64,000 nucleotides of DNA from Mycolicibacterium sp. HK-90 (GTDB taxonomy: Bacteria > Actinomycetota > Actinomycetes > Mycobacteriales > Mycobacteriaceae): assembly GCF_030486405.1 (NCBI RefSeq), contig NZ_CP129613.1, forward strand, positions 3,906,001-3,970,000, read 5' to 3'. The notes beneath the pieces are model-generated. The model saw only the letters and a list, made by a program, of their open reading frames with translations. It searched no databases and was not told the DNA's origin. Positions 1 to 64,000 of the stretch are shown here, in pieces. Position 1 is the stretch's first letter. Each line of letters opens with the position of its first letter. Position numbers and translations under genes: made by a program.

Positions 1-9
1 ACTTGTCTG

Positions 10-1104
10 GTGGTCGATTTCGATGCCCTGGAGGCCGCCGGGATCGCCGACGCCCGGGCGCGGGCCGGCCTGATCGAGTATCTGGACGGTCTCGGCTTCA
101 CCGCGGCCGAGATGGTGGAGGCCGAGAAGCGCGGCCGGTTGTTCGGGCTGGCCGGGGATTCACTGCAGCGGTCCGGCCCGCCGACGTACAGCTTGCGGAC
201 GGCTGCCGACACGCTCGGGCTGACCCTGGACGACGTCACGCATTTCTGGTCGGTGCTCGGTCTCACCGCCGGCGACCCCGATCAGCGGATGCTCAGCGAG
301 GCCGATATCGACGCCCTGGCGACCTGCGCCGCGATGAGGGACGGCCTCGGCGAGGACGCGGCGGCGGGTCTGCTTCGGGTCGTCGGTGCGGCCATGGCCC
401 GTCTGGCCGAGGCCGAGTCCTCGGTGGTCCGCGCCGGGCAGCCCGATCTCTGGATCACCCACAGTCACGACGAGCTCACCACGGCGCGGGCCTATCGCGC
501 GGTCGCGCAGCTCATTCCCCGGATCGGCACCATGATCGACGCGGTGCACCGGCACCACCTGTCGGGCGCGCGAACGTACTTCGAGGGGTTGCAGCCCGAC
601 CCGTCGGCCACCGTGGTGTGCGGTGTCGGTTTCGCCGACCTGTCCGGTTTCACCGCCCTGACCCAGCTGCTGACACCGGCCGAGTTGTCGATGCTGCTGG
701 GCGAGTTCAGTGCCACCGTCACCGACGTCGTCCAGACCGACGGTGGCCGGGTGGTGAAGTTCATCGGCGACGCGGTGATGTGGGTCAGCGCCACCCCGCA
801 GTTGCTGGCCCAGGCCGCGGCCGACCTGATCGATCATCCGCGCGCCCGGGAGACCGGGCTGGGCGTGCGCGCGGGCCTGGCGTTCGGCACGATGCTGGCG
901 ATCAACGGCGACTACTTCGGCAGCCCCGTCAACCTGTCCGCGCGGCTGGTCGCGGCGGCCCGGCCCGGCCAGATCCTGGCTGACGCCGGGTTACGCGACG
1001 AGCTGCCCGATTGGCCGGCCGTCGAGCAGGAACCGTTGACGCTCAAGGGTTTCTACGCACCGGTGCTGGCCTATGATCTCCAGCGGGCGCCGCCTACCGC
1101 ATGA
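10..1104 (+). CDS. Class III adenylate/guanylate cyclase (Rv2212-like)
   Basis: Predicted class III nucleotidyl cyclase of 364 residues, making cAMP from ATP. The C-terminal catalytic domain spans about residues 200-350. It shows the metal-binding segment FADLSGFTALTQLL near residue 207, the GDAVMW segment near 254 and GDYFGSPVN near 299. The N-terminal 190 residues match what I remember of M. tuberculosis Rv2212, whose N-terminal domain modulates activity with pH. The GTG start gives the N-terminus VDFDALEAAGI, as in that homologue, so the gene looks complete although it begins only 9 bases into the window. No membrane segment is evident, so it should be cytosolic. It ends 30 nt before pepB. 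The family is certain; the choice of ATP over GTP rests on homology. Confidence 0.9.
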   Translation: MVDFDALEAAGIADARARAGLIEYLDGLGFTAAEMVEAEKRGRLFGLAGDSLQRSGPPTYSLRTAADTLGLTLDDVTHFWSVLGLTAGDPDQRMLSEADIDALATCAAMRDGLGEDAAAGLLRVVGAAMARLAEAESSVVRAGQPDLWITHSHDELTTARAYRAVAQLIPRIGTMIDAVHRHHLSGARTYFEGLQPDPSATVVCGVGFADLSGFTALTQLLTPAELSMLLGEFSATVTDVVQTDGGRVVKFIGDAVMWVSATPQLLAQAAADLIDHPRARETGLGVRAGLAFGTMLAINGDYFGSPVNLSARLVAAARPGQILADAGLRDELPDWPAVEQEPLTLKGFYAPVLAYDLQRAPPTA

Positions 1105-1134
1105 GTCGCGGTGGTCGTGGCTAGGCTGAGGCCT

Positions 1135-2655
1135 GTGAGCCCCGCAAATCCCGGTTACCAGGCACCCACCGTCACCGTCAGCTCATCACTGCCCAAGCGC
1201 AAGAGCGATGCGGTGCTGATCATTCCCGTCGTCAACGGGGAGGACGAGGGGTCGACGGCTTCCGTCGTCGCCCATCCGAGCCTCGGCCCCGAGGCCGTCG
1301 GCGAGATCGAGGCCGCGCTCAAGGCCCTCGGCGCCAAGGGGGGCGCCGAGCAGGTCACCCGCGTGGTCGTGCCGTCGCTTCCGGTGGCCAGCGTGCTGGC
1401 CGTCGGTCTGGGGAAGGCGCGCGACGAGTGGTCCGCCGACGTGGTCCGGCGCGCGGCGGGCGCGGCCGCGCGGTCACTGAACGGCACCGAGGCCGTCGTC
1501 ACCACGCTGTCCGCGATCGACCTGGAGGCCGCCGTCGAGGGCCTGATCCTGGGCGCCTACCGGTTCGACGACTTCCGCAGCGCCAAGACCGCGCCCAAGG
1601 ACTCCGGGCTGACCACGATCACGGCGCTGGCCGCCGACACCAAGGCCGCGACCAAGGCAGAAGCTCAGCGCGCGGTGGACATCGCTTCGGCGGTCGCGAC
1701 TGCTCGGGACTTTGTGAACACTCCCCCGAGCCATCTCTTCCCGGCTGAATTCGCCAAACGGGCAAAGGCTTTGGGCGAGGCGGCGGGACTCGAGGTCGAG
1801 GTGCTCGACGACAAGGCTCTCGCCAAGGCCGGGTACGGCGGCATCGTCGGGGTGGGCCAGGGATCGTCGCGGCCACCGCGGTTGGTGCGGCTGATCCACC
1901 GCGGCGGCGGCAAGAAGGCGAAGACGGTCGCCCTGGTCGGCAAGGGCATCACGTTCGACACCGGCGGCATCTCGATCAAGCCGGCCGCCAACATGCACCA
2001 CATGACCTCTGACATGGGCGGCGCGGCAGCGGTCATCGCGACCGTGGTGCTGGCCGCCAAACAGAACCTGCCGATCGACGTGATCGCGACGGTGCCGATG
2101 GCCGAGAACATGCCGTCGTCGACAGCGCAGCGGCCGGGTGATGTGCTGACCCAGTACGGCGGGATCACCGTCGAGGTGCTCAACACCGATGCCGAAGGCC
2201 GCCTGATCCTGGCCGACGGGATCGTGCGGGCCTGCGAGGACGACCCCGATTACCTGATCGAGACGTCCACCCTGACCGGCGCCCAGACCGTCGCGCTTGG
2301 TGCACGCACGCCGGGCGTGATGGGTAGCGAGGAGTTCCGCGACCGGGTCGCGACGCTGTCGCAGGCTGTGGGCGAGAACGCTTGGGCCATGCCACTTCCC
2401 GAGGAGCTCAAGGACGATCTCAAGTCCACGGTGGCCGACCTGGCCAACGTCAGCGGTTCGCGCTACGCCGGGATGTTGGTGGCGGGCACGTACCTGCGGG
2501 AGTTCGTCGCCGACGGAGTCCAGTGGGCGCACATCGATATCGCCGCACCGGCCTACAACACCGGCGGCCCGTGGGGCTACACCCCCAAGGGCGGCACCGG
2601 TGTGCCGACGCGCACGATGTTCGCCGTGCTGGAGGACATCGCCTCAGAGGGTTAG
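1135..2655 (+). CDS. pepB: Leucyl aminopeptidase (M17 family)
   Basis: Cytosolic M17 zinc aminopeptidase, 506 residues, releasing N-terminal residues from peptides. The C-terminal catalytic domain holds the family signature [13 protein letters not shown] and the metal-binding segment [15 protein letters not shown]. The N-terminal macrodomain-like part is more variable, as usual for the family. I chose the GTG at 1135 over an in-frame GTG at 1111 because [11 protein letters not shown] matches the usual length of mycobacterial PepB, and because CTAGGCT just upstream could be a promoter -10 element that the longer form would translate. It follows the cyclase gene, as in M. tuberculosis (Rv2212-Rv2213). 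A palindromic repeat lies just past its stop codon. Confidence 0.95.
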
Positions 2656-2671
2656 AGATCCGGCGGCCCAA

Positions 2672-2720
2672 CGTGAAGAAGATCGCGAGATTTCCGCAAG
2701 ATCCCGCGATCTTCTTCACG
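2672..2720. repeat. Palindromic intergenic repeat, copy 1
   Basis: Perfect 16-bp inverted repeat: CGTGAAGAAGATCGCG at 2672-2687 and its complement at 2705-2720, separated by 17 nt. It lies 17 nt after the pepB stop. A near-identical palindrome recurs at 11244-11290, also just downstream of a gene. It could act as a transcript-end hairpin, but no T-run follows the stem. It looks like a dispersed short palindromic element. Confidence 0.8.
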
Positions 2721-2738
2721 TCGGGCGCAGGGTGGCTG

Positions 2739-3668
2739 ATGCCGAAGTATCTGGCCGCCACACTCGTCACACTCGTAGTCGCGCTATCGGGTTGCTCGGC
2801 CGAGGACACCCCCGCAGACAACACGGCGCCCGCCTCGCCGAGCACAACGGCCCCGGCGATACCGCCGACCACCACCACACCGGTCTCCCCTGCCCACGCC
2901 CAGCCCCGCCTGGCCCCGGACCCGGCGCGGCTGGCAGACGACCTGGTGTCCGACGAGCGGGCCCTGCGCAATCCGTCGACACCGGAGGCCGAACTCACAC
3001 AGGCTGCCCGACGCCAGCAGGTGGCCTACCGTGCCATCGGCCGACATCCCGAGTGGGACGGCATCATCCGGCCCCGCATCCCGGCCGACCTGACCGCGTT
3101 CTACGACCTCAACATCGACGCGCGACGCCAGCTCGCGACGCTGGCCGAACCGCGGGACACGCTGCCCGCGTGGCGCATCGAACCACCGCCGCCGGCAGAC
3201 TTGTTACTCGACTCCTACCGCGAGGCCGAGGCAGCCTCGGGCGTGGGCTGGAACTACCTGGCCGCGATCAACCTGATCGAAACCCGTTTCGGCAGTGTGC
3301 GCGGAACCAGCCTGGCCGGGGCACAGGGGCCGATGCAGTTCATGCCGTCCACGTTCGCGGCCTACGGCGCGGGCGGTGACATCCACGCACCGCGCGACAG
3401 CATCCTGGCCGCAGGTCGCTACCTGGCCGCCAACGGGTTTGCGGACGACCCCGACCATGCCCTGTTCCGGTACAACAACGCCGACGAGTACGTGCGCGGA
3501 GTCCACGCCTATGCCGAAGCGCTCGCGGCCGATCCGGCGGCGTTCGGCGCGTTCTACCGCTGGGACGTCTACTACGTCACCACTGCGGGCGACGTCCTGC
3601 TACCGATCGGGTATGCGGCCGAATCACCCATTCCGGTAGGCGAATACCTCGCTACCCATCCGCAGTGA
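2739..3668 (+). CDS. Lytic transglycosylase (SLT-domain) lipoprotein
   Basis: Secreted lipoprotein of 309 residues predicted to cleave peptidoglycan glycan strands. The N-terminus is a lipoprotein signal peptide with lipobox LSGC, Cys19 being the lipidated residue. A low-complexity Thr/Pro linker follows to about residue 60, typical of a wall-spanning tether. The C-terminal half has transglycosylase features: INLIETRFG with the likely catalytic Glu, then the GAQGPMQFMPSTF segment and a later RYNNADEYV block. ATG 2739 was chosen because it places the signal peptide at the N-terminus; the longer frame reads through the palindromic repeat and pepB. It is convergent with ephD, with a 3-nt gap. 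I do not recall this gene at this position in M. tuberculosis. Confidence 0.85.
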   Translation: MPKYLAATLVTLVVALSGCSAEDTPADNTAPASPSTTAPAIPPTTTTPVSPAHAQPRLAPDPARLADDLVSDERALRNPSTPEAELTQAARRQQVAYRAIGRHPEWDGIIRPRIPADLTAFYDLNIDARRQLATLAEPRDTLPAWRIEPPPPADLLLDSYREAEAASGVGWNYLAAINLIETRFGSVRGTSLAGAQGPMQFMPSTFAAYGAGGDIHAPRDSILAAGRYLAANGFADDPDHALFRYNNADEYVRGVHAYAEALAADPAAFGAFYRWDVYYVTTAGDVLLPIGYAAESPIPVGEYLATHPQ

Positions 3669-3671
3669 CGG

Positions 3672-5408
3672 CTAGAGCGACCCGGACCGCGCCGCCCGCC
3701 GCAGCACCGACGGCACCAGCCGCGCCACACCGTAGGCCGCGTACGCCTCCGGGGTGACCGGACGGACGGCCTTTCCCTTCTCCACCGCGACAACGATGGC
3801 CTTGGCCACCTTGTCCGGCCCGTACCGACGCGCGGCGAAGGCCTTCTTGGTCTTGGCGCGCAGCTGGTCGACCCGGTCCTGCTGGTCGGCGGGCACGTCG
3901 AAGCGCGTGGTGTCGATGATGTTGGTGTCGATGACGCCGGGGCAGATCGTGGTCAAACCGATTCCCGCCGAGTCCAATTCGGCGCGCAGGCAGTCGGAGA
4001 ACATGAACACCGCGGCCTTGCTGGTGGAGTAGGCGTTCGCGGACGCCGACGGCGAATAGGCGGCCATCGAGGCGACGTTGACGATGTGGCCGCCGGTGCC
4101 GCGGTCGACGAGCCGGCGGGCGAACGACCGGCAGCAGTTGACGACTCCGCCGAAGTTCACGTCGAGCACCCGGTCGTACTGGTCGGGGGGCGTGTCGAGA
4201 AACTTGCCGCCGTGGCCGATCCCGGCGTTGTTGACCACCACGTCGGGCACTCCGTGCGTGCCGCAGACCTGCTCGACGAAACGTTCCACGGCGTCGGCGT
4301 CGGCCACGTCGAGTTGGTACGGATGGGCCACTCCGCCGCGCGCCACGATCTCGTTGGCGGTGGACTTGGCCGCACCTTCGTCGATATCGCTCACCACGAT
4401 CTCAGCGCCCCGGGCGGCGAACGCAAGCGCGGTGGCGCGGCCGATGCCGCTGCCCGCGCCCGTCACCGAAACCAGTGTGTCGCTGAAGGGTTCACGCGAC
4501 CGGCCGACCTGCGCCCGGCGCAGCGTCCGAGACGCCGGCGCGCCCTCGATGTGATCGATCAGCTCGGCGGTGGCGGTGGCGATGGCACGCCAGTGCGAGA
4601 ACGGCGCCCAGTGCCCGGCTTTGAGGTCGCGGCGCCACAGCAGCGGGATCCAGGTGGACGCCTCGTCGTACCCGTGACCGCGCACCACCGGATCGTGGTC
4701 GTTGCAGATCAGCTGAACCGGCACTGTCACGTAGTGGTCGTTGCGCAGCGTCGTGAACGAGCGAATCGCGTTGGCGCGGTAGATCTTCAGTCCGTTCGCC
4801 GCGTCGATGTCGAGCGTCTCTGACTGGAACTTGGGGCCCGCGGTGTCGATGGCCTGCAGCCGGCGCGCCGCACCACGGCGCATCAACGCGGGCGCGACAA
4901 CCGGGACCGAGAACGGGATCCAGTAGCTGAACCGCGACGCCAGGTTCACCGCCTTGGCGAACCGGATGGGACGGTACGGGCGGGCCAGCCGGCCGCGCAC
5001 GAACGACCCGTAGTGGTCGGTGCTGGGCCCGGACACCGAGGTGAAGGACGCCACGTGTTCGGAGGCCTCGGGGCGGCTCAGGTACTCCCAGACGCCCACC
5101 GAGCCCCAGTCGTGGGCCAGCACGTGCACGGGCTTTCCGGGGCTGACGGCGTCGATCACCGCGGACAGGTCGTCGGCGAACCGGTCCATCCGGTAGGCCC
5201 TGACCGCCTTGGGCACATCGGAGGCGCCGGCACCGCGGTTGTCGTACCGCACGATGTGGAACCGATCGCCCAGCTCACCCGTCACGCCGTTCCACAGCAC
5301 GTGTGAGTCCGGCCAGCCGTGGGCCATCACCAGCGTCGGCCGCTGCCGATCGCCTTGTTCGTAGACCGCGATGCGGGTCCCGTCCGAGCTGACGACGAAG
5401 CGCTGCAT
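3672..5408 (-). CDS. ephD: EphD: alpha/beta hydrolase fused to short-chain dehydrogenase
   Basis: Two-domain protein of 578 residues. Residues 1 to about 285 form an alpha/beta hydrolase of epoxide-hydrolase type, with HGWP at 30-33 and nucleophile Asp100 in AHDWGSVG. Residues from about 310 to the end form an SDR domain with the cofactor loop TGAGSGIG, NNAG, and YSTSK carrying the catalytic Tyr and Lys. M. tuberculosis EphD (Rv2214c) has this same fusion and has been linked to mycolic acid metabolism; I take that role from the literature. The gene sits between pepB and dlaT on the opposite strand, as in M. tuberculosis. Upstream lies a small conserved gene on the same strand, 67 nt away, with a short palindrome (ATACC-CGA-GGTAT, 5449-5461) in the gap. 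Confidence 0.92.
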   Translation of the reverse strand: MQRFVVSSDGTRIAVYEQGDRQRPTLVMAHGWPDSHVLWNGVTGELGDRFHIVRYDNRGAGASDVPKAVRAYRMDRFADDLSAVIDAVSPGKPVHVLAHDWGSVGVWEYLSRPEASEHVASFTSVSGPSTDHYGSFVRGRLARPYRPIRFAKAVNLASRFSYWIPFSVPVVAPALMRRGAARRLQAIDTAGPKFQSETLDIDAANGLKIYRANAIRSFTTLRNDHYVTVPVQLICNDHDPVVRGHGYDEASTWIPLLWRRDLKAGHWAPFSHWRAIATATAELIDHIEGAPASRTLRRAQVGRSREPFSDTLVSVTGAGSGIGRATALAFAARGAEIVVSDIDEGAAKSTANEIVARGGVAHPYQLDVADADAVERFVEQVCGTHGVPDVVVNNAGIGHGGKFLDTPPDQYDRVLDVNFGGVVNCCRSFARRLVDRGTGGHIVNVASMAAYSPSASANAYSTSKAAVFMFSDCLRAELDSAGIGLTTICPGVIDTNIIDTTRFDVPADQQDRVDQLRAKTKKAFAARRYGPDKVAKAIVVAVEKGKAVRPVTPEAYAAYGVARLVPSVLRRAARSGSL

Positions 5409-5448
5409 AGCCCACCCTCCACGAGGTATGTGTGACGATCAGTATCCA

Positions 5449-5461
5449 ATACCCGAGGTAT
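5449..5461. promoter_or_regulatory. Short palindrome upstream of ephD
   Basis: ATACC-CGA-GGTAT, a 5-bp inverted repeat 41 nt upstream of the ephD start. The right half (CGAGGTAT) recurs at 5432-5439. It could be an operator for ephD, but there is no independent support. Confidence 0.25.
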
Positions 5462-5475
5462 CGGTTGCTACGACT

Positions 5476-5829
5476 CTAACGGTCGTCGAGTTCTCTGCGC
5501 ATGGCGCGTTGCCTTTCGATCCGGCGGCGCGCGTCGTAGTCCCGCATGCGCTGCGGGTAGCCGACCTTCTGCACGTCATAGACGGGGATCTGCAGCCGGT
5601 CGCTGAGTCGCCGCGCCCCGGCCTCGCCGCCGGCGCGGCGCCGGGTCCATTCCCCGTCGGCAGCAACGAGCACCACCGTCACGTCGGTGACCGTGGTGCG
5701 CGGTTCGACGAATGCCTCCACGCCGGCGTGCTCGGCCACCCAGCGCTGCAGATACCGCAGATCCTCGGCCCGGTCGGCGCTCGATCCGCGCGGCGACCGG
5801 CCCCGGCGAAACGCATCGAACAGCCCCAA
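5476..5829 (-). CDS. Conserved hypothetical protein, 117 aa
   Basis: Small basic cytosolic protein of unknown function. I recognise no catalytic motif. The start is a TTG giving MGLFDAFRRGRSPRG, a typical actinobacterial N-terminus, preceded by GAGGAG with a 9-nt spacer. The open frame continues upstream without good coding character, so the longer version beginning at 6072 (which would overlap dlaT) is rejected. The middle contains the hydrophobic strand VTVVLVAADGEW and a downstream basic stretch; the C-terminus is strongly charged (RRRIERQRAMRRELDDR). It is transcribed away from dlaT and towards ephD, so it may be cotranscribed with ephD. Confidence 0.7.
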   Translation of the reverse strand: MGLFDAFRRGRSPRGSSADRAEDLRYLQRWVAEHAGVEAFVEPRTTVTDVTVVLVAADGEWTRRRAGGEAGARRLSDRLQIPVYDVQKVGYPQRMRDYDARRRIERQRAMRRELDDR

Positions 5830-5962
5830 CGGAACGATCTCCTCAGCTCTGGGGAAGTTCGGCGAACTGCCCTGCAAACCCTGATTCGATAGTGCCAGAG
5901 CCCGCGCCACCCTGAGTGAGTGCGAATGGTGCTGCAGTGACAGGATGGTTCCGACAATCCAT

Positions 5963-5988
5963 CTAGGTGCCGTACCCAGTGCACCTAG
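5963..5988. promoter_or_regulatory. Inverted repeat in the dlaT upstream region
   Basis: CTAGGTGC at 5963-5970 and GCACCTAG at 5981-5988 form a perfect 8-bp inverted repeat with a 10-nt spacer, 57 nt upstream of the dlaT start and within the divergent intergenic region. The size fits a dimeric regulator site. The regulator is unknown. Confidence 0.4.
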
Positions 5989-6044
5989 CTGTGGTAAGCC
6001 AGAGTTCGAGTCGTCACAAGTGACCGTCCGAGGAGTCAATACAC

Positions 6045-7814
6045 ATGGCCATCTCCGTTCAGATGCCCGCACTAGGTGAGAGTGTCACTGAGGGGACCGT
6101 CACCCGTTGGCTTAAACAGGAGGGCGACACCGTCGAACTCGACGAGCCACTGCTCGAGGTTTCCACGGACAAGGTCGACACCGAGATCCCGTCCCCGGCC
6201 GCGGGCGTGCTGACGAAGATCGTCGCGCAGGAGGACGACACAGTCGAGATCGGTGGCGAACTCGCGGTCATCGGCGAGGCTTCCGAACAAGCCTCGGCAG
6301 CGCCATCCGCATCGCCCCAGCCGGAACCCGAGCCCGAACCCGAACCGCAGCCCCAGGCCACCGAGCCGTCCGCGGCGCCCGCCGAGTCCGCTGCCGCGGA
6401 GCCCTCCGCCGCGGCGCCGTCGGCCCCGGCCGCTCCTGCCGCGTCGGGTTCTGCCACCACGGTCGTGATGCCCGAGCTGGGCGAGTCGGTCACCGAGGGC
6501 ACCGTCACCCGGTGGCTCAAGAATGTCGGTGACTCGGTCGGCGTCGACGAGCCTCTGGTCGAGGTGTCCACCGACAAGGTCGACACCGAGATCCCGTCCC
6601 CGGTGGCCGGCACCCTGCTGGAGATCACCGCGCAGGAGGACGACACGGTCGAGGTCGGCGGCGAGCTGGCCAAGATCGGCGAGGCAGGAGCTGCCCCGGC
6701 AGCGCCCGCTCCCGAGCCCGAACCGAAGCCGGAGCCCAAGCCCGAACCCAAGGCCGAGCCGGCACCCCAGCCGAAGCCCGAACCCAAGCCGGAGCCGAAG
6801 GCTGAGCCCAAGCCCGAACCCAAGGCTGAACCGGCTCCCGCCGCCGCGTCGGCCCCGGCAGCCGGCGACGGCTCGCCCTACGTCACGCCGCTGGTGCGAA
6901 AGCTGGCCGCGGAGAACGGTGTTGACCTCGCCGAGGTGAAGGGCACCGGTGTCGGCGGCCGTATCCGTAAGCAGGATGTGCTCGCGGCAGCCGATGCCAA
7001 GAAGGCTCCCCCGGCACCGGCACCCGCGCCGGCAGCCCCTGCGGCCGCCGCCCCGGCGGCCTCGTCGGCTCCGGCTCCGGCCCTGGCGCACCTGCGTGGA
7101 ACCACGCAGAAGGCCAACCGGATCCGGCAGATCACCGCGAAGAAGACCCGCGAATCGCTGCAGGCGACCGCGCAGTTGACGCAGACCCACGAGGTCGACA
7201 TGACCAAGATCGTGGCGTTGCGAGCCCGGGCGAAGGCGGACTTCGCCGAGCGCGAGGGGGTCAACCTCACCTACCTGCCGTTCATCGCGCGCGCCGTGAT
7301 CGACGCCCTGAAGATCCACCCGAACGTCAACGCCAGCTACAACGAGGACACCAAGGAGATCACGTACTACGACGCCGAGCATCTGGGCTTCGCGGTCGAC
7401 ACCGATCAGGGCCTGCTCTCCCCGGTGATCCACAACGCCGGTGACCTGTCGCTGGGCGGGCTGGCACGAGCCATCTCCGACATCGCCGCGCGGGCTCGCT
7501 CGGGCAACCTCAAGCCGGACGAGTTGGCCGGTGGCACGTTCACCATCACCAACATCGGCAGCCAGGGCGCGCTGTTCGACACCCCGATCCTGGTGCCGCC
7601 GCAGGCGGCGATGCTGGGCACCGGGGCGATCGTCAAGCGTCCGCGGGTGATCTCCGACGAGTACGGCAACGAGTCCATCGGCGTCCGGTCGGTGTGCTAC
7701 TTGCCGCTCACCTACGACCACCGGCTGATCGACGGCGCCGACGCCGGCCGGTTCGTCACCACCATCAAGCGCAGGCTCGAAGAAGGTGCATTCGAAGCCG
7801 ACCTCGGTCTGTAA
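6045..7814 (+). CDS. dlaT: Dihydrolipoamide acyltransferase, E2 of pyruvate/2-oxoglutarate dehydrogenase
   Basis: E2 core subunit, 589 residues, transferring the acyl group from lipoyl arms to CoA. Two N-terminal lipoyl domains each carry the lipoylation motif [11 protein letters not shown], with Lys43 and Lys178. They are joined by Ala/Pro/Glu/Lys linkers; the second linker is a long [12 protein letters not shown] repeat. A peripheral subunit-binding domain follows ([20 protein letters not shown]), then the acyltransferase domain ending with [14 protein letters not shown], where His559 is the expected catalytic base. It is longer than the M. tuberculosis protein as I remember it (about 553), mostly in the linkers. 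RBS GAGGAG lies upstream of the ATG. lipB and lipA, which make its cofactor, lie just downstream. Also annotated sucB in some genomes. Confidence 0.95.
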
Positions 7815-7839
7815 GAACCGTTAGGAGGGGTTCCCCACT

Positions 7840-8748
7840 GTGGCGGACGCCGTCATCGCGATAGCGGGATCGTCCGGTCTGATCGGTTCGGCGCTGGTAA
7901 CGGCACTGCGCGCCGCCGATCGCCGGGTACTCCGGATCGTTCGCAGGGCACCATCGAACGGCGACGAGCTGTTCTGGAATCCCGACACCGGAGAGTTCGA
8001 CGCCGGGGCGCTGCGCGGCGTCGACGCGGTGGTGAACCTGTGCGGGGTCGGCGTCGGCGACAAACGGTGGTCGGGCGCCTTCAAGCAGAGTCTGCGCGAC
8101 AGCCGCATCGGCCCCACCGAAGTGCTGGCCGGCGCGGTGGCCGACGCCGGGGTCCCGGTTCTGATCAACGCGAGCGCCGTCGGCTACTACGGGGATACCC
8201 GGGACCGGGTGACCGACGAGTCGGCACCCGAAGGGACAGGTTTCCTGGCCCGGCTGTGCGCGGACTGGGAGGCGGCCACCGCGCCGGCCGTCGCCGCCGG
8301 CGTTCGGGTGGTGTTGTTGCGCACCGGGTTGGTCATGTCCCCGTCCGGAGGCATGGTGAGCCGGCTCAAGCCGTTGTTCTCGCTGGGCCTGGGTGCCCGG
8401 CTGGGCAACGGCCGGCAGTACATCCCGTGGATCAGCCTGGAGGACGAGATCCGCGCCGTGCTGTTCGCGATGTCGGCCGAAAGCCTCTCGGGCCCGGTCA
8501 ATCTCACCGGGCCGGCACCGGTGACCAACGCCGAGTTCACCGCGGCGCTGGGTCGCGCCCTCAACCGGCCCACCCCGGTGATGGTCCCGGGGTTCGCGCT
8601 GCGCACGCTGCTCGGCGAGATCGCCGACGAGGGGTTGCTCATCGGGCAGCGCGCGATCCCCGCAGCTCTGGAACGCGCCGGGTTCACGTTCCATCACAAC
8701 ACCGTCGGCGAGGCGCTGGCCTACGCCACCGCCGCACCCACGGACTAA
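7840..8748 (+). CDS. TIGR01777 family NAD-dependent epimerase-like protein (Rv2216-like)
   Basis: Atypical short-chain dehydrogenase/epimerase of 302 residues. The N-terminus has the Rossmann glycine motif [27 protein letters not shown] and the C-terminal DUF1731-like segment ([22 protein letters not shown]) are typical of the TIGR01777 group (YfcH-like). The GTG start at 7840 is preceded by TTAGGAGGGG. It lies 25 nt after dlaT and upstream of lipB, the same order as Rv2215-Rv2216-Rv2217. The substrate of this family is not established. Confidence 0.9.
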
Positions 8749-8843
8749 CGACCGGACGTAGCCCGGTAGTCCTCGATCACCGTCCAGGCGTCGTCGAACC
8801 CTGTCCCTGGCAGCATTCCTGCGCGCGAGTAGCGTGGACGATC

Positions 8844-9521
8844 GTGGCACCATCCATCCGCTCCTCCGACGCTCCCGTCGAGGTGCGGCGCCTGGGGACG
8901 ATCGACTACGAAGCCGCCTGGGCGCTGCAGCGCGAGATCGCCGACGCCCGGGTGGCCGGTGGCCCGGACACCCTCCTGCTGCTGGAGCACCCGGCCGTCT
9001 ACACCGCGGGCAAGCGCACCGAGCCGCATGAACGCCCCATGGACGGCACGCCCGTCGTCGACACCGACCGGGGCGGCAAGATCACCTGGCACGGTCCCGG
9101 CCAGCTGGTGGGCTACCCGATCATCGGGCTGACCGAGCCGCTGGATGTGGTGAATTTCGTTCGGCGGCTGGAAGAAGCACTCATCACGGTGTGCGCGGAC
9201 CTGGGGCTGCAGACGGGCCGGGTCGACGGCCGGTCGGGTGTGTGGGTGCCGGGCGATGACCTCCGGCCCGCCCGCAAGGTCGGGGCGATCGGTATCCGGG
9301 TGTCACGCGCGACGACACTGCACGGGTTCGCGCTGAACTGTGACTGTGATCTGTCGGCGTTCTCGTCGATCGTGCCGTGTGGGATCGCCGACGCCGGCGT
9401 GACATCGCTGACCGCCGAACTCGGCCGCCGCGTGACGGTCGAGGAGGTCACCGACCGGGTCGCCGCCACGGTGTCCGACGCGCTGGACGGACGGCTGGAA
9501 GTAGCTCTGAACGTAGGATGA
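8844..9521 (+). CDS. lipB: Lipoyl(octanoyl) transferase LipB
   Basis: Moves octanoate from octanoyl-ACP to lipoyl domains, the first step of de novo lipoate synthesis. 225 residues. Visible catalytic residues are Lys145 in PARKVGAIG and Cys179 in SIVPCGI, with the conserved block [18 protein letters not shown] at 77-94. The GTG start at 8844 ([18 protein letters not shown]) agrees with the family length; the open frame extends upstream only as an antisense-free shadow across the previous gene. The stop is 4 nt before lipA, so translational coupling is likely. Confidence 0.95.
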
Positions 9522-9525
9522 ATCT

Positions 9526-10470
9526 GTGACTGTCGTGCCGGAGGGACGCAAGCTTCTTCGCCTGGAGGTCCGCAACGCGCAGACCCCGATCGAACGCAAG
9601 CCGCCGTGGATCAAGACCCGGGCCAAGATGGGCCCCGAGTACACCGAACTCAAGGGCCTGGTGCGCCGCGAAGGTCTGCACACGGTGTGCGAGGAGGCCG
9701 GCTGCCCCAACATCTTCGAATGCTGGGAGGACCGGGAGGCCACGTTCCTGATCGGCGGCGAGCAGTGCACCCGGCGGTGCGACTTCTGCCAGATCGACAC
9801 CGGCAAGCCGGCTGAACTGGACCGCGACGAACCGCGGCGGGTGGCCGAGAGCGTGCAGGCGATGGGGCTGAAGTACTCGACGGTGACCGGCGTGGCGCGC
9901 GACGACCTGCCCGACGGCGGGGCGTGGCTGTACGCCGAGACGGTCCGTCAGATCCATGAGCTGAACCCGAACACCGGTGTCGAGTTGTTGGCCCCCGACT
10001 TCAACGGCAACCCCGAGCAGTTGGCCGAAGTGTTCGAGTCGCGCCCAGAAGTGTTCGCGCACAACGTCGAAACGGTGCCGCGCATCTTCAAGCGGATCCG
10101 TCCGGCCTTCCGTTACGACCGCAGCCTCGACGTGATCACCGCCGCCCGCAACTTCGGCCTGGTCACCAAATCGAACCTGATCCTCGGGATGGGCGAGACC
10201 ATCGACGAGGTTCACACTGCATTGCGCGACCTGCACGACGCGGGCTGCGACATCGTCACCATCACCCAGTACCTGCGCCCGTCGCCCCGTCACCACCCGG
10301 TCGAACGCTGGGTGCATCCCGACGAATTCGTCGAGCTGTCGAGCTACGCCGAGGGCCTCGGGTTCGCCGGTGTGCTGGCCGGGCCACTGGTGCGCTCGTC
10401 GTACCGCGCGGGCCGGCTCTATGCGCAGGCCGCGCGGGTTCGGTTCGCCGATCAGCCCCCCGTATCCTGA
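9526..10470 (+). CDS. lipA: Lipoyl synthase LipA (radical SAM)
   Basis: Radical SAM enzyme of 314 residues that inserts two sulfurs into protein-bound octanoyl groups. Both iron-sulfur motifs are present: the auxiliary cluster Cys55, Cys60 and Cys66 ([12 protein letters not shown]), and the radical SAM CxxxCxxC at Cys81, Cys85 and Cys88 (CTRRCDFC). The C-terminal RSSY motif that supplies a serine ligand to the auxiliary cluster is visible (LVRSSYRAG). It starts at GTG 9526, 4 nt after lipB. The next gene starts 4 nt after its stop, so lipB-lipA-DUF4191 probably form one operon. Confidence 0.96.
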
Positions 10471-10474
10471 AGTA

Positions 10475-11227
10475 ATGGCGAAAACCCGCAATGCCGCAGA
10501 AACGAAGGCGGCAAAGGCCGAGGCGAAGGCAGCCCGCAAGGCCGCCTCCAAGCAGCGGCGCAGTCAGCTGTGGCAGGCGTTCCAGATCCAGCGCAAAGAG
10601 GACAAGCGCCTGCTGCCCTACATGATCGGCGCGTTCGTGCTGATCGTGGCTGCCGCCGTGGTCGCCGGGGTGCTCATCGGCGGGTTCACGATGTACACGC
10701 TCATCCCCCTCGGCGTGGTGCTGGGCGCGCTGGTCGCGTTCATCATCTTCGGCCGCCGGGCCCAGAAGTCGGTGTACAAGAAGGCCGAAGGCCAGACCGG
10801 TGCCGCGGCCTGGGCACTGGACAACCTGCGCGGTAAGTGGCGCGTCACCCCCGGCGTCGCCGCGACGGGTCATTTCGACGCGGTGCACCGGGTGATCGGC
10901 CGTCCCGGCGTCATCTTCGTCGGCGAGGGTTCGGCCACCCGCGTCAAGCCGCTGCTGGCGCAGGAGAAGAAGCGGACCGCACGCCTGGTCGGCGAGATTC
11001 CGATCTACGACATCGTGGTCGGCAACGGCGAGGGCGAGGTGCCGTTGTCCAAGCTGGAGCGGCACCTGAACAAGCTCCCGGCGAACATCACGGTCAAGCA
11101 GATGGACTCGATCGAGTCCCGGCTTGCCGCGCTGGGTACCAAGACCGGCCCGGCCGGGTTGCCCAAGGGGCCGATGCCGGCGGGCGCGAAGATGCGCGGT
11201 GTGCAGCGCACCGTGCGCCGGCGCTGA
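10475..11227 (+). CDS. DUF4191 membrane protein (Rv2219-like)
   Basis: Conserved actinobacterial membrane protein of 250 residues, function unknown. The N-terminus is a Lys/Ala-rich helix (residues 1-30), followed by two adjacent membrane segments at about residues 49-93 (YMIGAFVLIVAAAVVAGVLI, then LIPLGVVLGALVAFIIFG). The C-terminal 150 residues are soluble and include EGSATRVKPLLAQEKKR. The start ATG 10475 was chosen because it lies 4 nt after lipA; longer frames overlap lipA. Conservation next to lipA hints at a role near lipoate or cell-envelope metabolism, which is inference only. A copy of the palindromic repeat follows the stop. Confidence 0.88.
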   Translation: MAKTRNAAETKAAKAEAKAARKAASKQRRSQLWQAFQIQRKEDKRLLPYMIGAFVLIVAAAVVAGVLIGGFTMYTLIPLGVVLGALVAFIIFGRRAQKSVYKKAEGQTGAAAWALDNLRGKWRVTPGVAATGHFDAVHRVIGRPGVIFVGEGSATRVKPLLAQEKKRTARLVGEIPIYDIVVGNGEGEVPLSKLERHLNKLPANITVKQMDSIESRLAALGTKTGPAGLPKGPMPAGAKMRGVQRTVRRR

Positions 11228-11243
11228 TACTCAAACGCCGAGC

Positions 11244-11290
11244 GTGAACAAGATCGCGAGAATCCTCGGGAATCCCGCGATCTTCTTCAC
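11244..11290. repeat. Palindromic intergenic repeat, copy 2
   Basis: GTGAACAAGATCGCG at 11244-11258 and CGCGATCTTCTTCAC at 11276-11290 form a 15-bp inverted repeat with one mismatch and a 17-nt spacer. Apart from that mismatch the arms match the copy at 2672-2720, and the spacer length is the same. It lies between the convergent DUF4191 and RDD genes and may end both transcripts. Confidence 0.78.
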
Positions 11291-11305
11291 TTCCGGGGTG
11301 CGCTG

Positions 11306-11812
11306 CTAGCGGCGCACCACCGCGGTCTTGGAAGCCAGATCGTGCAGGCCGCGATGGTCTGCGTCGGTGAACAGGGCCGGAATCACCAGCACGATCAACA
11401 GGTTGCGGACGAGAGCACGGCCCAATCCGACATGGTCACGGCCGTCAAGCGGGATCACGCCCAGGCCGAGCAGGTACTGGCCCGGGGTGAATCCGAACAG
11501 CCGGACCGCCGCGACACCGATCACCAGCCAGACCAGCAGGGTGATGTTGCGGGATTCCACCGAGTACAGCAGCTGCTCACGGCTCATCAGCCCCAGCGAT
11601 AAAGCCAGCACACCGGTGAGACCCAGGGCGACCAGCCAGTCGACCAGGAGGGCGGCGATGCGCCGCCCGAACCGCGCGACCGAACCCGGCCCGGATTCGG
11701 GCAGGCCGAGGCGCTCACCGGGGTATTTCCCCCGGCCGTCCTGCCCGTCGTTGCCGTCATCGGCGTTGAAAGGTCCGGGTCCGGACAGCCAAGTTCCCAT
11801 CGAGCGCGCCAT
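11306..11812 (-). CDS. RDD family membrane protein
   Basis: Small integral membrane protein of 168 residues. The RDD family is named for conserved Arg and Asp residues; here FGRRIAALLVDWLVALGL carries the RR..D pattern. Three hydrophobic segments are visible: LLVDWLVALGLTGVLALSLG, ITLLVWLVIGVAAVRLFG, and ALVRNLLIVLVIPALF. The N-terminal 45 residues are hydrophilic. Some family members take part in Na+/H+ transport, but no function is established for this clade. It lies between the DUF4191 gene and glnA1 and is transcribed away from glnA1, corresponding to Rv2219A in M. tuberculosis. Confidence 0.88.
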   Translation of the reverse strand: MARSMGTWLSGPGPFNADDGNDGQDGRGKYPGERLGLPESGPGSVARFGRRIAALLVDWLVALGLTGVLALSLGLMSREQLLYSVESRNITLLVWLVIGVAAVRLFGFTPGQYLLGLGVIPLDGRDHVGLGRALVRNLLIVLVIPALFTDADHRGLHDLASKTAVVRR

Positions 11813-11879
11813 AGGGCCAGAATAGGCGGGGTCGGTTACGTGGCGGTCGGTAGCTCACGTCACACAGAACCGGCATTGC

Positions 11880-11917
11880 GTAACTTCCGCGCAACATACG
11901 GTTGATGACTGCGCAAC
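11880..11917 (+). promoter_or_regulatory. Candidate GlnR binding site upstream of glnA1
   Basis: GTAAC-n6-GCAAC-n6-TTGAT-n6-GCAAC with exact 6-nt spacers. This fits the mycobacterial GlnR consensus of alternating GTnAC and GAAAC-type half-sites repeating every 11 nt. It lies 51 nt upstream of the glnA1 start, where nitrogen control would be expected. The third half-site is the weakest. The match was made by eye. Confidence 0.6.
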
Positions 11918-11967
11918 ATCGTGTCCTTAGCGTCAACCCGCGGGTTACCAGTAAAGGAGAACACTCA

Positions 11968-13404
11968 GTGGCAGAAAAGACGTCCGACGACATCTTCAAG
12001 CTGATCAAGGACGAAAACGTCGAGTACGTCGACATTCGCTTCTGCGATCTGCCCGGCGTCGTCCAGCACTTCTCGATCCCGGCGTCGGCGTTCGATGAGA
12101 GCGTCTTCGAGGACGGCCTCGCGTTCGACGGCTCGTCGGTCCGCGGCTTCCAGTCGATCCACGAATCCGACATGATGCTGCTGCCGGATCCCGACACCGC
12201 GCGCATCGACCCGTTCCGCGCCGCCAAGACGCTGAACCTCAACTTCTTCGTGCATGACCCGTTCACCCGCGAGGCCTACTCCCGCGACCCGCGTAACGTC
12301 GCCCGCAAGGCGGAGAACTACCTGACCAGCACCGGCATCGCCGATACCTGCTACTTCGGCGCCGAGGCAGAGTTCTACATCTTCGACTCGGTCAGCTTCG
12401 ACTCCAAGATGAACGGCACCTTCTACGAGGTCGATTCGGAGTCCGCGTGGTGGAACACCGGCGAGCCGTTCGAGGCCGACGGTGGTCCGAACCTCGGTTA
12501 CAAGGTCCGCCCCAAGGGTGGCTACTTCCCCGTGGCACCGTACGACCACTACGTCGACCTGCGCGACGAGATGTCGACCAACCTGATCAACGCCGGGTTC
12601 ACCCTGGAGCGCGGCCACCACGAGGTGGGCACCGCCGGCCAGGCCGAGATCAACTACAAGTTCAACACGCTGCTGCACGCGGCCGACGATGTGCTGCTGT
12701 TCAAGTACATCATCAAGAACACCGCATGGGCCAACGGCAAGACCGTCACCTTCATGCCCAAGCCGCTGTTCGGTGACAACGGTTCCGGCATGCACGCCCA
12801 TCAGTCGCTGTGGAAGGACGGCAAGCCGCTGTTCCACGACGAGTCCGGCTACGCGGGCCTGTCCGACATCGCTCGCCACTACATCGGCGGCATCCTGCAC
12901 CACGCCCCGTCACTGCTGGCGTTCACCAACCCGACGGTGAACTCCTACAAGCGTCTGGTCCCGGGCTACGAGGCCCCGATCAACCTGGTCTACAGCCAGC
13001 GCAACCGCTCGGCCTGTGTCCGCATCCCGATCACCGGCAACAACCCGAAGGCCAAGCGCCTCGAGTTCCGCTGCCCGGACAGCTCGGGTAACCCGTACCT
13101 GGCGTTCGCGGCCATGCTGATGGCCGGCATCGACGGCATCAAGAAGAAGATCGAGCCGCTCGCCCCGGTCGACAAGGACCTCTACGAGCTGCCGCCGGAC
13201 GAGGCCGCCAACATCCCGCAGGCGCCCACCTCGCTGGCCGCGGTCATCGACAAGCTCGAAGAGGATCACGAATACCTCACCGAGGGTGGCGTGTTCACCG
13301 AGGACCTGATCGAGACCTGGATCTCCTACAAGCGGGAGAACGAGATCATGCCGATCCAGATCCGGCCTCACCCGTACGAGTTCTCGCTGTACTACGACGT
13401 CTAA
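11968..13404 (+). CDS. glnA1: Glutamine synthetase type I, GlnA1
   Basis: Makes glutamine from glutamate, ammonia and ATP; dodecameric class I-beta enzyme of 478 residues. Seen in sequence: the beta-grasp signature [18 protein letters not shown], the ATP-binding block [35 protein letters not shown], and the adenylylation site [11 protein letters not shown] with Tyr406. GTG 11968 follows AAAGGAG and gives [12 protein letters not shown], the usual mycobacterial start; the longer frame from 11902 crosses the GlnR-like site. Its adenylyltransferase GlnE is encoded nearby, as is usual in mycobacteria. A strong terminator follows. Confidence 0.97.
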
Positions 13405-13425
13405 GTCGTCTAGTTCAGCTCGAAT

Positions 13426-13460
13426 TGTGGCCCCCGGTTCTTGCCGGGGGCCACAGTTTT
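13426..13460 (+). terminator. Rho-independent terminator of glnA1
   Basis: Perfect 12-bp stem TGTGGCCCCCGG / CCGGGGGCCACA (13426-13437 and 13444-13455) with loop TTCTTG, followed by GTTTT. It lies 21 nt after the glnA1 stop. Confidence 0.9.
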
Positions 13461-13586
13461 CGGCTAACCTGACCACCGCGAGCACAACCGCTCGCGGTGC
13501 TGACAACCTCACAGGTCAACGGAGAGATTCGTTGGCCTTTTCGTTTCTCTCCGGTCGTATTCACAAACGAGAGAACGAGGTTCACC

Positions 13587-13913
13587 ATGTTCACGGTTTT
13601 CATGTTGGTCAAGACGAATCCGGAATGGCTCGGATTCCCGGTGTCCACCCGCTTCGACGAGTTGGCCCGGCACCTGCAACCCATACTCGAACGCCATCCC
13701 GCAGTGAGTTTCCGTTGGTACGACACGGAGTTCTACACCGCCAGGGTCACCGACCTCTTGCTGTGGGAGACCGCCAACCCGCACGAGTATGAGCTTGCGG
13801 TCGAGGAGCTGCGCGAAACACCACTGTGGGACCGCTATTTCACCATCGTCGAGATCCTCCCGGGGGTGGCGAACGCGTACGCGGACAACTACGGCAGATC
13901 GGCTCTCGCGTAG
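13587..13913 (+). CDS. Darcynin-like protein
   Basis: Small cytosolic protein of 108 residues resembling the darcynin family (MFTVFMLVKTNPEWL..., FYTARVTDLLLWET, ELRETPLWDRYFTIVEILPG). Members look like dimeric alpha-beta barrel proteins, but no reaction is established. ATG 13587 was chosen because it gives the family N-terminus and follows AACGAGG. It is probably its own transcription unit, with the glnA1 terminator upstream. It belongs to a block absent from this location in M. tuberculosis as I remember it. Confidence 0.75.
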   Translation: MFTVFMLVKTNPEWLGFPVSTRFDELARHLQPILERHPAVSFRWYDTEFYTARVTDLLLWETANPHEYELAVEELRETPLWDRYFTIVEILPGVANAYADNYGRSALA

Positions 13914-13958
13914 GCACCCGACCGGCGGCCCGCGCCGTGCCGAAAGCACAATGGACCG

Positions 13959-14390
13959 ATGCGTGTTCTGGTGCAGCGGGTGACATCGGCGCGGGTCACC
14001 GTCGACGGCGATGTCGTCGGCGCGATCGATCCACAACCTCAGGGCCTGCTCGCCCTGGTCGGGGTGACCCATGCGGACGATGAGGCCAAGGCCCGGCGGA
14101 TGGCCGAAAAGCTCTGGCAACTCAGGATTCTGGACGGTGAGAAATCAGCGTCCGACGTTGCCGCGCCGATCCTGGTGATCAGTCAGTTCACGTTGTACGC
14201 CAACACCGACAAGGGCAGGCGGCCGTCGTGGAACGCGGCGGCACCCGGCGCGGTCGCAGAGCCGCTGGTGGGCGAATTCGCCGAGGCGCTCCGGCGCCTG
14301 GGCGCTGTTGTGCAAACGGGAGTTTTCGGTGCGCACATGCAGGTGCAACTTGTCAATGACGGACCGGTAACGGTGTTGCTCGAGCTCTGA
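13959..14390 (+). CDS. dtd: D-aminoacyl-tRNA deacylase Dtd
   Basis: Hydrolyses D-amino acids mischarged onto tRNA; cytosolic dimer, 143 residues, the family's usual length. Conserved features are the N-terminus [17 protein letters not shown], the active-site motif [11 protein letters not shown], and the C-terminal block with the conserved proline seen here as [11 protein letters not shown]. In M. tuberculosis the homologue (Rv1897c) lies elsewhere, so its presence here reflects a lineage-specific arrangement. Confidence 0.93.
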
Positions 14391-14422
14391 GCTTTCCGCG
14401 GTACTCGGCGTATTGTCAGCCC

Positions 14423-14833
14423 ATGACCACCAATCTGGACAACCGCCTCGGCTCACTCGCACCTGCCGCGCTCAGCTTGTTCCGCATCGTGTTCGGTCTT
14501 CTGTTTACCATTCACGGGGCATCGAAACTCTTTGCCTGGCCCGTCGATTCCGGAAGTGGCGCCGTCCCGGTCGGCACCTGGCCGGTCTGGTACGCCGGCG
14601 TCCTCGAACTGGTGCTCGGCCTGCTGATCATGGTCGGCCTGTTCACCCGGATCGCCGCGTTCATCGCGTCCGGCCAGATGGCCGTCGCCTACTTCTGGCA
14701 GCATCAGCCGAACGGCCTGCTGCCGTTGGAGAACGGCGGCGAACCGGCGGTGTTGTACTGCTTCGGCTTCCTGCTGCTCGCCGCGATCGGCGGCGGTGCC
14801 TACGGATTGGACGCGGCGCGCAACAAGACCTAA
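14423..14833 (+). CDS. DoxX family membrane protein
   Basis: Integral membrane protein of 136 residues with four predicted membrane segments, roughly residues 12-30, 52-72, 77-97 and 108-128. Family signatures are LSLFRIVFGLLFTIHGASKLF and ELVLGLLIMVGLFTRIAA. DoxX proteins of mycobacteria have been linked to membrane redox complexes; the role of this copy is unknown. It lies 32 nt after dtd and probably shares its transcript. It is convergent with the next gene, overlapping by 4 nt. Confidence 0.88.
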   Translation: MTTNLDNRLGSLAPAALSLFRIVFGLLFTIHGASKLFAWPVDSGSGAVPVGTWPVWYAGVLELVLGLLIMVGLFTRIAAFIASGQMAVAYFWQHQPNGLLPLENGGEPAVLYCFGFLLLAAIGGGAYGLDAARNKT

Positions 14834-15687
14834 TCCAGCGCGAGGTCTTTACGGAACCGCTTGAGCCCGTCGATCTTCTCGGCCAGGGTGGCGTCGGGGC
14901 CGGCGTAGAACATCCACGGCATGGTGATGATGCCGTGGATACCGCCGGCCTCGGCGCGCGCATAGTGTTCGGGCGTGAACGCATCGGTGAGCGGTGTGAT
15001 GATGGTGAAATCGTCCATCGTCAATCCGTTTTCGGCCCGCAGGTCGCGCAAGCGCTCGACCCGCTGCAAGGCGGCGTCGGTGGAGATCAGGTCGCCGATC
15101 CAGCCGTCGTGCCGCGCGGCGCGACGCAGCGCGATGTCAGAAAGACCACCGACGTAGATGGGGATCGGCGGCGGCGTCGGCTCCATCTCGAGCCGCGGTG
15201 TCGAATAGAACTCGCCGGCGAAATCCGTCCATCCGGGTTCCCACAGCTTCTTCATCAACGTGAGCATCTCGTCGGTGCGCTTGCCGCGCCGGGCGAACTG
15301 CTGGCCCAGCAGTTCGAACTCCTCTTCGCACCAGCCGACCCCGATGCCGAGTTCCAGCCGTCCGCCGGCCAGATAGGCCGCGGTGCCAATGGCTTTCGCG
15401 GCCGAGTACGGGTCACGCATGGCAGGCAGGTAGACCGTGGTGACGAATTTCACCCGAGTGGTGACGAGCGCCAGCGCCCCGATCATCACCCATGGATCGG
15501 GCCAGTCGGTGAACGCCTCCCAGCGTCGCTTGCCGTCCTTGGTGTACGGGTACGGTGTCTTCAGCGTCTCCAGGTTCACCACGTGGTCCGGGATGCCCAT
15601 CCCGTCATAGCCGAGATCGTCTGCGGCCCTGGCCACTTCGACGGCCTCCCGGGTGTCCATGAAGGCCATGCTCACGTAGAACTTCAT
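14830..15687 (-). CDS. LLM-class F420-dependent oxidoreductase (TIGR03619-like)
   Basis: Luciferase-like TIM-barrel oxidoreductase of 285 residues, probably using coenzyme F420. Seen: GYDGMGIPDHVVNLETLKTP, VKFVTTVYLPAMRDPYSAAK, LAGGRLELGIGVGWCEEEFE and the glycine-rich IPIYVGGLSDIALRRAARH near residue 175. The substrate cannot be read from the sequence. Its start overlaps the stop of the upstream thioesterase gene by 4 nt (ATGA), so the two are translationally coupled and may act in one pathway. Confidence 0.88.
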   Translation of the reverse strand: MKFYVSMAFMDTREAVEVARAADDLGYDGMGIPDHVVNLETLKTPYPYTKDGKRRWEAFTDWPDPWVMIGALALVTTRVKFVTTVYLPAMRDPYSAAKAIGTAAYLAGGRLELGIGVGWCEEEFELLGQQFARRGKRTDEMLTLMKKLWEPGWTDFAGEFYSTPRLEMEPTPPPIPIYVGGLSDIALRRAARHDGWIGDLISTDAALQRVERLRDLRAENGLTMDDFTIITPLTDAFTPEHYARAEAGGIHGIITMPWMFYAGPDATLAEKIDGLKRFRKDLALD

Positions 15688-16313
15688 CCGGCGTCCCGCG
15701 CCCAGGCCGGAGTGATGAAGACGCCTTCGGCCTCGACGGTCACCCCGTCACCATCGCTGATATGGCCCCGCGCAAAGGTTTTGACGCCTTCGGTGCGGTC
15801 GATGTAGGCCTCGGCACGCAACGGCCCCAGCGGTGTCCCGCGGCGGTACCGGCAGGTGATGGTTCCGGTGTAGCGCGGCTCGTTCAACCCGCCGCTGGCC
15901 ACCTCACCGAGGATGTGGTCGAGCACCAGTGCGCAGATGCCGCCGTGCACCCAGCCCAACGGGCCCTCGTATGCCGCACCCAGCTCGAATTCGCTCCAGC
16001 AGCTGCCGTCGTCGGCATGCTGGATCACCAGCGGCGGGGCCATGGCGTTGCGCAGCCCGACGACCGGGTTGGCCCACACCACCGGGCGGTTCGTCTCGGC
16101 GTGCAGGAGCGCCTGGGGCCCGTCCCGCTGTTCGCGGCGCAGCGAGGCGGTGACGGCCTCGACCGCAGCGGTCGCGTCGGCGATGGTCTGCGCGTCCACC
16201 TCGGTACGCACCCCGGCGTCCACCAACTCGCGCATCGCACGGGCGAACGGCTCGTACAGCGCTTCCAGCCGATCGTGCTCGGCCGCGGTGATGACGTCGA
16301 ACGTATGCTTCAT
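15684..16313 (-). CDS. PaaI family hotdog thioesterase
   Basis: Predicted acyl-CoA thioesterase of 209 residues with a hotdog fold in the C-terminal 130 residues. The segment AYEGPLGWVHGGICALVLDHILG contains the HGG motif of the PaaI/YbgC-like group, followed by TITCRYRRGTPLGPLRAEAY. The N-terminal 70 residues are helical and not part of the fold. It is coupled to the downstream LLM oxidoreductase. A joint role in degrading a CoA-linked compound is possible but unproven. Confidence 0.87.
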   Translation of the reverse strand: MKHTFDVITAAEHDRLEALYEPFARAMRELVDAGVRTEVDAQTIADATAAVEAVTASLRREQRDGPQALLHAETNRPVVWANPVVGLRNAMAPPLVIQHADDGSCWSEFELGAAYEGPLGWVHGGICALVLDHILGEVASGGLNEPRYTGTITCRYRRGTPLGPLRAEAYIDRTEGVKTFARGHISDGDGVTVEAEGVFITPAWARDAG

Positions 16314-16384
16314 CCGGACTCCCAGTGAATTTGTTATACGCCCTTATTAACATCACCCACTGTGACGTCCCGCACGCGGGGCAC

Positions 16385-16440
16385 CTCAGCCGCTCCAGCT
16401 GCCCCGGCTGCTCAGCCGCTCCAGCTGCCCCGGCGGCTCA
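16385..16440. repeat. 26-bp tandem repeat at the glnE 3' end
   Basis: Two tandem 26-bp units beginning CTCAGCCGCTCCAGCTGCCC (16385-16410 and 16411-16436), identical except near the end of the unit. A third partial unit (CTCAGCCGC) runs into the glnE stop codon. It looks like a small slippage duplication seeded by the end of glnE. Confidence 0.8.
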
Positions 16441-19425
16441 GCCGCCGAAAATTTTCCGGACCACACCCTTCGCCCGCCGCGTCACCCGCAGATAGTTGTC
16501 CAGGAACTCGCCACCGTCGTCGCTGCCCCATCCGGCCGCCAGGGCCACCGCATTGAGCTGACGGCCCGGCCCGGGCAACTGATCGGTCGGCTTGCCACGC
16601 ACCAGCACCAGCGCGTTGCGCGCCCGGGTGGCCGTGAGCCAGGCCTCCCGCAACAGCTCCACATCGCTTTCCGCGACCAGTTCGGCCGCCCCGATCGCAT
16701 CGAGGGTCTCCAGCGTCGAGGTGTTGTGCAGTGTGGGCACATCGTGGGCATGGCGCAGCTGCAACAGCTGTACGGTCCACTCGATGTCGGCCAGCCCGCC
16801 GCGCCCCAGTTTGGTGTGGGTGTTGGGGTCGGCGCCACGTGGCAGCCGTTCGGCATCCACGCGGGCCTTGATGCGGCGGATCTCCTGCACCGCCTCGGCC
16901 GAGACGCCGCCCGAGGGGTACCGCGTCTGGTCGGCCATGAGCAGAAAACGTTCGCCGAGTTCGAGATCGCCGGCCACCCGGTGGGCCCGCAGCAGCGCCT
17001 GGATCTCCCAGGGCTGGGCCCACTGCGCGTAATACGTCGCGTACGAGGCCAGCGTGCGCACCAGCGGCCCGCTTCGTCCCTCGGGACGCAGCCCGGTGTC
17101 GACCTCCAGGGGCGGATCGGCGCTCGGTGTCCCGAGCAGGGCCCGGACCTGTTCGGCGATGCTCACCGACCAGCGCACGGCCACCGAGTCGTCCACCCCG
17201 GAGGTGGGTTCGCAGACGAACATCACGTCGGCATCCGAGCCGTAGCCCAGCTCTCCGCCACCGAGCCGGCCCATGCCAATCACCGCGATGCGGGCCGGCA
17301 CACCGGATTCGGGCGTGTTGGCCCGGATCACCGCGTCCAGCGCCGCCTGCAGGACCGCGACCCACACCGCGGTGAGCGCCTTGCAGACATCGGTCACGTC
17401 GAGCAGGCCGAGCACGTCGGCCGACGCGATGCGGGCCAGCTCCCGGCGGCGCAGCGTGCGGGCGGCCGCGATGCCGCGCACCGGGTCGGGGTGCCGGCCG
17501 GCCGAGGCCACCAGGGCGCGGGCCACGCTGTCGGGATCGCCGTCGAGCAGCTTGGGCCCGTTGGGTCCGTCCGCGTACAGCTGGATCACCTCGGGGGCGC
17601 GCATGAGCAGCTCGGGAATGTAGGCCGAGGTGCCCAGGATCTGCATCAGCCGCTTGGCCACGGCCCCCTCGTCGCGAAGCGTCGACAGGTACCAGCGCTG
17701 CTCGGCCAGTTCGTCGCTGATCCGCCGGTAGGCCAGCAGACCGGCATCCGGGTCGGGGGTGTCGGACAGCCAGTCCAGCAGCGTGGGCAGCAGCACCTGT
17801 TGCACGCGGCCACGGCGCCCGCTCTGACCGGTGAGCGCGGCCAGGTGGGTCAGTGCGCTCTGCGGCCCCTCGTAACCCAGTGCGGCAAGCTGACGTTCGG
17901 CCGCCTCGGTGCTCATCCCGGCCCCGATACCGACCGCGGGTTGACCCACTGATTCCAGCAGCGGCTGATAGAAGAGCTTGGCGTGCAACCGCGAGACCCG
18001 CATGCTCTGCCGTTTGAGTTCCTCGCGCAGAACTCCCTGGGCGTCGTGGCGGCCGTCGGGCCGGACGTGCGCGGCCCGGGCCAGCCAGCGGTAGGCCTCG
18101 ACATCCTTGTCGTCGGGCAGCATGTGGGTGCGTTTGAGCCGCTGCAACTGCAGCCGGTGTTCGAGCAACCGGAGGAATTCGTAGGACGCCGTCATGTTGG
18201 CGGTGTCGTCACGTCCGACGTAACCGCCCTCGCCGAGGGCGGCGAGTGCGTCGACCGTGGACGCCACGTGCAGCGAATCGTCGTTGCGGCCGTGCACCAA
18301 TTGGAGGAGCTGGACCGCGAATTCGACGTCGCGCAGTCCGCCGGTGCCCAGCTTGAGTTCGCGGGCCCGCACCCCGGCGGGGACGAGTTCCTCGACGCGG
18401 CGGCGCATCGCCTGCACCTCGGGGACGAAATCGTCGCGTTCACACGCGGTCCACACCATGGGCATCAGCGCGTCGATGTAGGCCTGCCCCAGTTCGGGAT
18501 CGCCCGCCGCGGGGCGCGCCTTGAGCAGCGCCTGGAATTCCCAGGTCTTGGCCCAGCGCTGGTAGTAGGCGATGTGGGAGTCGAGCGTCCGAACCAGTTG
18601 GCCGCGTTTGCCTTCCGGCCGCAGTGCGGCGTCGACCTCGAAGAAGGCGTCGCCGGCGAACCGCATCATCTCCCCCGCCACCCGGGTGGCCGCCGCCAGA
18701 TTGTCGCCGGTGTCTTCCCCGACGAAGATGACGTCGACGTCGCTGACGTAATTGAGTTCGCGGGCACCGCATTTGCCCATGGCGATCACGGCGATCCGCG
18801 GCTCGACCCCGTCCTCGCAGACCGCGCGCGTGGCGACCGTCAGCGCCGCGCCCAGTGCGGCGTCGGCCAGATCGGACAGGTGGGCGACCACGTCGACGAA
18901 GGGCAGCACCGGCTCGTTCTCGACGGTCGACGCCACATCGAGTGCGGCCAGCACCAACAACCGGTCGCGGTAGAGGTCCCGCAGCGCCGGCACGGCAGTG
19001 CTTGTGTCCCTGCCGATCTCGGCGTCACGGGCCGCGGCGGTGAAGGTGGTGCGCAGTTCGGTGGCGTCGGGGAGTTCGACGGTGCCGGCCAGCAGCCGCC
19101 ACGAATGCGGGTGGGCGACGAGGTGATCACCGAGGGCCTGGGAGGATCCCAGCACGCCGAACAGCCGGCCCCGCAGGGCCCGGTCGGTGAGCAGCTGACG
19201 GTTGAGCTCGTAGGCTCCGGCGCCGAGGGAATCGACCAGGCGCACCATGGCCAGCAGCGCGATGTCGGCGTCAGGGGCGCGCGACAGCGACCACAGCAGC
19301 TCGACGTGCGCCTCGGTGTTCCAGCCGAGCTGTTCGAGTTCGGCGGCCGCCTGCGGGTCGACCAGCCCGAGCCGACCGACGCTGGGCAGTTTCGGGCGAT
19401 CGGTCGCAGGTTTCGGCACGTTCAC
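16438..19425 (-). CDS. glnE: Bifunctional glutamine synthetase adenylyltransferase/deadenylylase
   Basis: Controls glutamine synthetase by adding or removing AMP on its tyrosine. 995 residues, full family length, with two nucleotidyltransferase domains in tandem. The first has [18 protein letters not shown] near residues 216-232; the second has [18 protein letters not shown] near residue 718. Each shows the G-S-D-x-D-like metal motif and is followed by helical regions, the last one PII-dependent in enterobacteria. It is transcribed with glnA2, whose stop is 37 nt upstream, the gene order of M. tuberculosis Rv2221c-Rv2222c. Its target GlnA1 carries the expected Tyr406. Confidence 0.96.
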
Positions 19426-19462
19426 GACGGTAGCGCACGGCTACCGCGCCCCGCCGTGTTCT

Positions 19463-20803
19463 CTACAGCGACAGATAGTTCTTCAGCTCGTAGGGCGTGA
19501 CGTGGCTGCGGTAGTTCTCCCACTCCGCACGCTTGTTACGCAGGAAGTAGTCGAATACGTGCTCCCCCAACGCTTCCGCGACGAGCTCGGAGTTCTCCAT
19601 GGACTCCAGGGCGTTGCCGAGGCTGGACGGCAGCTCGCGGTAGCCCATGGCGCGGCGTTCCTCGGGGGTCAGGCTCCAGACGTTGTCCTCGGCCTGCGGG
19701 CCCAGCACGTAGCCCTTCTCCACGCCGCGCAGACCGGCCGCCAGCAGCACCGCGAAGGTCAGGTAGGGGTTGCAGGCCGAGTCGGGGCTGCGGACCTCGA
19801 CACGCCGCGACGACGCCTTGCGCGGGGTGTACATGGGAACCCGCACCAGGGCCGAGCGGTTGGCCGCGCCCCACGACGCCGCGGTCGGTGCCTCGCCGCC
19901 GTGCACCAGGCGCTTGTAGGAGTTCACCCACTGGTTGGTGACGGCGCTGATCTCGCTGGCGTGTTCCAGGATGCCGGCGATGAAGGACTTGGCGACATCG
20001 GACAGCTGCAGCGGATCGTCGGGGCTGTGGAAGGCGTTGGTATCGCCCTCGAACAGGCTCATGTGCGTGTGCATGGCCGAGCCGGGGTGCTCGGCGAACG
20101 GCTTGGGCATGAACGAGGCCCGGACGCCGTCGGCCAGCGCGACCTCCTTGACCAGGTACCGGAAGGTCATCACGTTGTCGGCCATCGACAGCGCGTCGGC
20201 GTAGCGCAGGTCGATCTCCTGCTGGCCGGGGGCGCCCTCGTGGTGGCTGAACTCCACCGAGATGCCCATCTGCTCGAGGGCCTCGATGGCGTGCCTGCGG
20301 AAGTTGGGGGCCGAATCATGCACGGCCTGGTCGAAATAGCCGCTGTTGTCGGCAGGGACGGGCACCGAGCCATCGTCGGGGCCGGGTTGCAGCAGGAAGA
20401 ATTCGATCTCGGGGTGCACGTAGCAGCTGAAGCCGAGGTCGCTGGCCTTGGCCAGCTGACGACGCAGCACATGCCGGGAGTCGGCCCACGACGGAGAACC
20501 GTCCGGCATGGTGATGTCGCAGAACATGCGCGCCGAGTAGTGCTTCCCGGTGCTGGTGGTCCAGGGCAGCACCTGGAAGGTGGACGGATCGGGCCGCGCG
20601 ACGGTGTCGGATTCCGAGACGCGGGCGAAGCCCTCGATCGAGGAGCCGTCGAACCCGATGCCCTCCTCGAAGGCACCTTCGAGTTCGGCGGGCGCGATCG
20701 CCACCGATTTCAGGTAGCCGAGCACGTCGGTGAACCACAACCGAACGAACCGGATATCGCGTTCCTCCAGGGTGCGCAGCACGAATTCCTTCTGGCGGTC
20801 CAT
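19463..20803 (-). CDS. glnA2: Glutamine synthetase-like GlnA2
   Basis: Second glutamine synthetase, 446 residues. Motifs: IGFDGSSIEGFARVSESD, the ATP-binding segment MPKPFAEHPGSAMHTHMSLF, and [21 protein letters not shown] chose ATG 20803 (MDRQKEFVLRTLEERD) to match M. tuberculosis GlnA2; an in-frame extension reaching 20851 exists but is not typical. The tyrosine context of GlnA1 ([11 protein letters not shown]) is not conserved here, so regulation by GlnE is doubtful. Reported mycobacterial GlnA2 homologues have weak or no classical activity, and some actinobacterial relatives act on polyamines; the role here is open. Confidence 0.93.
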   Translation of the reverse strand: MDRQKEFVLRTLEERDIRFVRLWFTDVLGYLKSVAIAPAELEGAFEEGIGFDGSSIEGFARVSESDTVARPDPSTFQVLPWTTSTGKHYSARMFCDITMPDGSPSWADSRHVLRRQLAKASDLGFSCYVHPEIEFFLLQPGPDDGSVPVPADNSGYFDQAVHDSAPNFRRHAIEALEQMGISVEFSHHEGAPGQQEIDLRYADALSMADNVMTFRYLVKEVALADGVRASFMPKPFAEHPGSAMHTHMSLFEGDTNAFHSPDDPLQLSDVAKSFIAGILEHASEISAVTNQWVNSYKRLVHGGEAPTAASWGAANRSALVRVPMYTPRKASSRRVEVRSPDSACNPYLTFAVLLAAGLRGVEKGYVLGPQAEDNVWSLTPEERRAMGYRELPSSLGNALESMENSELVAEALGEHVFDYFLRNKRAEWENYRSHVTPYELKNYLSL

Positions 20804-20854
20804 GAGCGCAGCGTAGGCATCGGCTGTTAATTCTGTGTTACAGCCCTGCAAGAG

Positions 20855-22378
20855 TTAGCAGGAGAGGTTGCCCGGGGAGGCCTTGTCGACGAAGAACTTC
20901 AGCACCGCGGTGTCGACGCACGCGTCCCCGTTGAACACCACGGTGTGTTGGACGCCGTCGAACGAGATCAGGTCCGCGCCCATTTGCCGGGCCAGGTCGA
21001 CACCGGCCTGGTACGGCGTGGCCGGATCGCCCGTGGTGGAGACCACGACGACCTTGCCCGGTCCGGGCCCGGTGACAGGGTGCGGTACTGACGTCGCGGG
21101 CACCGGCCACAGGGCGCAGATGTCGCGGGGCGCGTACCCGGTGAACTCGCCGTAGGCGAGGAACGGCGCCGCCTCGCGAATTCGGCGATCGGCGTCGGCC
21201 CACACGGCGGGGTCGGTGGGGAACGGTGTGTCGACGCACCGGATCGCGGTGAACGCGTCCTGCAGGTTGCGGTACCGGCCCGAACTGTCGCGGTGCCAGT
21301 AGTCGTCGGCGAGCAACAGGAGGTCGCCGGCGTCGGTGCCGCGCGCCAGTCCGAGCAGCCCGCTGGTCAGATACGGCCAGTACCGCGCCGAGTACAGGGC
21401 GTTGCCGGTTCCGGTGATCGCGTCGGCATAGCCGAGCCCGCGCGGGTCGGACGTGGCGGCGGGCGACGCCACCAGGGGGTCGATCAGTCGCTGGAAGCGG
21501 TTGACGAATTGAGCGGGATCGGTGCCCAGCGGGCAGTCCGTCGATTTCGCGCAGTCGGCGGCGTAACTGTCGAAGGCCTTCTGGAATCCGGCGAGCTGGC
21601 GGATGTTCTTGGTGATCGGATCCAGGCTGGGATCGACCGCACCGTCGAGCACCATGGTGCGCACCCGGTCGCCGAACTGTTCGGCGTAGGCACCACCAAG
21701 CTCGGTGCCATAGGAGAACCCCAGATAGTTGATCTGGTCCTCCCCCAACGCCATCCGCACCGCCTCCATGTCGCGCACCGCCGATGCGGTGCCGATGTTG
21801 GCCAGGAACGGTGCGCCCATGCGGTCGAGGCACTGCTGAGCGAACTGGCGGTAGAGGCTTTCGATGTGAGCGACGCCGGCCGGACTGTAGTCCGCCATCG
21901 GCTCGCGGCGGTACGCGTCGATCTCGGCGTCGGTACGGCACCGCAACTCGGGTGTGGAGTGCCCGACCCCGCGCGGATCGAAGCCCACCAGATCGAAACG
22001 ATCGGTGAGCGGGGAGCCGGCCAGGGCCGCGCCCATGCCCGCGACGGTGTCCACTGCCGACGCGCCGGGACCGCCCGGGTTGATCATCAGCGTGCCGATC
22101 CGGTCACCGGTGGCCGGTATCCGGATCACCGCCAATTGCGCTTGCGCGCCTTGGGGATCCGCGGAATTCCAGTCCAGTGGCACCGACACGGTGCGGCACT
22201 GCGCGGTCGGGATCGCCGCCGGATTTTGCACCCAGGGGGCGCAACTTCCCCATTCCGGCCCCGATCCCGGCGCAGCATCGGCAACCGGTGCTGCGACCGG
22301 GCTCATCACCGCGGTCGCACCGAGCAGTGTCGCGGCGAGCATCCTCACGGCTCTTCGCCTCACAGCCCGCCCGCCCAC
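20855..22378 (-). CDS. Secreted alpha/beta hydrolase with TAP-like C-terminus (Rv2223c-like)
   Basis: Exported serine hydrolase or protease of 507 residues. It has a Sec signal (VRMLAATLLGATAVMSPVAAPVADA) cleaved near residue 36 and no lipobox, unlike its neighbour. Key motifs are the oxyanion region INPGGPGASAVD, the nucleophile elbow GFSYGTELGG, the Asp segment STTGDPATPYQAG and the His segment FDGVQHTVVF near the C-terminus. It is a tandem paralogue of the next gene (Hip1-like), as with Rv2223c and Rv2224c. The start may instead be the GTG at 22363 (MRRRAVRM); both retain the signal. Confidence 0.9.
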   Translation of the reverse strand: MGGRAVRRRAVRMLAATLLGATAVMSPVAAPVADAAPGSGPEWGSCAPWVQNPAAIPTAQCRTVSVPLDWNSADPQGAQAQLAVIRIPATGDRIGTLMINPGGPGASAVDTVAGMGAALAGSPLTDRFDLVGFDPRGVGHSTPELRCRTDAEIDAYRREPMADYSPAGVAHIESLYRQFAQQCLDRMGAPFLANIGTASAVRDMEAVRMALGEDQINYLGFSYGTELGGAYAEQFGDRVRTMVLDGAVDPSLDPITKNIRQLAGFQKAFDSYAADCAKSTDCPLGTDPAQFVNRFQRLIDPLVASPAATSDPRGLGYADAITGTGNALYSARYWPYLTSGLLGLARGTDAGDLLLLADDYWHRDSSGRYRNLQDAFTAIRCVDTPFPTDPAVWADADRRIREAAPFLAYGEFTGYAPRDICALWPVPATSVPHPVTGPGPGKVVVVSTTGDPATPYQAGVDLARQMGADLISFDGVQHTVVFNGDACVDTAVLKFFVDKASPGNLSC

Positions 22379-22481
22379 CGCACGGCTGTCATGGTCGCAC
22401 GGCTGCCACCGTCGGGTCTGCGCCTGAGGCCGAGCAGAGATCGGCCGGAGACCATCCGGTGACCTTGTGGCGCAGGCCCGG

Positions 22482-23996
22482 TCAGCAGCGGGTGCCCGGC
22501 GGCGGCACGGTCACGTCGACGAGGTAGGTCGCGCCGATGTCGTCGATGCACTTGTTGCCCTGGAACACCACCGTGTGCTGAGTTCCCTCGAACGTCACCA
22601 GCGTGCCGCCGAGTTGGCGCGCCAGGTCGACACCGGCCTGGTACGGGGTGGCCGGGTCATTGGTGGTCGACACCACCAGCGTCGGAGGCAGACCCTTCAC
22701 GGAGATCTCGTGCGGCTTGCTGGTCGGCGGCACCGGCCAGAACGCACAGGTGCCCAGGGGCGCGTGCCCGGTGAACTCGCCGTAGCTCATGAACGGCGCC
22801 ACCTCGCGGGCCCGGCGGTCCTCCTCGACGACGGTGGCCCGGTCGGTGATGGCCGGCTTGTCGACGCAGTTGACCGCGACCCGCGCATCGGTCGAATTGT
22901 TGTAGTGGCCGTTGGCATCTCGGCCCATGTAGAGGTCGGCCAGCGCCAGCATCACGTCGCCGTTGCCCTCTTTCAGCCCGGTCAGGCCGTCGGTCAGGTG
23001 CCGCCACAGATTCGGCGAGTACAGCGGCAGGATGGTGCCGACCGTGGCGTCGCTGTAGCTCAGCCCCCGCGGATCGCGGGTCTCGGCCGGATGCTGCACA
23101 AGCGGGTCGACCAGGCTCTTGTACACCTCGACGGACTTCGCCGGGTCCGTTCCCAGCGGGCAGTCGGGGCTCTTGGCGCAGTCGGCGGCGTAGTCGTCGA
23201 ACGCCTTCTGGAACGCCGCGGCCTGGCGGATGTCTTCTTCCACGGGATCGGCATTGGGATCGACGGCGCCGTCGAGGATCATCGCGCGGACCTTGTCCGG
23301 GAACTGCTCGGCGTACGTCGCGCCGATGCGGGTGCCGTACGAGTAGCCCAGGTAGGTCAGCTTGTCGTCGCCGAGCGCGACCCGGATCGCATCCAGATCC
23401 TTGGCGACATTCTCGGTGCCGATGTTCTCCAGGAACTCGGTGCCCATCTTGTCGACGCAGCGCTGGACGAACTGCTTGGTCTCGTTCTCCAGGTGCTCGA
23501 CGCCTTCGGGGGTGTATTCCACGGTGGGATCGGCGCGCAGCCGGTCGTTGTCCTCGTCGGAGTTGCACCACAGCGCGGGCGTCGAGGATCCGACGCCGCG
23601 CGGGTCGAAGCCGACGATGTCGAAGCGGGCCTTGACCGACTGCGGCAGGCCCGGAAGCAGGGAGACGGCCGAGTCCACCCCGGATTCGCCGGGGCCGCCG
23701 GGGTTGATCACCAGTGAGCCGATCTTCTGCCCCGTGGCCGGGAAGCGGATCATCGCCAGCCGCGCGACCTCGCCGTCGGGCTTGGAGTAGTTCACCGGCA
23801 CCGACAGCATCCCGCATTCGGCGCTGTCGGGGATCTGCACGTGGTCACCCGAACCGGCGTTGCAGGGCAGCCATTGCACCGGCGTGCCGGGCCGCGGGAC
23901 CGCGACCCGGGCCTGCCCGTCGACCACCTGGGTGCACCCCGCCGCGGCCAGCGCGGTGACCGCCAGCAGCGCGCCGAACCTGATCCTGAACGTCAT
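22482..23996 (-). CDS. caeA: Hip1/CaeA-like lipoprotein serine protease
   Basis: Cell-envelope serine hydrolase of 504 residues, orthologous by context to M. tuberculosis Rv2224c (Hip1/CaeA), which cleaves GroEL2 and modulates host responses. The lipobox LAAAGC gives lipidated Cys21. The nucleophile is Ser219 in LGYSYGTRIG, with INPGGPGESGVD as oxyanion region, STTNDPATPYQAG for Asp and FEGTQHTVVF for His. ATG 23996 (MTFRIRFGALLAV) was chosen because it places the lipoprotein signal at the N-terminus; the open frame to 24122 lacks a signal. Lies 103 nt upstream of its paralogue on the same strand. Confidence 0.92.
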   Translation of the reverse strand: MTFRIRFGALLAVTALAAAGCTQVVDGQARVAVPRPGTPVQWLPCNAGSGDHVQIPDSAECGMLSVPVNYSKPDGEVARLAMIRFPATGQKIGSLVINPGGPGESGVDSAVSLLPGLPQSVKARFDIVGFDPRGVGSSTPALWCNSDEDNDRLRADPTVEYTPEGVEHLENETKQFVQRCVDKMGTEFLENIGTENVAKDLDAIRVALGDDKLTYLGYSYGTRIGATYAEQFPDKVRAMILDGAVDPNADPVEEDIRQAAAFQKAFDDYAADCAKSPDCPLGTDPAKSVEVYKSLVDPLVQHPAETRDPRGLSYSDATVGTILPLYSPNLWRHLTDGLTGLKEGNGDVMLALADLYMGRDANGHYNNSTDARVAVNCVDKPAITDRATVVEEDRRAREVAPFMSYGEFTGHAPLGTCAFWPVPPTSKPHEISVKGLPPTLVVSTTNDPATPYQAGVDLARQLGGTLVTFEGTQHTVVFQGNKCIDDIGATYLVDVTVPPPGTRC

Positions 23997-24061
23997 GGCT
24001 GACCATGGTGCCATGGCGAGACATCGTCGCAGGCCGGGCCTGGTCCCCGGGTGTCGCGACA

Positions 24062-25453
24062 CTATCGGGTAGCGGCGAGCAGTTCGTCGAGCGCCACGCG
24101 GAAGTCGTCGGCCATATCCCACAGGTCAGGCAGCAATTCCGGGCACGACATGATGCCGACGTCGAGCATGCCGCTCAACGACATCACGGTGATGTTGAGC
24201 CCGGATCCGTGGAAGATCGGACCCAGCGGGTACATCGCCTTGACCTCGCAGCCCAGTAGGTACAGCGACTCCTGGGGCCCGGGCACGTTGGAGATGACGA
24301 GGTTGTGCACCGGCTTGGCGCCGGACAGCCGACTGGCCGCGTAGACCCGCATCGCCGCACCGAACACCGCCGGCGCCGCGAACTGGGTCCAGTCCTGCAG
24401 CAGCGTCGCGCTGATCGCCGAGCTGTGTTGTTTGGCAACCGAATTCGAGGCAGCGATCGCCAACAGCCGTTCGGCCGGGTCCTCGATGTTGGTTTCGAGC
24501 TTGGAGAACATCCCCGACACCTGGTTACGCCCGGGCCGGTCGGACCGATCGTGCACCGACACCGGCACCATCGCGACCAGGGAGCTTTCGGGCAGCTCAC
24601 CGCGGTCGCCGAGAAACGTGCGCAATACGCCGGACACCAGCGCCATCACCACGTCGTTGACCTTGACGTTGAAGTGGTTCTTGACGGTCTTGATGTCTTC
24701 GAGGTCCAACTGGGCGAACGCGACGCTGCGCTGACCGGTGATGTTGGTGTTGAACGCGGTTTTCGGCGCATTGAACGGGGCCGCCATCGCGCGGCCGCTG
24801 ACGGCCCGGCGCACCGTGTCGATCACGGACGTCGCCGTGGCGGGCAGGACGTTGGCGAGCTTGAGCGGCCGGGTGGCGAACCTGAGCGCGCCGCTGATGG
24901 CGATCTCACTGCCGGTGGCGTCGCCGACCCCGTCCACCGGATCGGGTGGCGGTGCGTCCGCTTCGGTGGTGCACAACTGCGACATGAGGTTGGCCCCGGT
25001 CACCCCGTCGACGCCGGCGTGGTGGATCTTGGTCATCAGGGCCAGGCGGCCGCCGGACTGGGCGTCGGTGCCCGCCACGTTCTCGATGATCCACATCTCC
25101 CACAGCGGCCGGGTCCGGTCCAGCGGCAACGAGGCGATGTGGCCGCAGATCTCGGACAGCTCGGCGCGCCCACCGGGGGCGGGCAGCCCGATCCGATGCA
25201 GGTGCCGGTTGACGTCAAAGTCCTTGTCCTCCACCCATACCGGATGGTCGAGGTTGAACCGGCTGTCCGCCAGCTTCTCCCGGAAGTGCGGCATTGCCTT
25301 GATACGCAAGGAGAGTTCGTCACGCATGCGGTCGAAGGTGTAGCCGCCCGGCATGGTCGACGTGTCGAGTTCCAGTACCGAGCACACGTGCATCGGCTGC
25401 GCCGCGGTTTCGAGATAGAGGAAGCTGGCGTCGAGTCCACTGAGCCGTTGCAT
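24062..25453 (-). CDS. Wax ester synthase/diacylglycerol acyltransferase (WS/DGAT)
   Basis: Acyl-CoA-dependent acyltransferase of 463 residues, forming triacylglycerol or wax esters. The catalytic HHxxxDG motif is present as KIHHAGVDGVTG near residue 140, and the family N-terminus is MQRLSGLDASFLYLET. The C-terminal PLF-like block (NLVISNVPGPQESLYLLG) is also present. ATG 25453 matches the family start. I do not recall a member of this family at this position in M. tuberculosis. It is divergent from panB, and the shared 158-nt region contains a short palindrome at 25521-25537. Confidence 0.93.
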   Translation of the reverse strand: MQRLSGLDASFLYLETAAQPMHVCSVLELDTSTMPGGYTFDRMRDELSLRIKAMPHFREKLADSRFNLDHPVWVEDKDFDVNRHLHRIGLPAPGGRAELSEICGHIASLPLDRTRPLWEMWIIENVAGTDAQSGGRLALMTKIHHAGVDGVTGANLMSQLCTTEADAPPPDPVDGVGDATGSEIAISGALRFATRPLKLANVLPATATSVIDTVRRAVSGRAMAAPFNAPKTAFNTNITGQRSVAFAQLDLEDIKTVKNHFNVKVNDVVMALVSGVLRTFLGDRGELPESSLVAMVPVSVHDRSDRPGRNQVSGMFSKLETNIEDPAERLLAIAASNSVAKQHSSAISATLLQDWTQFAAPAVFGAAMRVYAASRLSGAKPVHNLVISNVPGPQESLYLLGCEVKAMYPLGPIFHGSGLNITVMSLSGMLDVGIMSCPELLPDLWDMADDFRVALDELLAATR

Positions 25454-25520
25454 GCCGCCGATGTTAGGACTCCGCGCACCGACTGTGAGGAAATCCACTC
25501 AAACGCGGCTTTTGCCTTCA

Positions 25521-25537
25521 TCTGCCGCAGTGGCAGA
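25521..25537. promoter_or_regulatory. Short palindrome between WS/DGAT and panB
   Basis: TCTGCC-GCAGT-GGCAGA, a 6-bp inverted repeat with a 5-nt spacer in the divergent promoter region, 75 nt upstream of panB. A candidate operator only. Confidence 0.3.
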
Positions 25538-25611
25538 CTTGTCGTGTCAGCCGAACCCGGGGACCGCAAAGGCGGCCTCGAGGATCGAACCGACCATCAC
25601 AAGGGACGATG

Positions 25612-26469
25612 ATGTCTGAACAGTCTGTTTATGGTGCCTCCGACTCTGCCGCGGACTCCGCGCCGGCCAAGCCACGTACCAAGGTCCGCACGCTAACGCT
25701 GCAGAAATGGAAGTCAGAAGGCCACAAGTGGTCGATGCTCACCTGTTACGACTACTCCAGCGCGCGGGTGTTCGACGACGCCGGCATTCCGGTGCTGCTC
25801 GTCGGCGACTCGGCGGCAAATGTGGTCTACGGCTACGACACCACCGTGCCGATCACCATCGATGAGCTGATCCCGTTGGCGCGTGCGGTGGTCAAGGGTG
25901 CCCCGCACGCCCTGGTCGTGGCCGACCTGCCGTTCGGCAGCTACGAATCCAGCCCGCAGCAGGCACTCGCGACGGCCACGCGCTTCATGAAGGAGACGGG
26001 CGCGCAGGCGGTCAAGCTCGAGGGCGGTGAGCGGATGGCGGATCAGATCGCGACGCTGAGCGCCGCGGGCATCCCCGTCGTCGCCCACATCGGGTTCACC
26101 CCGCAGAGCGTCAACGGCCTGGGCGGTTTCCGGGTTCAGGGCCGCGGTGACGCCGCTGACCAGACCATCCACGACGCCATCGCGGTGCAGGAAGCCGGCG
26201 CGATCGCGGTGGTGCTGGAGATGGTGCCCGCCGAGCTGGCCACCCAGATCACCGGCAAGCTGACCATCCCGACCGTCGGCATCGGCGCCGGCCCCAATTG
26301 CGATGCCCAGGTGCTGGTGTGGCAGGACATGGCCGGCCTCACCAGCGGCAAGACCGCCAAGTTCGTCAAGCGATTCGGCGATGTGGGCGGCGAACTGCAT
26401 CGCGCGGCAGCGCAGTTCGCCGACGAGGTCGCGGCCGGGGTGTTCCCGGCCGAGGAGCACTCCTACTAG
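25612..26469 (+). CDS. panB: 3-methyl-2-oxobutanoate hydroxymethyltransferase
   Basis: Ketopantoate hydroxymethyltransferase, the first committed step of pantothenate synthesis, using methylene-tetrahydrofolate. 285 residues. Motifs: [79 protein letters not shown] and [21 protein letters not shown] 25612 is preferred to the ATG three bases earlier because it is better spaced from AAGGGA and begins MSEQ like the M. tuberculosis protein. The last 4 nt overlap the convergent enoyl-CoA hydratase gene. Confidence 0.97.
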
Positions 26470-27260
26470 GCGAATTCGGCCCGGCGCTTGGCCAGGAACG
26501 CGTCGACACCCTCGCGGCCGTCGGCCGAGTTGGCCCGCTCGGCGATGAACCGGCCTTCGGCCGCCATCTGCTCTTCCAGGCTGTTCTTGAACGACGCCAC
26601 CAGCAGCGCCTTGACGGCACCGTTGGATCCGCCGGACCCGGCCGCGACCTGCTCGGCGAGCTTCGCGGCCCGGGCCGCCAGTTCGTCGGCGGGGACCACC
26701 TCGGTGACCAGGCCCCAGTCCTGCGCCTCGGCGGCCGACAGCGTGCGGTTGGTCAGGATGAGTTCCTGGGCCCGGCGGAGTCCGACCAGCCGCGGCAGGT
26801 GGTACGAGGCGCTGCCGTCGGGGCTCAGGCCCACCTTGGTGTAGGCCATGGTGAAGGTGGCGGGTTCGGCGGCCAGCACCAGGTCACCGGCCACCGCGAG
26901 GCTGAACCCGGCGCCGGCGGCGGTGCCGTTGACCGCGGTGATCACCACGGCGTCCATGCGGGCGAATGAGGAGATGGCCTGGTGCAGGTCATCGGCGACG
27001 CCCTTGATGAAGCGGCCCCGGTCGGCAGCGGTGGCAAACGACTTCAGGTCGCCGCCCGCGCAGAAGAACCGGCCCGCGCCGGTCAGCACCACGGCCTTCG
27101 TTCCGGGAGTGTCGCATCGCCGTGCGGCGTCCGCCAGTTCTCGAGTCATGGTGTCGTTCATGCCATTTGCGGCGTCCGGGCGATTCAGCGTGATGTGCGC
27201 AACGGCACCGGACTGCTCGAACGAGATGGCTTCATAGGTGGGCTCGGTCACGCTCGGCAA
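26466..27260 (-). CDS. Enoyl-CoA hydratase/isomerase family protein
   Basis: Crotonase-fold protein of 264 residues. Oxyanion segments are present: [14 protein letters not shown] near residue 66 and [20 protein letters not shown] near 109. The acidic position often used by hydratases is followed by [16 protein letters not shown], closer to isomerase-type members of the family, so hydratase versus isomerase cannot be decided. It lies 2 nt downstream of a TetR-type regulator on the same strand and is presumably its cotranscribed partner. Confidence 0.88.
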
Positions 27261-27262
27261 CT

Positions 27263-27955
27263 CTAGCGGGCCGGGGTCTCCGACGGTTGCACCCCCAGCC
27301 GGTCCGCGGTGGCCCTGACCAGCGGAGCGAAATCGCCGGTGAACCCGAGGATCCGCAGTGCTCCCTCCCCGATCACCCAGGGCTGCGCCGGCGTGCTCTC
27401 GACGTCGTCGGAGCGGCTGTTGGTCACCGATTCCACGAGCCGGAACGGCAGGTCAACGGCCGCTGGTGGGCCCGCGCATTCGGCGATCACCGCCGCCGAC
27501 AGCCGCCGGTAGACCTCGCGCAGCTCGGCACGACGCCGACGGAACGGCTCGAACCGGTCGGTGCGCAGCTCGGGAAGCAGATACAGGGCGCCCAGATTCC
27601 ACCGGCCGGCGCAGAGCTGGCGCGCGTCCGCGACCACGAGTGTGTGCAGGCGCTGAGCCGCCGGACCATCGCCGCCCAGCAGCTGGGTACCCAGCTGCAG
27701 CGCTTCGTCCACGGTTCCGGCCAGCAACGCGTCCAGGATGTCGTCCTTGGTCGCGAAATGGTGGTACAGCGAGGCCTGCCGCACGCCGACCTCGTCGGCG
27801 ATCCGCCGCGTGGAGGTGCTGGCATAGCCGTGGTTGGTGAACAGCTCGGCGGCGGCATCGAGGATCTCCTCGCGCGCGGTGCTGCCCGGACGCCGCGGCC
27901 GCTCCAGCCGCGGGCGTCCGCGCCCGGCAGCGGTCGGATTGGACCCAGCCCCCAT
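27263..27955 (-). CDS. TetR family transcriptional regulator
   Basis: DNA-binding repressor of 230 residues. The N-terminal HTH lies at about residues 25-70: REEILDAAAELFTNHGYASTSTRRIADEVGVRQASLYHHF. The C-terminal ligand domain is variable. ATG 27955 (MGAGSNPTAAGRGRPRLERP) was chosen; the frame upstream to 28057 lacks coding character. It is cotranscribed with the enoyl-CoA hydratase gene just downstream and divergent from the CYTH-CHAD gene, so it probably controls the hydratase operon and itself. The ligand is unknown. Confidence 0.88.
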   Translation of the reverse strand: MGAGSNPTAAGRGRPRLERPRRPGSTAREEILDAAAELFTNHGYASTSTRRIADEVGVRQASLYHHFATKDDILDALLAGTVDEALQLGTQLLGGDGPAAQRLHTLVVADARQLCAGRWNLGALYLLPELRTDRFEPFRRRRAELREVYRRLSAAVIAECAGPPAAVDLPFRLVESVTNSRSDDVESTPAQPWVIGEGALRILGFTGDFAPLVRATADRLGVQPSETPAR

Positions 27956-28111
27956 GTCAGCAACCCTAGGAGATGGCTTCGGCGGCGGCCTCCGGCGCGG
28001 TGAGGTCGTGCCAAGTCTTGATGCTGCTGTGACCAACGCACCGGTCGTGACGCCCACTCAGATGTGGCACGCTGGTCCCATCCGATCTTCCGGTGCACAG
28101 CGAAGGTGACT

Positions 28112-29611
28112 ATGGCCCCCGGCACGCCCAAGACCGCCAGGTACACCGAAATCGAACGCAAGTTCGCGGTCACGGAGAACACCGTCTCCCCTTCGTTCGA
28201 GGGATTGTCGGCTGTCGCCGAGGTGGTCCGGTCCGGAGCCCAGCATCTCGACGCCGTCTACTTCGACACCCCGGATCGGGACTTGGCGGCGCATCGCATC
28301 ACGCTGCGGCGCCGCACCGGCGGTAGCGACGCCGGCTGGCATCTCAAGCTCCCGGCCGGACCGGACACCCGCACCGAAGTCCGTGCCCCACTGGGCACGT
28401 CGACCGACACCGTGCCCGAGGATCTGCGCGACATCGTGCTCGCCATCGTCCGGGACCGCCCGCTCGCTCCGGTCGCCCGGATCAGCACCGAGCGCCGGGT
28501 CGAGGTGCTGCACGGGCCCGACGGGACGGCGCTGGCCGAGTTCTGCGATGACCGGGTCACCGCATCGGCCACCGGCCAGGAGACCGAGCAGCAAAGCTGG
28601 CGGGAGTGGGAGCTGGAGCTGCTGCCCGCCGATGTTCCCGACGACCTGATGGATCGGCTGGCCAACCGCCTCGCCGATGCCGGCGCCGAGCCGGCCGGGC
28701 ATGGTTCGAAGCTGGCCAAGGTGCTCGGCACGGATACCACGCCGACGCCGGAGCCCCCGGCCGATCCGGTGCACCGGGCGATCGCCGAGCAGATCGGCGA
28801 GTTGCTGGTGTGGGACCGCGCGGTGCGCGCCGACGCCTACGACTCGGTGCATCAGATGAGGGTCACCACCCGCAAGCTCCGGAGCCTGCTGCAGGAGTCC
28901 AAGGACGCGTTCGGGCTCGACGACAACCACGGCTGGGTGCTCGACGAGCTGCGGGCGCTGGCGGCGGTGCTGGGCGTGGCGCGGGACGCCGAGGTTCTCG
29001 CCGAGCGATATCAGCGTGCCCTCGACGAGTTGCCCGCCGAGCTGGTCCGCGGACCGGTGCGGCAACGGCTGGTCGAGGGGGCCAACCGCCGCTACACCTC
29101 GGGCTGGCGACGTTCCCTGCTGGCCATGCGCTCGCAGCGCTACTTCCGGCTGCTGGACGCACTGGAGGAGCTCGTCAGCGCCGAGCCGCCGAAGTCCGCG
29201 GACGGCTCGCATGCCTCGGTGAACATCGACTCGGCGTACAAGCGGGTGCGCAAGGCCGCCAAGAACGCCGCGGCGGTGGCGGCCGACGATGTGAGCGCCG
29301 AGGAGAAGGACGAGGCGCTACACCGAATCCGCAAGGGCGCCAAGCGTCTTCGTTACACCGCGGCGGCCACCGGGGCGGCCAAGGTCTCCGATCGGGCCAA
29401 GACCATCCAGTCCCTGCTGGGCGACCATCAGGACAGTGTGGTGAGCAAGGCCCACCTGAGCACCCAGGCGGACGCCGCCTATGCGGCCGGCGAGGACACC
29501 TTCACCTACGGGCTGCTCTATCAGCAGGAGCACGACACCGCCCAGCAGTCCCGGGCGTCGTTGCAGGATGCGCTCAAGAAGCTGGACAAGGCGGTGCGCA
29601 AAGCCCACTAG
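28112..29611 (+). CDS. CYTH and CHAD domain protein
   Basis: Two-domain protein of 499 residues. The N-terminal CYTH domain (about 10-200) carries the ExExK signature as EIERKF and predicts hydrolysis of inorganic triphosphate or related polyanions. The C-terminal CHAD domain (about 220-495) is a helical, His- and basic-rich bundle with HQMRVTTRKLRSLLQ and HRIRKGAKRLRYTAA; CHAD domains bind polyphosphate. It corresponds to M. tuberculosis Rv2226 beside panB. GTG 28106 is an alternative start two codons upstream. It ends 9 nt before the 3' end of the RNase P RNA gene on the other strand. Confidence 0.92.
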   Translation: MAPGTPKTARYTEIERKFAVTENTVSPSFEGLSAVAEVVRSGAQHLDAVYFDTPDRDLAAHRITLRRRTGGSDAGWHLKLPAGPDTRTEVRAPLGTSTDTVPEDLRDIVLAIVRDRPLAPVARISTERRVEVLHGPDGTALAEFCDDRVTASATGQETEQQSWREWELELLPADVPDDLMDRLANRLADAGAEPAGHGSKLAKVLGTDTTPTPEPPADPVHRAIAEQIGELLVWDRAVRADAYDSVHQMRVTTRKLRSLLQESKDAFGLDDNHGWVLDELRALAAVLGVARDAEVLAERYQRALDELPAELVRGPVRQRLVEGANRRYTSGWRRSLLAMRSQRYFRLLDALEELVSAEPPKSADGSHASVNIDSAYKRVRKAAKNAAAVAADDVSAEEKDEALHRIRKGAKRLRYTAAATGAAKVSDRAKTIQSLLGDHQDSVVSKAHLSTQADAAYAAGEDTFTYGLLYQQEHDTAQQSRASLQDALKKLDKAVRKAH

Positions 29612-29620
29612 GGGCTGGGG

Positions 29621-30016
<396 letters not shown>

Positions 30017-30041
30017 CGCTGATCACCGTACCCTTTATTTC

Positions 30042-30488
30042 ATGACCCGGGTGCCACCTGCCCGATATTTGCTCCGAGCCAAGGACCTGGCCGACGCCCG
30101 CTACGCCGATCCGATCACGGTCGACGACCTGGCTGCCGCCGCCGGATTGTCCCGCGCGCATTTCAGCCGCATGTTCACCCGCACGTTCGGGGAGTCCCCG
30201 CGGTCCTACCTGCAAACGCGGCGTCTCGAGCGGGCCGCGGCCCTACTGCGCAACACCGACCGCTCGGTCGCCGACATCTGCGTGATGGTCGGCCTGCAGA
30301 GCGTGGGATCGTTCACCACAACCTTCGCCAAGGCGTATGGCAAGTCGCCGGCGGCCTACCGGGCCGGCCTGCCGCCCGCGGCGCTGCGGGCGCCGATACC
30401 CAGCTGCATCCTGGCCCGCGACACCCGGCCCCGCGTCGGCGCGAAAACAGCACACCGGGAGAAGACGGACGGCCAGGACCGGCCGTAG
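30042..30488 (+). CDS. AraC family transcriptional regulator, short
   Basis: Stand-alone AraC/XylS DNA-binding domain protein of 148 residues: two HTH units spanning roughly residues 20-110, with AAGLSRAHFSRMFTRTFGESPRSYL and the second helix block VADICVMVGLQSVGSFTTTFAKAYGKSP. There is no N-terminal effector domain. The start ATG 30042 lies just outside rnpB; the longer frame would overlap the RNA. It lies 10 nt upstream of the VOC gene and probably controls that operon. Confidence 0.87.
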   Translation: MTRVPPARYLLRAKDLADARYADPITVDDLAAAAGLSRAHFSRMFTRTFGESPRSYLQTRRLERAAALLRNTDRSVADICVMVGLQSVGSFTTTFAKAYGKSPAAYRAGLPPAALRAPIPSCILARDTRPRVGAKTAHREKTDGQDRP

Positions 30489-30498
30489 CGTCGGTGCC

Positions 30499-30918
30499 AT
30501 GATGAAAATCGCCAGCACCCACCTGTGGGTCCACGATCAGGATGTCGCGCTGAAGTTCTGGACCGAGAAGGTGGGAATGGAAGTGCGCGAGGATGTTTCG
30601 CTACCCGACGCCGATGCCCCCTTCCGGTGGCTCACCGTCGGCCCACCCGGCCAGGACGACGTCACCATCGTGCTGATGGCGGTGCCCGGCCCGCCCATCA
30701 TGGATGCCGATACCCGCAAGCAGGTCCTCGATCTGGCCGCAAAAGGCTTCGCCGGCACCGTGTTTCTCACCACCGACGACTGCCAGAAGAGCTATGAGGA
30801 GCTGGCCGCGCGCGGTGTCGAGTTCACCGAGGCTCCCCATCAGATGCCCTACGGCATCGACTCGGGATTCCGCGACCCGTCGGGCAACAGCATCAGGCTG
30901 ACCCAGCGCACCGACTAA
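30499..30918 (+). CDS. VOC family protein (glyoxalase/bleomycin-resistance fold)
   Basis: Small metalloenzyme-fold protein of 139 residues, beginning MMKIASTHLWVHDQDVALKFWTEKVGMEV, typical of VOC proteins. A repeat of the beta-alpha-beta-beta-beta module ends with DPSGNSIRLTQR. The substrate is unknown. The neighbouring AraC gene suggests a small inducible operon, a common pairing in actinobacteria. The end overlaps the convergent DUF222 gene by 4 nt. Confidence 0.88.
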   Translation: MMKIASTHLWVHDQDVALKFWTEKVGMEVREDVSLPDADAPFRWLTVGPPGQDDVTIVLMAVPGPPIMDADTRKQVLDLAAKGFAGTVFLTTDDCQKSYEELAARGVEFTEAPHQMPYGIDSGFRDPSGNSIRLTQRTD

Positions 30919-32204
30919 GCGGCGCGTGCGCACCGCGCGAACTCGATCGCGACCTTCAGCTCGGTCACGCTCTCGTACCTGTCGATCGGCCCCGGTGGAG
31001 GCGGCGCCGTCGACCGGTAGCACGCACCGGTGGGAGTCACGAATTCGGCCGTGTGGACCGCGTTCTCGTCTGCCGTCGTCACCGACCATCCGGGCGATTC
31101 TTTTGCGTAGTTGCACCGCTCGCACTCACCGAGACCGTTGAGCGCGCTCGTGGCTCCACCACGGGCGTGGGGTTGCGCGTGGTCGTGGTGGCGGATCGGG
31201 GCATCGCAGTACGGGGTCCGACACGTCTGGTCCCGCAGCCCGATGAATGTGGCCAGGCCCTTCGGGAACAGCCGCGCCCGCGACTCCATCGCCAGCAGCG
31301 CACCGGAGTTCGGGTGCCGGTAGAGCCGCCGCAGCGTCGCCCGCGAATGCTCGTCGGTAGCCGCATCTCTCACCAGGTTGCGGGCGACTGCCGCGGGCAC
31401 GGGCCCGTAACCTTCCACTACGGCCGGGCTCTCGTCGTCGGCCAACAAGGTCTGGTCGGACAGCAACAAGTTGACCGCCACGGGTTCAGGCACCCCGGCG
31501 GGACGACCGGTCACCCGCTCGACCACGGTGTCGGCCATCACCTGACCTCGAGTGCGGCCGTCGAACGTCGTGTCAGCGGTCCGCTTGAGCGCCGCATACA
31601 CGCCGACGCCCTTCTGGACCGGCAACAGCACCGTCACCCGCGCCATGCAGTCCGGCGCCGGCCGGATCCAGACATTTCGGTCCTCCGGCGCCTTGGCGGC
31701 CCGATCGACGACCGCCTGCGGATCCAGGCGATACGCGATCTTCTTGGCCTCCGCCTCGATCCGCTTGTCACCCAGGCCGTCGAGTTTCGTGACGTCACCA
31801 CACATCTCGGCATCCAGCGCCTGCCGATCCTCGACCGACAGGCACGCCGACTCCCGCACGATCAACGTCGCCCGCCATTCGGACAGCACGCCGGACTCCA
31901 GCGCCGCGAGCGTGTGCGGCATCTCGTACACGAGCGCCTTGGCGAACCCCAGATGCCGACTCCCACATGTCGGCGAGTCATGACGGGCCAGTGCGATCTC
32001 CGAAGCGACCCCACGACCTCGCTTGGCCCTCGGCACTCCGGCTGCCGCCTCGTCGGCCCGACGCTTGGCGTCCAACAGGGCCGCGCACCGGGCCTGCCCG
32101 GCGGCGGCGGCCGACTTGGCGCGCTCGAGTTCCTCGATGCGCCGATGCAGCGCCGCCTCGTCAGCATCCGGGTTGACCTGCGCCAATCCCGTGATATCGA
32201 ACAT
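30915..32204 (-). CDS. DUF222/HNH endonuclease domain protein (13E12 repeat family)
   Basis: 429-residue protein of the family known in M. tuberculosis as the REP13E12 proteins. The N-terminal DUF222 region spans about residues 15-310. The C-terminal HNH nuclease-like part is seen in DQTCRTPYCDAPIRHHDHAQ, followed by GGATSALNGLGECERCNYAKE. Biological function is not established; family members are multi-copy and serve as phage attachment sites in M. tuberculosis. ATG 32204 (MFDITGLAQVNPDADE) is chosen over the codon at 32234. The frame is intact. Confidence 0.88.
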   Translation of the reverse strand: MFDITGLAQVNPDADEAALHRRIEELERAKSAAAAGQARCAALLDAKRRADEAAAGVPRAKRGRGVASEIALARHDSPTCGSRHLGFAKALVYEMPHTLAALESGVLSEWRATLIVRESACLSVEDRQALDAEMCGDVTKLDGLGDKRIEAEAKKIAYRLDPQAVVDRAAKAPEDRNVWIRPAPDCMARVTVLLPVQKGVGVYAALKRTADTTFDGRTRGQVMADTVVERVTGRPAGVPEPVAVNLLLSDQTLLADDESPAVVEGYGPVPAAVARNLVRDAATDEHSRATLRRLYRHPNSGALLAMESRARLFPKGLATFIGLRDQTCRTPYCDAPIRHHDHAQPHARGGATSALNGLGECERCNYAKESPGWSVTTADENAVHTAEFVTPTGACYRSTAPPPPGPIDRYESVTELKVAIEFARCARAA

Positions 32205-32241
32205 ACGTGCGACTATGCCACACCGGTATGACAAGCCAGGC

Positions 32242-33810
32242 CTACCCCAGTCGCCGCAGCACCATCACGTTGTCGATCAGCGTGCCGCTCTGGCCGTCGG
32301 GCCCGGTTGCCTCCCGCTCGTCGGTTCCCACCCGGACGCGTTCCCATTGACTCTCGTCGAGATCGAGAGAATCAACGACGGAGTCCGCGCTGGGGAACTC
32401 GAACTTGCGGACGTGCTCGGGGGCCCAGGGCGGCGCGGCACCATGGTCGACGATGACCAGCCGACCGCCTTCGGCCACCGCACCGGCCGCACGGCGCAGC
32501 AGGCCGGCACGGTCCATGGCGATCGGCGACTGCAGGAACTGGGCCGACACCAGGTCGAAGCGTCCGTCGGGAAGGCTCTCGGACAGATCGTGGCGCTCGA
32601 AGGTGATCCGGTCCGCCACACCCCGTTCCTGGGCCTCGCCGGCGGCCCGCGCGAGCGCGGTGTCCGAAACATCCACCGCCGTCACCTGCCAGCCGTGTTC
32701 GGCCAGCCAGACGGCATCGCCGCCCTCACCACAGCCGAGATCCAGCGCCCGGCCGGCGGGCAGATCGGCGGCGATCTTGGCCAACTGCGCGTTGACCCGT
32801 CCGCTCCAGATGCGGCCGCGCTGGCCGTAGTGGCGTTCCCAGTACTGCGCGGTGACGGCAGTCTGGGTGGGCCAGGGCGGGACCGGAAGTCCGACGTCCT
32901 CCCCGAGCAGGTACTGCACCACCGCCGCGCCCGCCTGGCTGCCCGATGCCACCGCCGCAGCCACCTGCGGCATCTGGGCACTGAGGTCGCCCGCGGCGAA
33001 CACGCCGGGCACCGAGGTGCGCAGGAACGCATCGACGACGAGGGCGTCGGCGGCGATCGGCCCGGGCGCCGAGACCGCACCGAGTTGCGCCGCCAGTGCC
33101 GAGCGTTGATGCAGCGTGGCGGCGACCAGCGCACCGCGCCGGGCCAGCCGGGTGCCATCGGTGAACTCCACGGCCCCCAATTCGCCGTCCTGAGAGACGA
33201 ATTGGGCGATCGGACGCTCGTCGATATCGATCCCGGCGGCATCGAGCTTCTTGGCCTGCGCCTCGTCGAGCCCGCCGTCCCCGTTGGTGAGCACCACGAG
33301 ATCTTCTGTCCACCCGCGCAGCAGCAGCGCCGAGTGCACCGCACGGTCGCCCTGTGCGATCACCGCCAGCGGGGCGTCGCGCAGCTCCCACCCGTGACAG
33401 AACGGGCAGTGGAAGACCGAACCTCCCCAAAGCCCTTCGAGGCCAGGAATCTTCGGCGCCCGATATTCCATCCCGGTGGCCAGCAGCACCGTCCTCGCGT
33501 GCTCGCGGGTTCCGTCCCCCAGCTCGAGGACGAAACCCGCCTCCCCGCGTACGACGTCACCGGAGCGCACCTCCACCGTGGGGTAGGCGGCCAGCTCGTC
33601 GCGGCCCGCCGCGTAGAGCTCGGCGGGCGGTCGGCCGTCACTGCCCAGCAGACCGCCGATCCCGTGCGCGGCCAGGTTGCTCTGCTGCCCCGCATCGATC
33701 AGCAGCACGCGCCTCCGGGCCCGGCCCAGGACCAGCGCCGCGCTCAACCCGGCGGCTCCGCCGCCGACGACTATGCAATCCCATGACTTGTCCAAAGCCT
33801 CGAAGTCCAT
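32242..33810 (-). CDS. Fusion of thioredoxin-reductase-like flavoprotein and SAM methyltransferase
   Basis: 522-residue fusion. Residues 1 to about 300 are a thioredoxin-reductase-like FAD/NAD(P)H oxidoreductase: FAD motif VVGGGAAGLSAALVLGRARR near residue 15, CPFCHGWELRD near residue 131 and a C-terminal FAD motif GVFAAGDLSAQM. CPFC matches the CxxC position of the TrxR class. From about residue 340 a class I methyltransferase follows, with motif I LDLGCGEGGDAVWLAEHGW near 351 and post-I AVDVSDTAL. Both domains look intact. A reductase paired with a tellurite-resistance-TehB-like or thiol methyltransferase could detoxify a metalloid or reactive compound; this is inference. It is divergent from an XRE-cupin regulator 48 nt away. 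Confidence 0.88.
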   Translation of the reverse strand: MDFEALDKSWDCIVVGGGAAGLSAALVLGRARRRVLLIDAGQQSNLAAHGIGGLLGSDGRPPAELYAAGRDELAAYPTVEVRSGDVVRGEAGFVLELGDGTREHARTVLLATGMEYRAPKIPGLEGLWGGSVFHCPFCHGWELRDAPLAVIAQGDRAVHSALLLRGWTEDLVVLTNGDGGLDEAQAKKLDAAGIDIDERPIAQFVSQDGELGAVEFTDGTRLARRGALVAATLHQRSALAAQLGAVSAPGPIAADALVVDAFLRTSVPGVFAAGDLSAQMPQVAAAVASGSQAGAAVVQYLLGEDVGLPVPPWPTQTAVTAQYWERHYGQRGRIWSGRVNAQLAKIAADLPAGRALDLGCGEGGDAVWLAEHGWQVTAVDVSDTALARAAGEAQERGVADRITFERHDLSESLPDGRFDLVSAQFLQSPIAMDRAGLLRRAAGAVAEGGRLVIVDHGAAPPWAPEHVRKFEFPSADSVVDSLDLDESQWERVRVGTDEREATGPDGQSGTLIDNVMVLRRLG

Positions 33811-33852
33811 GGCTTCGAGCTTGCCGAACCACCCGCCGAAATGCCAAGCTAA

Positions 33853-33869
33853 TTTGCCATGCAGGCAAA
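33853..33869. promoter_or_regulatory. Operator-like palindrome over the XRE-cupin start
   Basis: TTTGCC-ATGCA-GGCAAA, a perfect 6-bp inverted repeat with a 5-nt spacer. It contains the start codon of the XRE-cupin gene and lies within the 48-nt divergent intergenic region, so a bound repressor could block both promoters. On the minus strand, TTAGCTT just downstream could be a -10 element for the fusion gene. Confidence 0.5.
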
Positions 33870-34440
33870 CGCCGACGACTCCGCCGACATCGACGCCCTG
33901 GTCCGGCGCCGTTTACGGGAGTTACGGGCACAACGCGGGCTCACCCTGGATGACGTGGCTCGACGGGCCCAGATCGACATCTCGACGCTGAGCCGGTTGG
34001 AATCGGGCAAGCGCCGCCTGGCGCTGGACCACCTGCCCCGCCTGGCCACCGCACTGTCGGTGACCACCGACGAGTTGCTGCGTCCTCCGCAAGCCGAGGA
34101 TCCCCGGGTCACCGGCAGCTCCCACACCCACCACGACATCACTTACTGGCCACTGACCCGCCACGGTCCGGCGGCCGGCTTGCACGCCTACAAGATCCGG
34201 ATCAGCGCCAAACGCCGCAAGCCACCGACCGAGTTCCCGGTGCACGAGGGACGCGATTGGATGTACGTGCTGTCCGGACAACTGCGACTGATCCTCGGCG
34301 ACCAGGACTTCGTGGTGAATCCCGGTGAGGCGGTGGAGTTCTCGACGTGGACGCCGCACTGGTTCGGCGTCGTCGACGGCCCGGTCGAGGCGGTCACCAT
34401 ATTCGGCCCGCACGGCGAACAGCTACACCTGCACGACTGA
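33859..34440 (+). CDS. XRE family regulator with C-terminal cupin
   Basis: 193-residue transcription factor. The N-terminal HTH covers about residues 15-70 (LRELRAQRGLTLDDVARRAQIDISTLSRLESGKR), and a C-terminal cupin spans about 105-190 (EFPVHEGRDWMYVLSGQLRLILGDQDFVVNPGEAVEFS). Cupin-fused XRE proteins usually sense a small molecule. It is divergent from the flavoprotein-methyltransferase fusion, with a palindrome spanning its start codon, so autorepression and control of the fusion gene are likely. No Shine-Dalgarno motif is obvious; the transcript may be leaderless. Confidence 0.9.
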   Translation: MQANADDSADIDALVRRRLRELRAQRGLTLDDVARRAQIDISTLSRLESGKRRLALDHLPRLATALSVTTDELLRPPQAEDPRVTGSSHTHHDITYWPLTRHGPAAGLHAYKIRISAKRRKPPTEFPVHEGRDWMYVLSGQLRLILGDQDFVVNPGEAVEFSTWTPHWFGVVDGPVEAVTIFGPHGEQLHLHD

Positions 34441-34441
34441 C

Positions 34442-35551
34442 CTACAGATAGGCGGTCTGGTTCACCAACCGGACCGACGACCCTCCGTCGCCGTAGAACT
34501 CGGCGATGGACAGCGAGGCAAGGTCAAGGTGCAGCCGGTACAGGATGCCCTCGCCGGCATCCAGTGCCAGCCGCAGGATGGTCTTGATCGGCGTCACGTG
34601 GGAGACGACCAGAACCGTTGCCGCGCCATACTCCTCGATGATCCGGTCACGCGCCCGGCCTACCCGGTGCGCGACCGCGTCGAAGCTCTCGCCCCCGGGC
34701 GGTTCGACGCTGGTGTCCCGCAGCCAGCGCCGGTGCAGTTCCGGATCCCGTTGCGCGGCTTCGGCGAACGTCAACCCTTCCCAGGCACCGAAATCCGTCT
34801 CGATCAGGTCGTCATCAACCCGGACGTCGACGCCGAGCGCCTTGGCCGCGGCCGTCGCCGTGTCGTAGGCCCGCTCCAACGGGGAGGTGATCACCGCGGC
34901 CACGCCCCCACGCGCCGCGAGGTAACGCGCGGCGGCATCGGCCTGCCTACGTCCTTCCTCGGTCAGCGCGGGGTTGCCGCGGCCCGAATATCGCCTGGCG
35001 ACCGACAATTGGGTCTGGCCGTGGCGTAACAGCAACAGCCGGGTGGGTGCCCCGGTGGCACCGGTCCAGCCGGGTGCGGACAGGGTCGGCTTCTCGGCCG
35101 CGACGGGTTCCCCGGGCAATTCGGCCACCGGCGTCTCACTCACGATCCCAGCGGCCGCATCCATGGCCTCGTTGGCCAACCGATCGGCATGGCTGTTGCG
35201 CGCCCGCGGAATCCACGTGTAGCTGACCCGGTCGAAACCCGCAGCCAAGTCAGCGGCCTCGCGCTGCAACTCGATCAAGTCGGGATGCTTGACGCGCCAG
35301 CGACCCGACATCTGTTCGATCACCAGCTTGGAATCCATCGACACCGCCACCTCGGTGGCGCCGAGTTCGGTGGCAGCCGCCAAACCCGCTATCAGCCCGC
35401 GGTATTCGGCGACGTTGTTGGTCGCGCGGCCGATTGCCTCCTTGCGTTCGGCCAGCACCACGTCATGATCGGTGTCGAACACCACGGCGCCGTAGCCTGC
35501 CGGCCCGGGATTGCCCCGGGATCCGCCGTCGGCCTCGACGAGCAGTTTCAT
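34442..35551 (-). CDS. Bifunctional RNase H / acid phosphatase (Rv2228c-like)
   Basis: 369-residue two-domain enzyme. The N-terminal type I RNase H domain has DGGSRGNPGPAGYGAVVFD with the first catalytic Asp and LVIEQMSGRWRVKHPD; it cleaves RNA in RNA-DNA hybrids. The C-terminal histidine phosphatase begins with LLRHGQTQLSVARRYSGRG (phosphohistidine RHG). In M. tuberculosis Rv2228c the same fusion was reported to have RNase H activity plus alpha-ribazole phosphatase (CobC-type) activity; cobalamin genes cobC and cobD lie nearby. ATG 35551 overlaps the upstream stop by 4 nt. Confidence 0.93.
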   Translation of the reverse strand: MKLLVEADGGSRGNPGPAGYGAVVFDTDHDVVLAERKEAIGRATNNVAEYRGLIAGLAAATELGATEVAVSMDSKLVIEQMSGRWRVKHPDLIELQREAADLAAGFDRVSYTWIPRARNSHADRLANEAMDAAAGIVSETPVAELPGEPVAAEKPTLSAPGWTGATGAPTRLLLLRHGQTQLSVARRYSGRGNPALTEEGRRQADAAARYLAARGGVAAVITSPLERAYDTATAAAKALGVDVRVDDDLIETDFGAWEGLTFAEAAQRDPELHRRWLRDTSVEPPGGESFDAVAHRVGRARDRIIEEYGAATVLVVSHVTPIKTILRLALDAGEGILYRLHLDLASLSIAEFYGDGGSSVRLVNQTAYL

Positions 35552-36276
35552 GGTTTGACCCGCAACAGGATCGCCCCGCATTCGGGGCAGCGCAGCACGT
35601 CGTCCTCGGCAGCCGCGGCGATCCGGGCGCTCTCACCGCGGTCGATCTCGATACGGCAGGCCCCGCAGCGTCGCCCCTGCAGCAAGCCGGCCCCCGCGCC
35701 GCCGCGTGCCCGCTGCCGCTCGTAGAGGCCGACGAGTTCGGGATCGATGATGCTCACCAGCCCGTCTCGGCGGGTGGTGGCCTGATGGCGGGACTGGTCG
35801 ATCTCCACCAGCGCGGCGTCGCGGGCCTGCTGCGCCGCCGACAAGGCGGTCTGCAGGTCGTCGATGCGCTGCAAGGCTTCGGCCTGCCGGCCCGCCAATT
35901 CCTCGCGGCGCTCCATGATCTCCAGCAGCGAGTCCTCCAGGCTGGCCTGCCTGCGCTCCAATGTCTCCAGCTCGTGCTGGATCTCGGCGACCTGTTTGGC
36001 GCCCACCGTGCCCCCGTCGATCAGTGCGCGGTCACGGTCCTCACGCTGGCGCACCGAATCGATTTCGCTTTCGAGCTTGGCCACTTGGGCATCCAGATCT
36101 TCCAGCGCGATGCCCAGGACGGCCAGTCCGTCGTTGGCCGCGGCGTGCTCGGCCTGGGCCTCGTCCACCTGCTTCTGCTCGGCCAGGTTCTTGGCGCGAT
36201 GCTCGATGCGCCCGAGTTCGGCATCGACCTCGGTCAGCGCGAGAAGCGAACGTTGTTGTTTTACTTCGGCTTTCAT
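35548..36276 (-). CDS. Coiled-coil zinc-ribbon protein (Rv2229c-like)
   Basis: 242-residue cytosolic protein. A long antiparallel coiled coil occupies about residues 1-180 (for example AQVAKLESEIDSVRQREDRD and HELETLERRQASLEDSLLEI), followed by a C4 zinc ribbon with CGACRIEID and CPECG at the end. This is the C4-type zinc ribbon family conserved in actinobacteria; its biochemical role is not settled. ATG 36276 (MKAEVKQQRSLLALTEVDAE) matches the homologue. It is coupled to the RNase H gene by an ATGA overlap and follows the Nif3-like gene by 52 nt. Confidence 0.9.
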   Translation of the reverse strand: MKAEVKQQRSLLALTEVDAELGRIEHRAKNLAEQKQVDEAQAEHAAANDGLAVLGIALEDLDAQVAKLESEIDSVRQREDRDRALIDGGTVGAKQVAEIQHELETLERRQASLEDSLLEIMERREELAGRQAEALQRIDDLQTALSAAQQARDAALVEIDQSRHQATTRRDGLVSIIDPELVGLYERQRARGGAGAGLLQGRRCGACRIEIDRGESARIAAAAEDDVLRCPECGAILLRVKP

Positions 36277-36328
36277 GCCCTGACTTTCATGTAGCGACTG
36301 GTTGTTACTGCGTTCATTGGTTTGTGCG

Positions 36329-37462
36329 TCAGCACTCGACATTCCACGGATCGGTGCGCACCGACGACACCCGCACGCCCAGGGCGTCACCGAACTGCCG
36401 GCGCAGCACCTCGGCGGCCTGGGCGCACCACGGGAATTCACTGGCCCAGTGCGCCACGTCGACCAGCGCGACCGGTGAGGCCCGGCGATGTTCGTCGGCG
36501 GGGTGATGGCGCAGATCCGACGTGACGTAGGCCTGTACGCCGGCGCGGGCCACCGCACCCAGCAGTGAATCGCCCGCTCCCCCGCACACCGCGACTCGCG
36601 ACACCATGACGTCGGGGTCCCCCGACGTTCGTACGCCCCACGAGGTGGCCGGCAGCGCCGCGCGGACCCGGGAAGCGAAGGTCGACAACGGTTCCGGGCG
36701 GTCCAGCGTGCCGATCCGCCCGATTCCCACCTCACCGGGGATCGGTGCCAGTGCAATGATGTCGAAGGCCGGTTCCTCGTAGGGATGTGCCGATCGCAGC
36801 GCGGCCAGGATGCCGGCCCGCAGGCGCGACGGCGCGATCATCTCCACCCGGTCCTCGGCCACCTGCTCGACGGTCCCGACCTCACCGATGGCCGGGGCGG
36901 CCCCGTCGTGGGGCAGGAACTGGCCGGTTCCGGCCACGCTCCAGCTGCAGTGCGAGTAGTCGCCGATGCGCCCGGCCCCGGCGGCGAACATCGCCTCGGC
37001 CACCGCGGCCGCGTCCGTTCCCGGTACGAACACCACCCATTTGTCCAGGTCCGGTCCCGGTGTCGCGGGCGACAGCACACCCTCGACCGTCAGGCCGAGC
37101 GACGCGGCCAGCGCATCGGATACCCCGGGTGAGGCCGAGTCGGCGTTGGTGTGCGCGGTGAACAGGGACCGTCCGGTGCGGATGAGCCGGTGGATCAGCG
37201 CGCCCTTGGCGGTACTGGCCGCGACGGTGTCCACCCCGCGCAGCAGCAGCGGGTGGTGGGCCAGCAGCAGCCCACGTTCGGGCACCTCGTCGATCACGGC
37301 CTCGGTCGCGTCGACCGCGATCGTCACTGATTCGACGGCTTCGTCGGGGTCGCCGCACACCAACCCGACCGAGTCCCAATCGTGGGCCAGGTGCGGCGGG
37401 TATGCCGCGTCCAGTGCGGCGATCACGTCGGCCAGTTTGATCCCGGCCGGTCGCGCGCTCAT
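36329..37462 (-). CDS. Nif3-like dinuclear metal center protein
   Basis: 377-residue Nif3/YqfO family protein (M. tuberculosis Rv2230c). The N-terminal half has [16 protein letters not shown] and the metal site [12 protein letters not shown], the C-terminal half [10 protein letters not shown] and [12 protein letters not shown] central PII/CutA-like insert at about 130-230 includes [13 protein letters not shown] cyclohydrolase I type 2 annotations exist for this family but the enzymatic role is doubtful. ATG 37462 overlaps the stop of the upstream cobC by 4 nt. Confidence 0.92.
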
Positions 37463-38481
37463 TGCAGTACCTCCGTCATGGCGTCGATAAGGGCCGGCCA
37501 TTCCGGCCGCACCGCAGCACGCAGGTAATTCTCCGGCAGGCCCACGAAAGTATCGCAACGGCGTACCGCGATGCCTTTGCTTTCCAGATGTTTTCGCATC
37601 AGCGCCGCGTCGGGCACGGTGAACAGCACAAATGGCGCCTCGCCGGCCGCCACGTCCAGCCCGAGTCCCCTGAGCCCGGCGGCCATCGCGGCGCGCAGTT
37701 CGGCCAGCCGGCGGGCCCCGGCGCCGGCCTCGGCCACGGCCTCCGGACTGCTGGCCGCGGCGATCGCTTCCAGTTGCAGCGTCCCCAGCGGCCAGTGCGG
37801 GCGCGGCGCGGTGAGCCGGGCCAGCACGTCCGGTGCACCGAGGGCATATCCCACCCGGAGCCCGGCCAACGCCCAGGTCTTGGTCAGACTGCGCAGCACC
37901 AGCACGTCGGGCAGCGAGTCGCCGGCCAGCGTCTCGGCCTCGCCGGGAATGGCGTCGGCGAAGGCCTCGTCGACCACCACGAGGCGGCCCGGCCGACGCA
38001 GCGCCAGGATGTCCTCGCGTCGGTGCAACACCCCGGTCGGATTGGTCGGGTTGCCGATCACCACCAGGTCCGCCCCGTCCGGTACCGCGACGCCCGGCAG
38101 GGTGAACGGCGGCGGCAGCACCACGTGCTCGATCGGCACGCCCGCTGCCTCCAGCACCGCCTCGGGTTCGGTGAACGACGGCGCCACCAGGGCAGCCAGC
38201 CTCGGCCGCAACCCGGCCAGCAGGGCGAACCCTTCCGCCCCACCCGCCAGCAGGGCCACCTCGCCCTCGCGCCGCCCGTGCCGCGCCGCGACCGCCTCGA
38301 CGGCCCGGCGCTGATCGGCGTCGCTCGGGTAGCTGCCCAGATCGGGTAGCCGGGCGGCCAGCCGATCGGTCAGCCAGGCCGGCGGGCCACCGGGACGGAC
38401 GTTGACCGCGAAGTCCAGCATGCCCGGCAATGCGGCCTGGTCGCCGTGGTAGCGGGCCCCGGAACGGGCTGGATTTGGCAC
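37459..38481 (-). CDS. cobC: Histidinol-phosphate aminotransferase-like, CobC (threonine-phosphate decarboxylase type)
   Basis: PLP-dependent class I/II aminotransferase-fold protein of 340 residues, corresponding to M. tuberculosis Rv2231c, annotated cobC. The PLP lysine is in [20 protein letters not shown], and the cofactor Asn/Asp segments are [11 protein letters not shown] and [10 protein letters not shown]. In cobalamin synthesis this family supplies aminopropanol phosphate for CobD, which is encoded 2 kb away. It starts at a GTG (38481) and overlaps the downstream Nif3 gene by 4 nt. A general aminotransferase role is also possible. Confidence 0.88.
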
Positions 38482-38556
38482 ATCACGACCCTAGTGGTCC
38501 TTGATCCCCGACTGGCCATCCGGAGGAGTGCCCGCGGCATACGGGAGAATGGGCAC

Positions 38557-39234
38557 GTGACTGACACGCTGGAACTCACCCGACCGCAGCTGGTGCTGTT
38601 CGACCTCGACGGCACCCTGACCGATTCGGCGGCCGGAATCGTGTCGAGTTTCCGCCATGCCCTGGCCCACGTGGGTGCCGGTGTCCCGGACGGTGACCTG
38701 GCCGGACGCATCGTCGGCCCGCCGATGCACGAGACGTTGCAGGCGTTGAGTCTGGGTGCGACGAGCTTCGACGCCAACGCGGCGATCGCGGCCTACCGCG
38801 CCGACTACACGAGCCGCGGATGGGCGATGAACAGCCTGTTCGACGGTGTCGATGCCCTACTGGCCGACCTGCAGGCGGCGGGGATCCGGCTGGCGGTGGC
38901 CACCTCGAAGGCCGAGCCGACGGCCCGGCGCATCCTCGAGCACTTCGGTCTCGACGGCTATTTCGAGGTGATCGCCGGGGCCAGCCCCGACGGCACCCGG
39001 GCGGCCAAGGCCGACGTGGTCGCCTACGCCCTGGCCCAGTTGCAGCCCCTGCCGCAGCGGGTGCTGATGGTCGGTGACCGGATGCACGATGTCGAGGGGG
39101 CGGCCGAGCACGGGATCAACACCGTGGTGGTCGGCTGGGGCTACGGCGCGGCCGACTTCACCGGCCCCACCGCGGTGAGCGCGCACGCCCACGTCGCAAC
39201 CGTCGCAGCGCTTCGGGAGGTGCTCGGTGTCTGA
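38557..39234 (+). CDS. ptkA: HAD family hydrolase, PtkA-like
   Basis: 225-residue haloacid dehalogenase-superfamily protein with motif I LFDLDGTLTDS near residue 14, motif II VATSK and motif IV GDRMHDVEGA. M. tuberculosis Rv2232 (PtkA) is the positional homologue; it has an extra N-terminal disordered region of about 80 residues and was reported as a tyrosine kinase acting on PtpA. With the GTG start at 38557 that extension is missing here. It overlaps ptpA by 8 nt. Phosphoglycolate-type phosphatase activity would be the default prediction from sequence. Confidence 0.85.
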   Translation: MTDTLELTRPQLVLFDLDGTLTDSAAGIVSSFRHALAHVGAGVPDGDLAGRIVGPPMHETLQALSLGATSFDANAAIAAYRADYTSRGWAMNSLFDGVDALLADLQAAGIRLAVATSKAEPTARRILEHFGLDGYFEVIAGASPDGTRAAKADVVAYALAQLQPLPQRVLMVGDRMHDVEGAAEHGINTVVVGWGYGAADFTGPTAVSAHAHVATVAALREVLGV

Positions 39235-39724
39235 ACCACTCCACGTCACGTTCGTGTGCTCGGGCAACATCTGCCGGTCGCCGATGGCCGAGAAGATATT
39301 CGCCCACCAGATCAGCGAACGCGGACTGGCCGACGTGGTCCGGGTGACCAGCGGCGGCACCGGCGGCTGGCATGCCGGTGACGGCGCCGACGACCGTGCC
39401 TGTGTGGTGTTGCGGGAGCGCGGCTATCCCAGCGATCACGTGGCCGCCCAGGTGTGCGACGACCATCTGGGCGCCGATCTGGTGATCGCGCTGGGCCGCA
39501 ATCACCTGCGCATCCTGACCGATCTGGGGGTGTTGCCCGATCGGCTGCGGATGCTGCGGTCGTTCGATCCGCGCTCGGGCGCGCACGCCCTCGATGTCGA
39601 GGACCCGTACTACGGCGCCAAGTCCGACTTCGAGGACGTGTTCACCGTGATCGAGGCGTCGCTGCCGGGGCTGCACGCCTGGGTCGACGAGGCTCTGGCC
39701 GCGCGAGGGATCCTGGCCCGATGA
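39227..39724 (+). CDS. ptpA: Low molecular weight protein-tyrosine phosphatase
   Basis: 165-residue phosphatase with the CX5R active site CSGNICRSP (Cys11, Arg17) and the general-acid Asp in DVEDPYYGAKSDFEDVF. It starts at GTG 39227 inside the end of the HAD gene (8-nt overlap) and overlaps the SURF1 gene start by 4 nt, so three genes are translationally coupled. In M. tuberculosis PtpA is secreted into macrophages; no signal peptide is seen here or there. Confidence 0.95.
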   Translation: MSEPLHVTFVCSGNICRSPMAEKIFAHQISERGLADVVRVTSGGTGGWHAGDGADDRACVVLRERGYPSDHVAAQVCDDHLGADLVIALGRNHLRILTDLGVLPDRLRMLRSFDPRSGAHALDVEDPYYGAKSDFEDVFTVIEASLPGLHAWVDEALAARGILAR

Positions 39725-40551
39725 AGCGGCTGACCTTCCTGTTCCGGCCCCAGTGGGTCGCGCTGTTCATCGTGGTGGCCGCGTTCGCCTACCTGTGCTT
39801 CACCGTGCTCGCGCCGTGGCAGCTGGGCAAGAACACCAAGACCTCGCGGGAGAACAACCAGATCAGCCACTCCCTGCAGGCCGATCCCGTCCCGGTGACC
39901 ACGCTTCTGCCCCAACAGGATTCGTCGGCACCCGACTCGCAGTGGCAACGTGTCACCGCCACCGGCCACTACCTGCCCAAGGCGGAGGTGCTGGTGCGGC
40001 TGCGGGTGGTCGACGGCGAACCGGCCTTCGAGGTGCTCACCCCGTTCGCCGTCGACGGCGGGCCGACGGTACTGGTCAATCGCGGCTTCATCACCCCGAT
40101 CGACGGGAACAAGGTGCCCGAGTTCGCGGCCCCGCCGACCGGTCCGGTGACGATCACCGCCCGCCTGCGCGACGCGGAGGCCCGCGTCCCGGGCAAGGAG
40201 CCGTTCCGCGGCGACGAGGGCGCCCAACAGGTGTACTCGATCAACCCCGAGCAGATCTCGACGCTCACCGGCGTGCCGCTGACGCAGTCGTATCTGCAAC
40301 TGGTGGGCGGTCAACCGGGTGGGCTCGGCGAGATCTCCCTACCCCATCTCGACGCCGGGCCGTTCCTGTCATACGGCATCCAATGGATCGCCTTCGGCAT
40401 CGTCGCCCCGCTCGGGTTGGGCTACTTCGTGTACGCCGAGATCCAGCAGCGCCGGCGGGAACGCTCGGCCGCCCGGGCCGAATCCGCCGAGCCGGCCAGG
40501 GAACTCACCGGCGAGGAGAAGATCGCCGACCGCTACGGCAAGCGACGCTGA
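39721..40551 (+). CDS. SURF1 family cytochrome oxidase assembly protein
   Basis: 276-residue membrane protein with one N-terminal membrane segment (about residues 11-33, VALFIVVAAFAYLCFTVLAP) and one C-terminal segment (about 217-240, LSYGIQWIAFGIVAPLGLGY). The periplasmic middle has the family blocks RVTATGHYLPKAEVLVRLR and VLVNRGFI. SURF1 proteins help insert heme into aa3-type oxidase. ATG 39721 overlaps the ptpA stop. The 3' end overlaps the convergent cobD gene by 47 nt. Confidence 0.92.
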   Translation: MKRLTFLFRPQWVALFIVVAAFAYLCFTVLAPWQLGKNTKTSRENNQISHSLQADPVPVTTLLPQQDSSAPDSQWQRVTATGHYLPKAEVLVRLRVVDGEPAFEVLTPFAVDGGPTVLVNRGFITPIDGNKVPEFAAPPTGPVTITARLRDAEARVPGKEPFRGDEGAQQVYSINPEQISTLTGVPLTQSYLQLVGGQPGGLGEISLPHLDAGPFLSYGIQWIAFGIVAPLGLGYFVYAEIQQRRRERSAARAESAEPARELTGEEKIADRYGKRR

Positions 40552-41482
40552 GGACCACCGCGACCACGGCCGCGCCGGCCTGCACCGCGCGCGACAGCCG
40601 GACCGTGCGGGCCACGTCGGGCACCTCGGGGATGCGTCCGTCGCCCAGGGTGGGACGGATCTCGAGCTGGTGCGCGTACTGCGTCGGGCCACCCAGCCGC
40701 ACCCCCAGCGCCCCGGCGAACGACGCCTCGGCCACCCCGGCATTCGGGCTGGGGTGACGGGCCGCGTCCCGCCGCCACGCCCGCGCCGCCGCCCGCGGTG
40801 ATCCATCCACCACCGGTGCACACAGCACGGCCAGCAGACCGGTCAGCCGGGCCGGAATGTAATTGAGCACATCGTCGAATCTCGCTGCGGCCCAACCGAA
40901 GCGGTGATACCGCGGCGACCGGTGCCCGATCATCGCGTCCAGGGTGTTGGCACCCCGGTACACCAGCACGCCGGGAACCCCGCCGAACGCCGCCCAGAAC
41001 AACGGCGCCACCTGCGCATCGGAGGTGTTTTCGGCCAACGATTCCACCGTGGCCCGGGTCAGGCCCGCGGCGTCCAGGGCCGCCGGGTCCCGCCCGCACA
41101 GGGAGGGCAGCAGGGCACGGGCCGCGGGCATGTCGTCGGCGGCGAGCAGCGTGGCCATCCGGGCACCGACCCGGTTCAGGGAGGTGCCCCCGAGCGCGAC
41201 GTACGTGGCCACGGCCGTCACCATCGTGCGATTGCCCCGTCCGGCGGCCCAGCCCAGTCCTGCCAGACCGCCCAGCAGCAGTGTCGTGTGCAGCATCCCC
41301 GCGCCGCGGTGGTCGGCATAGGTGAGCTTCTCCAACCGTGTTGCGGCAATGCCGAACCCGGCCACCGGATGCCCGCGCCGCGGATCGGCCAGCAGCAGGT
41401 CGGCCAGGAACCCGACGGCGATGCCGATGGCCCGGTCGTGCCTGATGGACCGGCCCGCCGGGCGGCTTCTGCGCGCAAACAC
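40505..41482 (-). CDS. cobD: Adenosylcobinamide-phosphate synthase CobD/CbiB
   Basis: Integral membrane enzyme of 325 residues attaching the aminopropanol arm to the corrin ring. Signatures: [22 protein letters not shown] near the N-terminus, [25 protein letters not shown], and [34 protein letters not shown] across the middle, with several membrane segments. It starts at GTG 41482. The last 47 nt overlap the 3' end of the SURF1 gene on the other strand, so about 15 C-terminal residues are antisense-coded. Confidence 0.92.
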
Positions 41483-41517
41483 CCCGGCAGCGTCTCACAG
41501 GTGGTCTACTCGAATTC

Positions 41518-42345
41518 ATGAGGCTGGGTCCCCCTCGACACCCGCGGCGGGTCACCGATCTGCTCAACCCCGCGGCGGCGCTGCTGCCGGCGGCCAACGT
41601 CATCATGCAGTTGGCCACCCCCGGCGTGGGGTACGGCGTCCTGGAGAGCCCGGTGGACAGTGGCAACGTCTACAAGCACCCGTTCAAGCGGGCCCGCACC
41701 ACTGGCACCTACCTGGCCGCGGCCACCATGGGCACCGACGCCGACCGCGCCCTGTTGCGTACCCAGATCGACCGGGTGCACGCGCAGGTGCGTTCGACCG
41801 GGGAAAGCCCGGTGTCCTACAACGCTTTCGATCCTAAGCTGCAGTTGTGGGTGGCGGCCTGCCTGTACCGCTACTACATCGACATGCACGAGTTCCTCTA
41901 CGGCCCGCTCGACGCGGAATCTGCCGACGCGGTCTATGCCGATGCCCGCACGCTGGGCACCACGCTCCAGGTGCGCGACGACATGTGGCCGGCCGACCGG
42001 GACGCGTTCGATGCCTACTGGAAACAGTCACTGCAGGATCTGCGGATCGATCCACCGGTGCGGGAGCATCTGCACGGCGTCGCCGCGATGGCGTTCCTGC
42101 CCGCCCCGCTGCGGTTGTTGGCCGGCCGGTTCAACCTGTTCGCCACCACCGGGTTCCTGCCCGCGGAGTTCCGCCGCCACATGCGGATGAGTTGGACGGC
42201 CGATCAGCAGCGGCGCTTCGAGTGGTTGCTGAGCGGCCTGCGGCTCGCCGATCGCGTGATCCCACACGAGGTGTGGGTGCTGGGTTATCAGCTCTACCTG
42301 TGGGACATGCGGATCCGCGATCGCCGCGGCAAGCGGGTGGTCTGA
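41518..42345 (+). CDS. MpaB-like oxygenase (DUF2236)
   Basis: 275-residue member of the DUF2236 family, heme-containing oxygenases that include latex-clearing protein and fungal MpaB. Helical throughout; the conserved region includes [44 protein letters not shown] and [24 protein letters not shown]. It corresponds by position to M. tuberculosis Rv2237. The substrate is unknown. It is divergent from cobD, with starts 35 nt apart. Confidence 0.88.
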
Positions 42346-42391
42346 TCGGCTGGTGCCGGGTTCGCGGTTATGATCCGTCGCGGAGGTCCCT

Positions 42392-42898
42392 TTGAAAGAC
42401 GCCATTGTCCTGGTTGCCGTTTCGCTGGCAATCGGATTCGCGCTCGGCGGCCTTAAGTCATCCGGCCCACCGGTCGCCGCCCCTGAAACACCGGCCCCGC
42501 CGCCGCCCAAACCGGGCATCTACACCGTCACCGAGAAGTCGGCGAGCGACGCCTGGGAGCCCTACGACTGGACGCTGTCGGACTGCGGCCCGAAGTGCCT
42601 GCGCGTGCTCGCACCCGTGTCCGAAGGTTCGTGGCAGATGGATCTGGCGTGGAACCCCGCCGCCGATCGGCACAAGGGCGCCTGGGTCGGTGAGCGAACC
42701 AATCCCGGCCTGCGCTGCCAGATCGGTAGCCCCGACGAGTACAAGACGGGCCCGGTCCCGCTGAAGTACGTCATCAGGGCCGATCTCACTGGATTCGTCA
42801 ACATGAAGTTCTCGCCGGAGAACCCGTCTTGTTCAGGCGACACCGTGATGCGCGGACGCGAGCTGGCGCTGGAGCGAGCGAAGTCGGTGTGGTCCTAG
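42392..42898 (+). CDS. Conserved membrane-anchored or secreted protein, 168 aa
   Basis: Exported protein of unknown function. The N-terminus has a hydrophobic segment VLVAVSLAIGFALGG and then a Pro-rich linker (APETPAPPPPKPG). The soluble part has four Cys (DCGPKC, RCQIG, SCSGD), which could form two disulfides, and resembles small mycobacterial secreted proteins. The start is TTG, preceded by GGAGGT with a 4-nt spacer; no ATG or GTG in frame fits. It is the last backbone gene before the island boundary, 8 nt upstream of the 17-bp repeat. Confidence 0.72.
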   Translation: MKDAIVLVAVSLAIGFALGGLKSSGPPVAAPETPAPPPPKPGIYTVTEKSASDAWEPYDWTLSDCGPKCLRVLAPVSEGSWQMDLAWNPAADRHKGAWVGERTNPGLRCQIGSPDEYKTGPVPLKYVIRADLTGFVNMKFSPENPSCSGDTVMRGRELALERAKSVWS

Positions 42899-42906
42899 GA
42901 CCATGG

Positions 42907-42923
42907 ATTTGATGGTGGGCGCG
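42907..42923. repeat. Left island border: 17-bp direct repeat (tRNA-Val 3' end)
   Basis: ATTTGATGGTGGGCGCG, identical to 59489-59505. In the right copy this is the complement of CCA, discriminator and the seven acceptor-stem bases of a tRNA-Val plus six flanking bases. The left copy stands alone, without the rest of the tRNA, as expected for an attachment-site remnant. Confidence 0.7.
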
Positions 42924-43035
42924 TAGATGCCCAGGGCAGCGAACCTCGTCTTGCCGCACTCTCGGCACAACGGCGGTTGCCAGACCGCGCGTGCTCGTGT
43001 CGGCGATGGTGCCCATCAACATCGTCGAGTAAGGG

Positions 43036-43926
43036 TCAGACTCGGGATCTCTCGGGCAGCTCATGGTCAGGCACGGACGTACCCAGAGTTCGCAGCAGCG
43101 CCAGCGCCCGTTCCGAGGGTGACCCCGCGACGGTGGTGACCACGACCAGATTCTGACCGGGCGAGCGGGTGATGGCCAGCGTCTGCTGGGTGACAGTCAG
43201 GGCGCCTACCACGGGATGGTGCAAGTCGTAGGACGCCGCGTCACAGGGGGTGATCCGATGATCGCCCCACATGGTGACGAACTCCGGGCTCTTCATCGTC
43301 AGCTCACCGATGAGAGCCGCAAGATCCCGGTCGTCCGGATACCGCCCCACGGCGATGCGCAGATTGCCCACCACTGCCCGGGCCTTGCGTCGCCAGTCCG
43401 CGTACAGCTCGCGCTTGTGTTCGTCCAGGAACACCATCCGGCTGATGTTGGGCCGGTTCCTCACGTCGTCTACGGCAGCCCGATCCACGTGTCCAGCCAG
43501 CAGCGCATGCCCCAGGTGGTTCCAAGCCAAGACATCGGTGCGCCGGCCCAGAACCAGCGCCGGCGTCCCGTCGAGCGCGCGCATCAGGTCCCGCGTCTCG
43601 TCGCTCACCTTTTCGGGCCGCGGGCGCCGCGGCCGAGGTGCCCGTCGAGCCGCCCCGGCCAACCGTTCGAGGTGTTCACGCTCGTGCGTATCTAGTTGTA
43701 GTGCACCGGCAATCGCCTCAAGGACCTCAGGTGACGCGCCGCGGGAGATCCCCTGCTCGAGCCGCGTGTAATAAGACACACTGACTCCCGCCAGGTGCGC
43801 CACCTCATCGCGACGCAGACCCTGCACCCGCCGGCGCCCACCGAAGTCCGGCACACCGATGTCCTCGGGTCGGGTACGTGCGCGCCGCGCCTGCAGAAAT
43901 TCTCCGAGTGGCCCAGGTCCGTCCAT
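43036..43926 (-). CDS. XRE regulator with MmyB-like ligand domain
   Basis: 296-residue transcription factor. The N-terminal HTH lies at about residues 35-65 (GLRRDEVAHLAGVSVSYYTRLEQG), preceded by the conserved LGEFLQARRARTRPEDIG. The C-terminal two thirds match the MmyB-like PAS-type ligand domain (ALVLGRRTDVLAWNHLGHAL, VGNLRIAVGRYPDDRDL, HHPVVGALTVTQQTL). MmyB-like domains bind fatty-acid-like molecules. ATG 43926 gives the family start MDGPGPLGEFL. It is divergent from the metallo-beta-lactamase gene, its likely target. Confidence 0.88.
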   Translation of the reverse strand: MDGPGPLGEFLQARRARTRPEDIGVPDFGGRRRVQGLRRDEVAHLAGVSVSYYTRLEQGISRGASPEVLEAIAGALQLDTHEREHLERLAGAARRAPRPRRPRPEKVSDETRDLMRALDGTPALVLGRRTDVLAWNHLGHALLAGHVDRAAVDDVRNRPNISRMVFLDEHKRELYADWRRKARAVVGNLRIAVGRYPDDRDLAALIGELTMKSPEFVTMWGDHRITPCDAASYDLHHPVVGALTVTQQTLAITRSPGQNLVVVTTVAGSPSERALALLRTLGTSVPDHELPERSRV

Positions 43927-44052
43927 CGTTCCAGTATCCGTGCGCTGTGGAACCCAGCCACCCCCTGCCAGGGATAGGACCGACGAGGTGTAGCTGCCCA
44001 CCGCTCCCGTCCACAGACTCGTGTGAGCAACACCGATGATCGAGGGAGTCAC

Positions 44053-44958
44053 ATGGAACAGATCGAATTGGGCGACGTCACCGTCACCCGCGTCAAGGAG
44101 TACTACGGCTCCGTGCAAATGGGGCCCGCAGATTTCTTTCCGGACAGCACCCGCCACGACTGGGAAGCCAACAAGCATTGGCTGGCCCCCGATTTCTGGG
44201 ATCCCGGCACCGATCAGTGCATCTCGGCGATCCAGACCTGGGTGCTGCGCAGCGAGGGCCGGACCATCCTGGTCGACACCGGTGTCGGCAACCACAAGGA
44301 GCGGCCGCACGTCCCGGTATGGAACCACCTCGACACCGCGTTCCTCGACAATCTGGCCGCCGCAGGTGTTGCGCCCGAAGACGTCGACGTGGTGATCAAT
44401 ACCCATCTACACATCGACCACGTGGGCTGGAACACCCGTCTGGACGGTTCAACGTGGGTGCCCACCTTCCCGAATGCGACCTATCTGATGTCGCAACGCG
44501 ATTTCGAGTTCTGGGACCCGGCCAATGTTCACAAACCCGCCGCCAGCCGCGGAAGTATGAACGTGTTCGAAGACAGCGTCACCCCGGTCCACCAAGCCGG
44601 GTTGACCCATCTTTGGGACGAGGCCTACCAGATCGACAAGAATCTGCGGCTGGACCTCGCGCCCGGACACACACCCGGATCGTCAGTCTTGACAGTGGAA
44701 TCCGGCGGAGACCGAGCCGTGTTCGTCGGCGATCTCATCCATACCCCGCTGCAGATCGTCACACCACAGACCAACAGTTGCTTCTGCGAAGACCCCACGG
44801 AATCACGCAACACCAGGCACAAGCTGCTGGGCCGCGCCAGCGACGACAATGCGCTGCTGTTCCCGGCACACCTCGGCGGCCACGGCGCTGTTGAAGTGGT
44901 CCGCGACGGCTCCAGTTTCGCGATCAAGGGATGGGCCGGCTTCGCCCGTATCCGCTGA
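44053..44958 (+). CDS. Metallo-beta-lactamase-fold hydrolase
   Basis: 301-residue cytosolic metallohydrolase with the HxHxDH zinc motif THLHIDHVGWN (His118, His120, Asp122, His123), further ligands in LAPGHTPGSS and FVGDLIH, and an N-terminal sheet VLRSEGRTILVDTGVGN. This layout is common in lactonases. A lactone or ester substrate is plausible given the neighbouring esterases. ATG 44053 is chosen over the GTG at 44023 because GAGGGA precedes it with a 5-nt spacer. It lies 23 nt before the carboxylesterase gene. Confidence 0.88.
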   Translation: MEQIELGDVTVTRVKEYYGSVQMGPADFFPDSTRHDWEANKHWLAPDFWDPGTDQCISAIQTWVLRSEGRTILVDTGVGNHKERPHVPVWNHLDTAFLDNLAAAGVAPEDVDVVINTHLHIDHVGWNTRLDGSTWVPTFPNATYLMSQRDFEFWDPANVHKPAASRGSMNVFEDSVTPVHQAGLTHLWDEAYQIDKNLRLDLAPGHTPGSSVLTVESGGDRAVFVGDLIHTPLQIVTPQTNSCFCEDPTESRNTRHKLLGRASDDNALLFPAHLGGHGAVEVVRDGSSFAIKGWAGFARIR

Positions 44959-44981
44959 TACCGATCACCACAGGAGAACCC

Positions 44982-46421
44982 TTGTCTCAGAACAACACAA
45001 CCGTCGTCCGAACCCGTTACGGAGCGGTGTGCGGCATCCGCGACCACAGCGGCGAGCGCTACCGCGCGATCCCCTATGCCGCCACCCCGACTGGAGCCGG
45101 CCGCTTCGCTCCGCCGGCACCACATCCGGGTTGGGACGGCGTCCGGGACGCGACAGGTCACGGTGCGACGGCGCCGCAGCCGGTCCGCGACTTCGGCGCA
45201 CTGGACATGCGGCCGTATTTCGGCCCGGGTTGGGTGCGTGGCGCGGATTATCTGACGCTCGACGTGCACACTCCCGCCGCCGATGACGCGGCGCGACCGG
45301 TGATGATCTTCGTCCACGGCGGCGGATTCGTCACCGGGTCATCGCAGGCCGCGCTGTACGACGGCCGGGCATTCACCCGTGACGGCGTCGTGCTCGTCAC
45401 CCTCAACTATCGCTTGGGGATCGCCGGGTTCCTCGATATCCCGGGAGCGCCGCGCAACCGCGGGCTGCTCGACGTGCTGGCCGCGCTGAGGTGGGTCCGC
45501 GACTCGATCAGCACCTTCGGTGGTGATCCCGGAAACGTAACGCTGTTCGGCCAATCCGCCGGCGCCACCTTGGTGGGAGCCCTGCTCGCCACACCGGAGG
45601 CCACCGGGTTGTTCCACCGGGCTGTCATGCAGAGCGGTAGCGGCACAGGTGCGTTCACACCTGAGCAGGCTGCCCGAGTCACTCACGCTGCGGCCGTCCG
45701 GTTGAGTGCACAGCCCACCGTGGACGGGCTGGCAGGCATTCCCGATGAACAGTTCATCGCCGTGCTGCCCACGCTGGCAGGTATTGATCTGCGTACCGCC
45801 ACCGCCACCGACCCACTGGTGGGCCTGAGCCCATTCAGCCTCGTCCTGGACAGGCAGCCCGCCGATGCATTGGCGCACGGTCCGGCGGCCGATGTCGCTC
45901 TGCTCATCGGTACCAATACCGAAGAGGGCAACCTCTATCTCGTCCCCCAGCGCATCTTCGAGACGTCCGGGCACGCTGATGTCGTGGCCGTGGCAGCGCA
46001 GAGCCATCTGGCCCCTGAGACCGCTGTGCGGGCCCTGGTCACCCGCCTGCCGGCTGCCACGCACGGCGAGCTGCGCTCGGCCCTGCTCGGCGAGGCGCTT
46101 TTCGGCGCCGGCTCCGCCCTGATCGCCCGGGCGCACTCGCTGATCTCGGCACGTGGAACCTATGTCTATCGTTTCGGATTCCGATCGACAGCGCTGGGCG
46201 GCAAACTGGGCGCGGCGCACACCGTGGAGCTTCCCTTTGTCTTCGACATCGCCGATTCGCCGTGGCTGCACGGGACGACGGGTCTGCTGGGGCCCGATGC
46301 CGTTCCGAATGGGCTTGCCGACGAAATGCACCGTTCCTGGATCTCGTTTGCCCGCAATGGTTCTCCAGGTTGGAACGCGCACCGTGAGCCAACCGGCGTG
46401 ATCAAGCACTTCGGGTACTGA
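44982..46421 (+). CDS. Type B carboxylesterase/lipase
   Basis: 479-residue alpha/beta hydrolase of the cholinesterase-like family. The oxyanion hole is HGGGFVTGS (112-120), the nucleophile Ser192 in LFGQSAGAT, and the Glu likely lies in IGTNTEEGNLYL; His is probably in the AAHTVELPF block. No signal peptide is visible, so it should be cytosolic. The start is TTG 44982 with AGGAGA upstream; the longer frame would overlap the previous gene. It probably forms an operon with the metallo-beta-lactamase-fold gene. Confidence 0.87.
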   Translation: MSQNNTTVVRTRYGAVCGIRDHSGERYRAIPYAATPTGAGRFAPPAPHPGWDGVRDATGHGATAPQPVRDFGALDMRPYFGPGWVRGADYLTLDVHTPAADDAARPVMIFVHGGGFVTGSSQAALYDGRAFTRDGVVLVTLNYRLGIAGFLDIPGAPRNRGLLDVLAALRWVRDSISTFGGDPGNVTLFGQSAGATLVGALLATPEATGLFHRAVMQSGSGTGAFTPEQAARVTHAAAVRLSAQPTVDGLAGIPDEQFIAVLPTLAGIDLRTATATDPLVGLSPFSLVLDRQPADALAHGPAADVALLIGTNTEEGNLYLVPQRIFETSGHADVVAVAAQSHLAPETAVRALVTRLPAATHGELRSALLGEALFGAGSALIARAHSLISARGTYVYRFGFRSTALGGKLGAAHTVELPFVFDIADSPWLHGTTGLLGPDAVPNGLADEMHRSWISFARNGSPGWNAHREPTGVIKHFGY

Positions 46422-46728
46422 TGCCCTGCCGGCCTTCGCCTGTGCACCCTGTCGCTTCCGCGTCAGCACTGATTACCGATGGTCCGGAATGGAACTTCCG
46501 CCGGCTGGGCACACCAAGCCGGACGCTGTCGTTCGCACATCGACATGCGTCCGGCCGGCGTGCTGAAACATCAGGCTGGGGCGGCGCCACTCACGACCAC
46601 CCTCACCGACAACAGTTGCAGGATCTGGCAAATCGTCCCGACAACGACCCATGGAGTCGAGCACGTCGGCGGATCCACCCGCGAGAAAATGGGGACGCTG
46701 ACCTCACTGTCTCATGACACCCGGCCTG
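46422..46728. other. Intergenic segment with no recognisable gene
   Basis: 307 nt between the carboxylesterase stop and the end of DUF3237 copy A. Both strands have short open frames but none with a convincing start or family resemblance. The duplicated segment runs to about 46722 on this side. It may hold remnants of a disrupted gene. Confidence 0.5.
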
Positions 46729-47187
46729 TCATAGTGCGACTCGGAAGACTTGGAATTCGACGACTGGTCCGGGTTGGATGCGTCCTTGTCCGACGAAGAT
46801 GGTTTGGTTGACCCAGGCGTATTTGGGGTCTCCGGATTCCAGTCGTGGGGTGGTGACGAAGTAGTGGTCGCCGAAGTCGGTGCCACTGCTGGCGCCGCCG
46901 AGGGCTCCTGCGGCGGCTTCGTTGACTTCGACCAGGCCTTGGTAGCTCATGTAGATGACGGCGCCGTCGTCGGTGTAGAACTGGGCGCGCACATCGAGTC
47001 GGCCGTAGCCGTCCTCGCCGGCCAGTAGCCAGTCTCCGCCGCCGGGGGCGGCGGTGCCGCTGAATCGGTTTCCGGTGACTTTTCCTCCGGTGACGGCGAG
47101 GACTTGGCGTAGTCCGTAAGGGCCTGGGCCGACGATCTGGGGTTCGGCGAGCTCTGCGGTGTAGCTGAACTCCGGCTCCAACTTCAC
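46729..47187 (-). CDS. DUF3237 protein, copy A
   Basis: 152-residue protein of the DUF3237 family, function unknown (start MKLEPEFSYTAELAEPQIVG). The protein is identical to copy B at 55498-55956, and the DNA differs at only one base that I found (third base of codon 2: AAG versus AAA). Codons favour GGA, CGA, CAA and CCA, unlike neighbouring genes, suggesting a separate origin. The GTG start overlaps the SnoaL stop by 4 nt, so it is coupled to that gene. The duplicated DNA continues into the first codons (ATGACAGGCC) of the hydrolase that follows copy B. Confidence 0.9.
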   Translation of the reverse strand: MKLEPEFSYTAELAEPQIVGPGPYGLRQVLAVTGGKVTGNRFSGTAAPGGGDWLLAGEDGYGRLDVRAQFYTDDGAVIYMSYQGLVEVNEAAAGALGGASSGTDFGDHYFVTTPRLESGDPKYAWVNQTIFVGQGRIQPGPVVEFQVFRVAL

Positions 47188-47666
47188 TGGACAGCCCCCA
47201 CTCCGGCGGCTGCCATCACAGCTGACATACCCTCGGCGATCACGTCGCGACCAAAGGCCTCAAGCACGACATTGGGATTGAAGTACTCGCGGATCAGCAC
47301 AACCTTGCCGTCCCGGATCCGCATATGGGTGCAATAGGTATTGGCGTAGATCTTGCCGGTCTGCGTGACCGTCGCCTTTCCGTGCAGTTCCAGGATGAAG
47401 AGTTCCGGGTCGGTCGTGTCGTGCACGGTCAGCGAATCGATCCGGAGGTCGGGCACCGAGGCGAAGAACCAGTCGATGAAATGACCGATCAGGTGTCGAC
47501 CGGGCACGGTATCGGCGAGCGGCTCGGGAGCAAAGGGCATCTCCCACACGCCATCCTCGGCAAAGTTGTCCTTCCACGCCTCCAGAGCCTCGCCGCGAGG
47601 CGGGCCGTCATCAAGGGCCTCCCAGAATCGCTCAACCGTCGCGCGGTTGTTCGTTTGTACGCTCAT
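47184..47666 (-). CDS. SnoaL-like / nuclear transport factor 2 family protein
   Basis: 160-residue alpha+beta barrel protein: RATVERFWEALDDGPPRGEA, WEMPFAPEPLADTVPGRHLI, the strand block ATVTQTGKIYANTYCTHMRI and REYFNPNVVLEAFG. Family members act as isomerases, cyclases or hydrolases, or bind small molecules. ATG 47666 was chosen with GGAGG upstream. It is first in a two-gene unit with DUF3237 copy A. A TCAACA-N3-TGTCGA palindrome lies 79 nt upstream, so it is probably under the island TetR regulator. Confidence 0.87.
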   Translation of the reverse strand: MSVQTNNRATVERFWEALDDGPPRGEALEAWKDNFAEDGVWEMPFAPEPLADTVPGRHLIGHFIDWFFASVPDLRIDSLTVHDTTDPELFILELHGKATVTQTGKIYANTYCTHMRIRDGKVVLIREYFNPNVVLEAFGRDVIAEGMSAVMAAAGVGAVQ

Positions 47667-47744
47667 GCGCCCGCCTCCATGTCTCGGTCGACTGCCGTCA
47701 CAGTCGGTTGCCAAAATTGAGAGTGCACAATTTGTCGATAAAAG

Positions 47745-47759
47745 TCAACACTCTGTCGA
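47745..47759. promoter_or_regulatory. EthR-like operator 1
   Basis: TCAACA-CTC-TGTCGA, 79 nt upstream of the SnoaL gene start, one of five copies of TCRACA-N3-TGTYGA in the island. Confidence 0.55.
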
Positions 47760-47821
47760 CAACCGACACCCGTTGCTCTCAAACGCGATTCGCAGCCATC
47801 TGAGCGATCAACGTTCATTTA

Positions 47822-47836
47822 TCGACATGTTGTTGA
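47822..47836. promoter_or_regulatory. EthR-like operator 2
   Basis: TCGACA-TGT-TGTTGA, 101 nt upstream of the reductase gene start, in the same divergent intergenic region as operator 1. Confidence 0.55.
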
Positions 47837-47936
47837 GTATCAGCGACGTTACGTCTAACCTAGCTGGTGGCAGACGCGGCACCTTCGCCACACAATGTCC
47901 GCCGCCCCCAACCACCGTTCACGACGAGGATCCGCG

Positions 47937-48974
47937 ATGACGACACCAATCAACCGACTCTTTCGGCTACAGAGCCGGCCGCAAGGCCAGGTAACCGAAA
48001 GTGACCTCGCGTGGGTCGAGGAGCCCCTTGCCGAAATTGACGAGGGGCAAGCACTAGTCCGAACCCTCTACCTATCGCTCGATCCCACAAACCGTGTCTG
48101 GATGAGCCAGTTGCGTTCCTACATCCCGCCGGTTGAGTTGGGCGCGGTGATGCGGGGGCTCGGGGTCGGACAGGTCATCGAAAGTCGGCGAGACGATCTG
48201 CCGGTCGGAGCCTTCGTCCTCGGATTCACCGGCTGGCAAGAATATTGTGTCGCTGACGATTCCGTGCTGGAGTTTCCGTTCACAGTGCTGCCCGACCCAC
48301 TACCGGCGCCGCTTTCGGCATTCCTGGGAGTACTCGGCCACACCGGCATTTCAGCGTTCATCGGCATCGAGCTGGGCGATCCGCAGCCGGGCGAGACGGT
48401 TGTCGTTTCCGCCGCCGGGGGCGCCGTCGGTTCAATCGCCGGACAGCTGGCCAAGAAGCGAGGCGCCCGCGTGGTCGGCATCGCCGGCGGCGCCGAGAAG
48501 TGCCGGCACCTGGTGGAGGAACTGGGCTTCGACGCATGCGTAGACCGGCACTCGGACGACTGGCGCGAGCAACTCGACGTGGCGACGCCCGAGGGCATCG
48601 ACGTCGACTTCGAGAACGTGGGCGGCCCGATCATGGATCACATCCTGGGCCGGTTGAACATCGGTGCACGAGTGGCGCTGTGTGGTCTGATTTCGGAGTA
48701 CGACACCTACAACGACGACGGCGATCAACCGGGCCTGCGCAACGCAAACCAGTTGCTCATGCAGCGAGCCACCCTGCGGGGCTTCATCGTCACCGACCAC
48801 ATCGAGCGCTACGCCGAGATCATCGGCAAACTGGCCGCCGCGCTGGGCGAGGGCTCAGTGATGTACGACGAAACCGTCGTCGAAGGTCTGGAGAATGCTC
48901 GGGAAACCCTCAACCAGGCACTCTCCGGCGGCGCGCGAGGAAAGACGGTCGTCCAGGTCGCACCGCTCCCCTAG
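47937..48974 (+). CDS. NADP-dependent medium-chain reductase (MDR superfamily)
   Basis: 345-residue zinc-free medium-chain dehydrogenase/reductase close to the prostaglandin/curcumin/leukotriene reductase branch. It has the N-terminal block RTLYLSLDPTNRVWMSQLRS, the nucleotide loop VSAAGGAVGSIAGQLAK near residue 155, and DFENVGGPIMDHIL. These enzymes reduce the double bond of enones. ATG 47937 is preferred to the frame start at 47895. It is controlled by the divergent promoter region with operators 1 and 2 and ends in a 14-bp hairpin shared with the next gene. Confidence 0.88.
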   Translation: MTTPINRLFRLQSRPQGQVTESDLAWVEEPLAEIDEGQALVRTLYLSLDPTNRVWMSQLRSYIPPVELGAVMRGLGVGQVIESRRDDLPVGAFVLGFTGWQEYCVADDSVLEFPFTVLPDPLPAPLSAFLGVLGHTGISAFIGIELGDPQPGETVVVSAAGGAVGSIAGQLAKKRGARVVGIAGGAEKCRHLVEELGFDACVDRHSDDWREQLDVATPEGIDVDFENVGGPIMDHILGRLNIGARVALCGLISEYDTYNDDGDQPGLRNANQLLMQRATLRGFIVTDHIERYAEIIGKLAAALGEGSVMYDETVVEGLENARETLNQALSGGARGKTVVQVAPLP

Positions 48975-48992
48975 CCCGTTGTGAACAATGCG

Positions 48993-49026
48993 CCGCCCAA
49001 CCGGTGACAAGACACCGGTTGGGCGG
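48993..49026. terminator. Hairpin between convergent genes
   Basis: Perfect 14-bp stem CCGCCCAACCGGTG / CACCGGTTGGGCGG with loop ACAAGA, located between the convergent reductase and acyl-CoA synthetase genes. No T-run follows, so termination in both directions is probable but not certain. Confidence 0.6.
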
Positions 49027-49198
49027 TCGCCTCCAGTCTCGTGTGCGACATCGGTCCCGATCTCCCGCCACCAGAGTCGGACCAGCAATCGACTGCGAAA
49101 GCGATTGCGATGGAACACCTTCCGGGAAGCTACCATCGTCTGGTGTCACCGACCGTGTCGCGGAACATCGGACCGGTGAGCCATACCGGCATGTACCG

Positions 49199-50764
49199 TC
49201 AGCCTCCCTCTGGTTCGGCCCTCCGAATCGCCGCAGCACCGGATGAGCTACCGATGGCGTAGTACTCAGCCGATCCCGGCGAGTTGGGCGGGTGCACCTC
49301 CCGTCGGAGGATCTTGCCGGTCGGGCCTTTGGGCACGGAGTCGACGAACCAGATTTCGCGGGGGTATTTGTACGCGGCGAGGCGATCTCGTACGAACGCC
49401 TTCAATTCGCCGACTTCTGCGTGCGCCCCACGTTTGAGGGCAACGGCCGCGCCGATCTCCTCACCGAGGTCCGCGTGTTTGATACCGATCACAGCAGCTT
49501 CAGCGACAGCGGGATGTTCGTACAGCACTTCCTCAACTTCGCGTGGATACACGTTGTACCCACCCCGGATGATCAGATCCTTCTTCCGGTCGACGATGGT
49601 GTAGTACCCGTCGCCATCGCGAATGGCGATGTCGCCGGTACGAAACCAGCCATCGGGGATGGCTTCGGCCGTCGCCTCAGGTCGGTTCCAGTATCCCTTC
49701 ATCAAATTCTCGCCCTGGATGGCGATCTCGCCAGGTGTGCCGTCGGGAACGTCCTCGCCCGCGTTGTCGACGAGCCGCAGCGCGCAGCCCCGCACAGGTA
49801 TCCCGATGGTGCCGGGTCTGCGCTGGTGCGCGGGTTGGTTGAAGCAGGCAATGGGCGCCGTCTCTGAGAGCCCGTATCCTTCGTAGATTTCACAGTCGAA
49901 CTTGTGCTCAAACGCTTTGAGAATCTCGACAGGCATGGGCGCACCGCCGGTAATACACGTGCGGAGCGAGGACATGTCGGTGTTATCCGCATCGGGAGAG
50001 TGCAGCATCGCGGCATACATGGTGGGCACGCCTTCGAGAACCGTCACTCGATCGCGGGCCAGGACATGCAAGGCCTTGGTCGCCTCGAAGCGACGCACAA
50101 GGGTCAGGAGGGCCCCGGCTTTGACTGCTGCATTGAGTCCGCAGGTGAGGCCGAAGACGTGGAACAGTGGCAAGCAACCCAGGATCACGTCTTCGGGGCC
50201 CACGTTGATCAATGTGTCCACTGTCGTCGCGGCGTTGGAGGACATGTTCCGGTGGGTGAGTTCTGCCCCCTTGGGTTTCCCGGTAGTCCCCGAGGTGTAA
50301 AGAATCACCGCGGTATCGCTGTCGGTCCGCTCGGCCGCTTCATGGATTGGATTGCCGGACAGGTTGGTTGGCCCCGTAGGGGGCACCAACACCGAGCGAA
50401 CTCCGACCTTCGCCGCTGCGGACGGCACGACGGAGTCGCTGCCCTCCAACCCGTATACCACCGTCATACCCGAGTCGGCGAGGTAGTACTCGACCTCACG
50501 GGCACTTAGCAACGGATTCATGGGAACTGCGACCGCACCCGCCAGGAGAGCGCCGTAGAAGACCACTGCATATGCCGGGACGTTGGGCAGCACCAGGCCC
50601 ACTCGGTCGCCGGGGAGCACACCTTGGGCTTGCAGGTCTCCGGCCACAGCCGAAGCGTGGTCATAGAGCTGCCGGTAGGACAGCACGTAGTCGTCGAGCT
50701 TCACGGCCGGCCGGTTCCCGTATTCGTGCGCGGTCGCGACCAGATTGCCGGCGAGGTTGGACAC
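49199..50764 (-). CDS. Acyl-CoA synthetase (AMP-forming, FadD-like)
   Basis: 521-residue ANL superfamily ligase activating a carboxylic acid to its CoA thioester. The P-loop is [16 protein letters not shown] at 156-171, the A5 region [11 protein letters not shown] and A8 [17 protein letters not shown]; the catalytic Lys is in [14 protein letters not shown] 50764 ([20 protein letters not shown]) has AGGAG 6 nt upstream and matches the family; the in-frame ATG at 50911 would add an atypical 49-residue N-terminus. The C-terminal tail ([15 protein letters not shown]...) is longer than usual. Divergent from tetR, with one operator between. Confidence 0.88.
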
Positions 50765-50936
50765 AGTTGTCTCCTGGTTCGAAAGAGAGCTCGCATTTTC
50801 ATCCGCGGCCAGGCCTGCGAATCCCATTTGAGCGCATGCCGAACAGCGGCCGAATCTGTAGACGGCCCGGGCCGACACGAACGTCTGAGGCGGGGCCGAT
50901 GCAGCACTCATAGTATGCACTGCGCGTGGGTGATTA

Positions 50937-50951
50937 TCAACACACTGTCGA
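50937..50951. promoter_or_regulatory. EthR-like operator 3
   Basis: TCAACA-CAC-TGTCGA, 67 nt upstream of the tetR start and 173 nt from the acyl-CoA synthetase GTG, so well placed for autoregulation. Confidence 0.55.
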
Positions 50952-51017
50952 TAATTACTGGCGCTTTCCGACTCCGGTACACCTGCTTCGCGGTTGGCCT
51001 GACCTATCATCTTTCGT

Positions 51018-51719
51018 ATGGCGTCCACTTCATCTTTCAACCTGAGCACCACAGAAACACGGGTGGGCCGACGAAACATCAAAGGTGATCGACGCGAACA
51101 AGCCATCCTCGAAGGTGCGTACGACATGTTGCGCACAGCGCCCCTGCGCAACATCTCCATCGACGATCTCACCAAGCGCGCCGGGCTGTCGCGGTCGTCG
51201 TTCTACTTCTACTTCGAGTCCAAATGGCAGCTACTGTCTGCGCTGCTCTCGAGGGTGACCGCCGACGTGTTCCAGGCATCGCAACTGATTTTCGAGCGCC
51301 CGGCCGGCATGCCGCCGGAGGCGGCCATCGAGCACGCGGTCAACGAGGTCATTCAGGTCTGGGAACAGCACGGTCATGTACTTCGTGAAGTGGCCGACGC
51401 CGCTGCGGCCGAGCCGGACCTGCAGACCCAGTGGGACTCGATCCTCGGCCGGTTCATCGACGCTGCGGCCACCGGCATCGAGCGGGACAGAAAGACCGGC
51501 GTGGCGATAGCCGGCCCGCCGGCCAGGTCGTTGGCCGCTGCGTTGATGTGGATGGGGGAACGCAACCTCGCGTTGATGAGTATGCGCAGCGAGAACGCAA
51601 TCCCGTTGGAGGACATGGCCGAAACGGTGACGACGATTTGGCTGCGGACGGTCTACGGCCTTGAGTGGAAGCCGCGCGAGAAGCCCAGCAAACGCCGTAA
51701 GTCCTCCTCGAAGGCGTGA
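51018..51719 (+). CDS. EthR-like TetR family regulator
   Basis: 233-residue repressor. The HTH region (about 35-80) reads [20 protein letters not shown] then [15 protein letters not shown], closely like M. tuberculosis EthR (ISVDDLAKGAGISRPTFYFY). The C-terminal domain shows [13 protein letters not shown], comparable with the NLMNERTLFASF region of EthR. The basic tail ([12 protein letters not shown]) is an oddity. It sits beside operator 3, and the same palindrome occurs at the other two divergent promoters of the island. It is therefore the best candidate for their common regulator. The ligand is unknown. ATG 51018. Confidence 0.88.
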
Positions 51720-51768
51720 TCGACGTCTTCGAGGAGGGCTCCGCTTGACGTGGAAGACCGCTCGGGCG

Positions 51769-52635
51769 TTATTGGTTGTCCAGGGCCATTTTTGTCATGT
51801 TGAGGCCGGGCATGAGCATGTGACCGCCCTCGACCAACATCTCGAGGCCTGTGGTCCATTGTGATTCGTCGGAGGCCAGCCACAGCACCGCCTCGCTCAT
51901 GGCCTGCGGCGGTAGCAGGCCCACGTCCCGGAGAACTGCCCAGTACTTCGCGCCCTGCAAGTCCTCTTTGACACCCTGGCCAGGCCCCTTGCCGGCGCAG
52001 AGGTCGTAGCCGCCCTGCCAGTCCAGGGCGGGGGTGTCGGTAGGCCCGGGAAGCAGCGAGTTGACTCGGATGCCGTACTGGCCGAACTCAAGTGCCGCAC
52101 TCTTCGCCAAGCCGAGTACGCCGTGCTTCGACGCCACGTAGTGGACGTAGTGGGGAGACCCCTCCACGCCGTTGCCGGACGAGGTGATGATCACCGAGCC
52201 GCCTCCGCGCGACTTCATGGCGGGAGTCACCGCTTTCAATGTGCGCCAGGGCCCCATGATGTTGACGTTGAGCACGTCCAGGAACTCGTCCTCGGGAATG
52301 TCCGCGAACGGGTGCACGGTCCAGATCCCGGCGTTGGCCACCGCGACGTCGAGTCCACCGAAGGCCTGCACGCCCTCAGCCACCAACCTGTCCAGCGCGG
52401 CCTGCTCGCGGACGTCGCCTTGGTGTGCGATGATCCGCCGCCCCAGCGCCTCGACTTCCTTGACCGTGATCTCGAGGTCAGCTGCGGTGCCGACGGGATA
52501 GGGAACCCCGCCATTCGCCGGGCAGTCGAAGGCGAGGATGTCCGCCCCTTCCTGCGCGAGTCGAATCGCATGTGCTCGCCCCTGACCACGAGCCGCTCCG
52601 GTGACCAGAGCGACCTTTCCTTCCATGCGTCCCAT
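51769..52635 (-). CDS. Mycofactocin-type SDR dehydrogenase
   Basis: 288-residue short-chain dehydrogenase: GKVALVTGAARGQGRAHAIR near residue 5, NAG at ANAGIWTVHPF, the catalytic YVASKHG, and LLPGPTDTP. The TGAARGQGRAHA pattern and internal insertions match the carveol-dehydrogenase-like group predicted to use mycofactocin-recycled NAD (TIGR03971). It is predicted to oxidise a secondary alcohol with a tightly bound cofactor. ATG 52635 is chosen over GTG 52641 because GAGGAG sits 5 nt upstream. It is the last gene of the cupin-ALDH-VOC-SDR unit. Confidence 0.88.
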   Translation of the reverse strand: MGRMEGKVALVTGAARGQGRAHAIRLAQEGADILAFDCPANGGVPYPVGTAADLEITVKEVEALGRRIIAHQGDVREQAALDRLVAEGVQAFGGLDVAVANAGIWTVHPFADIPEDEFLDVLNVNIMGPWRTLKAVTPAMKSRGGGSVIITSSGNGVEGSPHYVHYVASKHGVLGLAKSAALEFGQYGIRVNSLLPGPTDTPALDWQGGYDLCAGKGPGQGVKEDLQGAKYWAVLRDVGLLPPQAMSEAVLWLASDESQWTTGLEMLVEGGHMLMPGLNMTKMALDNQ

Positions 52636-52718
52636 GTTCACTCCTCTTCAAAGGTGATTCGTTTACGGCCAGCCAGCCGGCGAGACCGCTTGTGGTGCAA
52701 CGGTTATAGATCGAGGCC

Positions 52719-53144
52719 TCACCCGCTTGGCCTGATCAGTTGGAGAAGAACATCGATTCCGGGAGGCTCGGCCCAGACATGTGTGGCATCCCCCATCTGA
52801 ATCGGTGCATCGATCGGCTCCGCGCGCCCAGGTCCTCGAATGGCACAGCCCGCGAGTTCCGGACCATCTGCGTGGTGTAGCCATAGTGCTACGTGGTCGA
52901 GTTTTGCCGGCGCTCCGTCGAGTGCTACCTCAAGCGCGTCCAGGTCGTGCATGGTGTACAGCTCGACCTCTGCGCCGGACATGTTGAGGAAAGCCGCGCT
53001 GATACTCATGACCGGCACCTCGACCGCGCGAGCAACCTCGACCCCAAACCGATTGGACCAGTGCGCAAGTGCCGAGTCCAAGTCGCGTACCAGAATGCCG
53101 ACATGGTCGAGTCGAGGGACACCCGCAGAGCGTGGCGAGCTCAC
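52719..53144 (-). CDS. VOC family protein (glyoxalase-like)
   Basis: 141-residue VOC-fold protein starting MSSPRSAGVPRLDHVGILVRDLDSALAHW, like methylmalonyl-CoA epimerase-type members. Metal-ligand candidates are the His of LDHVG, VELYT and the matching KLDHVALWL in the second module. GTG 53144 overlaps the stop of the aldehyde dehydrogenase gene by 4 nt (GTGA), so the genes are coupled and probably act in one pathway. The substrate is unknown. Confidence 0.82.
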   Translation of the reverse strand: MSSPRSAGVPRLDHVGILVRDLDSALAHWSNRFGVEVARAVEVPVMSISAAFLNMSGAEVELYTMHDLDALEVALDGAPAKLDHVALWLHHADGPELAGCAIRGPGRAEPIDAPIQMGDATHVWAEPPGIDVLLQLIRPSG

Positions 53145-54646
53145 TGACTGCCCGCTGCGACAAAGTGCGGAGCAAGTCCGGGCCTGGGCTCGGTCCACCG
53201 CTGGGTGACCACCTTGGACCTCGTGTAGAAGCGGTAGCCGTCGTAGTTGAGCCCGTCGTCTCCGAAGCGCGACTCGCCCCATCCGCCGAAGCCGAACCAG
53301 GAAATCGGCACGGGGATAGGCACGTTGATTCCTATGCTGCCCGCCGATACACCACGGCTGAATCGACGTGCAGCCGTGCCGCTGCCTGTGAAAATGATGG
53401 CGCCGTTCCCGTAGGGATTATCGTTGACAATCCGCAGGGCCTGCTCGAGATCATCGGCGCGAAGCACACTCAGGACCGGCCCGAACACTTCGTCACGGTA
53501 GAGGTCGCTGTCGACGCTGACGTGGTCGACGAGACTAGGGCCAATGAAGTAGCCGGTTCCGGGTGCTGTCCGTTCCCGACCGTCTACGACCAGTCGGCCA
53601 CCCTGCTCGACGGAGCGTTGCAGCGCACTACGGACCCGATCGAGTGCGCGCTCTGAGATCAATGGCCCCATGTCAGAGCCCGCCGCCGCGCCCGGACCCA
53701 CCTTGAACGCATTGGTGCGCTCGGAAACCTTGGACACCAACGCATCTGCCGCCGATCCGACCGCGACAGCGACCGTAACAGCCATGCATCGCTGACCTGC
53801 GGCGCCGTAGGCCGCCGAAACCAGCGCATCGGCCGCGGCATCGAGGTCTGCGTCGGGCATCACCACCAGGTGGTTCTTGGCGCCGCCGAGGGCCTGCACC
53901 TTCTTGCCCGCCTCGGCCGAGCGCCGATAGATCGCACGGGCGACAGGTGTAGACCCGACGAATGACACCGCGGCGACGTCGGGGTGGTCGATGAGCGCCT
54001 CGGCTGCCTCTACCCCTCCGTGCACAACGTTGAGCACGCCGTCGGGCAATCCTGCTTCGCTCGCGATCTGCGCCAACCGCACCGATGCCGACGGCACCTG
54101 TTCACTCGGTTTGAGCACGAACGCGTTCCCGCACGCAATTGCGGCCGCGAACATCGACACCGGCACCATCACCGGAAAGTTGAACGGTGTGATGCCTGCG
54201 CATACACCGAGCGGTTGCCGGAAAGAGTACGTGTCGACCCCATTGGCAACCTGCTCGGCGTACTCCCCTTTTAGCTGCTGCACAACCGAAAGCGACACGT
54301 CGATGGCTTCGATCGAGCGCGCCAACTCTCCCCGGGCATCTGCGAGCGTCTTGCCCTGTTCGGCCGTGATGATCGACGCCAAGTCGTCTACCTGCTCGTG
54401 CAACAACCCCCGGAACCGATGCAGTACCGACGCGCGAGCAGGGCTGGGGGTGTCGGCCCAGGCCACGGCGGCAGTTCGCGCACTGACGACAGCTTCATCG
54501 ACGGCATCGGCACCGCCCAACACGACGGTCCCGATCACGCGTCCCGTAGCGGGATCATGGATCTCGGCTCGCGGCCCCTCCGTCGAGGAGACTGCCGCGC
54601 CGCCGATCCAATGCGGCACGGTGTCAAGAGATACATCGATGGTCAC
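53141..54646 (-). CDS. CoA-acylating aldehyde dehydrogenase, MmsA-type
   Basis: 501-residue aldehyde dehydrogenase of the methylmalonate-semialdehyde dehydrogenase type. It has GVCAGITPFNFPVMVP, the catalytic Cys in GAAGQRCMAVTVAV, FVGSTPVARAIY and EVFGPVLSVLR. MmsA enzymes release CO2 and form acyl-CoA; here the catalysed step in the island is unassigned. GTG 54646 has TTGGAG 5 nt upstream; the frame start at 54673 adds residues without support. It follows the cupin gene by 49 nt and is coupled to the VOC gene. Confidence 0.88.
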   Translation of the reverse strand: MTIDVSLDTVPHWIGGAAVSSTEGPRAEIHDPATGRVIGTVVLGGADAVDEAVVSARTAAVAWADTPSPARASVLHRFRGLLHEQVDDLASIITAEQGKTLADARGELARSIEAIDVSLSVVQQLKGEYAEQVANGVDTYSFRQPLGVCAGITPFNFPVMVPVSMFAAAIACGNAFVLKPSEQVPSASVRLAQIASEAGLPDGVLNVVHGGVEAAEALIDHPDVAAVSFVGSTPVARAIYRRSAEAGKKVQALGGAKNHLVVMPDADLDAAADALVSAAYGAAGQRCMAVTVAVAVGSAADALVSKVSERTNAFKVGPGAAAGSDMGPLISERALDRVRSALQRSVEQGGRLVVDGRERTAPGTGYFIGPSLVDHVSVDSDLYRDEVFGPVLSVLRADDLEQALRIVNDNPYGNGAIIFTGSGTAARRFSRGVSAGSIGINVPIPVPISWFGFGGWGESRFGDDGLNYDGYRFYTRSKVVTQRWTEPRPGLAPHFVAAGSQ

Positions 54647-54695
54647 AGCAACTCCAATGATCAGTAATGCCAAATATCCGAAACGACAACCACTC

Positions 54696-55256
54696 TCACG
54701 CGATCGCCCGGGGATGCGGAATTTCGGGGAACATCTCCAGGCCGTAGTTGACCTTCAGATTCTCGACCTCAGCCTGCAGCTGCTCGGGCGTCCGGAGCTC
54801 ACGATCGCGCGCTTCGTAGAAGTACTTGTCGATACCGCCATTTGGCTCGAAACCCGAGCTGTCGGGTCCGGGCACGAACACCACGAGGATCCGGGCTTCG
54901 TCACCGACCACTTCATAGGTGTGCCGCTGATCCTTACGCCCCCAGACGAACTGGCCCTTCTTGGCGTTGTACGAACCGGCCTCGGTGTGAATCTTGATTT
55001 CACCGTCCATGACGAAGAAGCCCTCTTCCTCACGGTGGTGGATGTGCCAGACCGGTTCAGTACCACGGACCCAGTTGGTCTCGATGACGATCAGCTGACC
55101 GTTGGTGGTCTCACCGGTCGCGTGAATCCAGAAATCCACCCCCGTCATGAAATCACCGGTCATGTTGAAGTGGATGTCCTCACGGTGGGAGACATAACTC
55201 TCGCCATCGCGTGAAGTTGACGGTTGGATCTGGTCGACGTCCGATCTCGTGGCCAT
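54696..55256 (-). CDS. Cupin domain protein
   Basis: 186-residue single cupin: motif 1 WHIHHREEEGFFVMDGEIKIH and motif 2 KKGQFVWGRKDQRHTYEVVG. The histidines suggest a bound metal. The C-terminal 40 residues are helical (TPEQLQAEVENLKVNYGLEM). Reaction unknown; quercetinase-like or isomerase-like roles are possible. First gene of the leftward unit, with operator 4 located 92 nt upstream of its ATG. Confidence 0.86.
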   Translation of the reverse strand: MATRSDVDQIQPSTSRDGESYVSHREDIHFNMTGDFMTGVDFWIHATGETTNGQLIVIETNWVRGTEPVWHIHHREEEGFFVMDGEIKIHTEAGSYNAKKGQFVWGRKDQRHTYEVVGDEARILVVFVPGPDSSGFEPNGGIDKYFYEARDRELRTPEQLQAEVENLKVNYGLEMFPEIPHPRAIA

Positions 55257-55347
55257 GTCAATCCTCTTGTGTCGTTGTAGCGCCGTGCGCCGGTGTCCGG
55301 TGTCACGGCCTTGGCGAAGTTGAGATTAGACTCACAGTCGATATTAG

Positions 55348-55362
55348 TCAACAGAGTGTCTA
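55348..55362. promoter_or_regulatory. EthR-like operator 4
   Basis: TCAACA-GAG-TGTCTA, one mismatch from the consensus, 92 nt upstream of the cupin gene start. Confidence 0.5.
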
Positions 55363-55404
55363 CTTTTTGCGCCCGCACCCCAAGGGGCGACGTCAAGCAA
55401 CAAA

Positions 55405-55419
55405 TCGACAATGTGTTGA
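55405..55419. promoter_or_regulatory. EthR-like operator 5
   Basis: TCGACA-ATG-TGTTGA, 79 nt upstream of the DUF3237 copy B start; operators 4 and 5 serve the two divergent units. Confidence 0.55.
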
Positions 55420-55497
55420 CTATCACCAACACATAGTGCACGCTCGGACTCACCGCGGAGGTGGAAAGCAGCCCCGCCCGAAAACGGAGGTCCTTCA

Positions 55498-55956
55498 GTG
55501 AAATTGGAGCCGGAGTTCAGCTACACCGCAGAGCTCGCCGAACCCCAGATCGTCGGCCCAGGCCCTTACGGACTACGCCAAGTCCTCGCCGTCACCGGAG
55601 GAAAAGTCACCGGAAACCGATTCAGCGGCACCGCCGCCCCCGGCGGCGGAGACTGGCTACTGGCCGGCGAGGACGGCTACGGCCGACTCGATGTGCGCGC
55701 CCAGTTCTACACCGACGACGGCGCCGTCATCTACATGAGCTACCAAGGCCTGGTCGAAGTCAACGAAGCCGCCGCAGGAGCCCTCGGCGGCGCCAGCAGT
55801 GGCACCGACTTCGGCGACCACTACTTCGTCACCACCCCACGACTGGAATCCGGAGACCCCAAATACGCCTGGGTCAACCAAACCATCTTCGTCGGACAAG
55901 GACGCATCCAACCCGGACCAGTCGTCGAATTCCAAGTCTTCCGAGTCGCACTATGA
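55498..55956 (+). CDS. DUF3237 protein, copy B
   Basis: 152-residue DUF3237 protein identical to copy A at 46729-47187 but in inverted orientation. GTG start with GGAGGT 6 nt upstream. It overlaps the following hydrolase gene by 4 nt (ATGA) and is the first gene of that unit. Because the start of the hydrolase is part of the duplicated DNA, this is probably the parental arrangement and copy A a derivative, although the reverse cannot be excluded. Function unknown. Confidence 0.9.
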   Translation: MKLEPEFSYTAELAEPQIVGPGPYGLRQVLAVTGGKVTGNRFSGTAAPGGGDWLLAGEDGYGRLDVRAQFYTDDGAVIYMSYQGLVEVNEAAAGALGGASSGTDFGDHYFVTTPRLESGDPKYAWVNQTIFVGQGRIQPGPVVEFQVFRVAL

Positions 55957-56885
55957 CAGGCCTGCATACGCAGGTCCAACTGTTGTTGCAGTCGCTGTCC
56001 GAGCGCCCTGCCCCACAACCGTGGGAGATGCCGATCGCGGCCTACCGGGAGGCCGGCGAGAAGTTGATCGCGTTGGCGGGCAACGTTGACAATCGTTGCA
56101 CAGTAAATGATTTCACGATTCCCGTCCCTGACGGTACGATCTCGGCGCGTTGTTACCGACCACCGGTGGCCAGACCGACGCTGCCGGGCGTGGTCTATCT
56201 GCACGGCGGGGCGTTCGTACGCGGAAGCCTCGACACCCACGATCGGCTGTGCCGAAAACTCTGCGTCCGGGGCGAACTCATCGTAGTTTCCGTGGCCTAC
56301 CGCCTGGCACCAGAAGATCGGTTTCCCGGTGCCCACCACGACGCCGCCGATGCCTTTGCCTGGGTGAGTGAGCATGCCGGTGAGCTGGGCATCGACGTCG
56401 AATCCCTTGCGGTCGCAGGTGATTCCTCCGGGGGTGCACTGGCGGCGAGCGTTGCGCTTACCTCGCGAGAACAAGGCCCTGCGGTCAAGGCCCAAGGTCT
56501 GCTGTGCCCTGCACTCGATGCCACCATGAGCAGTGACTCGGTCGAACGGTACAAGGACGGCCCCTTCCTCACCCGGGCCGCGCTTGAATGGGCTTACGAC
56601 ATGTACGTGCCCGAGATCGACGACCGTCGTTCGAGCCTCGCCTCACCGCTGCTGACGCGGCATCTCGTCGGCGCTCCGCCTGCCGTGATCGTCAGTGCTC
56701 AGATCGATCCCGTTGCCGATGATGCGCACCGCTACGCTGACCGCCTCGCTGCGGCGGGAGTCAAGGTTCAAGCCCATGAGTACGACGGCATGCCGCACAG
56801 CTTCCCGTTACTGGCGGGCGTACTCGACGATGGCGATCACGCCATCACGGTATTCGCGCGGGAGCTCGCCGCGTTGCTCGACTAG
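55953..56885 (+). CDS. HSL-family alpha/beta hydrolase
   Basis: 310-residue esterase/lactonase of the hormone-sensitive-lipase (GDXG) family. The oxyanion motif is HGGAFVRGS at 84-92, the nucleophile Ser158 in AGDSSGGALA, Asp in SAQIDPVADDA and His in YDGMPHSFPL. No signal peptide. Members of this family open epsilon-lactones in monoterpene degradation, which would fit the island, but ester hydrolysis is equally possible. ATG 55953 overlaps the upstream gene. Confidence 0.88.
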   Translation: MTGLHTQVQLLLQSLSERPAPQPWEMPIAAYREAGEKLIALAGNVDNRCTVNDFTIPVPDGTISARCYRPPVARPTLPGVVYLHGGAFVRGSLDTHDRLCRKLCVRGELIVVSVAYRLAPEDRFPGAHHDAADAFAWVSEHAGELGIDVESLAVAGDSSGGALAASVALTSREQGPAVKAQGLLCPALDATMSSDSVERYKDGPFLTRAALEWAYDMYVPEIDDRRSSLASPLLTRHLVGAPPAVIVSAQIDPVADDAHRYADRLAAAGVKVQAHEYDGMPHSFPLLAGVLDDGDHAITVFARELAALLD

Positions 56886-57031
56886 CTTTCCGACAAGCCC
56901 TGACGGGCGTTCACCCCTGATTCAAACACGCACCAGCACACGTTATTGCGGCGTGGGCTGGGCTGACTCTGCGCGCTCTCCAGACGGCGGCACACCCCTC
57001 GCCCAACCAGTCCAACCAAAGGAAACCAACG

Positions 57032-58390
57032 ATGATTCCCTTCTCGGGTGACGAATGTAAGTACGTCCCGAAATGCCGGGCTCGAAGCTGGGTCAGGTCG
57101 GTAGTCATCGTCCTGTGTGTCGTTGCTTCAGCGCCGTTTTCGGTGAGTGTGCCGGTCGCCCGGGCTGACGAGTCAAGGTATCTGGCGTTCTACACGCCGC
57201 CAGATCCCCTGCCCGCGGGCGCACCGGGTGATCTCATCCGAACGGAGCCTTCCAGGCTGGTTCTGGAACCTTCCGGTCAGCTGGGTTCATTCGTGGGCAC
57301 TGGAACGCGAATCATGTATCGCAGCACCGATGCCCAGGGTCATCCCGTGGCGGTCACGGGTACCTATATCGAGCCCGACGTCGCCTGGCCCGGCAGTGGG
57401 CCCCGCCCGTTGCTTGCTTATGCCACCGCCCCGTACGGGATGGGCGAGCAGTGCGCTCCGTCTCGCCTGTTCAACCAGGGCATCCATGCCTCGTTGGACA
57501 CGGGTTTCGACCTGATGTTCAATCTCGAAGAGGGATTCATCGCGACTCTGCTGGCGCGAGGCTTCGCCATCGTCGTCACCGACGGTGTCGGACTGGGAGT
57601 GCACGGTCAGATGGCGCCGCAGTTCCTGAACCGGGTCGCAGGCGGGACCGCACTCAACGATGCCGCGCGGGCAGCGATGCAACTGCCGGATACCACGTTG
57701 GATCCGCATGGGCCCGTTGCCTTCTGGGGCTGGCTGGCCGGCGGCGGACACGCTGCGTTGGCGGCGGCCGAGCTGGCCGGGGCGTACGCACCCGAACTCA
57801 ACGTGGTCGGAACCTATGCCAACGGCGCTACGACCGATCTGCCCAGCATGTTGCCGCCACTTGACGGGAACCAGCTCGCCGGATCCCTTGGGTGGGTGCT
57901 ACGCGGGATTCAAGAGGCGTATCCCGATATGACCCAACCGATTGCGGACTCCCTCACTCCGCGCGGTACGGAGATGTTGGCCAACACCAGCAGACAGTGC
58001 ATGATCCAAACCGGCATCAACTACGCATTCCGCCATCTGCAGCCGTGGTTCAAGAAGGACCTCTATCAATCGGTGCGGGAGGAGCCACTGAGCTCCATCC
58101 TGGCGATGCAGCGAATTGGAAATGTGAAACCCACTGGACCGGTGTATCTTTCACACAACCGGTGGGATTCCTTCGCGCCATATGAGTCGGTGGTGGCAAC
58201 CGCGAGAGATTGGTGCGCGCTGGGAGCCGACGTCACGTTGTGGACCAACGAGCAACCACCGTTCCTCAACAAGACCGATACCAATTCACTCCTGACCGCC
58301 TTCGTCGACGGCGAGCGGAGCATGGCCTGGATCGCCGACCGTTTCAACGGCGCGCCCACCAACCCCACCTGCAGTCAGCTGTTGGAGTGA
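57032..58390 (+). CDS. Secretory lipase-family protein lacking the catalytic serine
   Basis: 452-residue exported protein (signal SVVIVLCVVASAPFSVSVPV, cleavage near residue 46) of the secretory lipase family. The conserved elbow normally G-Y/W-S-x-G reads FWGWLAGGGHAALAAAEL, with Leu235 in place of Ser; the codon is clearly CTG. The His normally found near the C-terminus is not recognisable either (PFLNKTDTNSLLTAFVD). It may be an inactive homologue, perhaps a binding protein. The Asp candidate in LSHNRWDSFAPYE remains. It follows AAAGGA and lies 146 nt after the hydrolase gene. Confidence 0.85.
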   Translation: MIPFSGDECKYVPKCRARSWVRSVVIVLCVVASAPFSVSVPVARADESRYLAFYTPPDPLPAGAPGDLIRTEPSRLVLEPSGQLGSFVGTGTRIMYRSTDAQGHPVAVTGTYIEPDVAWPGSGPRPLLAYATAPYGMGEQCAPSRLFNQGIHASLDTGFDLMFNLEEGFIATLLARGFAIVVTDGVGLGVHGQMAPQFLNRVAGGTALNDAARAAMQLPDTTLDPHGPVAFWGWLAGGGHAALAAAELAGAYAPELNVVGTYANGATTDLPSMLPPLDGNQLAGSLGWVLRGIQEAYPDMTQPIADSLTPRGTEMLANTSRQCMIQTGINYAFRHLQPWFKKDLYQSVREEPLSSILAMQRIGNVKPTGPVYLSHNRWDSFAPYESVVATARDWCALGADVTLWTNEQPPFLNKTDTNSLLTAFVDGERSMAWIADRFNGAPTNPTCSQLLE

Positions 58391-58618
58391 AGGCCCATGC
58401 CACCCTCGGCGATCAGCGAAACGCGACGACCAGCTCCCGGCCCGCCGTCGGAACGTGCGCCCAGGTTGCCCGACGGCTGTCTCTCGGAGCCTCTGGATCC
58501 ATCGCCCCGGTGAAGCACGGCGGTGTCATCGGTTCCGCGAGCCCCGGCGCCCCCTCATGTCGGCCATATCGGAATAACCTCGAGCGCAAGGCAAGTTGAC
58601 TGGCCCGTGAATCCGAAT

Positions 58619-59449
58619 ATGGGCACCTTCGGTGTTTTCGGCCTTTTCGAGCAGTGGAAACAACTGACTGCCACACAACTGAGGGACATCGAGGCGCTCG
58701 GCTATGGTGCCATCTGGGCGGGCGGCTCGCCCCCAGCCGACCTCGACTGGGTTGAGTCAGTTCTGGCGCCCACCGAGAAACTTCAGGTGGCTACAGGCAT
58801 CGTCAACATCTGGTCCTCTGCGGCCGGTCCGGTTGCCGAGTCGTTCCACCGCATCGAAGCAGCCCATCCCGGGCGGTTCCTACTCGGGATCGGCGCTGGA
58901 CACCCGGAGCTGGTCGCCGAGTACAAGAAGCCCTACGACGCACTCACCGAGTATCTCGACAAGCTCGACGGATACGGCGTGCCGAAGCAACGGCGGGTGG
59001 TCGCCGCGCTCGGCCCACAGATGCTCAAGCTGTCCGCCCGCCGGAGCGCGGGAGCCCATCCCTACCTGACCACCCCGGAGCACACCGCCCGGGCACGTGC
59101 TCTGGTCGGACCGGATACGTTCATCGCCCCGGAGCACAAAGTGGTGCTGACCACCGACGCTGCGCGGGCAAGGACCGTCGCGCGCCACGCTCTCAACATC
59201 TACCTCAACGGGACCAACTACGTGAACAGCTGGAAGCGGTTGGGGTTCACCGACGCGGATGTTGCCACGCCCGGTAGCGATGCCCTGATCGACGCCCTCG
59301 TAGCGTATGGCAGCGCCGATACCGTCGCAGCGAGGCTCAACGAACATCTGGCCGCCGGCGCGAACCACGTGCCCGTGCAGGTTCTGACCGGACCCGACCG
59401 GCTGGTTCCTGCACTTGCCGAACTGGCCGGATCGCTCGGCCTGAGCTGA
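58619..59449 (+). CDS. LLM-class F420-dependent oxidoreductase (TIGR03620-like)
   Basis: 276-residue luciferase-like monooxygenase-fold protein: MGTFGVFGLFEQWKQLTATQ, VATGIVNIWSSAAGPVAESF, RFLLGIGAGHPELV and a phosphate-binding segment at AALGPQMLKLSARR. The family usually uses F420 rather than FMN. The start is uncertain: ATG 58619 is chosen, with GTG 58607 or an upstream ATG at 58523 possible. It is the last island gene, ending 39 nt before the right repeat. Substrate unknown. Confidence 0.82.
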   Translation: MGTFGVFGLFEQWKQLTATQLRDIEALGYGAIWAGGSPPADLDWVESVLAPTEKLQVATGIVNIWSSAAGPVAESFHRIEAAHPGRFLLGIGAGHPELVAEYKKPYDALTEYLDKLDGYGVPKQRRVVAALGPQMLKLSARRSAGAHPYLTTPEHTARARALVGPDTFIAPEHKVVLTTDAARARTVARHALNIYLNGTNYVNSWKRLGFTDADVATPGSDALIDALVAYGSADTVAARLNEHLAAGANHVPVQVLTGPDRLVPALAELAGSLGLS

Positions 59450-59488
59450 TCCCTTGATCGACGGACAGGACCGACTGCTACCAGGGGA

Positions 59489-59505
59489 ATTTGATGGTGG
59501 GCGCG
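59489..59505. repeat. Right island border: 17-bp direct repeat
   Basis: Second copy of ATTTGATGGTGGGCGCG. It overlaps the acceptor end of the tRNA-Val fragment. Confidence 0.72.
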
Positions 59506-59538
59506 GACGGTATCGAACCGCCGACCGCTGGTGTGTAA
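59495..59538 (-). tRNA. tRNA-Val(TAC) 3' fragment at prophage junction
   Basis: Read on the minus strand, this carries CCA, discriminator A, the 3' acceptor strand CGCGCCC, the T-arm GGCGG-TTCGATA-CCGTC, a 5-nt variable loop, the 3' anticodon stem ACCAG and loop TTACAC. From position 59539 the sequence no longer completes a tRNA: the 5' half is missing. This is expected for the end of an element that integrated in the anticodon loop of a tRNA gene. The intact tRNA should lie beyond the right end of the element. Confidence 0.75.
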
Positions 59539-59736
59539 ATCTGTGACGGTATGTCTAATGCGTCTCTTGCCGTGACGTTCTGTCTGCGAAATCGCCCCTT
59601 AGCCAGGCGGTTTTGTCTACCCCGTCTAGTTTGATGACGGCCCGTTTTGGCGCGTCTTGGCCACTTCTTGGCCACTCGGGGGTTGGCTCGCCCAGGTGTT
59701 CGACAACGGCTGGACCGCCAGTTGAGCGGCGCGCCG

Positions 59737-60174
59737 CTAGCCGGTCAGCATGTTGCCGCCAGCGCCGCCGAGCGCGCCGATGGCGACCTGGTACGCGGCC
59801 CCGCGCAGCGTCAGGATGGCCTGTCGAATCCGACCGCGCTCCTCCTCGGGACGGCCATCCTCGTTGGCGGCGGCTTCTAGGGCGGCGACCATGCGTTCCA
59901 GCTGGTTCTCAGGCGTCGGCCACTGACCAGCCACACGGAACGCGGCACCTGTAGGCGCACCGACAAGCAGAATGAGGCCCCCGGACGCGGTGGTGACTTT
60001 CTCGAAGTAGGGCTCGCGGTTGAGCGCCCGTAGTGCGCGCTGAACAGTCTCCTCATCGAGACCACACTCCTGCTCGATCTGGGGCGGTTTGATCGTGCGG
60101 CCGGTTCTGTCGTAGATGTCCACCACCGCTCTCAGCACCGGTAAGTCTCGGTGATTCCAGGTGTCCTCAGTCAT
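59737..60174 (-). CDS. Phage-associated winged-helix-like protein, 145 aa
   Basis: Small protein recurring in mycobacterial prophages as far as I recall, here 145 residues. The N-terminus (LPVLRAVVDIYDRTGRTIKP then PQIEQECGLDEETVQRALRA) looks like a winged HTH, suggesting a regulator. The C-terminus has a helical Glu-rich segment and a Gly-rich tail. ATG 60174 (MTEDTWNHRDLP) is chosen; an upstream ATG at 60204 is possible. It is the promoter-distal gene of the operon, beside the attachment site. Confidence 0.7.
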   Translation of the reverse strand: MTEDTWNHRDLPVLRAVVDIYDRTGRTIKPPQIEQECGLDEETVQRALRALNREPYFEKVTTASGGLILLVGAPTGAAFRVAGQWPTPENQLERMVAALEAAANEDGRPEEERGRIRQAILTLRGAAYQVAIGALGGAGGNMLTG

Positions 60175-60214
60175 GGCCGGGAGTATGCCGATGCCCTCCG
60201 ACATCCCCGCCGCG

Positions 60215-60505
60215 CTACGCCTCAGTGAAGGTCGGAACCCAGCCGTCGCAGCTCTCGCAGTAGTAGTAGCCCACCAGCTTCACCTGGCCGAGGGCCAGGG
60301 CCACGGCGTCAGCGTTCGAGACGTGACGGAGCGCGGCCTGGGCTTCTATATCGGTCAGCGGTGGCGGACAGCACCCAGGGCAGTCGCAGCTGTCGGTCTC
60401 ACCTGCCGTGGTCATCTCAGCGCGCAGCTTCGCCCGGCCCAGCAAGGCCAGCCGCCCACCGGACGGGGCGGTGCGGCAGGCCATCGGCGCGGCCTGGTGG
60501 CTCAC
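60215..60505 (-). CDS. Small putative zinc-binding phage protein, 96 aa
   Basis: Cys-rich: CDCPGCCPP near residue 41 and YYYCESCDGW near 82, possibly one zinc site. GTG 60505 overlaps the terminase stop by 4 nt (GTGA); an internal ATG at 60415 (MTTAGETDSCDC) is an alternative. Function unknown. Confidence 0.6.
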   Translation of the reverse strand: MSHQAAPMACRTAPSGGRLALLGRAKLRAEMTTAGETDSCDCPGCCPPPLTDIEAQAALRHVSNADAVALALGQVKLVGYYYCESCDGWVPTFTEA

Positions 60506-62007
60506 CGCTCACCGACCCGTCGGCGCATCCAGGCCGGGGGCGGCGGCAAGGTGCCTTCGCGGTCTCGGCGGGCGGCGTCGAGCGGGCTGGCGATGGTGAT
60601 CCGTTGACCAACGGAATGGACCAGGATGTCGTGCGCCACCACCAGCGCGGCCAGCTGATCAGGTTGGTGCTGACCGGCCTGCCAAGTGACCGCCGAGCCC
60701 TCCAGGCCGGGGAGGTGACCGGCGATGCGGGTGGTGCCGGTTTCGAGACCCTGGAGCAGCGCCGCCGAGCGGGCCACCGCGTCCCCGCCGCCTCGGCCCG
60801 AGCCCTTCGGAGGCCAGGTGGTCACCTTGATGGGTCGGGGCAACTTCGCCCGGCGCAGGGCGTCTTTCACCACGCGCTGGTAGGTCTCACGGGCAGCGAA
60901 GCCCTCGACGGCGATCTCCGACGCGCCGACGTCCACGGCCAGATCGACCGCCGCCCTGGCCCATTGGTCCGACGTCATCGGGGCGGACTGGTCAGCGATC
61001 ACGGCCACCACGCCCTCGCGGGTCATCGACGCCGCCACGATGCCGCAGCTGTCGCCTGAGCCTGAGTCGGAGGGGTCTACACCGACCACACACGACACGG
61101 TGCCCAGCGGGGCGCTGGGCATCCGCCACCGGTCGAGCCATTCACGCTTCACCAGACCGCCCTCGGGGGCCGACGGCACGCCCTCGTACAAGCTGTACCA
61201 GGCCCGTTCGCCTGAGGTGCGGCGGGCGGCGGCGAAGTGCTCGGCGGTGAACCCGAGCGCCGATGTCATGGCCGTCCCAGCGGTTCGTCCGAGGGCGTCG
61301 GGCACGCCGGTCTCGGCCACGGCGGGGACGTTGGTGTGGGTCCAGACGTCGGGTTCGGCGTCGAGCAGTTCACCGGCCAGGTCGCGCTCATGCCAGCGGG
61401 TCATGACCAGCAGGACCGAGCCGCCAGGGTGAACACGGGTGGCCAGGGTGGAGCGGTACTCGGTGATCACCCGGCGGCGGTGGGCCGCGCTATCGGCCTC
61501 GGCGGCGTCCTTCACGGGGTCGTCCACGATCATCAGATCAGCGCCGAAACCCGTAACGCCCGAGTTAATTCCAGTTGCCAACAGCCCACCCGCGTGTCCT
61601 TCCACTCGCCACCGGCCCACCGCCGTCTTGTCCGGTGCCAGGCGGATGCCGAGGGCGTCGGCGTGCTCGTTGATGAGCTGGCGGGCCTCGCGACTGTGGG
61701 CCTGGGCCAGCTCGTCGCTATAGCTCACCAGCACCACCTGGAGGTCGGGGTCGCGGGCAAGCACCCAGACCACCGTCCAGATGGCCAGCAGCCGACTCTT
61801 GCCGGTCCTCGGCGGGGTGGTCACGATGTCACGCTGGTCGGGCTCATCGACGGCGCGCACCGCCACATCGGACAGCAGCCGGATGGTCGGTGTGACGACG
61901 AACTTCGGGTCCAGCCGCCGGGCCAGCTCGGCGGGTGAGGCGGGCACGTGCCGCTTCCCCGCCGCGCCGAGGGCGCGGCTGGCGGACAGGGTGGTCACGA
62001 TGGTCAC
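60502..62007 (-). CDS. Phage terminase large subunit
   Basis: 501-residue DNA-packaging motor. Walker A-like VTTPPRTGKSRL at 62-73, Walker B LMIVDDP in the ATPase domain, and the RNase H-fold nuclease Asp in VVGVDPSDSGSG with a second acidic IAVEGF. GTG 62007 overlaps the upstream gene stop by 4 nt. Adjacent small terminase was not identified. Confidence 0.92.
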   Translation of the reverse strand: MTIVTTLSASRALGAAGKRHVPASPAELARRLDPKFVVTPTIRLLSDVAVRAVDEPDQRDIVTTPPRTGKSRLLAIWTVVWVLARDPDLQVVLVSYSDELAQAHSREARQLINEHADALGIRLAPDKTAVGRWRVEGHAGGLLATGINSGVTGFGADLMIVDDPVKDAAEADSAAHRRRVITEYRSTLATRVHPGGSVLLVMTRWHERDLAGELLDAEPDVWTHTNVPAVAETGVPDALGRTAGTAMTSALGFTAEHFAAARRTSGERAWYSLYEGVPSAPEGGLVKREWLDRWRMPSAPLGTVSCVVGVDPSDSGSGDSCGIVAASMTREGVVAVIADQSAPMTSDQWARAAVDLAVDVGASEIAVEGFAARETYQRVVKDALRRAKLPRPIKVTTWPPKGSGRGGGDAVARSAALLQGLETGTTRIAGHLPGLEGSAVTWQAGQHQPDQLAALVVAHDILVHSVGQRITIASPLDAARRDREGTLPPPPAWMRRRVGER

Positions 62008-62267
62008 GCGGCGCTCCTCACGGGCACGAAGCCCAGGTTCTCGGGGGTCCAGAGGTCGGCGCGCCGCCACTGGTGGCCGCACCGGTCACAGGCGTACTCA
62101 CAGATCAGGCGCGTGCCGCCGCGCCAGGTGACGGCATCAGGCTCGGTCTGGGTGCACAAGCGAACGCAGCGGTCCGCGTGGTGGCCCGCCGGGTTGCACT
62201 CGGGGCAGTAGTCGGGCAACCAGAAGTCATCGAACTGGCTGGATTTCGGGGCGGTCTTGGTCGTCAT
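62004..62267 (-). CDS. Zinc-finger-like small phage protein, 87 aa
   Basis: 87 residues with YCPEC and CDRC (plus CVRLC), forming one or two zinc-ribbon-like sites. ATG 62267 has GGAG 6 nt upstream; the frame also opens at GTG 62279. Coupled to terminase by GTGA. It could be a DNA-binding accessory protein; function unknown. Confidence 0.68.
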   Translation of the reverse strand: MTTKTAPKSSQFDDFWLPDYCPECNPAGHHADRCVRLCTQTEPDAVTWRGGTRLICEYACDRCGHQWRRADLWTPENLGFVPVRSAA

Positions 62268-62333
62268 GTTGGGCTCCACGGGGCTCGTCGTTGGGGTTTC
62301 GTCGGGGTGCCGTGGTTGTGGTGGCCGAACGGG

Positions 62334-63032
62334 TCAGGCGGCGGGCGCAGGCGTCTTGGTGAACGGCGGCACCTGGTGGCCACCGCTGCGGAGGCTGGCC
62401 AGCTGGACGCTGGTCATGCCGCCGCCGTCGGTGACGCCCAGGGCGGCGCACACGTCATCGTGATGGGCCTCCCCGGTGAGGTGGAGCTGACGCGCGACGG
62501 TCAGCACAGCGGGCCAGCACCGCTCCAGGATCGGCTGGACGTCGGCCCCGGTATGGAGGCCCCCGGCGGCGGTGAGGACTCGTTGGTCGCGGCAGCCGTG
62601 GCCATCGAACGCCGCGAACAGCTGGCGCTGAGACGGCCGACGGCCAGCCAGCCACCGCGCCTCGGCCCAGGGACCGGCATACGCGAACTCGGGCGCGCGG
62701 CCCTGCGGCATGGTGTCGGCGAAGTAGTAGGTCTTGCCCTTGAGGCCGTCGCGCAGCTCCCCGACGACCGTGTTGCGCAGCTCCGCGCCGAGGGCCACCG
62801 CCGCCACTGAGTGGCCCGCCTCATGGACGGCCACGGCCAGGGCCTGGCGGTCAACGGTCATCGGTTCACGGCGCGGCGGCGTGCTCGGCTTGGGCGTGCT
62901 CAGCGGCTTCTGGCCGGGCCGGGGCGCGGCGGCGATCGGGGTGGGGCGGGTGCCGCCAGCAGCGGCCAGGGTGGCCCTGACGGCGGCGCTGGCCACGGTG
63001 GCCACCAGCTGGGCGGTGGTCATATCGGTCAT
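62334..63032 (-). CDS. Peptidase M41-like zincin in prophage
   Basis: 232-residue protein with HEAGH at 70-74 (VAVHEAGHSVAAVALGAEL), the zinc motif of M41 (FtsH-type) peptidases, but no AAA+ domain. The third ligand is not certain; candidates are acidic residues in WAEARWLAGR. The N-terminal 55 residues are Ala/Pro-rich and likely disordered. ATG 63032 follows AGAGGA. Such stand-alone zincins occur in prophages; an anti-repressor or host-protein-cleaving role is possible but unproven. Confidence 0.8.
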   Translation of the reverse strand: MTDMTTAQLVATVASAAVRATLAAAGGTRPTPIAAAPRPGQKPLSTPKPSTPPRREPMTVDRQALAVAVHEAGHSVAAVALGAELRNTVVGELRDGLKGKTYYFADTMPQGRAPEFAYAGPWAEARWLAGRRPSQRQLFAAFDGHGCRDQRVLTAAGGLHTGADVQPILERCWPAVLTVARQLHLTGEAHHDDVCAALGVTDGGGMTSVQLASLRSGGHQVPPFTKTPAPAA

Positions 63033-63065
63033 GGTTTGTCCTCTCGGTTGGTCATCACCGGGTCG

Positions 63066-63353
63066 TCACGATCTCGGGCCAGCGCCGGAAACGGTGGTCG
63101 GTACAAAACTCGGAGCACCACCGTTCCGGCGCTGGCCGCTCACCCGACCTGACGAGTCGTTGTTGTGGAACGTCTTGTAGACCAGCCGCTCACGCGCCCG
63201 TCGGTCCTTCGCGTCGGCGCGGGCGGCGCTGGTGTGGAGGTAATCGTTGAGGCAGCCCGCGCAGGTGTAGCCCCACTTGCTGCCCTTCCAGCTGAAACAG
63301 GGGCCGTCGCACACCTCGCAGCGCGGACCGGTGTAGCCCTCAGCGGTGGTCAC
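63066..63353 (-). CDS. Small Cys-rich phage protein, 95 aa
   Basis: 95 residues with CEVCDGPC and CAGC in the first 40 residues (a treble-clef-like four-Cys site), then a basic helix ADAKDRRARERLVYKTFHNN. It may be a nucleic-acid-binding protein; an endonuclease VII-like fold is possible but key residues were not recognised. GTG 63353 lies 2 nt after the upstream stop. Confidence 0.65.
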   Translation of the reverse strand: MTTAEGYTGPRCEVCDGPCFSWKGSKWGYTCAGCLNDYLHTSAARADAKDRRARERLVYKTFHNNDSSGRVSGQRRNGGAPSFVPTTVSGAGPRS

Positions 63354-63355
63354 GG

Positions 63356-64000
63356 TCAGCCGATCTCGACCGCACCGACCAGGCGTTCGTAGCCGACGAC
63401 CACGCTCCGCTCGGCGATGGCGATGAAGCTGTTCGCGCGCTCGTCGGTCGCGGTGCGCACCTGGACGTCCGACCGCCAGCCGAACGGCTGGCTGGTGGCC
63501 ATCAGGGTGGAGGTAAGGCCGGCGATGTAGCCGCCGCCGAACACCCAGCGGTGGCCCAGCGGCGTAGTCAACCCGGTGCCCGAACGGATCAGCAGGTTGG
63601 CCTGAGCGGCCCGCGCCGCCCACCCTGTCGACGCGTGGATGAACCCCTGGGTGTTGGTGCGCCCGAGGGCGTCCTCCAGCTGACTCACGGCGTCAACGAT
63701 GTCGTCGGCCTGGCCGGGATTATCGGAGTCGGTGAGCAACCGGGCGGCGAACTGGCGCTCGACGGCGTTCTGCTCCTCCAGCCGGAACACCTGGGCGGCG
63801 CGCTGGTGGACCTCGGTCTGAGACGGTTCGGTCAGATCGCACTCGTCAGCGGCCCAGACCGTCATCGCCTCGAACGGGGCCGGGTTCTCAGGCCGCAGCC
63901 CCGCCTTGCGGTCATCGGGCGTCAGGTCATCAAGGGAGGCGCACCAGTCGGCGTTCCACACGCCGAACGATGTCTCGCCGCCGTAGTTGCCCGCCGGGCG
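63356..64000 (-). CDS. Phage protein, possibly structural (5' end outside window)
   Basis: Open frame continuing to the window end; 215 codons visible including the stop, with an internal GTG at 63961. The middle is helical and Gln/Glu-rich; the C-terminal half is Gly/Ala-rich with GFIHASTGWAARAAQANLLI, GGGYIAGLTSTLM and ERSVVVGYERLVGAVEIG. It resembles virion proteins in composition, but no family is recognised. First visible gene of the leftward operon. Confidence 0.6.
   Translation of the reverse strand, partial: RPAGNYGGETSFGVWNADWCASLDDLTPDDRKAGLRPENPAPFEAMTVWAADECDLTEPSQTEVHQRAAQVFRLEEQNAVERQFAARLLTDSDNPGQADDIVDAVSQLEDALGRTNTQGFIHASTGWAARAAQANLLIRSGTGLTTPLGHRWVFGGGYIAGLTSTLMATSQPFGWRSDVQVRTATDERANSFIAIAERSVVVGYERLVGAVEIG

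What the first reader, a model, noticed from the sequence alone, without database searches (positions are those of the whole stretch)
47745..55419. Five-copy palindrome TCRACA-N3-TGTYGA marks a TetR regulon in the island
Sites at 47745, 47822, 50937, 55348 and 55405 occur only in the divergent promoter regions of the island core and sit 67-101 nt upstream of five gene starts. The middle site is next to an EthR-like regulator gene. From memory, the EthR operator in the ethA-ethR region also contains TCGACA...TTGA-type repeats. If right, SnoaL-DUF3237A, the reductase, the acyl-CoA synthetase, tetR, the cupin-ALDH-VOC-SDR unit and DUF3237B-hydrolase form one switch, possibly a new catabolic system.
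Basis: partly seen in the sequence, partly recalled or inferred. Interest (0 to 1): 0.8.

Follow-up and report, generated by a model that had tools for sequence, protein, structure and literature searches.

The report
EthR-type switch controlling a gene island
A small DNA palindrome repeated at five promoters of a mycobacterial gene island is very probably the docking site of the island's own repressor, a cousin of the tuberculosis drug-activation regulator EthR that uses the same DNA word, so the island's enzyme genes should switch on and off together.

Summary
Four sites match TCRACA-N3-TGTYGA exactly; the fifth (55348) has one mismatch. In the 6.49-Mb genome the exact word occurs at 7 places: 4 island, 2 ethA-ethR, 1 inside an mce-type gene. 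So it is the EthR operator word, and the island's regulator is a second EthR-family TetR (EthR_C 86.7 bits; 34% identical to own EthR). In 27 islands from Mycolicibacterium (Mycobacterium), Williamsia, Pseudonocardia and Nocardia, 95 sites with at most one mismatch occur, none inside island genes, although gene order differs. In 13 of 14 non-mycobacterial genomes searched, nothing scored closer to EthR than the island-type TetR, so that protein, not EthR, should read the sites. 89 of 95 sites sit on a TTGA -35 box with YANNNT 17 nt on; a degenerate second operator lies 21 bp on. Five matches to the two-operator pattern with at most one mismatch exist in the genome, all in the island. EthR arrays use 20 bp. 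Most likely the TetR represses five promoters until a metabolite releases it. Binding, ligand and substrate are untested. A new member of a known kind, with an interesting EthR link.

The parts
51018..51719 (+). Island regulator, EthR-family TetR (233 aa)
   Evidence: PF21313 EthR_C 86.7 bits (cut-off 27) and TetR_N 36.9 bits; PDB best hits EthR, E 1.3e-28; 34% identity over 196 aa to own EthR
47745..47759 (-). Operator 1 of the SnoaL-DUF3237A promoter (TCGACAGAGTGTTGA on the - strand), overlapping the predicted -35 TTGACT (47743-47748)
47724..47738 (-). Operator 2 of the SnoaL-DUF3237A promoter (TCGACAAATTGTGCA), 21 bp from operator 1, overlapping the predicted -10 (47720-47725)
47822..47836 (+). 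Operator 1 of the CurA-like reductase promoter; -35 TTGAGT 47833-47838
47843..47857 (+). Operator 2 of the CurA-like promoter (degenerate); -10 TAACCT 47856-47861
50937..50951 (-). Operator 1 of the FadD promoter (-35 TTGATA 50935-50940); also 67 nt upstream of tetR, so likely autoregulatory
50916..50930 (-). Operator 2 of the FadD promoter (degenerate); -10 CATACT 50912-50917
55348..55362 (-). Operator 1 of the cupin-MMSDH-VOC-SDR promoter (1 mismatch); -35 TTGACT 55346-55351
55327..55341 (-). Operator 2 of the cupin promoter (TCGACTGTGAGTCTA); -10 TAATCT 55323-55328
55405..55419 (+). Operator 1 of the DUF3237B-hydrolase promoter; -35 TTGACT 55416-55421
55426..55440 (+). Operator 2 of the DUF3237B promoter (CCAACACATAGTGCA); overlaps predicted -10 55439-55444
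47184..47666 (-). SnoaL-like protein (NTF2 fold)
   Evidence: PF12680 54.1 bits (scanned from the longer ORF 47184-47714); start at 47666 chosen by me
46729..47187 (-). DUF3237 protein, copy A
   Evidence: PF11578 141.2 bits
47937..48974 (+). CurA-like NADPH enone/alkenal reductase (MDR superfamily)
   Evidence: PF16884 and PF00107; NF058644 353.9 bits, below its cut-off 440
49199..50764 (-). FadD-type acyl-CoA synthetase
   Evidence: PF00501 326.4 bits; start at GTG 50764 chosen by me
51769..52635 (-). Mycofactocin-coupled SDR, carveol-dehydrogenase-like
   Evidence: TIGR03971 313 bits, cut-off 300; PDB carveol dehydrogenases
52719..53150 (-). VOC/glyoxalase-fold protein
   Evidence: PF13669 42.2 bits
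53138..54646 (-). CoA-acylating methylmalonate-semialdehyde dehydrogenase family
   Evidence: TIGR01722 622 bits, cut-off 448.5
54693..55256 (-). Cupin, quercetinase-like half
   Evidence: PF07883 37.7 bits; PDB quercetin 2,3-dioxygenase, E 8.2e-10
55498..55956 (+). DUF3237 protein, copy B (same protein as copy A)
   Evidence: 467-nt inverted repeat, one mismatch
55953..56885 (+). Alpha/beta hydrolase, hormone-sensitive-lipase type
   Evidence: PF07859 229.8 bits

Best explanation
The palindrome is the operator of the island's own EthR-family TetR repressor. Two dimers probably sit on two operators 21 bp (two DNA turns) apart, one on the -35 box and one on the -10 box of each target promoter, and shut out RNA polymerase. 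The targets are SnoaL-DUF3237A, the CurA-like reductase, the acyl-CoA synthetase, the cupin-MMSDH-VOC-SDR unit and DUF3237B-hydrolase; the middle site also lies upstream of tetR and so probably gives autoregulation. A metabolite of the pathway binds the C-terminal pocket and releases the repressor, so all units open together. By analogy with carveol catabolism, the enzymes look fit to oxidise an alcohol to an enone or ketone, reduce the enone, cleave an ester or lactone and feed acyl-CoAs to beta-oxidation. Shown by sequence: sites, positions, conservation, the shared EthR word and the regulator's family. Inferred: binding, repression, ligand and pathway.
For: 7 exact sites genome-wide: 4 island, 2 ethA-ethR, 1 coding. 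Two-operator pattern with at most 1 mismatch: 5 places in the genome, all island promoters, each pointing at its gene. 27 islands in four genera: 95 sites, 0 in island genes (about 224 kb), 6 in 199 kb outside the islands of the same loci; SnoaL-led units 27 of 27, CurA-led 24 of 24; site-to-SnoaL distance 77-84 nt in 27 of 27. All 95 sites tested: 89 have TTGA at the -35 place and YANNNT 17 nt on towards a gene start within 260 nt (chance of YANNNT at a fixed place 0.012); 21 bp is the best or tied offset of the second operator in 85 of those 89. In 13 of 14 non-mycobacterial genomes searched, the island-type TetR was the closest scored match to EthR; 12 of these 13 have island sites in view. 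The recognition helix is SRSSFYFY against EthR's SRPTFYFY. EthR dimers are reported to bind cooperatively as an octamer on the ethA-ethR operator and to repress both genes (PMC5403819, passages).
Against: No binding or expression data. Units led by tetR carry a site within 260 nt in only 15 of 24 and those led by fadD in 15 of 19, so autoregulation is not universal. Two Nocardia TetR copies with the same helix (L065, L066) stand without island and without sites. 6 of 95 sites lack the -35/-10 layout towards a gene in view; three of these (L049, L050, L053) lie at contig ends where the gene is cut off. The -10 is CANNNT rather than TANNNT at SnoaL, DUF3237B and most FadD promoters, a weak box for the main sigma factor. 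For the second operator an 18-bp offset is tied with 21 in 19 of 81 promoters and alone best in 4. The islands are related by descent, so the counts are not independent.
Confidence: 0.86

Rival explanations
1. The genome's canonical EthR, not the island TetR, is the regulator of the island.
For: Same 15-bp word at ethA-ethR; EthR-type matches (E up to 1e-50) in 365 of 396 genus genomes.
Against: In 13 of 14 non-mycobacterial genomes searched the closest scored match to EthR is the island-type TetR, yet 12 of these 13 show the island sites (the thirteenth, L070, is cut off). Pitch is mostly 21 bp in the island and 20 bp in 29 of 29 EthR loci with a strong site.
Confidence: 0.05
2. The conserved boxes are mainly a shared promoter type, or the site of another unlinked regulator; the TetR merely sits nearby.
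For: The 3' half overlaps a TTGA hexamer with a YANNNT box 17 nt on at 89 of 95 sites, so part of the conservation is promoter conservation.
Against: The upstream half TCGACA lies outside the -35 and is kept; the same palindrome stands at the known EthR operator region; the TetR gene travels with the sites across four genera.
Confidence: 0.06
3. The TetR is an activator rather than a repressor.
For: Some TetR proteins activate (for example FasR, PMC7382501, search listing).
Against: The operators overlap the predicted -35 and -10 boxes themselves, where a bound dimer would block polymerase.
Confidence: 0.04
4. Chance palindromes in GC-rich DNA.
For: Single sites do occur by chance: 2 control hits in this genome.
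Against: 0.01 expected in the window against 4 found; conservation in 27 islands.
Confidence: 0.01

Closest known systems
EthR-ethA of mycobacteria (TetR repressor with Baeyer-Villiger monooxygenase)
   Same: EthR_C domain, nearly the same recognition helix, same TCRACA-N3-TGTYGA word in tandem, divergent promoters
   Different: Predicted to control ten enzyme-type genes plus itself from several promoters instead of ethA-ethR; no monooxygenase among the island proteins scanned; mostly 21-bp instead of 20-bp pitch; pocket residues Asn176 and Asn179 are Met and Gly (numbering from PMC13176608, passages)
Rv0077c-Rv0078 (EthA2 and the EthR-like repressor)
   Same: EthR-like repressor divergent from its target (PMC5403819, passages)
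   Different: Not compared by sequence here; its target is a monooxygenase, and the passage says no cross-talk with the ethA/R locus could be shown
Carveol/limonene catabolism of Rhodococcus erythropolis DCL14
   Same: Predicted steps match in kind: carveol-type dehydrogenase, enone reductase, hydrolase, CoA activation (PMC4097962, passages)
   Different: No Baeyer-Villiger monooxygenase or limonene hydroxylase among the island proteins scanned; substrate unknown; no sequence comparison with the Rhodococcus enzymes was made
KstR, KstR2 and BkaR regulons
   Same: Mycobacterial TetR regulators of carbon or amino-acid catabolism that bind palindromes (PMC4482099, passages)
   Different: Other targets; that their operators and C-terminal domains differ is from memory, not tested

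Membership tests
EthR-family TetR regulator (PF21313) | EthR_C domain above the Pfam gathering score | tested here: met
   86.7 bits against cut-off 27
EthR-family TetR regulator (PF21313) | TetR-type DNA-binding domain | tested here: met
   PF00440 36.9 bits against 24
EthR-family TetR regulator (PF21313) | TCRACA-N3-TGTYGA operator next to its gene | tested here: met
   67 nt upstream of 51018; not so for 9 of 24 TetR-led units in the islands compared
EthR orthologue | Is the genome's EthR | tested here: not met
   A separate EthR lies at 6233297 (EthR_C 156.6 bits), beside an FMO-like monooxygenase gene, ethA
EthR orthologue | Divergent from a Baeyer-Villiger monooxygenase gene | tested here: not met
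   Divergent neighbour is an acyl-CoA synthetase
EthR orthologue | 20-bp pitch of tandem operators | tested here: not met
   21 best or tied in 77 of 81 island promoters, 20 alone best in none, tied in 2
EthR orthologue | Pocket residues Asn176 and Asn179 | tested here: not met
   ALMWMGER against ALNLMNER
EthR-like repressor mechanism | Cooperative binding and repression | not testable with these tools
   needs protein and reporter assays
Mycofactocin-coupled SDR subfamily 1 | TIGR03971 above cut-off | tested here: met
   313 against 300 bits
Curcumin reductase CurA | NF058644 above cut-off | tested here: not met
   353.9 against 440 bits: a relative, not CurA itself
Limonene/carveol pathway | Monooxygenases encoded in the cluster | tested here: not met
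   none among the ten island proteins scanned

The most novel reading that the evidence does not exclude
EthR and the island TetR are sister repressors that share one 15-bp operator word and are told apart mainly by pitch (20 bp for EthR arrays, 21 bp for island arrays). In the mycobacteria that carry both they may partly cross-bind, so that the Baeyer-Villiger monooxygenase EthA supplies the ketone-to-ester step that the island (dehydrogenase, enone reductase, hydrolase, acyl-CoA enzymes) lacks. That would give EthA-EthR a natural role in ketone or terpenoid breakdown, a role that is reported as unknown.
Probability: 0.2. Interest if true: 0.75.

Novelty: new member of a known kind. Interest (0 to 1): 0.55.

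Why it matters
EthR is a well studied drug target; its physiological role is called unknown in PMC4482099, and that of EthA in PMC5403819, which adds a link to mycolic acid composition (passages). Here is a second EthR-type switch that reads the same DNA word but stands over a whole set of catabolic-looking genes. It gives a compact definition of the EthR-type operator (15-bp word, tandem, 20 or 21 bp apart) that can be searched in any actinobacterial genome, and an island whose inducing compound could be found by growth and reporter tests.

Tried and rejected
Motif as a global regulon signal: rejected. Exact sites number 1-7 per genome in the 17 mycobacteria without the island that were searched. 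In a rough frame test on 42 loci, about one per genome and including island and ethR sites, 19 of 45 sites fell in coding-like frames; the test is crude, since at least one site just upstream of an ethR (L140) was called coding.

Regulon extension in Pseudonocardia: the repeated TCGACACACTGTTGA sites looked at (ten rows besides L215) stand in one repeated context...TGTTGAGTTCTCAA... or nearly so, several at contig ends. From memory this looks like a ribosomal RNA leader; rejected as targets. L215 is the exception, upstream of a monooxygenase in G407.

MBL-fold and carboxylesterase genes left of the island (44023-46421): rejected as members. No site with up to 2 mismatches was found there, and an MmyB-like regulator gene stands divergent from them.

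Flanking genes of other islands as hints to the substrate: ten proteins from six loci scanned; no shared theme emerged. One island (L054) carries an inserted aromatic-ring-hydroxylase type monooxygenase.

First ethR array test: 11 of 30 loci seemed to lack arrays, but those lay on the other strand. Repeated with orientation set right: 29 of 30 score at least 23 of 36; 26 exceed all 1,200 base-shuffled controls, whose highest score was 23. The last, L156, gave an empty protein row and is probably misplaced, so it is untested rather than negative. The 30 are the closest matches to tuberculosis EthR, not a random draw from the 365 genomes with one.

Hand-picked promoter set: the 81 promoters were chosen by me at expected places, so I repeated the layout test on all 95 sites.

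Literature: no paper describing this island or this operator rule was seen in the listings. The library lacks most subscription journals, including the 2004 EthR operator paper (seen only as a reference). I recall that its operator is 55 bp; three 15-mers with two 5-bp gaps also make 55, but I could not check this in print.
Full report
What was checked. The five sites were found as described: four exact and one (55348) with a single mismatch. Shuffles of the window give 0.01 expected exact matches. The window is positions 3906001-3970000 of a 6,488,666-base single-contig genome. The exact word occurs at 7 places in that genome, against 2 for the pattern read backwards. Four are the island sites. 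Two, 20 bp apart, lie between L009 2543-4012 (-), an EthA-type monooxygenase (FMO-like), and L009 4074-4733 (+), EthR (EthR_C 156.6 bits). A third, degenerate copy follows at the same pitch. The seventh lies inside an mce-type gene (MlaD and Mce4_CUP1 domains). The name EthA rests on its place beside EthR and on the family match; I made no comparison with a reference EthA.

The regulator. The 51018 protein matches EthR_C with 86.7 bits against a cut-off of 27. Its eight best PDB matches are EthR. It is 34% identical over 196 residues to the genome's EthR. The recognition helix reads SRSSFYFY in 29 of 29 island-type rows and SRPTFYFY in 31 of 32 EthR rows, the other row (L156) being empty. The ligand pocket differs: Asn176 and Asn179, named among the polar contacts of EthR ligands (PMC4759522, passages; numbering from the motif table of PMC13176608, passages), align with Met and Gly. 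So it should read the same DNA but sense another compound.

Conservation. Close TetR relatives (E up to 1e-45) occur in 12 of 396 genomes of the genus, own genome included. A scan of named genomes gave 27 loci in Mycolicibacterium (one labelled Mycobacterium), Williamsia, Pseudonocardia and Nocardia. Three of those were dropped before counting: L065 and L066 (TetR without island, no sites) and L070 (contig ends inside the island, no sites in view). With the window and two further genomes (L038, L046) this leaves 27 islands; loci that repeat the same contigs were not counted twice. They hold 95 sites with at most one mismatch, none in an island gene, against 6 sites in 199 kb of other sequence in the same loci. 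Units led by SnoaL have a site within 260 nt in 27 of 27, CurA-led 24 of 24, DUF3237-hydrolase 10 of 10, cupin-led 22 of 24, FadD-led 15 of 19, hydrolase-led 6 of 8, TetR-led 15 of 24 (one site may serve two divergent genes). Gene order differs between genera, and in three Pseudonocardia islands SnoaL, DUF3237, hydrolase, cupin, MMSDH, VOC and SDR form one run behind the SnoaL promoter, yet the site stays at its head. The site stands 77-84 nt from the SnoaL start in 27 of 27.

Promoter anatomy. I first compared 81 hand-picked promoters with a site of at most one mismatch (26 SnoaL, 15 FadD, 16 cupin, 10 DUF3237B, 14 CurA): TTGANN at the -35 place in 79, YANNNT exactly 17 nt on in 81. On all 95 sites without picking, 89 have both towards a gene start within 260 nt; of the six without, three lie at contig ends where the gene is cut off. 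YANNNT at a fixed place has a chance of 0.012 in these loci. A second, degenerate operator lies 21 bp on: mean score 7.68 of 12 against 3.41 with sd 0.73 over the offsets tried. In the 81, offset 21 is best or tied in 77 and alone best in 56; 18 is tied in 19 and alone best in 4; 20 is tied in 2 and never alone best. In the 89 sites, 21 is best or tied in 85. Searching the genome with the two-operator pattern and up to 3 mismatches gives five places with at most one mismatch, all in the island, pointing at SnoaL, CurA, FadD, cupin and DUF3237B; three more matches have two mismatches, one of them the island SnoaL site on the other strand and two elsewhere. Caveat: at SnoaL, DUF3237B and most FadD promoters the -10 starts with C, which is weak for the main sigma factor, and the same letters belong to the second operator.

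EthR by comparison. At 29 of 30 ethR loci (those closest to tuberculosis EthR) a tandem array with 20-bp pitch scores 23 or more of 36 (median 29.5); 26 exceed all 1,200 base-shuffled controls, which average 17.3 and reach 23 at most. In the 29 loci with a strong site the best partner is 20 bp away in all, once tied with 23. A paper that looked at mycobacterial TetR motifs calls the EthR motif larger, more complex and in multiple copies (PMC4482099, passages; its logo was not seen); the tandem 15-mer describes it simply. EthR is reported to bind cooperatively as an octamer and to repress ethA and ethR (PMC5403819, passages).

Which protein reads the island sites. Fourteen of the 15 non-mycobacterial genomes with the TetR were searched with EthR (the genome of L067 was not); in the larger ones only the best 150 candidates were scored. 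In 13 the best match is the island-type TetR at 33-37%; one, Pseudonocardia eucalypti (G407), has a 53% EthR. Twelve of the 13 show island sites; the thirteenth (L070) is cut off. So the island TetR is the natural reader. In P. eucalypti the word also stands 42-50 bp upstream of the aligned starts of two EthA-like monooxygenases, with 20-bp partners read by eye, and its EthR has two degenerate copies 20 bp apart, so both systems coexist there too.

Mechanism. The best reading is repression by occupation of -35 and -10 boxes by two dimers on one DNA face, with release by a pathway metabolite. Sites, positions and conservation are shown; binding, repression and release are inferred from EthR.

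Function. The enzymes are a mycofactocin-coupled carveol-dehydrogenase-like SDR, a CurA-like enone reductase, a hormone-sensitive-lipase type hydrolase, a CoA-acylating aldehyde dehydrogenase, an acyl-CoA synthetase, a quercetinase-like cupin, a VOC protein, a SnoaL-like protein and two DUF3237 copies. In kind they recall carveol breakdown in Rhodococcus, which runs dehydrogenase, enone reductase, monooxygenase making a lactone, lactone hydrolase, CoA activation (PMC4097962, passages). The monooxygenase step is missing from the island. Whether EthA fills it is the boldest reading; nothing here shows it. Against it: most non-mycobacterial island genomes searched have no EthR, and no cross-talk could be shown between EthR and another EthR-like system (PMC5403819, passages). 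EthA-like proteins of 49-56% identity do exist in all 14 of those genomes, but for the nine of them whose exact sites were listed in full, only P. eucalypti has the word just upstream of one.

Island character. Its G+C is 62.8% against 68.4% for the rest of the window, and it is patchy in the genus, which fits horizontal gain.

Verdict. The observation and the interpretation stand by the computational tests made. The system is a new member of a known kind (an EthR-family TetR regulon), with two points of wider interest: a shared operator word with EthR and a 20 against 21 bp pitch.

Noticed in passing
46723-47189 and 55496-55962: The two DUF3237 genes are an inverted repeat of 467 nt with one mismatch, 8.3 kb apart, flanking the island core. 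In 10 of 10 mycobacterial islands in which both copies were in full view, the copies group by genome (96.9-99.8% alike within, 87-96% across): concerted evolution, probably gene conversion. The non-mycobacterial islands show one copy.
   Followed up: yes
G000:C1:4224053-4224670 (L013:1434): Another EthR_C protein of this genome has TAGACACTATGTCTA upstream: same ACA-N3-TGT core with other outer letters, perhaps a family-wide operator code.
   Followed up: no
L215, L216 (G407, Pseudonocardia eucalypti): Two EthA-like monooxygenase genes have the operator, in tandem at 20 bp by eye, 42-50 bp upstream of their aligned starts: perhaps an EthR regulon with two monooxygenases.
   Followed up: partly
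L065, L066 (Nocardia speluncae, N. fusca): Second copies of the island-type TetR stand without island and without operators; in L066 genes like the window's MBL-fold and carboxylesterase genes lie about 7 kb away.
   Followed up: no
L054 4725-8213: In Mycolicibacterium sp. P9-22 a hydrolase and an aromatic-ring-hydroxylase type monooxygenase are inserted between the CurA-like and FadD genes.
   Followed up: no
43039-46421: An MBL-fold gene (PF00753) and a carboxylesterase gene (PF00135) left of the island, divergent from an MmyB-like regulator gene (PF17765, HTH_31); no EthR-type site with up to 2 mismatches there.
   Followed up: partly
60502-62082: A gene with a phage terminase large-subunit domain (PF03237, 57.2 bits), so the window holds a phage-type gene right of the island.
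   Followed up: no
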